From a virus, in the IMG/VR virus record IMGVR_UViG_3300024346_000588, positions 1 to 21,756 of that record: DNA of 21,756 nt. One strand, given 5' to 3'. Under the pieces are notes generated by a model. The model was not told the origin of the DNA and searched no databases. It worked only from the letters and a program-made list of their open reading frames with translations. The position numbers and the translations under genes are program-made. Shown one piece after another: positions 1 to 21,756 of the stretch; the first letter of the stretch is position 1; each line of letters begins with the position of its first letter.

Positions 1-474
1 ATATATTATGGTATAGATTTGGCTAAGTCATTTGACTGGACAGTTATTATAGGACTAGATAGCAATGGTAAGGTTTGCCACTTTGATAGATTTCAAAAGG
101 ATTGGTTACAAACTAAAGAAACAATTAAACAGATACGAAAGCATAAACATATTTTTATTGATAGTACAGGAGTAGGCGATGCAATAGTTGAGGACTTACA
201 AAAGTACTTTAATGATATGACAGGTTTTAAGTACACATCAACCAGTAAGCAGCAACTTATGGAAAGTCTTGCTTCATCAATTCATAAAAAAGAAATAGGA
301 TTCCCTGAAGGTGCAATCAAAGACGAATTAGAAATATTTGAATATTTGTTTACTTCAACAGGGGTAAGGTATTCAGCACCTGCAGGATTCCACGATGACT
401 GTGTAAATGCTTTGGCTTTAGCTAATAAATGCCGGATTGAGAACAGAGGAAGCGGTCAATACCACTTCATTTAA
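1..474 (+). CDS. terL: Terminase large subunit, C-terminal nuclease domain (5' end outside window)
   Basis: This is the end of the packaging motor protein, which pumps DNA into the procapsid and cuts it. The reading frame is open from the first base (codon 1 = ATA), so the gene starts upstream and the ATPase half is missing. What remains looks like the RNase-H-fold nuclease. It has an acidic residue in a strand-turn GIDLAKS (Asp at codon 6), a second in the FIDSTGVGD segment (codon 54), and the HDD near the C-terminus (codons 132-133) followed by the NALALA helix. These three clusters match the metal-binding acidic triad of TerL nucleases. An ATG-less internal start (TTG at 19) is not credible as the real start. 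The chaperone-like gene follows after 31 nt. Family assignment is from recognised motifs; the exact subfamily is unknown. Confidence 0.85.
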   Translation: MYYGIDLAKSFDWTVIIGLDSNGKVCHFDRFQKDWLQTKETIKQIRKHKHIFIDSTGVGDAIVEDLQKYFNDMTGFKYTSTSKQQLMESLASSIHKKEIGFPEGAIKDELEIFEYLFTSTGVRYSAPAGFHDDCVNALALANKCRIENRGSGQYHFI

Positions 475-505
475 TTACATTTTACAAAAACTTATATAAT
501 AGATT

Positions 506-1147
506 ATGACAATTAAGCAATTTCAAGAGTTGTACTATGTGGCTACTTCTGAGGATATGGACTTAGACAAGTCAATTAAAATGGTAGGAATTGTTACAGG
601 CAAAACACCTGAACAAGTAGAAAAAATGTCAATGAGGAAATTTAATATTTTATGTGGTGCAGTACATAACCATTTTAAAATATTTGAAAAGGATTTACTA
701 AAGGGTAAACCTAAAAAGATAGTAAGGGTAGGAAAGCGATTTTATAGAATTAACTATGATGTAACAAAATGTAAATCAAGCACTTATGTAGAGGTATCAA
801 CCTTTAGTACTGATATCATTCAGAACTTACATAAGATAATGGCTTCAATAGTTACACCAGTTAAATTCAAGTGGGGTAGATGGGTAGAACACGAAGAACT
901 AGCAGCGGATTTAGAGCAAATGGATTTTGAGGTTGCATATCACGCAGCGGTTTTTTTTTACACTTTATTCAACGTATCAATGCAAGTTATCCAGCCTTAT
1001 TTGATAAACGAGATGACAAAGAAGGGGATAGCGAAGGAACAAGCAACGGAGATGTTGACGAATTCGCAAAGCATTTTGGATGGCTTTATAATGCCAAGAT
1101 GGTCGCAGACTTCGAAGGAATACCTGTTGAATCGGTTTGGAATTTAA
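506..1147 (+). CDS. Tail assembly chaperone-like protein, zero-frame product (213 aa)
   Basis: The protein resembles a family found in Bacteroidota phages that I interpret as the tail assembly chaperone, which coats the tape measure protein during tail assembly. Recognisable features are a helical N-terminus with MTIKQFQELYYV, a conserved middle with YVEVSTFSTDIIQNLHKIMA (about residues 95-115), and the AYHAAVFF segment at about 144-151. That segment is encoded partly by a run of nine T (951-959), which is a slippery site. The zero frame continues for 62 codons past the slip, with helical, plausible protein sequence ending in NRFGI. The start is ATG 506, with TATAAT at 495-500 just before it. 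Unusually, it lies directly after terminase, far from both the tail tube (9819) and tape measure (5053) genes. The role is inference from family resemblance plus the frameshift architecture. Confidence 0.62.
   Translation: MTIKQFQELYYVATSEDMDLDKSIKMVGIVTGKTPEQVEKMSMRKFNILCGAVHNHFKIFEKDLLKGKPKKIVRVGKRFYRINYDVTKCKSSTYVEVSTFSTDIIQNLHKIMASIVTPVKFKWGRWVEHEELAADLEQMDFEVAYHAAVFFYTLFNVSMQVIQPYLINEMTKKGIAKEQATEMLTNSQSILDGFIMPRWSQTSKEYLLNRFGI
952..958 (+). promoter_or_regulatory. Candidate -1 programmed ribosomal frameshift site (T TTT TTT)
   Basis: Within T9 at 951-959 the zero-frame codons are GTT TTT TTT TAC. Slipping back one base on TTT TTT (953-958) lets both Phe tRNAs re-pair perfectly, and reading resumes with TTA at 958. 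The -1 frame is open from 931 to the TGA at 1222-1224. Polymerase slippage on T9 could give the same product. I saw no obvious strong stem-loop just downstream, and no good Shine-Dalgarno-like enhancer at about 10 nt upstream. Confidence 0.65.
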
Positions 1148-1224
1148 AAGTAATACATTTTTTAAATGATTTGCTTTATTTAAAATTAAAATTAGAGAAT
1201 GAGCATAACAAAAAGTCAAATTGA
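958..1224 (+). CDS. -1 frame extension of the tail chaperone (fusion product about 239 aa)
   Basis: Read in the -1 frame from the slippery run, 88 codons follow before TGA at 1222-1224. Joined to residues 1-151 of the 506 gene, this gives about 239 aa. The segment starts LHFIQRINASYP, has an acidic linker (DKRDDKEGDSEG), and then a helical domain with HFGWLYNAKMVADFEGIPVE, WNLKVIHFLND and a charged end. It looks like genuine globular protein rather than a shadow, and resembles the C-terminal part of long chaperone forms that bind tape measure proteins. It has no ATG before 1099, so independent initiation could only give a fragment of about 41 aa. It overlaps the start of the next gene by 26 nt. 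The frame and sequence are seen directly; the expression mechanism is inferred. Confidence 0.6.
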   Translation, partial: LHFIQRINASYPALFDKRDDKEGDSEGTSNGDVDEFAKHFGWLYNAKMVADFEGIPVESVWNLKVIHFLNDLLYLKLKLENEHNKKSN

Positions 1225-1834
1225 TGCTATTGCTAAAGGTAAGTTAAGCGGAGATATAGAGTTTGGCGATAATAAGGTTATTGATTTAAATGATGTTACA
1301 TTATCATTCTTTGAAAGATATTCAGCTATTTATGTAAAAGCAATCGCTGAAAGCATAAATAATAAAGGAGTAGTTGCAAGTGGTAAAATGCTTAAAGGTG
1401 TAGACCCTGAAGTTTCTAAAGATGGGAATACTTTGAGGATTTATATGGCTAACTATTATGACTTTGTAAATAAAGGTGTAAAGGGAGTTAAAAGTTCTAA
1501 GAATGCACCTAATAGTCCATATCAATATAAGACATATGGAATGAGTGATGCAGGTCGTAAAAGCATTAAACAATATATTCAAAGTGGTAAAGCAAAAATA
1601 AAAGTAGCTACTGAAAAAAGTACAGTTCACGCAGTAGGTAAAGAAAAAAAGAAAGTTAGTTTATTAGATTTAAAAACTGAGGCTTTAGTTTATTTAATTA
1701 AGAAATGGGGTATTAAAACAACTAACTTTTTTGATGAAGCTACAGATAAGGTACAAGAAGAAATGATTAAAGATTTAGGCGAAGTAATGGCACAAACAAT
1801 AGTAATTCAAATAGGAAATCCTAAAAAGAAATGA
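1199..1834 (+). CDS. HK97 gp10-like neck/tail completion protein
   Basis: This 211-aa protein resembles the HK97 gp10 group of head-tail joining (tail completion) proteins, which sit at the head-proximal end of siphovirus tails. The segment YYDFVNKGVKGV (about residues 86-97), followed by a Gly/Ser/Asn-rich loop with SPYQYKTYG, is the best-recognised signature. It follows a helix with GKMLKGV, typical of this family. The C-terminal half has helices including KTEALVYLIKKWGIKTTNFFDEA. The start ATG 1199 lies inside the end of the -1 frame chaperone extension. The stop overlaps the next ATG by four bases (ATGA), implying translational coupling. A Lys-rich C-terminus (NPKKK) ends the protein. It could instead be another minor neck component; family assignment is moderate. 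Confidence 0.6.
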   Translation: MSITKSQIDAIAKGKLSGDIEFGDNKVIDLNDVTLSFFERYSAIYVKAIAESINNKGVVASGKMLKGVDPEVSKDGNTLRIYMANYYDFVNKGVKGVKSSKNAPNSPYQYKTYGMSDAGRKSIKQYIQSGKAKIKVATEKSTVHAVGKEKKKVSLLDLKTEALVYLIKKWGIKTTNFFDEATDKVQEEMIKDLGEVMAQTIVIQIGNPKKK

Positions 1835-2979
1835 GCATAACAATTAATTCAAATCCTCCAAGTGGTTCAACTGCACAGGATGATTTATGGCACGTGGCAA
1901 CAAGTACGGCATCGGCTTCAACAGATATGAAATATATATTTGAGGTTTATGTAGGTGGAAGCAAGAAATTATCAGTAAGACAATTTCCTGAGCCATCTAA
2001 TGGAAAGGGATATTTTAATGCCGGTGCAACTGTACGTAATTCAATAACGTTTAACTGGTTTGAACCATTGGGAACTGCTTATGTTTACCAACCTAATGTA
2101 AGCGGAGAAATGGGTGTACAATATGAAATAAGAGTAGGAGATGAAGTAAACGGAATAGCAGCATTAAATCAAGCATCTGCAACTACACAGGTATTTAATT
2201 ATATTGCTCCTTTATTTAAACGTAGAACAATAGGCATATCAGCTAAATTAAATAAATGGTTAACCAATAGACCAAACTATGCTAATACCAAACTAGGAGA
2301 GAATCTTTATATACCATTTTACACGAATACAAGTTTAAATTTAAAATGCTCTACTTATAACGAATCAAACAACCTTATAGCTACTGCATCAGGAAGCACT
2401 ACTGCAGTTACTAATGGTTTTGTACAAATGAATATAGGCAGCAGCGCAATATCAACTAACTTAGGAATAACAATTAATGATAGTGTTAAATACTATGAAG
2501 TTTGGTTTAATAGCTTTGATAAAATAAGGGTTAACATAGTTTGCAATCCTAAATACGAACCTATTAATATTCACTTTATGAATAGTTGGGGAATGTGGGA
2601 TAGTTTGAGGTTTGATTTAGTAAGCAAGTTGAATTTAAATGTAGAACGTAAATCATACGAGCAAAGAGATTATAGGTTTAACGGTAATTCAGTTGACTAC
2701 AAAAGCGCATCTAATAGATATTATGAAGGTGCTACTAATTATAGCAATAAGGCAACCTATACCTATAAACTAACTGCAGATGCCTTAACGGATGACGAAT
2801 ATACTTGGATGGCAGATATTATAACAAGTCCACAAATATTGATGGAGATAGATGGTTATTTTTATCCAGTTACATTAACAGATAATAACTATGAATTCAG
2901 TAAGAATGTATTTAATAAATTAAAGCCATTGGAACTAACATTTAATATGAATCAAACTAGATACTCACAACTAAGATAA
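1831..2979 (+). CDS. Tail protein, probably distal tail/tail-tip component
   Basis: A 382-aa protein, largely beta-strand in appearance, of a type that sits beside the large tail-tip protein in Bacteroidota phages. Visible parts are an Ala/Ser/Thr-rich N-terminus with an FEVYVGGSKK strand, a middle region rich in Asn and Tyr, and a C-terminal domain with HFMNSWGMWDSLRF, TYKLTADALTDDEYTWMADIIT and a closing strand pair DGYFYPVTLTDNNYEF. The last part looks like a tail-tube-fold domain, as in distal tail proteins. No catalytic motif is visible. It is coupled on both sides: ATGA overlap with the neck gene, and one-base overlap (TAATG) with the 690-aa gene. The specific role (adaptor between tube and tip) is inference from position and size. 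Confidence 0.5.
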   Translation: MSITINSNPPSGSTAQDDLWHVATSTASASTDMKYIFEVYVGGSKKLSVRQFPEPSNGKGYFNAGATVRNSITFNWFEPLGTAYVYQPNVSGEMGVQYEIRVGDEVNGIAALNQASATTQVFNYIAPLFKRRTIGISAKLNKWLTNRPNYANTKLGENLYIPFYTNTSLNLKCSTYNESNNLIATASGSTTAVTNGFVQMNIGSSAISTNLGITINDSVKYYEVWFNSFDKIRVNIVCNPKYEPINIHFMNSWGMWDSLRFDLVSKLNLNVERKSYEQRDYRFNGNSVDYKSASNRYYEGATNYSNKATYTYKLTADALTDDEYTWMADIITSPQILMEIDGYFYPVTLTDNNYEFSKNVFNKLKPLELTFNMNQTRYSQLR

Positions 2980-5051
2980 TGACAAGAATATTCATAGAAA
3001 ACTTTGAGTTAGATATTGATAAGGGATTGAGTAATCAAATAACCTATTCGGTAAGTGATTTAAAAAACATTGATAGTAAGACTACGGCATTTAGTAAGAC
3101 TATTATATTGCCAGGGACTGCTAACAATAACAATTTACTAGGTAATATCTTTGAGTTTAATAATGCAAACTTTACCAATAGTTCATCTCCAAACGTAGGA
3201 TATAACTTTAACGCTAGTAAAACTGCTAAATGTTCTATTGAGGTAGACAGGATGACTGTTATTAAAGGAGTATTTAAATTGCTTGAAATAATTATTGATG
3301 GGAAAAATGTAGAATATGAGTGTAGTGTTATTGGAGAGTTGGGTGGATTCTCAATGAAGCTAGGAGCAAAGAAACTTGAGGAATTAGATTTTAGTGCTTA
3401 CAATCATACGTATAGCTACCAAAATATTGTAGCAAGTTGGGATAACTATCAAGGCGGAGCAGGTTATTATTACCCACATATTGATTATGGTTTATATTCA
3501 ACTAATAAGCACGATTGGGATTATGGAACATTTAGACCGGCATTATTTGTAAAGCAATACCTAGAGAAAATATTTGCAGCAGCAGGTTACACATATGACA
3601 TTACTTGGAGCAATGGTTTTGAGGTTGATAGATTTAAAACATTAATTATTCCTTTTAACAAAAAGAAATTAACTAAATCGGGAACGCAACAAGTAGGATG
3701 TACACCTCAAGCAACTACTGGTTGTATTGACCAAGCTACACCAATGCCTATTCAATGGCAAAACTTTAGCGGAACAAACTGGACTATCAATGGTGGAACT
3801 ACAGGTAGTGTTTTTACTTATACAGGACTTGACCCAACAAATGCAACCTTTAAAGTTGACATAACATTTACTGCATCTACAACTAACACACCAGTAAATA
3901 ATGGCATTTATATTGATACATATAAAAATGGAGTTTTAATACCATCATCGACAAAATTTATTCCTCCATTTTCAGGAACAGTTAATGACTTTTATATTGT
4001 GAATTTAGTTGATGAGCCAGTTGTTACAGGAGATTATTTTGAGGTACAAGCAAGTGCAGCTGATACAGGGATGTGCTATGATAGTTTAATTAATCAAGCA
4101 GGTACGGTAAGCATTAGTTCAGATATTCCAATTACATTAAATGTAAACTTAGGAGATACCGTTTCTTTAAACGATTGTATTCCACCAAACATTTTACAAA
4201 AGGATTTCTTTGCTTCTATATTAAAGTTATTTAATCTTTATGTAGATGAAAATAGGTTTGAAGAAAAGCATTTAATTATTAAGCCATATACAAGTTATTA
4301 TGATGGTACGGTAGAAGACTGGAGTCAAAAGATAGATAGGGCTAAGCCTATAAAAATAAAGCCGATGTCTGAATTAAATAGTCGTTACTATTCTTTTAAA
4401 TATAAAGACGATAGTGATTATTGGAATGAGTTATATAGAAAGAGATACAACGAAGGATATGGAAGCAGAATATTTGATAGTGAATATGAATTCTCAAAAG
4501 AAACGGAAAGCGTAGAGATTATATTTTCTCCAACTGTATTAGTAAGTATAACGGATGAGGATAAAGTTTATAGTACTATTTATAAGTTCACAAACAACTT
4601 AGAGGAAAGAATTGATAGTAATATCAGAATATTACAAGCAAGAAAAATAACAGGTGTTTCAAGTTGGGATTTAAAAGAGGGTGCAACTACTTTAACTACA
4701 TTAACCGTTTATGGTTATGCAGGGCATTTTAACAGTCCTGTTACAGTTGGTAATGATTTAAATTTTGGAGCAACTAGAGAATTATTTTATTCATTAGCAG
4801 GTGGATTATTAAATCAAAATCAATTTAACATTTATTACAGTCCTTATATGGCTGAAATAACAGATAAGAATAGCAGGTTATTAGAATGCTTTGTTAAGCT
4901 AACCGATACGGATATATTTAATTTAAGTTTTGCATCCTTTAAGTATATAGATGGTGGATTATATAGATTAATTAAATTAACAGACTACACACCAGAAGCG
5001 AATGAAACAACAAAAGCGGAATTTTTAAGAGTAATAAACAAAGAATATTAA
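2979..5051 (+). CDS. Large tail-tip/baseplate protein (690 aa)
   Basis: The N-terminus (MTRIFIENFELDID, then SKTTAFSKTIILPGT and NNLLGNIFEFNN) matches a widespread Bacteroidota phage structural family usually found between the distal tail protein and tape measure. The N-terminal 170 residues look tail-tip-like. Residues about 255-400 form an apparent beta-sandwich insertion with repeated Thr/Gly-rich strands and few charged residues. After that comes a hub-like region with NILQKDFFASILKLFNLYV (about 405-425) and EKHLIIKPYTSYYDG, reminiscent of baseplate hub proteins that form the end of the tube. It is probably part of the host-contact end of the tail, with the insertion a candidate carbohydrate-binding or spacer element. 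No hydrolase motif was recognised. The next gene follows after one base. Confidence 0.5.
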   Translation: MTRIFIENFELDIDKGLSNQITYSVSDLKNIDSKTTAFSKTIILPGTANNNNLLGNIFEFNNANFTNSSSPNVGYNFNASKTAKCSIEVDRMTVIKGVFKLLEIIIDGKNVEYECSVIGELGGFSMKLGAKKLEELDFSAYNHTYSYQNIVASWDNYQGGAGYYYPHIDYGLYSTNKHDWDYGTFRPALFVKQYLEKIFAAAGYTYDITWSNGFEVDRFKTLIIPFNKKKLTKSGTQQVGCTPQATTGCIDQATPMPIQWQNFSGTNWTINGGTTGSVFTYTGLDPTNATFKVDITFTASTTNTPVNNGIYIDTYKNGVLIPSSTKFIPPFSGTVNDFYIVNLVDEPVVTGDYFEVQASAADTGMCYDSLINQAGTVSISSDIPITLNVNLGDTVSLNDCIPPNILQKDFFASILKLFNLYVDENRFEEKHLIIKPYTSYYDGTVEDWSQKIDRAKPIKIKPMSELNSRYYSFKYKDDSDYWNELYRKRYNEGYGSRIFDSEYEFSKETESVEIIFSPTVLVSITDEDKVYSTIYKFTNNLEERIDSNIRILQARKITGVSSWDLKEGATTLTTLTVYGYAGHFNSPVTVGNDLNFGATRELFYSLAGGLLNQNQFNIYYSPYMAEITDKNSRLLECFVKLTDTDIFNLSFASFKYIDGGLYRLIKLTDYTPEANETTKAEFLRVINKEY

Positions 5052-5052
5052 G

Positions 5053-6807
5053 ATGGCAGATAAAACAGTTGCGTTAACCATAACTACCGATTCTAAACAA
5101 GCAGAGGCATCGGTAGGCAGTTTTAAAAAACAATTAAGAGAAGCGAATAATGAGTTGTTCAGTATGACTGCACAATTCGGAGAAGCATCTGTTGAGGCAG
5201 TTAATGCAGCAAAGAAAGTAGCCGGTCTTAAAGATGCTATTGGAGATGCAAAAGCATTAGCAGATACATTCAACCCTGATAAAAAGTTTGTTGCTTTAGG
5301 CGGTGCATTACAAGGTGCTACTGCAGGATTTAGTGCTTTGCAAGGAGCAATGGGTTTATTCGGCGATGAGAATAAAGATTTAGAAAAGACTTTGTTAAAA
5401 GTTCAAAGTGCAATGGCTTTGCAACAAGGTATATCCGGATTGTATGAAGCAAGAGATGCCTTTGGTTTATTAAAGGATGGAGCAGTAAGGGCATTCCAAG
5501 CGATTAAAGGGGCAATCGGTGCAACTGGTATAGGTTTGTTAGTTATTGCATTAGGAACGGTTGTTGCCTATTGGGATGACATTAAAGGAGCAGTTAGCGG
5601 AGTAACAGAAGAACAAAAGAAACTTACAAAAGCATCACAAGACAATTTAGCAGCAGAGAAAGAAAAGCTAAATGAAATAGGTAGCCAAGATAACGTATTA
5701 AAGCTACAGGGAAAGAGTGAAAGGGAAATCTTGATGATGAAGAAGAATCAAGTAACTGCAGTTATTAAAGCAACTGAAGCTACTATTTTACAAGATAAAA
5801 TTACTACAAAAGCGCAAGTTGATGCAGCTACAAGAAACCAACAATTACTTAAAGGTTTATTAGATTTAGTATTTCTCCCACAAAAGTTATTATTTGAATA
5901 TTCTTCAAAGGCTATTAATAAACTTATTGAGTTATTAAATAAAATACCAGGAGTTAAAATTGACTTTAAGATTAATGACCAGTTAGCAGATAATGCAACT
6001 GACTATATTTCTAAATTAGTATTTAACCCTGAAGAAATACAAAAGAAAGCAGATGATGCAGCAGAGGCAAATCAAAAAGCAATTAAAAAACTACAAAATG
6101 ATGCAGCAGGTTATCAGTTGTCAGTTAATGCAATAGATAAACAAGCAAAAGATAATGCCTATGTAGATAGGTTAAAAGGATTAGAAAAAACAAAGATTGA
6201 AACAGATACTTTTGAAGCAGCAGCCGCTCAATCAAGGGTACAAATAAGTGCAAACGCAGCGAATGCCATTTTAGAAAAAACTAGAATGACAGAAGAACAA
6301 ACTGCAGCACTAAAAAAGAAATATGCAGATGAAGATGCAAGGGATACTCAAATAGCACAAGATGCAAAAATTAAAGCTACAGTTGACACTTTAAATATTG
6401 TTAGTGATGTATTGGGTAAAGAAAGTGCAGCAGGTAAAGCGGTTGCAGTAGCAGGGGCATTAATTAATACTTACTTAGGTATTTCCGCAGGTGTTAAGTT
6501 AGGATTTCCTGCAGCTATTCCGGCAGTATTGGCTGCTTCTGTTACAGGTTTTAAAGCAGTCAAGAATATTATGGCTACTAAAATACCAGGAGCAGCAAGT
6601 TCAAGTGGTGGAGGTGGTTCAATGTCAGCCCCATCTTTATCAAGTTCAACTGCACCAATAACACCACAAGCGCAAACAACTACTTTATCTACTCAATCTA
6701 TTAATCAAATAGGAGTAGCAAGTTCAAGAGCATACGTATTAGAGACTGATGTAAGCAGTAACCAAGAAAGGTCACAAAGATTGAATAGGGCTGCTAGGAT
6801 AAACTAA
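5053..6807 (+). CDS. Tail tape measure protein
   Basis: This 584-aa protein sets tail length and passes into the host membrane at infection. The N-terminus (residues 1-70) is an Ala/Lys/Glu-rich helical region with KKQLREANNEL. Residues about 80-140 are Gly/Ala-rich helices. A hydrophobic segment at about 155-174 (GATGIGLLVIALGTVVAYW) is a candidate membrane insertion helix. Long coiled-coil-prone stretches follow (about 185-440). A second hydrophobic region lies at about 459-512, and the end is a Ser/Gly-rich linker plus SRAYVLETDVSSNQERSQRL. That C-terminal signature and order are typical of tape measure proteins from this phage group. At about 584 residues the tail would be fairly short. 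No peptidoglycan hydrolase motif was seen. It overlaps no chaperone gene, unlike the usual arrangement. Confidence 0.85.
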   Translation: MADKTVALTITTDSKQAEASVGSFKKQLREANNELFSMTAQFGEASVEAVNAAKKVAGLKDAIGDAKALADTFNPDKKFVALGGALQGATAGFSALQGAMGLFGDENKDLEKTLLKVQSAMALQQGISGLYEARDAFGLLKDGAVRAFQAIKGAIGATGIGLLVIALGTVVAYWDDIKGAVSGVTEEQKKLTKASQDNLAAEKEKLNEIGSQDNVLKLQGKSEREILMMKKNQVTAVIKATEATILQDKITTKAQVDAATRNQQLLKGLLDLVFLPQKLLFEYSSKAINKLIELLNKIPGVKIDFKINDQLADNATDYISKLVFNPEEIQKKADDAAEANQKAIKKLQNDAAGYQLSVNAIDKQAKDNAYVDRLKGLEKTKIETDTFEAAAAQSRVQISANAANAILEKTRMTEEQTAALKKKYADEDARDTQIAQDAKIKATVDTLNIVSDVLGKESAAGKAVAVAGALINTYLGISAGVKLGFPAAIPAVLAASVTGFKAVKNIMATKIPGAASSSGGGGSMSAPSLSSSTAPITPQAQTTTLSTQSINQIGVASSRAYVLETDVSSNQERSQRLNRAARIN

Positions 6808-6837
6808 ACAACTATTTTTAAATTATATATTATAAAT

Positions 6838-8208
6838 ATGAAATTGCCTATTTACGATTTAATTATAAATCAAGATGAGAATAATGATGCTGAGGTTTCT
6901 TTTGTGGCACTTGTTGACAGTCCTGCAATTAAAAAGGACTTTCTTGCGTTTAAAGAAGAAGAATTTATAGACCCAAACAAAGGGGAACAAAAAGACGAGT
7001 TTTTAAGTCGTTGCATTAGTTATGTAATTAACGAGGGCAAAGAAACAGAACAAGCAGTAGCGATATGCAATAGTTTATGGGAGCAGCACTTTGCAGCTTG
7101 TCCAGTAGCTACACAAGATATAAAAATCAACTTAAAAAATAGAGGTACTGCAATTTCAGTTGCTAATTATGGTCCTGCAAACCCATCATTACCTAATGAG
7201 CAATATTGGATAGATAAGGGCAATATATTTGGTGGTAGTCCTGAAGATGCTAAGACAATGACTTGTAATAATTGTGCTGCATTTAATAGGTCAAAAGAAA
7301 TATTAGATTGCATTGCACAAGGATTAGGAAACAATACTGCAGCAGACCCTTGGGCTACTATTGATGCAGGGGATTTAGGATATTGTGAAATATTCGATTT
7401 TAAATGTGCTTCAAGTAGAACCTGTGATGCTTGGGTAGCAAAACAACAAATGGCAGCTAAGAAAGTTTCATTTGATTATGATGATACATTAAGCACAAGT
7501 AAGGGCAAAGATTTAGCTAAAAAAGAATTAGCAGCAGGAAATATAGTTTTTATTATTTCAGCAAGAAGCGATAAAAGTCCAATGTTAGCAGTAGCAAAAG
7601 ATTTAGGTATTCCTGAAAGCAGAGTATTTGCAACAGGTAGCAATAAAGCTAAAGTTGAAAAGGTTAAAGCATTAGGCATAGCAAAGCACTATGATAACAA
7701 TGCTGATGTAATTAAAGAACTTGGCGGTATAGGAGAGAAATTTATGTTAATGGCATTTGCTATACAGTCAGAAAGTGAGCATATTATTACTGGTCCTTTA
7801 ATGATTCCTCAACAATTAATCTACCGTAATTCAGAACAGTTCGGAGAACATTATGTAAAGTTCTCAGTTGATACCATTAAGCAGATAGCTATTAAGTTTA
7901 GCAAGAAGGGATATCAAAAGAACGTTAACCTAATGCACGAAGCAGATTTGCAGGTTGAAGGACTTACAATGTTTGAAAGTTTTATTAGTGATTCTAAAAG
8001 AGGGATTAAACCAATGGAAGCATTTAAAGACTTGCCGGATGGAACTTGGTTTGGTAGTTTTTATGTAGAGAATCCTAAAGTATGGGAGTTAATAAAGAAA
8101 GGAGAAGTTAAAGGATTTAGTGTTGAAGGTATGTTTGATTATGAAACACCAATGAGTGAAGACCAAAAACAATTAGCAGAATTAAGAGAAATTTTAAACA
8201 GTTTTTAA
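6838..8208 (+). CDS. Composite prohead protease (XkdF-like) with inserted Cys-rich and HAD-like modules
   Basis: The 456-aa protein reads as a head-maturation protease split by an insertion. Residues 1-38 (MKLPIYDLIINQDENNDAEV, then SFVALVDSPAIKKDFLAF) match the usual start of XkdF-like (S78_2-type) phage proteases. The protease core resumes at about 301-435, with ITGPLMIPQQLIYR, a His in NLMHEAD (H367) and a Ser in KGFSVEG (S428), the likely catalytic pair. Between them lie three pieces: a short helical motif EFLSRCISYV..AVAICNSLW (54-81); a Cys-rich module with C143, C146, C158, C183, C190 and C196, ending RTCDAW; and a HAD-phosphatase-like module (209-300) with DYDDT (D213, D215, T217), IISARS (S241), SNKAK (K270/K272) and HYDNNAD (D286, D290). 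ATG 6838 follows TATAAA. It sits just upstream of the scaffold-like and capsid genes, as expected. The role of the inserts is unknown. Confidence 0.72.
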   Translation: MKLPIYDLIINQDENNDAEVSFVALVDSPAIKKDFLAFKEEEFIDPNKGEQKDEFLSRCISYVINEGKETEQAVAICNSLWEQHFAACPVATQDIKINLKNRGTAISVANYGPANPSLPNEQYWIDKGNIFGGSPEDAKTMTCNNCAAFNRSKEILDCIAQGLGNNTAADPWATIDAGDLGYCEIFDFKCASSRTCDAWVAKQQMAAKKVSFDYDDTLSTSKGKDLAKKELAAGNIVFIISARSDKSPMLAVAKDLGIPESRVFATGSNKAKVEKVKALGIAKHYDNNADVIKELGGIGEKFMLMAFAIQSESEHIITGPLMIPQQLIYRNSEQFGEHYVKFSVDTIKQIAIKFSKKGYQKNVNLMHEADLQVEGLTMFESFISDSKRGIKPMEAFKDLPDGTWFGSFYVENPKVWELIKKGEVKGFSVEGMFDYETPMSEDQKQLAELREILNSF

Positions 8209-8227
8209 AAATCAATATAATAGTAAT

Positions 8228-8785
8228 ATGGAAGCAAAAGAAATTTTACAAAAAGTAAAGCAATATTTTAACGAATTAGCTGCTGCACCTGAAGTTTTAC
8301 CAATGGCTGAAGCCACCGAATATGAATTAAAAGACGGTGGTAAAGTTATGATTGATAAACTAGAGGTTGGCGGTATTGTTATGATTGACGGAAATGCTGC
8401 ATTGCCAGGAGAAGCTGAATTGGTAGATGGTACTAAAATGACAATAGGAGATAACGGTGTTATTACTGCTATTGAAGTTGTTAGCCCTGAAGCTACTCCA
8501 GTTGAAGAACCTATCGTTGAAGATATGGGAACTAAATTTGCAGCTTTTGAATCATTAACAAATGAGAAATTTGCTAGTTACGAAACTAAATTTGCAGCTT
8601 ACGAAGAAAGATTTTCAGAGTATGAAGCAAAAATGAAAAAAGCAAACAAAGTAATTGATGAACTTTTAAAATTATCAACTTTATTGGTAGAAGCACCAGT
8701 ACAAGCACCTGATAATTCAGTAAGAACTTCAAATGCTTTTAAAGAAGTAGAAGAAAAGAAAACACTAAATATTTTATTTAACTAA
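8228..8785 (+). CDS. Scaffold-like capsid assembly protein
   Basis: A 185-aa acidic protein between protease and capsid genes, the usual place of the scaffold. Residues 1-20 are helical. Residues about 31-84 form a small beta-rich domain made of repeating short strands (YELKDGGKVMIDKLEVGG, then DGNAALPGEAELVDGTKM, DNGVITAIE). A Pro/Glu-rich linker follows (85-100). Residues about 100-155 form a coiled coil containing four near-copies of a K/R-F-x-x-Y/F-E unit: KFAAFE, KFASYE, KFAAYE, RFSEYE. The last 30 residues look flexible. Coiled coil plus flexible ends fits a scaffold that is removed by the upstream protease. The beta domain resembles a recurring element in Bacteroidota phage head genes. 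The start ATG 8228 has TATAAT at 8216-8221. Function is inferred from context and architecture. Confidence 0.6.
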   Translation: MEAKEILQKVKQYFNELAAAPEVLPMAEATEYELKDGGKVMIDKLEVGGIVMIDGNAALPGEAELVDGTKMTIGDNGVITAIEVVSPEATPVEEPIVEDMGTKFAAFESLTNEKFASYETKFAAYEERFSEYEAKMKKANKVIDELLKLSTLLVEAPVQAPDNSVRTSNAFKEVEEKKTLNILFN

Positions 8786-8799
8786 ACAATTATAAAAAA

Positions 8800-9765
8800 A
8801 TGGCATTAGCTTTTAGCGGATTATCCGCATACACTAAACAACTTGTTAAACCACTTTTGACAAGTGCAGTATTTGACGCAAAGACACAACAATTAATCTT
8901 ATCAAGCGGTATCGTTATTCCGAACGTTAAAAGTTCAGTAGCTATTCCTTTGATGGAAACAGATGCAGTATTTGCTGCTCAATCTTGTTCTTTCGATGCT
9001 TCAGGTACAACTACTTTCTCTCAACGTACTATCACAGTAGGTAAGATTAAAGTAGAAGAAAAAATTTGTCCGAAGGATTTAGAGGCGTACTATACCCAAG
9101 AACTTTTAAAATCAGGGTCGACATATGAGGACTTTGGTAATGCTGATTTCCAAAAAGCATTCTTAGATAAAAAGAACGCAAGAATTGCTGCTCAATTAGA
9201 GACTGCAATTTGGCAAGGAGATGCAACAGGTGCAACTGCAAACACAAACAAATTTGACGGTTTACAGAAATTAATTGCTGCAGGTTCTCCAGTTGATGCA
9301 AACGTTTCAGGTTACACAGGAATTAGTGGTTCAGCTATTGCAACTGTTAACGCTTCAAACGTTATCGCTTGTACTGAAGGTATCTACAAAGCTATCCCTG
9401 TTTCTGTATTGAGCAAAGGAGATGTTAAAATCTTCGTTGGTAATGACTGGTATCGTTTATTAATCCTTGCTTACAGAGAGAAAAATATGTTCTCTTACAA
9501 TCCACAAGATTCTCAAGCTGCTTCATTTATCCTACCTGCAACTAACGTTGAAGTAGTAAGTGTAAATGGTTTGAACGGAACTGGTGATGCTTATGCAATC
9601 AGTCTTTCAAATATGGCTTTAGCAGTTGATTTGGTTGACGAAGAAGGTTCATACAAAATGTGGTATTCAGAAGATAACAATGATGTAAGATATCGCGTAG
9701 AATTTAAAATCGGTGTGAACGTTGCGTTTACAAACGAGTGTGTTAAATTCGTAGCAGGAATCTAA
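8800..9765 (+). CDS. Major capsid protein (HK97-fold)
   Basis: This 321-aa protein should be the main shell subunit. It follows the protease and scaffold-like genes and has the look of an HK97-fold capsid protein of Bacteroidota phages. The N-arm contains LSAYTKQLVKPLLTSAVF, followed by strands SSVAIPLMETDA and a long spine-helix region ADFQKAFLDKKNARIAAQLE. A P-domain helix leads into KGDVKIFVGNDWYRLLILAY, and the C-terminal strands are DDVRYRVEF-like (NDVRYRVEFKIG) ending in VKFVAGI. It lacks a long N-terminal delta domain, consistent with a separate scaffold. Its codons differ from neighbours: more TTC, ATC, AAC, GTT and CGT/CGC, whereas the other genes use almost only AGA/AGG for Arg, as expected for a very highly expressed gene. 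ATG 8800 is preceded by TATAAAAAA. A hairpin follows at 9775-9803. Confidence 0.82.
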   Translation: MALAFSGLSAYTKQLVKPLLTSAVFDAKTQQLILSSGIVIPNVKSSVAIPLMETDAVFAAQSCSFDASGTTTFSQRTITVGKIKVEEKICPKDLEAYYTQELLKSGSTYEDFGNADFQKAFLDKKNARIAAQLETAIWQGDATGATANTNKFDGLQKLIAAGSPVDANVSGYTGISGSAIATVNASNVIACTEGIYKAIPVSVLSKGDVKIFVGNDWYRLLILAYREKNMFSYNPQDSQAASFILPATNVEVVSVNGLNGTGDAYAISLSNMALAVDLVDEEGSYKMWYSEDNNDVRYRVEFKIGVNVAFTNECVKFVAGI

Positions 9766-9774
9766 TTTTCTAAC

Positions 9775-9803
9775 ATAGAGAGGTGGTAACCCCATCTCTC
9801 TAT
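9775..9803 (+). terminator. Hairpin between capsid and tail-tube genes (attenuator or weak terminator)
   Basis: A 12-bp stem is formed by ATAGAGAGGTGG (9775-9786) and CCATCTCTCTAT (9792-9803), with one G-T pair (9783/9795) and a 5-nt loop TAACC. The T-tract behind it is weak (TTTAATACTT), so partial termination, an RNA-processing stop or 3'-end protection of capsid mRNA are all possible. It starts 10 nt after the capsid stop and ends 15 nt before the tail-tube ATG. Confidence 0.65.
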
Positions 9804-9818
9804 TTAATACTTATAAAT

Positions 9819-10337
9819 ATGCCTTGTGCAATAGTTAGCGGATATACAATAGACTGTAGAGAGACCATTGGTGGTATAGATGCAGTTTTTTTCGCAGAAT
9901 ATGGAAACGTAACAATAAACGATGCTAGTGGTATCGTTACAGGAATTACAAAATTGACTGGAAAGAAATTTTACAAATTTGAAATACCTACTAAATCTAG
10001 TGCGGTTGCTTCAAGCAATCCAACAGGTTCTATCGAAAACGGTACTTTGTTTTTTGAGCAAACTTTAGATTTCCCTATCAATAAAAGAGATGCTACCACA
10101 AGAAACATTATCACTACCTTAGCTAAAAATAAAGTTGTAGCAGTTACCCTTGATAAAGATGGTACTTACAGAATGTACGGTAAAGGCGCAGGTCTATACT
10201 TAGCAGCAAGTACAGGAACAAGTGGTGCAGCAGCAGCAGATGCAAATGGTTATGTATTGAAATTTGAAGGTTCAGAAAGAGAAGATTTCTTTGAAGTAAC
10301 CAACGCAGTTGGAATAGCTTTGACTACTGCAGGATAG
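9819..10337 (+). CDS. Tail tube (major tail) protein, probable
   Basis: The 172-aa protein starts MPCAIVSGYTIDCRETIGGI and contains DAVFFAEYGNVTI, GIVTGITKLTGKKFYKFEIP, a Ser/Thr/Gly loop, then NGTLFFEQTLDFPINKRDA, helix TTRNIITTLAKNK, and a strand series ending in NGYVLKFEGSEREDFFEV. This order (strand, loop, strand, helix, strand) fits the tail-tube fold, and I recognise the family as a common Bacteroidota phage structural protein. The start is ATG 9819, preceded by TATAAA (9812-9817). An upstream in-frame GTG at 9783 lies inside the hairpin stem and would add residues unlike the family, so it is rejected. It sits between a hairpin and a strong terminator, as expected for a high-copy virion protein. 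Another virion role (capsid decoration) cannot be excluded. Confidence 0.6.
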   Translation: MPCAIVSGYTIDCRETIGGIDAVFFAEYGNVTINDASGIVTGITKLTGKKFYKFEIPTKSSAVASSNPTGSIENGTLFFEQTLDFPINKRDATTRNIITTLAKNKVVAVTLDKDGTYRMYGKGAGLYLAASTGTSGAAAADANGYVLKFEGSEREDFFEVTNAVGIALTTAG

Positions 10338-10360
10338 AGTTTTTTAATTTTTAATTTATG

Positions 10361-10389
10361 CCCCGACCGATGAAAGTCGGGGTTTTTTT
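10361..10389 (+). terminator. Strong intrinsic terminator after the tail-tube gene
   Basis: A perfect 7-bp GC-rich stem, CCCCGAC (10361-10367) with GTCGGGG (10376-10382), has an 8-nt loop CGATGAAA and is followed immediately by seven T (10383-10389). It is the most GC-rich structure in an AT-rich window. It lies 23 nt after the tail-tube stop and ends two bases before the ATG of the next gene, so downstream head and fibre genes need read-through or another promoter. Confidence 0.88.
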
Positions 10390-10391
10390 CT

Positions 10392-10760
10392 ATGATTAAT
10401 TTAACAAAAGGACTTACACAGACTATTTATTTCACGGCTACTGAGAAGGCTACCATTAGCAACCCTTACTTTTTATTTGTGTTTATCCACAGAGTAACTG
10501 GCGATGTTGTTAAGTTAATGGCTACTAATCAGAGTATTACTGGTAGATACGATAGTTTTGCATTTACAGTTAATAACTATTTCAATTTAAAAGAAGAAGG
10601 ATTTTGGGGTTATACAATACATCAAAAAGTAAGTTCAAGTGATTTAACAGTTAGTGGATTAGTGTTAGAAGAAGGGTATATGTTTTTAAATCCTGCTACA
10701 CCTTTTGAACCTACTAAATACGAAGAACAAAATAATAATTTCGTTACTTATGGATTATAA
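10392..10760 (+). CDS. Conserved phage protein of unknown function (122 aa)
   Basis: I recognise this as a small family often seen near the portal or tail genes of Bacteroidota phages, but no function is known to me. The N-terminus MINLTKGLTQTIYFTATEKA is typical, followed by a hydrophobic strand PYFLFVFIHRVTGDVVKL, a variable loop and GFWGYTIHQKVSS. The overall look is a small all-beta protein, perhaps a virion accessory or assembly factor. ATG 10392 is just two bases after the T-tract of a strong terminator, so its leader region is the terminator hairpin itself and it has no TATAAW element. Its 3' end overlaps the portal start by 11 nt. No cysteines, signal peptide or membrane segment are seen. 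Confidence 0.6.
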   Translation: MINLTKGLTQTIYFTATEKATISNPYFLFVFIHRVTGDVVKLMATNQSITGRYDSFAFTVNNYFNLKEEGFWGYTIHQKVSSSDLTVSGLVLEEGYMFLNPATPFEPTKYEEQNNNFVTYGL

Positions 10761-12732
10761 AAATATTATTACAATAAAATTCGCACAAGCGGAGCAACCA
10801 CGATTTGAAGAAAAGAGGGCAAAGGGGTATGTTGAATTTGGTGGCAATAATAACTATCCTGAATATTTAATCGGTTTATTTAATGAAAGTCCAAAACACG
10901 GTGCTATCATTAAGAGCAAGACTAATTATATTTTTGGTCAAGGATGGGATGGTATTGAACAGAAGGCAAACACTAAGGGAGAAACGTGGAATCAAATTAC
11001 TAAAAAATGTATTTTAGATGATGAACTTTTTGGAGGTTATTATCTACAAGTTATATATAATTTATTAGGTCAGATTAAGGATGTGTATCATCTTGAGTAT
11101 CATAAAGTTAGGACTAATAAAGAGCAAAACGAATTTCAAGTTAAAAACGATTGGGCAGATAATAAAGAGAAAGCAAGATTATATCCTGCTTTTAATATTC
11201 AAGACCCAGTAGCAAGTCAGGTTTTATTTGTTAAACAATACAATCCTAAGTCTGATATCTATCCTTTACCTAATTACTTTCAGGGTTTAAATTACATTGA
11301 GAGTGATGTACAGGTAAGCAGACATATTTTAGGTAATGCTAAAGATGGTTTTGTTGCAACTACTTTAATCAATTTAAATGGTGGCGAACCGGCAGAGGAG
11401 GCGAAGGAAGCAGTTGAAAGAGGAATTAAAAAGAAATTTACAGGTAGTGAGGGAGATAGGGTTGTTATTATGTTTAACAAGTCAAAAGATAATAGTGCTG
11501 AAATATTGCCTTTATCTTCTACAATGTTAACTAAGGAAGATTTTACAAACGTAAATAATTTAATTCAGCAAGAAATATTCGCTTGTCATCAAGTTACTTC
11601 TCCAAGTTTATTTGGTATTAAAACTGAGGGACAACTTGGTGGTTCAACAGAGATTAGAGATGCTTATAAGATATTTGCTAACACTTATGTAAACGAAAGA
11701 CAACAAGCGATTGAAGAAGTATTTAATCAATTATTTAGTTATGTAGGTATTAAGGGAGATTATGAATTAATACCAGTAGAGCCATTAAGTTTTGAATTTA
11801 GCGAAAGTGTAATGGCTGCTAATATGACAAGAGAAGAAATTAGAGAGAAATTAGGTTTAGCTTCTGAGGTTACTGCAGTTAATCCTGCAGTTAATCCAAC
11901 AGTTAATCCAACTGACCAACCTATTGCTGCTTCAAATGATTCTATAAAGAATCTTACCGGCAGACAATACCAAAATGTAATGAGGATTGTTAGGCAGTTT
12001 ACTAATGGTAAACTTTCTAAAGAACAAGCTGCATTAATGTTAAAGAATGGTTTTGCTTTTACGGATAGTGATGTAAATACTTTCTTAGGTTTAGATACTG
12101 AGACATTTTCTAGCGATGATAAAGAAATGGAGTTGGTAGAAATGTTTGAAAAGTTTAGTGATAATTTAGATGATTATGAGGTGTTAAGTGAAAAATCAGC
12201 AAGAGAATTCAATCACTTTGCAGAGATTAAGCAGCTAAGCCAATTAGAAGCCGATATTTTGGGTTATATTAAGAAGGATAAGAGAATCAATAGCGAAGGA
12301 CTTGCACAGGTTTTAAAGCAAGATGTGAAGGTTGTAGAGGCATCTTTACAAAATCTAGTTGATAATAAGATATTAGATGTTAAAGAGGTTAAGGTTGGTA
12401 AAGATGTAGTTATTGAAAGAGTTAGAACAAACGTAGAAGCGGATGCTCCTAAGCCTAAAAACTTATTATCTATTGCTTATACTTATGCCTGGAGAAGCAT
12501 CGTACCAAGTTCAGAAAGAAATACACCTGCTCATCCATCTCGTTTATTTTGCGTTAAAATGATGGAACTTGCAAAGACTAAATTATGGTCAAGAGCAAGA
12601 ATAGAACAAATGAGTGCTGCATTAGGTTATTCGGTATTTGATAGAGTAGGTGGATTTTGGAATAACGATGGAATAATAGAAACGCAATGCAGACACGAAT
12701 GGAAGGCATTAATAATTCAAAAGAAAAAATAA
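10750..12732 (+). CDS. Portal protein with C-terminal winged-helix-like and CRHxW head-morphogenesis domain
   Basis: A 660-aa protein. Residues 1-370 fit a phage portal, the dodecameric ring through which DNA enters: YVEFGGNNNYPEYLIGLFNE (28-47), GAIIKSKTNYIFGQGW, and the QEIFACHQVTSPSLFGIKTE / STEIRDAYKIFANTYVNERQ segments at about 272-320. A (A/T)VNP triple repeat follows (376-387). Residues about 398-445 carry NLTGRQYQNVMRIVRQFTNG. Residues about 500-560 look like a winged helix (LEADILGYIKK..SEGLAQVLKQ..NLVDNKIL). Residues 577-660 resemble the C-terminal domain of MuF-type minor head proteins: SRLFCVKMM (C601), GYSVFDRVGGFWN, CRHEW (C647, H649, W651). I chose ATG 10750; an upstream TTG at 10705 is inside the previous gene. 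It is longer than usual portals because of the C-terminal parts. Confidence 0.8.
   Translation: MDYKNIITIKFAQAEQPRFEEKRAKGYVEFGGNNNYPEYLIGLFNESPKHGAIIKSKTNYIFGQGWDGIEQKANTKGETWNQITKKCILDDELFGGYYLQVIYNLLGQIKDVYHLEYHKVRTNKEQNEFQVKNDWADNKEKARLYPAFNIQDPVASQVLFVKQYNPKSDIYPLPNYFQGLNYIESDVQVSRHILGNAKDGFVATTLINLNGGEPAEEAKEAVERGIKKKFTGSEGDRVVIMFNKSKDNSAEILPLSSTMLTKEDFTNVNNLIQQEIFACHQVTSPSLFGIKTEGQLGGSTEIRDAYKIFANTYVNERQQAIEEVFNQLFSYVGIKGDYELIPVEPLSFEFSESVMAANMTREEIREKLGLASEVTAVNPAVNPTVNPTDQPIAASNDSIKNLTGRQYQNVMRIVRQFTNGKLSKEQAALMLKNGFAFTDSDVNTFLGLDTETFSSDDKEMELVEMFEKFSDNLDDYEVLSEKSAREFNHFAEIKQLSQLEADILGYIKKDKRINSEGLAQVLKQDVKVVEASLQNLVDNKILDVKEVKVGKDVVIERVRTNVEADAPKPKNLLSIAYTYAWRSIVPSSERNTPAHPSRLFCVKMMELAKTKLWSRARIEQMSAALGYSVFDRVGGFWNNDGIIETQCRHEWKALIIQKKK
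11875..11910 (+). repeat. 12-bp tandem repeat, three units, in the portal gene
   Basis: Three in-frame units of (G/A)CAGTTAATCC(T/A) encode AVNP-AVNP-TVNP at portal residues 376-387. They lie at the junction between the portal core and the C-terminal domains and probably act as a flexible or extended linker. Copy number could change by slippage without breaking the frame. Confidence 0.8.
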
Positions 12733-13518
12733 ATGAGCGCAAATATACTTTTCATATCTGAGAATCTAATTAAAAGCAGAACAGGAATAAGTGATGCTAT
12801 CGATGGCAAACAATTAAAGCCACATATTAAAGTAGCGCAAGACCTTTATTTGCAACCTGCTTTGGGAAGTACTTTATACCTACGTTTACAGTCAGGAATT
12901 GAAGCGAACAACTTATCTAATTTAGAAAAATCTTTATTAGATAATTTTATTACCGATTGCTTAGTATGGTACACGATGAGTTTATTACCCTTTGGTTTGG
13001 GTTATCAATTTTTTAGTAAAGGTATACTACAGAAGACAAGTGAAGAAAGCAATGCTCCAAGTAGAGCAGATTTAGAGTTGATAGGTAATGAATATAAAAA
13101 GACTGCTGAATTTTACAAGCAAAGGTTAATTAATTATTTAAGAGAAAATTATTTATTGTTTTCTGAATACTTTAATCCAGGCAGCGGATTAGATGTTATA
13201 TTCCCTGAATTAAAAGCATATACAAGTCCTATTTATTTAGGTAATGTAAATGATGGAGTAAGGGTATTTTCTAACAATGCAACAAGCGGTGGAGCAACAA
13301 CTATTTATCATACACCGGCTGCCGGAGATAGTAGTTTCTCAGTTGGTGGATTGGTTAATAAAGTAGTATTAATTGCAATGAGGTCAGGACTTGTTAAAGG
13401 TATAACAAACTTACCTACTGCAAATCCTATGTACTTACAAATTAACGGTAATGTAATTACTTTACCTACTGGGGATGTAACACAAGCAGGAGAATTATTT
13501 TCATTCACAATAAGATAA
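12733..13518 (+). CDS. Head-tail connector (adaptor) protein with C-terminal beta extension
   Basis: The 261-aa protein follows the portal stop without a gap. The N-terminal part (FISENLIKSRTGISDAIDGK, then KPHIKVAQDLYLQPALGSTL) and the helical region to residue about 165 match the helical-bundle adaptor family of Bacteroidota phages, which docks under the portal and closes the head. The long helices include YTMSLLPFGLGYQFFSKGIL and LELIGNEYKKTAEFYKQRLI. Residues about 185-261 are different: Gly/Thr/Ala-rich with short strands (SSFSVGGLVNKVVLIAM, MYLQINGNVITLPTG, GELFSFTIR). This looks like an added beta domain, perhaps exposed on the neck or tail. Role assignment rests on position next to the portal and on the N-terminal signature. 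Confidence 0.65.
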   Translation: MSANILFISENLIKSRTGISDAIDGKQLKPHIKVAQDLYLQPALGSTLYLRLQSGIEANNLSNLEKSLLDNFITDCLVWYTMSLLPFGLGYQFFSKGILQKTSEESNAPSRADLELIGNEYKKTAEFYKQRLINYLRENYLLFSEYFNPGSGLDVIFPELKAYTSPIYLGNVNDGVRVFSNNATSGGATTIYHTPAAGDSSFSVGGLVNKVVLIAMRSGLVKGITNLPTANPMYLQINGNVITLPTGDVTQAGELFSFTIR

Positions 13519-13562
13519 ATTTATGGCTTATAAAAAAGCATTAATTCAAAGAGTTTTATTTT

Positions 13563-13994
13563 ATGACCTACAACCAGTTAATAACAACAATAACAAGCCT
13601 GCTGCAAAATCACGAAATGATAAAAACGGCAAAGTACGCAACACCGAAAGAGTGGCTACTAAGAGATGAACAACCAGTTTATCCGATTGCTTGTTTTTCA
13701 ATTAATTCAGGTAGTTTAAATTTAGGTAGAGAACAGATATACAATGTTCAATTTTTCTTTTTAGATAAAAGTGGTAAGGAAGCTGAATACGAGAATGATG
13801 TAATCAGCGACCAAGTACAGATAGCTTCTGATATTTTAAGTTTAATGCGTACAGGAAGGAATAGTTATTCAATAGATGAAAATATTACTTTCAATGCGAT
13901 ATCGGATAAGTACGAAGATTATTTGGCAGGGGTGGAGTTAACAATTAATATTTCAACACAAAATCAATTTACTGGATGCGACGTGCCATTATAA
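13563..13994 (+). CDS. Neck/tail-terminator-like protein (143 aa)
   Basis: The sequence MTYNQLITTITSLLQNHEMI, then KYATPKEWLLRDEQPVYPIA and YNVQFFFLDKSGKEAEYEND, matches a small Bacteroidota phage family located between the connector and tail genes. The alpha/beta pattern (N-terminal helix, strands, acidic helix VISDQVQIASDILSLM, C-terminal strand pair) fits a tail terminator or neck ring protein, but I cannot name the exact role. The start ATG 13563 is 44 nt after the connector stop and agrees with the family N-terminus. A different-frame ATG at 13523 lies in the gap. The stop overlaps the fibre gene start by 19 nt, so the fibre is probably translationally coupled. Confidence 0.58.
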   Translation: MTYNQLITTITSLLQNHEMIKTAKYATPKEWLLRDEQPVYPIACFSINSGSLNLGREQIYNVQFFFLDKSGKEAEYENDVISDQVQIASDILSLMRTGRNSYSIDENITFNAISDKYEDYLAGVELTINISTQNQFTGCDVPL

Positions 13995-16900
13995 CATTAT
14001 TAGTTTTATTATCTTTTGGATTAAAAGCGCAGGTTTACCAAGCTATGCCACAAGCAGGATATGGTCCTGTTAAACGTATGTTATTTGATAGTGTATTAAC
14101 TATTCCGTTGAATATCAATCAATTAAGAAATATAACAGGTGGTAGGGATGCCGGTCAAATAAGATATAATGTTAGTGATAGTGGTTTATATGTATTTACA
14201 GGATATACTTGGATTAAAGCTAACTTAGATAGTGTTAATTTATCGAATAGAATAAATGGTAAATTAAACGTTACAGATACTGCTTATATGCTTAGTTGGT
14301 ATATGAGAAAGACCGATACTTTAAGTTTATCAAATAGGATTAATTTAAGGGTAAAATATACAGATACTGCAGCGATGTTAGACCCATATTTGAGAAAGCT
14401 AGATACTGCTAGTTTATCAGATAGAATTAATAAAAAACAAAACGCAATAACATTAACTACTAATTTTAAAAGTGGTGCTTCAACTTTAGTAGGTGCAACA
14501 TTAAATATTCCTAAGTATAGCGATACATTACAAGATAATTATGTGCCATATGTAGGTGCGATTAAGGATGTAGATTTAGGAGCATATAAATTAAATGCCA
14601 ATACTTTACAATCTGATTATTTATTACAAGTTAAAAATAGTCCAACTTCGATTGCTCCAACAAAAGGCTATACTGCAATTACAGGTATGGAAAGTGGGTT
14701 AGTATTATATTCAAGTTGGATGACAGGAAATACAACTTATACTCAACAGAACTTTATAAATTATGCTAATACTAATTTACAAAACAATACAAGGCAATAT
14801 AATTTACCAGTAAGAAATGGAACTTTAGCATTAGTAGAGGACACGGTTAATCTATCCAATAGAATTAATTTAAAGGCAGATAAAGCAACTACATTAACGA
14901 TTAATGGAGTAGGATATGATTTAAGTACTAATCGTACTTGGACTATACCTACTGTTGATACAACATCTTTATCTAATAGATTAAATTTAAAACTAAATAT
15001 CAGCGATACGGCAGCAATGCTTAGTCCTTATCTTAGGAAAGCAGATACAAGTTCATTATCTAATAGGATTAATTTAAAATTAAATAGTGCAGATACATTA
15101 AGTTTATCAAATAGGATTAATCTAAAGGCTGATAAATCAACTACACTATCTATTAATGGAACAAGCTATGATTTAAGTGCAAATAGAAGTTGGACTATAC
15201 CTACTATCGATACTACATCATTATCCAATAGGATTAATTTAAAAGTTAACATAAGTGATACTGCAGCAATGCTTAGTCCTTATTTGAGAAAAGTAGACAC
15301 AACTAATGCTTTTTTAACTGCAGTATCTCAACCTAATGACTCAACATTATCTTTTGTAAAGGGAAGTACATTAACAAGCTATACAATAAGAGCAAGTACA
15401 CAAGGTAGTGCGGTTAAGTTAATTACAAACGTATATAATAATAGTGGTGCAACCATATTAAAGGGTAGTGTAGTTTATATTAATGGCGCACATTCAAGTA
15501 ACTTACCTACTATTGCTCTAGCTATTGCAAATAATGAATCAACATCTGCATTTACTTATGGATTAGTAGAAAGCAACATACCTAATAATTCTGCAGGAAC
15601 AGTAGTACAAAATGGTGTTTTAACTGGATTAAATTTACCTACTTCAAGTTATACCGATGGGCAAACTTTATATTTAAGTCCTACAGTTGCAGGTGGATAT
15701 ACTACTACAAAAGTTATTGCACCAAATCATTATGTAGCTATTGGAACGGTTATAAGAGCGCATCCAAATTTTGGAACTATCCAGGTGGCAATTAGAAATG
15801 GATTTCAGCTAGATGAATTGAGTGATGTATTAATTGCTGCAGTCCCTTTAGATAGTACAGTTTTACAATTTAGTAGAGTAGATAGTTTATGGCACGATGT
15901 AAGTATTACAAATGCTATTGGTTCAAAATATATAAAGCCAACTGATACTACTTCGCTTTCTAATAGAATTAATGCAAAAGCGGATGCACTAAGCGGAACT
16001 ACAAACACAGTACCTAAATTTACTTCATCAACTACAATAGGTAACAGTAATATTAAAGATAACGGAAATGCGGTTACAATAAATGCAACTGCAGGAAGTT
16101 TTGGTGCTTTGCAAGTAGGTAGCTACAATGGTAATATTTTAATGAATACTACCAATGCAAATGGAGGTTTAATATTTCAAAATACATCATCATCTAATAA
16201 GTTATGGGATTTTTCTTCTGATAACAATGATTTAGTTTTTAATGAATCAAACGTTGCTCCAGTAATGAAATTAAAAGCAGGTGGTAATGTAGTAATATCA
16301 AATCTTTCAGGTACAGGTACTCGTATGGTCGTGGCAGATGCAAATGGTGTATTATCTACACAAGCAATAAGTAGTGATACAACTTCATTAAGTAACCGAA
16401 TTAATTTAAAATTAAATATTAGTGATACTGCTTCTATGCTTTCTCCTTATTTACGTAAAGTTGATACGGCTAGTTTAAGCAATAGAATTAATACTAAGCA
16501 AGGAACAATAACATTAACAACTACAGGCACAAGTGGAGCAGCAACCTTTAGTTCTAACACATTAAACATTCCTCAGTATCAAGCTGCAGGAACTTATGTT
16601 ACAAGTGTTACAGGAACTTCTCCAATAGTATCAAGCGGTGGTACTACACCTGCTATTTCTATACCTGCTGCAACAAGTTCAGTAAATGGATATTTAAGTT
16701 CTACTGATTGGAGTACTTTTAATGGTAAACAAAATGCTATTAATGGAACAGGCTTTGTAAAGGCTAGTGGCACTACAATTAGTTATGATAATAGTACTTA
16801 TTATCTAGCATCTAATCCAAATGGATATACAAGTAATACAGGAACGGTTACAAGTGTAGCAACTGGCTTAGGATTAAGTGGTGGTACAATTACAACATCA

Positions 16901-18640
16901 GGAACATTATTAGTTGATACTTCAAGTGCTTCTATTCTTAGCAGACAAAGGGCAGCTAATACTTATGCTACTACTTCATCATTAAGTGGATATCTACCAT
17001 TAACAGGTGGTGCACTTACAGGTGCTTTGGGTGGGACAAGTGCTACGTTTACAAGTTCAAGTTTTCCATTAGATGTTTATGGAACTACAAATAACTATGG
17101 TTTAAGAATTAATAATGTACAAGCTGCTACATTATTTTTATATTCAAGTAATGCAAATGCAGCTAGTCGAAATTGGGGATTATTTACAAATTATAATGCT
17201 TTTGGTGATTTTGCTATTGCTCAATCAAATGCAATTAATGGAGATTTAACTAATGGTGCAAATGGTACTTCAAGGTTTTATATATCTAATGGAGGAAATA
17301 TAGGAATAGGAACTACAACAGATGCAGGCTACAAGTTAGATGTTAATGGTACAGGAAGGTTTAGTGGGAATTTAACTGCTTTATCAATAACTACAAGTGC
17401 TTATTCTTATTTATATGGGTTGAGAATTAGTGGCAATGATGTAGGCAATACAATTTATCAAGCAACAGGTTCTTTAGGTATATCAACAGGTGGTAGTTCT
17501 ATAACTTTTAATCCATCACTTACTACAGCTTTAACATTAGCCTCTACAGGAGCAGCTACATTCTCTAGTTCATTACAAACAAATTCATATCAAATAATTA
17601 ATGGAGTTGCAGGAGGTACAAGTACATATTTACAATTTAATAATAATGGAAGTACAATAGGATATATTGGAAGTGCTGCTGCTATTAATGGTGGGGCAAG
17701 TACATCTATAGCTTTAGGTAATTCAAGTGGATATGGATTAACAATTAATTCTTCAAGTGGAGCAGCTACATTCTATAGTAGTGTAACGGCAAATACTGGG
17801 TTTTATTTACCATCGGGTGGTAGTGGTACATCACCAACTATTTCATATCTTAATTCATTAACTTATGGATTAAGTGCATCGGGTGGTAATGCGGGTATTT
17901 ATTTTGGTAATACATACAATAGCGATTACTCTACAGGAATGCAATTTAGAGTGGTTAATAGCGGTGGCTCTAATGTTACTGCAATGACTATATCTCCAAT
18001 AGGCAATGTAGGAATAGGAACTACAAGTCCTGCAAATAAGTTAACAATTAATGGTAGTGCTTCTGCTGCACAATTTAATATAACAAGGTCTGAAGAACCT
18101 AGTCAAGGATTCTCAATACAAGCAGGAGGTGGCATAACTACATTTAATAGTTATGAAGGAACTAATGTTGTTTATGGAGATTACGCTTTTAATAGTACAA
18201 AGGGTTCTGCTACTGTTACAAGAATGAGTATAAATGGTAGTGGAGCAGTTACAATTAATAATTTAGGCACAGGAACAGTTTATTCAAATAGCGGAACACT
18301 TACTAATACTAACCCTTCAGATAGTAGTTTAAAAAATTCTATTGAACCGCTTTCGTATGGTTTAACTGAAATATTACAATTACAACCTAAGACATTTTAT
18401 TACAATTCAGATACTGCAAAGTCTAGTTTAAAATACGGTTTTGTTGCTCAAGATGTTCAACCTATTATGCCCGATATAGTTAGACCAATAGGTAACGGAA
18501 GCGATAAATTAGGACTTGAAAGTGATGGAATATATGTTACAATGGTAAACGCAATCAAAGAACTTTCAGCACAAATAAAAGAACTATCAGCTAAAAATGA
18601 AGCATTAATTAAAAGAATAGAAACATTAGAAAACAAATAA
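13976..18640 (+). CDS. Exported tail-fibre-like protein with S74 (endosialidase-type) chaperone domain
   Basis: A 1554-aa fibre. Residues 1-18 form a clear Sec signal peptide: MRRA, hydrophobic core ITLLVLLSFGL, then KA|Q. Residues about 85-840 contain eleven (T/S)LSNRIN-type units and five DTAxMLxPYLRK-type units, likely trimeric shaft. At about 475-615 is a compact domain (NNSGATILKGSVVYINGA..YVAIGTVIR..LDELSDV) common in phage fibres. Then come Gly/Ser/Thr-rich repeats with PLTGGALTGAL, GNIGIGTTT and GNVGIGTTSP. The C-terminus (1448-1554) is the intramolecular chaperone: SDSSLK (S1448, K1453, the Ser-Lys pair for self-cleavage), KYGFVAQDVQPIMPDIV and a final coiled coil with LSAQIKELSAKNEALI. 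The signal peptide is odd for a cytoplasmically assembled fibre. Starting at M24 (14045) would remove it, but the hydrophobic KAQ sequence between 13995 and 14044 is unlikely to be chance. Confidence 0.85.
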   Translation: MRRAIITLLVLLSFGLKAQVYQAMPQAGYGPVKRMLFDSVLTIPLNINQLRNITGGRDAGQIRYNVSDSGLYVFTGYTWIKANLDSVNLSNRINGKLNVTDTAYMLSWYMRKTDTLSLSNRINLRVKYTDTAAMLDPYLRKLDTASLSDRINKKQNAITLTTNFKSGASTLVGATLNIPKYSDTLQDNYVPYVGAIKDVDLGAYKLNANTLQSDYLLQVKNSPTSIAPTKGYTAITGMESGLVLYSSWMTGNTTYTQQNFINYANTNLQNNTRQYNLPVRNGTLALVEDTVNLSNRINLKADKATTLTINGVGYDLSTNRTWTIPTVDTTSLSNRLNLKLNISDTAAMLSPYLRKADTSSLSNRINLKLNSADTLSLSNRINLKADKSTTLSINGTSYDLSANRSWTIPTIDTTSLSNRINLKVNISDTAAMLSPYLRKVDTTNAFLTAVSQPNDSTLSFVKGSTLTSYTIRASTQGSAVKLITNVYNNSGATILKGSVVYINGAHSSNLPTIALAIANNESTSAFTYGLVESNIPNNSAGTVVQNGVLTGLNLPTSSYTDGQTLYLSPTVAGGYTTTKVIAPNHYVAIGTVIRAHPNFGTIQVAIRNGFQLDELSDVLIAAVPLDSTVLQFSRVDSLWHDVSITNAIGSKYIKPTDTTSLSNRINAKADALSGTTNTVPKFTSSTTIGNSNIKDNGNAVTINATAGSFGALQVGSYNGNILMNTTNANGGLIFQNTSSSNKLWDFSSDNNDLVFNESNVAPVMKLKAGGNVVISNLSGTGTRMVVADANGVLSTQAISSDTTSLSNRINLKLNISDTASMLSPYLRKVDTASLSNRINTKQGTITLTTTGTSGAATFSSNTLNIPQYQAAGTYVTSVTGTSPIVSSGGTTPAISIPAATSSVNGYLSSTDWSTFNGKQNAINGTGFVKASGTTISYDNSTYYLASNPNGYTSNTGTVTSVATGLGLSGGTITTSGTLLVDTSSASILSRQRAANTYATTSSLSGYLPLTGGALTGALGGTSATFTSSSFPLDVYGTTNNYGLRINNVQAATLFLYSSNANAASRNWGLFTNYNAFGDFAIAQSNAINGDLTNGANGTSRFYISNGGNIGIGTTTDAGYKLDVNGTGRFSGNLTALSITTSAYSYLYGLRISGNDVGNTIYQATGSLGISTGGSSITFNPSLTTALTLASTGAATFSSSLQTNSYQIINGVAGGTSTYLQFNNNGSTIGYIGSAAAINGGASTSIALGNSSGYGLTINSSSGAATFYSSVTANTGFYLPSGGSGTSPTISYLNSLTYGLSASGGNAGIYFGNTYNSDYSTGMQFRVVNSGGSNVTAMTISPIGNVGIGTTSPANKLTINGSASAAQFNITRSEEPSQGFSIQAGGGITTFNSYEGTNVVYGDYAFNSTKGSATVTRMSINGSGAVTINNLGTGTVYSNSGTLTNTNPSDSSLKNSIEPLSYGLTEILQLQPKTFYYNSDTAKSSLKYGFVAQDVQPIMPDIVRPIGNGSDKLGLESDGIYVTMVNAIKELSAQIKELSAKNEALIKRIETLENK
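14230..16500 (+). repeat. Dispersed coding repeats in the fibre shaft
   Basis: Eleven DNA-level near copies of a unit like TCTAATAGGATTAATTTAAA (encoding SNRINLK) and five copies around GATACTGCAGCAATGCTTAG (encoding DTAAML) are scattered here. Copies near 14329, 15058, 15108 and 15225 are almost identical. They could recombine with each other or with related phages and so change shaft length. Confidence 0.75.
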
Positions 18641-18641
18641 T

Positions 18642-18866
18642 ATGAAAAAAACAATCACAACCCTAGTAATGGCATTAGGTATGTCAGCAGCATTTAGTCA
18701 AAACGCAGGAGATAGCTTAATAGTTAAATTTGACACAACCGTCTTTAAAAATGTAATTGCAATCATCCAAAAGCAATTAGATTCAAAAACAGCTTCAAAT
18801 TATGTACTTGAAGCATTAAGTAAATATGAATTAATAGCAACAAAGCCTAAAGAAATAAAAAAGTAA
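18642..18866 (+). CDS. Small exported protein of unknown function (74 aa)
   Basis: The N-terminus MKKTITTLVMALGMSAAFSQ is a standard signal peptide with likely cleavage S19|Q20, leaving a mature protein of about 55 aa starting QNAGDSL. The mature part has a short strand region (LIVKFDTTVFKNVIAIIQ), a helix KQLDSKTASNYVLEALSKYE and a basic tail. No cysteine is left in the mature part and no lipobox is present, so it should be soluble in the periplasm or outside the cell. It starts two bases after the fibre stop and is followed after one base by another exported protein, so the three are probably co-translated. I do not recognise the family. A fibre accessory protein or a host-envelope effector are both possible; neither is shown. 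Confidence 0.65.
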   Translation: MKKTITTLVMALGMSAAFSQNAGDSLIVKFDTTVFKNVIAIIQKQLDSKTASNYVLEALSKYELIATKPKEIKK

Positions 18867-18867
18867 T

Positions 18868-19242
18868 ATGAAAAAAATAATCCTATCAGTTTTAGTGTTG
18901 GCTAGTTTGTCAACAAAAGCGCAAATGTTTAGAAATTCTAGCGATACTGCTATAATTGGAAACGATACCATCTACTATCAAAAGGGTGGCATCTTAATAA
19001 AGCCAGTTATAGTTAACTATCAAGGAGAATCTGCTTGGTCATTAAGTTGGACTGCTAACAACCTTTCAAGCAACGGAGAAGGTTGTAATACCTATGTAAC
19101 ATTAAGAGGTAAAAACAACAACCAGTTAGCTGATTTTAATTGCTATATACCTGCTTCTGTAGTTGCAGTTTGGGGGATTAGCAATGCTCCGATAGATGAG
19201 TATATCATTAGTCAATATCCACGATTTGTAAAACAAGACTAA
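18868..19242 (+). CDS. Exported protein of unknown function with a cysteine pair (124 aa)
   Basis: MKKIILSVLVLASLSTKAQ is a clear signal peptide with likely cleavage A18|Q19, the same KA|Q pattern as the fibre. The mature protein (about 106 aa) is beta-rich: DTAIIGNDTIYYQKGGILIK, AWSLSWTANNLSS, then CNTYVTLRGKNNNQLADFNC, and a C-terminal part with VVAVWGISNAPIDEYII. Exactly two cysteines remain (C73, C92), flanking a strand-turn-strand, suggesting a disulfide consistent with export. The family is unknown to me, though similar small exported proteins occur next to fibres in Bacteroidota phages. A receptor-binding accessory, fibre cap or superinfection-exclusion protein are speculative options. 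Its stop overlaps the next ATG by one base. Confidence 0.65.
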   Translation: MKKIILSVLVLASLSTKAQMFRNSSDTAIIGNDTIYYQKGGILIKPVIVNYQGESAWSLSWTANNLSSNGEGCNTYVTLRGKNNNQLADFNCYIPASVVAVWGISNAPIDEYIISQYPRFVKQD

Positions 19243-19400
19243 TGAACTGGCACGATTCTAAAATATATGTTTTAAATGCTTTTGCGCTTTCGGTATCATT
19301 ATCGAATGTAGAAACTTATCTACGCATTACATTATTAGTATTATCAATAGCTTACACACTTTTTAAACTTTTAAAAGATGATAAAAATGAAAAACTTTAA
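19242..19400 (+). CDS. Small membrane protein (52 aa), lysis-cassette component
   Basis: A short gene, ATG 19242 to TAA 19398-19400, fills the gap between the exported protein and the holin-like gene. The product begins MNWHDSKIYVLNAFALSVSL and has one strong membrane helix, YLRITLLVLSIAYTLFKLL (about 26-44), with a weaker hydrophobic stretch at 8-20 and a charged C-terminus KDDKNEKL. Small proteins of this form are frequent just upstream of lysozyme genes in Bacteroidota phages. It overlaps the stop of the upstream gene by one base and the downstream gene by 14-23 nt, so coupled translation is likely. It could be a holin, an antiholin or a holin partner; the sequence alone does not decide. 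Confidence 0.6.
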   Translation: MNWHDSKIYVLNAFALSVSLSNVETYLRITLLVLSIAYTLFKLLKDDKNEKL

Positions 19401-19569
19401 GACAAGTATTGCCGGATTATTGGCAGGTGTACCTTTCATAGTTGATGCTTTATTAGAGGCATATAATCAAGGTGCTTTCACAGGCAAAAGCGGTTTACAA
19501 TTAGTAGCTGCTATCGGAGTAGTATTATTAGGTCTATACTCAAAAGACCACGATGTTAAGGGGTTATAA
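19387..19569 (+). CDS. Holin-like small membrane protein
   Basis: With ATG 19387 the product is 60 aa, MKNFKTSIAGLLAGVPFIVD..., with two hydrophobic stretches: SIAGLLAGVPFIVDALLEA (about 7-25) and LQLVAAIGVVLLGLYS (about 37-52), joined by a short polar loop. The C-terminus is charged (KDHDVKGL). Two membrane segments and small size, beside a spanin-like gene and a lysozyme, fit a holin that forms holes so the lysozyme can reach the cell wall. An alternative start at 19378 adds MIK; 19387 gives the more usual MKN start, but either is possible. It overlaps the small membrane gene upstream and the spanin-like gene downstream (17 nt). Confidence 0.6.
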   Translation: MKNFKTSIAGLLAGVPFIVDALLEAYNQGAFTGKSGLQLVAAIGVVLLGLYSKDHDVKGL

Positions 19570-20050
19570 GATATTAGTAGCAGCTTTCTTATTAGGAGGC
19601 TGCTACACTCAAAATAAGGCGGTTAAACAAGTTAATAAGGCATTGGGCAGCTATCCTGAAATAGTGGCTAAAATCGCCTTAGATTCATTCCCTTGCAATG
19701 TTGTTAAAGTTGATACAATCATCACTTACTTTGATACAACAATCGAGGTAATTTACCCTCACTTTGATACAAGTGTAATAAATACAGTAATTGTAGAAAA
19801 AAAAGTGTACGTAAAATTACCGTACAAAACAGTTTATATAACTAAGTCAATAGAATCAACTGCTAAATTAACTATCTTAAATGCAAGGTTTGATTCTTTA
19901 ACAAAAGTTACTACTTCTATTCAGAAGTCTAATGAGGATTTAACCAGTAAGGTAGGCAGAAAGAATAAAGTTATTTATTGGCTGATTGCATTATTAATAG
20001 GATTCTCAATACCCTATTTAATTAAACTTATAAAAATACTAGATATATGA
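19553..20050 (+). CDS. Unimolecular spanin candidate: lipoprotein with C-terminal membrane segment
   Basis: The 165-aa protein starts with a lipoprotein signal MLRGYKILVAAFLLGGC; the lipobox LGGC puts the lipidated Cys at residue 17. The middle (about 45-100) is beta-strand-like with repeated DTxIxxFDT elements (VDTIITYFDTTIEVIYPHFD). A helical stretch follows at about 100-135, and the C-terminus has a membrane helix, VIYWLIALLIGFSIPYLIKLI (about 140-160). A lipid anchor at one end and a membrane helix at the other is the architecture of u-spanins such as T1 gp11, which tie the outer to the inner membrane and fuse them after the wall is cut. Its place between holin-like and lysozyme genes fits. 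Function is inferred from topology; sequence similarity to known spanins was not tested. The stop overlaps the lysozyme ATG (ATGA). Confidence 0.6.
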   Translation: MLRGYKILVAAFLLGGCYTQNKAVKQVNKALGSYPEIVAKIALDSFPCNVVKVDTIITYFDTTIEVIYPHFDTSVINTVIVEKKVYVKLPYKTVYITKSIESTAKLTILNARFDSLTKVTTSIQKSNEDLTSKVGRKNKVIYWLIALLIGFSIPYLIKLIKILDI

Positions 20051-20496
20051 CACCATCAAATGAATTTTATAGATTATTAAAGTTATTTGAAGGTTGTAAA
20101 TTAGATGCTTATAGATGTCCGGCAAATGTCGTAACTATTGGGTATGGTAGTGTAATGGATTTAAAAGGCAATTCTATAATAATGGGCAGTAAAATAAGCC
20201 TTGCAGAAGCGGAAGCATTATTAAAAAATGAGGTTGATAAGAAAGCGAAATACCTAAATAAAGAACTAGGTAAAATAATAGTTACACAGAATCAATTTGA
20301 TGCTTTATTATTATTTCAATATAATTGCGGTAGTGCAGCATTAACCAGAAGCACGTTATTTAAAAAAGTAAAAGCAAATCCTAACGATGAAAGTATTGAA
20401 GCGGAATTTATGAGATGGGATAAAGCAGGTGGTAAATCATTAAAAGGTTTAACAATACGTAGAGCAACCGAATCAAAACTATATTTCACGAAATAA
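20047..20496 (+). CDS. Phage lysozyme (GH24 endolysin)
   Basis: This 149-aa enzyme should hydrolyse the glycan bonds of host peptidoglycan at lysis. The N-terminal catalytic region is LLKLFEGCKLDAYRCP followed by ANVVTIGYGS. Catalytic Glu is E15, with C24 and T30 at +9 and +15; the spacing equals Glu11-Asp20-Thr26 of T4 lysozyme, with Cys in place of Asp, as in P21-type lysozymes. The rest has the usual NQFDALLLFQYNCGSAALTRST helix region, FMRWDKAGGKSLKGLTIRR and a C-terminal YFTK. Length is normal for single-domain GH24 lysozymes. There is no signal peptide or SAR domain, so it depends on a holin for access. It overlaps the upstream gene by four bases, and the phosphoesterase starts five bases after it. 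Confidence 0.9.
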   Translation: MTPSNEFYRLLKLFEGCKLDAYRCPANVVTIGYGSVMDLKGNSIIMGSKISLAEAEALLKNEVDKKAKYLNKELGKIIVTQNQFDALLLFQYNCGSAALTRSTLFKKVKANPNDESIEAEFMRWDKAGGKSLKGLTIRRATESKLYFTK

Positions 20497-20501
20497 AACT
20501 T

Positions 20502-21335
20502 ATGCGCCCAAGATTCAATAAAACACAAACGGAATGGTGGCAACAGAAACAGTTATTTGACAAACAACTTTATAAGGTTTTGATTTTTAGCGACTGCCAC
20601 GGATGGTTAGCCGACCTTTCAGCCTTAAGATGTATTAATCAAGTGCTACAACATAATAAATTTGATGAGGTAATTATTAATGGAGATGTAACCGATATGC
20701 CTTACATATCAAAGCATAGTCAGAAACTTTACCAGGAGGGCATACTAAAAGGATATACCGAAGTTGGAGAGATTGAATATACTAAAGAGCAGATACTCAA
20801 GCCTTTACGATTAAGTACGGATGCTAAGATTAGGGTAAGATTAGGTAACCACGATGAAAGAATAACAAATCCATATAACTTAGGAGATAAGCAGTTAGCA
20901 AGATTAGCGGTACTTTATAAGAATTATAATAGTACTAAGTATAATGAAATGCTAGATTTGAAGCAAAGCGATGGCTTTATTTATGATGAAAGCGATGTTT
21001 ATAATTTATTTAATATTTTCGATATTACACACGGATTAAGTTTAAATAAAACTGCAGCAGAAAAAAATATTTTTGAATATATGGGTAGTGGTAGCACTGG
21101 TCATACACACCGATTAAATTCTAAGTATTTAACAAATAGAAAGAATCCGTATGTATGGCTTGAAAGTGGTTGCACTCGTTTAACTAAAGAGGTAGAGTTT
21201 TTCCCTACTGGGAAAACTGCAGACTGGCAGCAGGGATTCATTGAGGTTGTATTTACAAAGACGGGATTTTTTGCTCAACCTACTTTAATACTTAATGGAG
21301 AATGTTATTATAACGGAATAATTTATAAAGGATGA
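20502..21335 (+). CDS. Calcineurin-like metallophosphoesterase
   Basis: The 277-aa protein carries the full metal-site motif set: SDCHG (D31, H33), NGDVTD (D62), RLGNHDER (N116, H117), FDITHG (H177) and GHTH (H201, H203). The enzyme should therefore be active as a two-metal phosphatase, nuclease or phosphodiesterase. The substrate is unknown; related phage proteins may act on DNA ends, RNA or nucleotides. The N-terminal 24 residues (MRPRFNKTQTEWWQQKQLFD) form a helical leader before the first strand KVLIFSD. Residues about 125-170 form a variable helical insertion. No signal peptide, so it acts in the cytoplasm. It is in the late block right after lysozyme and overlaps the following gene by four bases, so it is made at the end of infection. 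It may be a virion-associated or DNA-processing enzyme; this is not shown. Confidence 0.82.
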   Translation: MRPRFNKTQTEWWQQKQLFDKQLYKVLIFSDCHGWLADLSALRCINQVLQHNKFDEVIINGDVTDMPYISKHSQKLYQEGILKGYTEVGEIEYTKEQILKPLRLSTDAKIRVRLGNHDERITNPYNLGDKQLARLAVLYKNYNSTKYNEMLDLKQSDGFIYDESDVYNLFNIFDITHGLSLNKTAAEKNIFEYMGSGSTGHTHRLNSKYLTNRKNPYVWLESGCTRLTKEVEFFPTGKTADWQQGFIEVVFTKTGFFAQPTLILNGECYYNGIIYKG

Positions 21336-21640
21336 ACGGCTCAATATTAATACCTGAAAAATTTAAATTAAATGGTAAGACCATTGAAGTAATAATTGAT
21401 AATGATTATTGCAAGGATAATAAATGTATGGGGGAAGCTGACTTCACTTTAAATATAATTACTTTATGTGATGAGTATGGCGGTAAGAAAGTAAATAAAA
21501 GAAGTAAGGAACAAATCTTCTACCACGAATTAATACACCATATATTAAATGCTATGAACTTAGAAAAATTAAAGTATAATGAACTGTTTGTAGATATGTT
21601 TGCTGATAAGCTAATTGAATACGAAAGGTCAAAAAGATAG
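21332..21640 (+). CDS. Small HExxH zinc-metallopeptidase-like protein
   Basis: The 102-aa protein has HELIHHIL (H65, E66, H69), the zincin motif, preceded by RSKEQIFY and followed by a helix with YNELFVDMFADKLIEY, where E84 is a candidate third metal ligand. The N-terminal half is a small beta region (IPEKFKLNGKTIEVIIDNDY; GEADFTLNIITL). The shape matches small phage peptidases of the ImmA/SprT-like kind: a short strand sheet, then HExxH helix. The target is unknown; candidates are a host repressor or stress protein or a virion protein. Extra cysteines (C27, C32, C46) are present. It is the last gene of the block, overlapping the phosphoesterase by four bases, and is followed after 21 nt by a terminator. 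Confidence 0.72.
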   Translation: MNGSILIPEKFKLNGKTIEVIIDNDYCKDNKCMGEADFTLNIITLCDEYGGKKVNKRSKEQIFYHELIHHILNAMNLEKLKYNELFVDMFADKLIEYERSKR

Positions 21641-21661
21641 TTTGTTTTTTAGTTTTGGTTT

Positions 21662-21692
21662 AACCCTGTCATTTTTATGATGGGGTTTTTTT
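21662..21692 (+). terminator. Intrinsic terminator closing the late block
   Basis: The stem AACCCTGTCA (21662-21671) pairs with TGATGGGGTT (21678-21687): 10 bp with two adjacent G-T pairs and a TTTTTA loop. A run of seven T covers 21686-21692. It is placed 21 nt after the last stop. Confidence 0.8.
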
Positions 21693-21756
21693 ATGTCTCA
21701 AACCCAATAGAATCAATAGTTATTAAAATATTTATATATATAATATAAATTAATTT
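21693..21756. other. AT-rich tail of the window, no gene seen
   Basis: No open frame of note lies in these 64 bases. The stretch 21727-21756 is almost pure A/T and contains TATAATATAAAT, like the leaders seen before several starts inside the window, so it may be the leader of a gene just beyond the edge. This cannot be tested here. Confidence 0.4.

Follow-up and report, generated by a model that had tools for sequence, protein, structure and literature searches.

Does the run of nine T at positions 951 to 959 lead the gene that contains it to encode a second, longer protein, and what would the two proteins be? The question is raised by a 21.8-kb IMG/VR virus record (the window, 21,756 nucleotides, analysed at its full length), whose genes include terminase, tape measure, protease, capsid-like, portal, tail-fibre and endolysin genes. 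Taken as a whole, the explanation that we consider likely is that one phage gene gives two proteins by a slip at the T run, and that these are a probable tail assembly chaperone pair. Frameshifts in the tail chaperone genes of dsDNA phages were reportedly treated by Xu, Hendrix, and Duda in 2004.

The locus and its relatives

The 0-frame ORF (506 to 1,147, plus strand) encodes 213 residues and would give the short, default product, with residues 1-148 as the shared N-terminal part. The T run on the same strand is read GTT TTT TTT TAC in the 0-frame and TTT TTT TTA in the -1 frame, in the slip phase that the first-pass annotation had described. By translation, the -1 segment (952 to 1,224, plus strand) consists of FF and 88 codons up to the TGA at 1,222-1,224, and constitutes the C-terminal part of a fused product of 239 aa; its first ATG is at 1,099, so both the open frame and the missing earlier start were correctly noted. 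The same bases, 960 to 1,147 on the plus strand, carry the 62-codon C-terminal tail of the 0-frame and the -1 segment. Upstream of the run, the -1 frame meets a stop within a few codons (most often 7) and is therefore reachable only at the run. If the -1 segment is not counted, 1,148-1,198 is an empty gap; the next gene (1,199 to 1,834, plus strand) starts with an ATG inside the end of the segment, with an overlap of 26 nt. Directly upstream of the ORF lies the C-terminus of the terminase large subunit (1 to 474, plus strand; Terminase_6C, E 1.7e-6), a neighbour also found in the relative L111 and in phage P12024S, and three genes downstream is the tape-measure protein (5,053 to 6,807, plus strand; phrog_24676, E 2e-10), with three ORFs in between.

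The search with the 0-frame protein and a separate search with the -1 segment returned the same set of contigs, and all full-length relatives from these first searches kept the two frames and had their T9 in the same phase. The window proteins had no match in INPHARED (tblastn), so IMG/VR profiles and a fold search supplied the relatives. The IMG/VR profile searches, with patterns mostly outside the run, gave relatives at 32-50% identity, all with at least T9; single scans yielded 270 and 320 matching stretches, and the 0-frame protein is conserved down to 32-34% identity. The family is undescribed in Pfam or NCBIfam. The fold search in BFVD with the 0-frame model led to the cultured Nonlabens phage P12024S, whose gene 38 has T9 at 23,578-23,586 and a -1 frame that continues from the run into gene 39; genes 40 and 41 of P12024L show the same T9 arrangement. 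In a profile comparison (E 5e-6) the LFFY of P12024S was aligned with the VFFY of the window, and among cultured phages the portal protein of the window matches only P12024S and P12024L. Genes 38 and 39 of P12024S (L194, 23,136-23,830, JQ823122) appear to be one frameshifted gene, and likewise genes 40 and 41 of P12024L. The Nonlabens phages share with the window the place after the terminase, the same T9, and a -1 frame running into the annotated downstream gene, but they differ in sequence (about 20% identity), in their short 0-frame tail (27 codons), and in being annotated as two separate genes without a frameshift. Scans starting from P12024S added more than 100 marine contigs, all with at least T9.

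Two scans of GTDB genomes found no relative, and consequently there is no link to a host or prophage by sequence; the phage of the window is uncultured and of Bacteroidota type. Flavobacterium phage 6H (L195, 10,352-10,927, minus strand) gave a weak fold match (E 0.1), with a possible C-terminal segment downstream in another frame and no comparable long T run at the gene end.

Conservation of the run and coding in both frames

Among 186 distinct relatives the run was T9 in 181 and T10 in 5, it was shorter in none, and the phase was kept; their distinct -1 segments form 17 clusters at 50% identity and 38 at 60%. The codons xTT TTT TTT were exact in 185/186, and in the same genes TTC makes up 27% of Phe codons and GTT only 35% of Val codons. 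With this codon usage the chance of the run is about 0.18 per lineage and about 3e-13 over the 17 lineages at 50% identity, the independence of lineages being an approximation. In a single relative (L318) the second Phe codon is TTC, and an extra TTT there keeps T10; in L333 the Val codon is GTA, and again an extra TTT gives T10. Codon 0, before the two Phe, is V, L, I, or F, and codon 3 is Y, C, W, or F. In the window, 951-959 is the sole run of at least nine A or T, with 4.3 expected from dinucleotide shuffles, which indicates that such runs are depleted elsewhere in it; of the 64 runs of at least nine T in 363 kb, 61 are this site, and others are nearly absent. Every retrieved relative has at least T9 and all except L111 keep both frames. 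Since the relatives keep the run and the frames, T9 is neither chance nor sequencing error, and judging by this comparison the run is maintained by selection at one spot and in one phase. Conservation in relatives had been proposed beforehand as a check of the run, and its loss together with the -1 segment as grounds for giving up the idea; the relatives retain both, L111 as a fused ORF. In L111 (847-1,587), a further relative, a T10 joins the frames into one ORF of 246 aa, and the alternative frames close within about 10 codons. The earlier statement that T8 or T10 would merge the frames holds for T10, and T7 would do so too, but T8 leads to the +1 frame, which is closed within about 16 codons.

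The use of both frames was assessed by dN/dS among close relatives, each change being counted by what it does in the two frames, with a bootstrap over codons and pairs that are non-independent. In the group of the window the overlap gave 0.31 (0.15-0.51) for the 0-frame and 0.54 (0.30-1.00) for the -1 frame, and in group 3 the values were 0.31 and 0.26, respectively. As controls, the -1 frame in the single-coded N-terminus gave 0.86-1.7 and the 0-frame beyond its own stop 0.85-1.7; considering that unused frames stay around 1, the test tells used from unused frames. For the linker, which makes up the first half of the -1 segment, no significant constraint was seen in the group of the window (0.89, 0.52-2.45). 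Codon log-odds per codon in the overlap (34 sequences) were -0.13 for the 0-frame, +0.10 for the -1 frame, and -0.77 for the +1 frame, and third-position variability in the subgroup of the window fell from 57% to 28% at the entry of the overlap. By these measures, dN/dS below 1 and codon usage, both frames downstream of the run are real coding sequence, and the locus joins a conserved slip run to two coding frames, the combination by which a two-product programmed frameshift is recognized. A conserved predicted -1 product, with the shift at the run and absent from annotation, bears out the remark that gene calling misses the long form.

The AlphaFold2 model of the 0-frame protein is confident (pLDDT 82, pTM 0.75) and, like the measures above, speaks for coding; it places the slip point within a long helix that spans 141-172, after which come two further helices. 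In the model of the -1 segment alone (pLDDT 73), a helix leads into a disordered linker rich in Gly, Ser, and Asp, and the end is helical and confidently predicted.

Ribosome or RNA polymerase

It may be asked whether a slip is needed at all. The -1 segment could be a separate gene with an internal start and no frameshift extension, given the ATG at 1,099 and an annotated gene 39 of P12024S that begins at ATG. Against this, conservation of the -1 frame sets in at the run (FFL..N..[YF]..LF), 16 of 61 segments have no Met in residues 20-60, fusion forms exist (L111 and A0A6J7WJY4), and the selected T run would be left without explanation, so that we regard an internal start as very improbable. 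A sequencing error or a decayed gene has a still smaller, practically negligible probability, the relatives having already refuted it: homopolymers are error-prone, and the near-identical contigs L174 (1-20, T10, at a contig end) and L180 (T9) do differ at the run, by a variant or an assembly error, but T9 recurs across assemblies that are independent of each other and in the finished genomes of two isolates, and both frames are under purifying selection.

The agent of the slip is a closer matter. The first-pass annotation had spoken of a -1 frameshift; a shift at the T run stands, and slippage of RNA polymerase is a serious alternative that it did not consider. A stimulatory 3′ structure was sought and the mean fold z-scores were -0.3/-0.06 (36 sequences) and -0.2/-0.44 (45 sequences), like the flanks, so that, in folding models free of pseudoknots, the 3′ element of stimulated ribosomal -1 frameshifting (a stem-loop or pseudoknot at 5-9 nt) was not seen. 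The mark of transcriptional slippage, a conserved homopolymer of at least nine A or T at the frame change, is present in 186/186. With nine or more T and no conserved RNA structure on the 3′ side, the site suits slippage by RNA polymerase just as it suits slippage by the ribosome. If the polymerase acts, alone or with the ribosome, mRNA with ten U would be read normally into the -1 frame and mRNA with eight would give short by-products; we put this slightly above an even chance. It is favoured by a run of at least nine in every relative, by the near absence of such runs elsewhere, by the lack of conserved 3′ structure, by the efficiency of slippage in vivo at nine A or T (PMC5009743), a length at which selection against runs also begins in many genomes (PMC1088944), and by L111, which at T10 directly encodes the long form. 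On the other hand, the ribosome could use the same T run as a heptamer, the literature search gave no report of polymerase slippage for tail chaperones, and the scarcity of other runs may stem from replication slippage. Unstimulated, lambda-like -1 slippage of the ribosome alone on T_TTT_TTT, with the two extra T explained by protein constraint (a hydrophobic residue before FF and an aromatic one after), falls somewhat short of even. As a heptamer, T_TTT_TTT does allow -1 slippage; tail chaperone sites of the lambda type work at low efficiency and may do without stimulators (PMC5009743), and amino-acid constraint could account for T1 and T9 of the run. Yet T_TTT_TTC should slip too, and TTC occurs in only 1/186 (L318) with the run still T10 by its extra TTT; the GTA of L333 is offset in the same manner; and no run is below nine, the length of efficient slippage by bacterial RNA polymerase (PMC1088944, PMC5009743). 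Our lean to the polymerase is only slight because the amino-acid constraint could also fix the flanking T positions. In the literature search, tail chaperones and transcriptional slippage were not found joined in any paper.

The genes known to slip in this way offer a comparison. The Thermus thermophilus dnaX with its A9 and the Shigella genes with T or A runs (PMC1088944, PMC5009743) have the same nine-base homopolymer inside the gene and products that diverge after it. The likeness to dnaX extends to the polarity in L111, where the long form is encoded directly, the 0-frame tail of the relatives is gone, and slippage would yield a truncated form. Unlike dnaX and the Shigella genes, both downstream frames are here long and conserved in most members, and the polymerase is only one of two candidate agents of the slip.

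Probable function and evolution of the two products

The best reading of the product pair of 506-1,147 is a tail assembly chaperone, which we hold with fair confidence on account of weak N-terminal profile matches, the design with two products, and the tape measure in the tail module. Phage_TAC_7 (PF10109), the P2-type gpE/gpE+E′ family, was the only profile matching repeatedly, though weakly, at residues 14-49: the window scored 15.1 bits with the 0-frame protein and 17.3 with the fused one, the highest among members scored singly was 20.0 (L062), and the curated cut-off of Pfam is 25; the best E among members was 1e-5 (fused) and 1e-4 (0-frame). PHROG 166 "tail protein" matched in 27/48 members (best E 1e-4). 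In solved structures (PDB) no significant match was obtained by sequence or by fold, and the overall fold is thus unmatched there. The profile search of the fused protein suggested earlier points weakly to the proposed tail chaperones and stays under the cut-off.

The frameshifts of lambda gpG/gpGT and of other dsDNA phage tail chaperones have been reviewed (PMC5009743). Products of the G/GT type are characterized by binding to tape-measure and tail-tube proteins in a fixed ratio and by their absence from virions. Like lambda, the locus has an N-terminal part common to its two forms, a -1 shift, a long form with an extra C-terminal domain, and the phage tail context. It departs from lambda in the place of the shift, which comes only after about 150 codons, and in the short form, whose own conserved tail is dual-coded with the -1 domain; the gene also lies beside the terminase, in the same module and in a different order from the arrangement of major tail protein, gene, and tape measure, and not directly ahead of the latter. 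The 0-frame stop follows the slip by 186 nt, and known tail chaperone sets stop on average 26-36 nt after it (PMC10885494). The lambda-type architecture claimed at first is accordingly seen in the conserved -1 product at the run, and is departed from in the long dual-coded 0-frame tail and the terminase-side position, in both of which the gene differs from the G/GT rule.

We propose that the two products would have about 150 residues in common and different C-terminal ends. The majority of messages or ribosomes would remain in the 0-frame, yielding the 213-aa form and its helical C-terminal tail. In a minority, a slip of one base at the run would lead to the 239-aa form, in which a flexible Gly/Ser/Asp-rich linker and a helical C-terminal domain (FGWxYNAKMV...FLNDLxYLK) would stand in place of that tail. 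Coating of the tape measure would fall to the short form, and recruitment of tail-tube subunits to the long form as the rarer of the two; the weak profile match, the genome module, and the layout with two products suggest these roles.

The length of the 0-frame tail in the family varies from 18 to 86 codons (27 in P12024S), and the -1 domain is kept throughout, with better codon usage. A0A6J7WJY4 (BFVD) is a single-chain relative of 243 aa. The -1 domain looks older and the 0-frame tail a later addition by overprinting. More tentatively, at a little under even confidence, a large clade of Bacteroidota phages may rely on slippage of RNA polymerase at an invariant T9, and not on the ribosome, to fix the ratio of its tail chaperones, and would have put the bases behind the slip site to use twice, for a -1 domain of old origin and a 0-frame domain overprinted later, as two alternative C-termini on one chaperone. 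This would be a case of a short frameshift isoform gaining its own domain by overprinting, and the cultured P12024S and P12024L would provide a clean test of a tail-assembly ratio set at the level of transcription. Annotation has missed the predicted long product of a large family, as well as the link between the two genes in P12024S and P12024L, and the conserved T9 may be used as a marker for annotating the gene in other Bacteroidota phages.

Some other features of the window were also observed. The order in 1-12,732 is terminase, tail genes, tape measure, protease, capsid-like, and portal, with the tail module between the terminase and the head genes. The product of 6,838-8,208 has a C-terminal XkdF-like protease domain (Peptidase_S78_2) and ahead of it a HAD-type phosphatase-like stretch (FDYDDTLSTS...), an unusual pairing. 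The tail-fibre-like protein of 1554 aa (13,976-18,640) contains many near-repeats of SLSNRINLKLNISDTAAMLSPYLRK.
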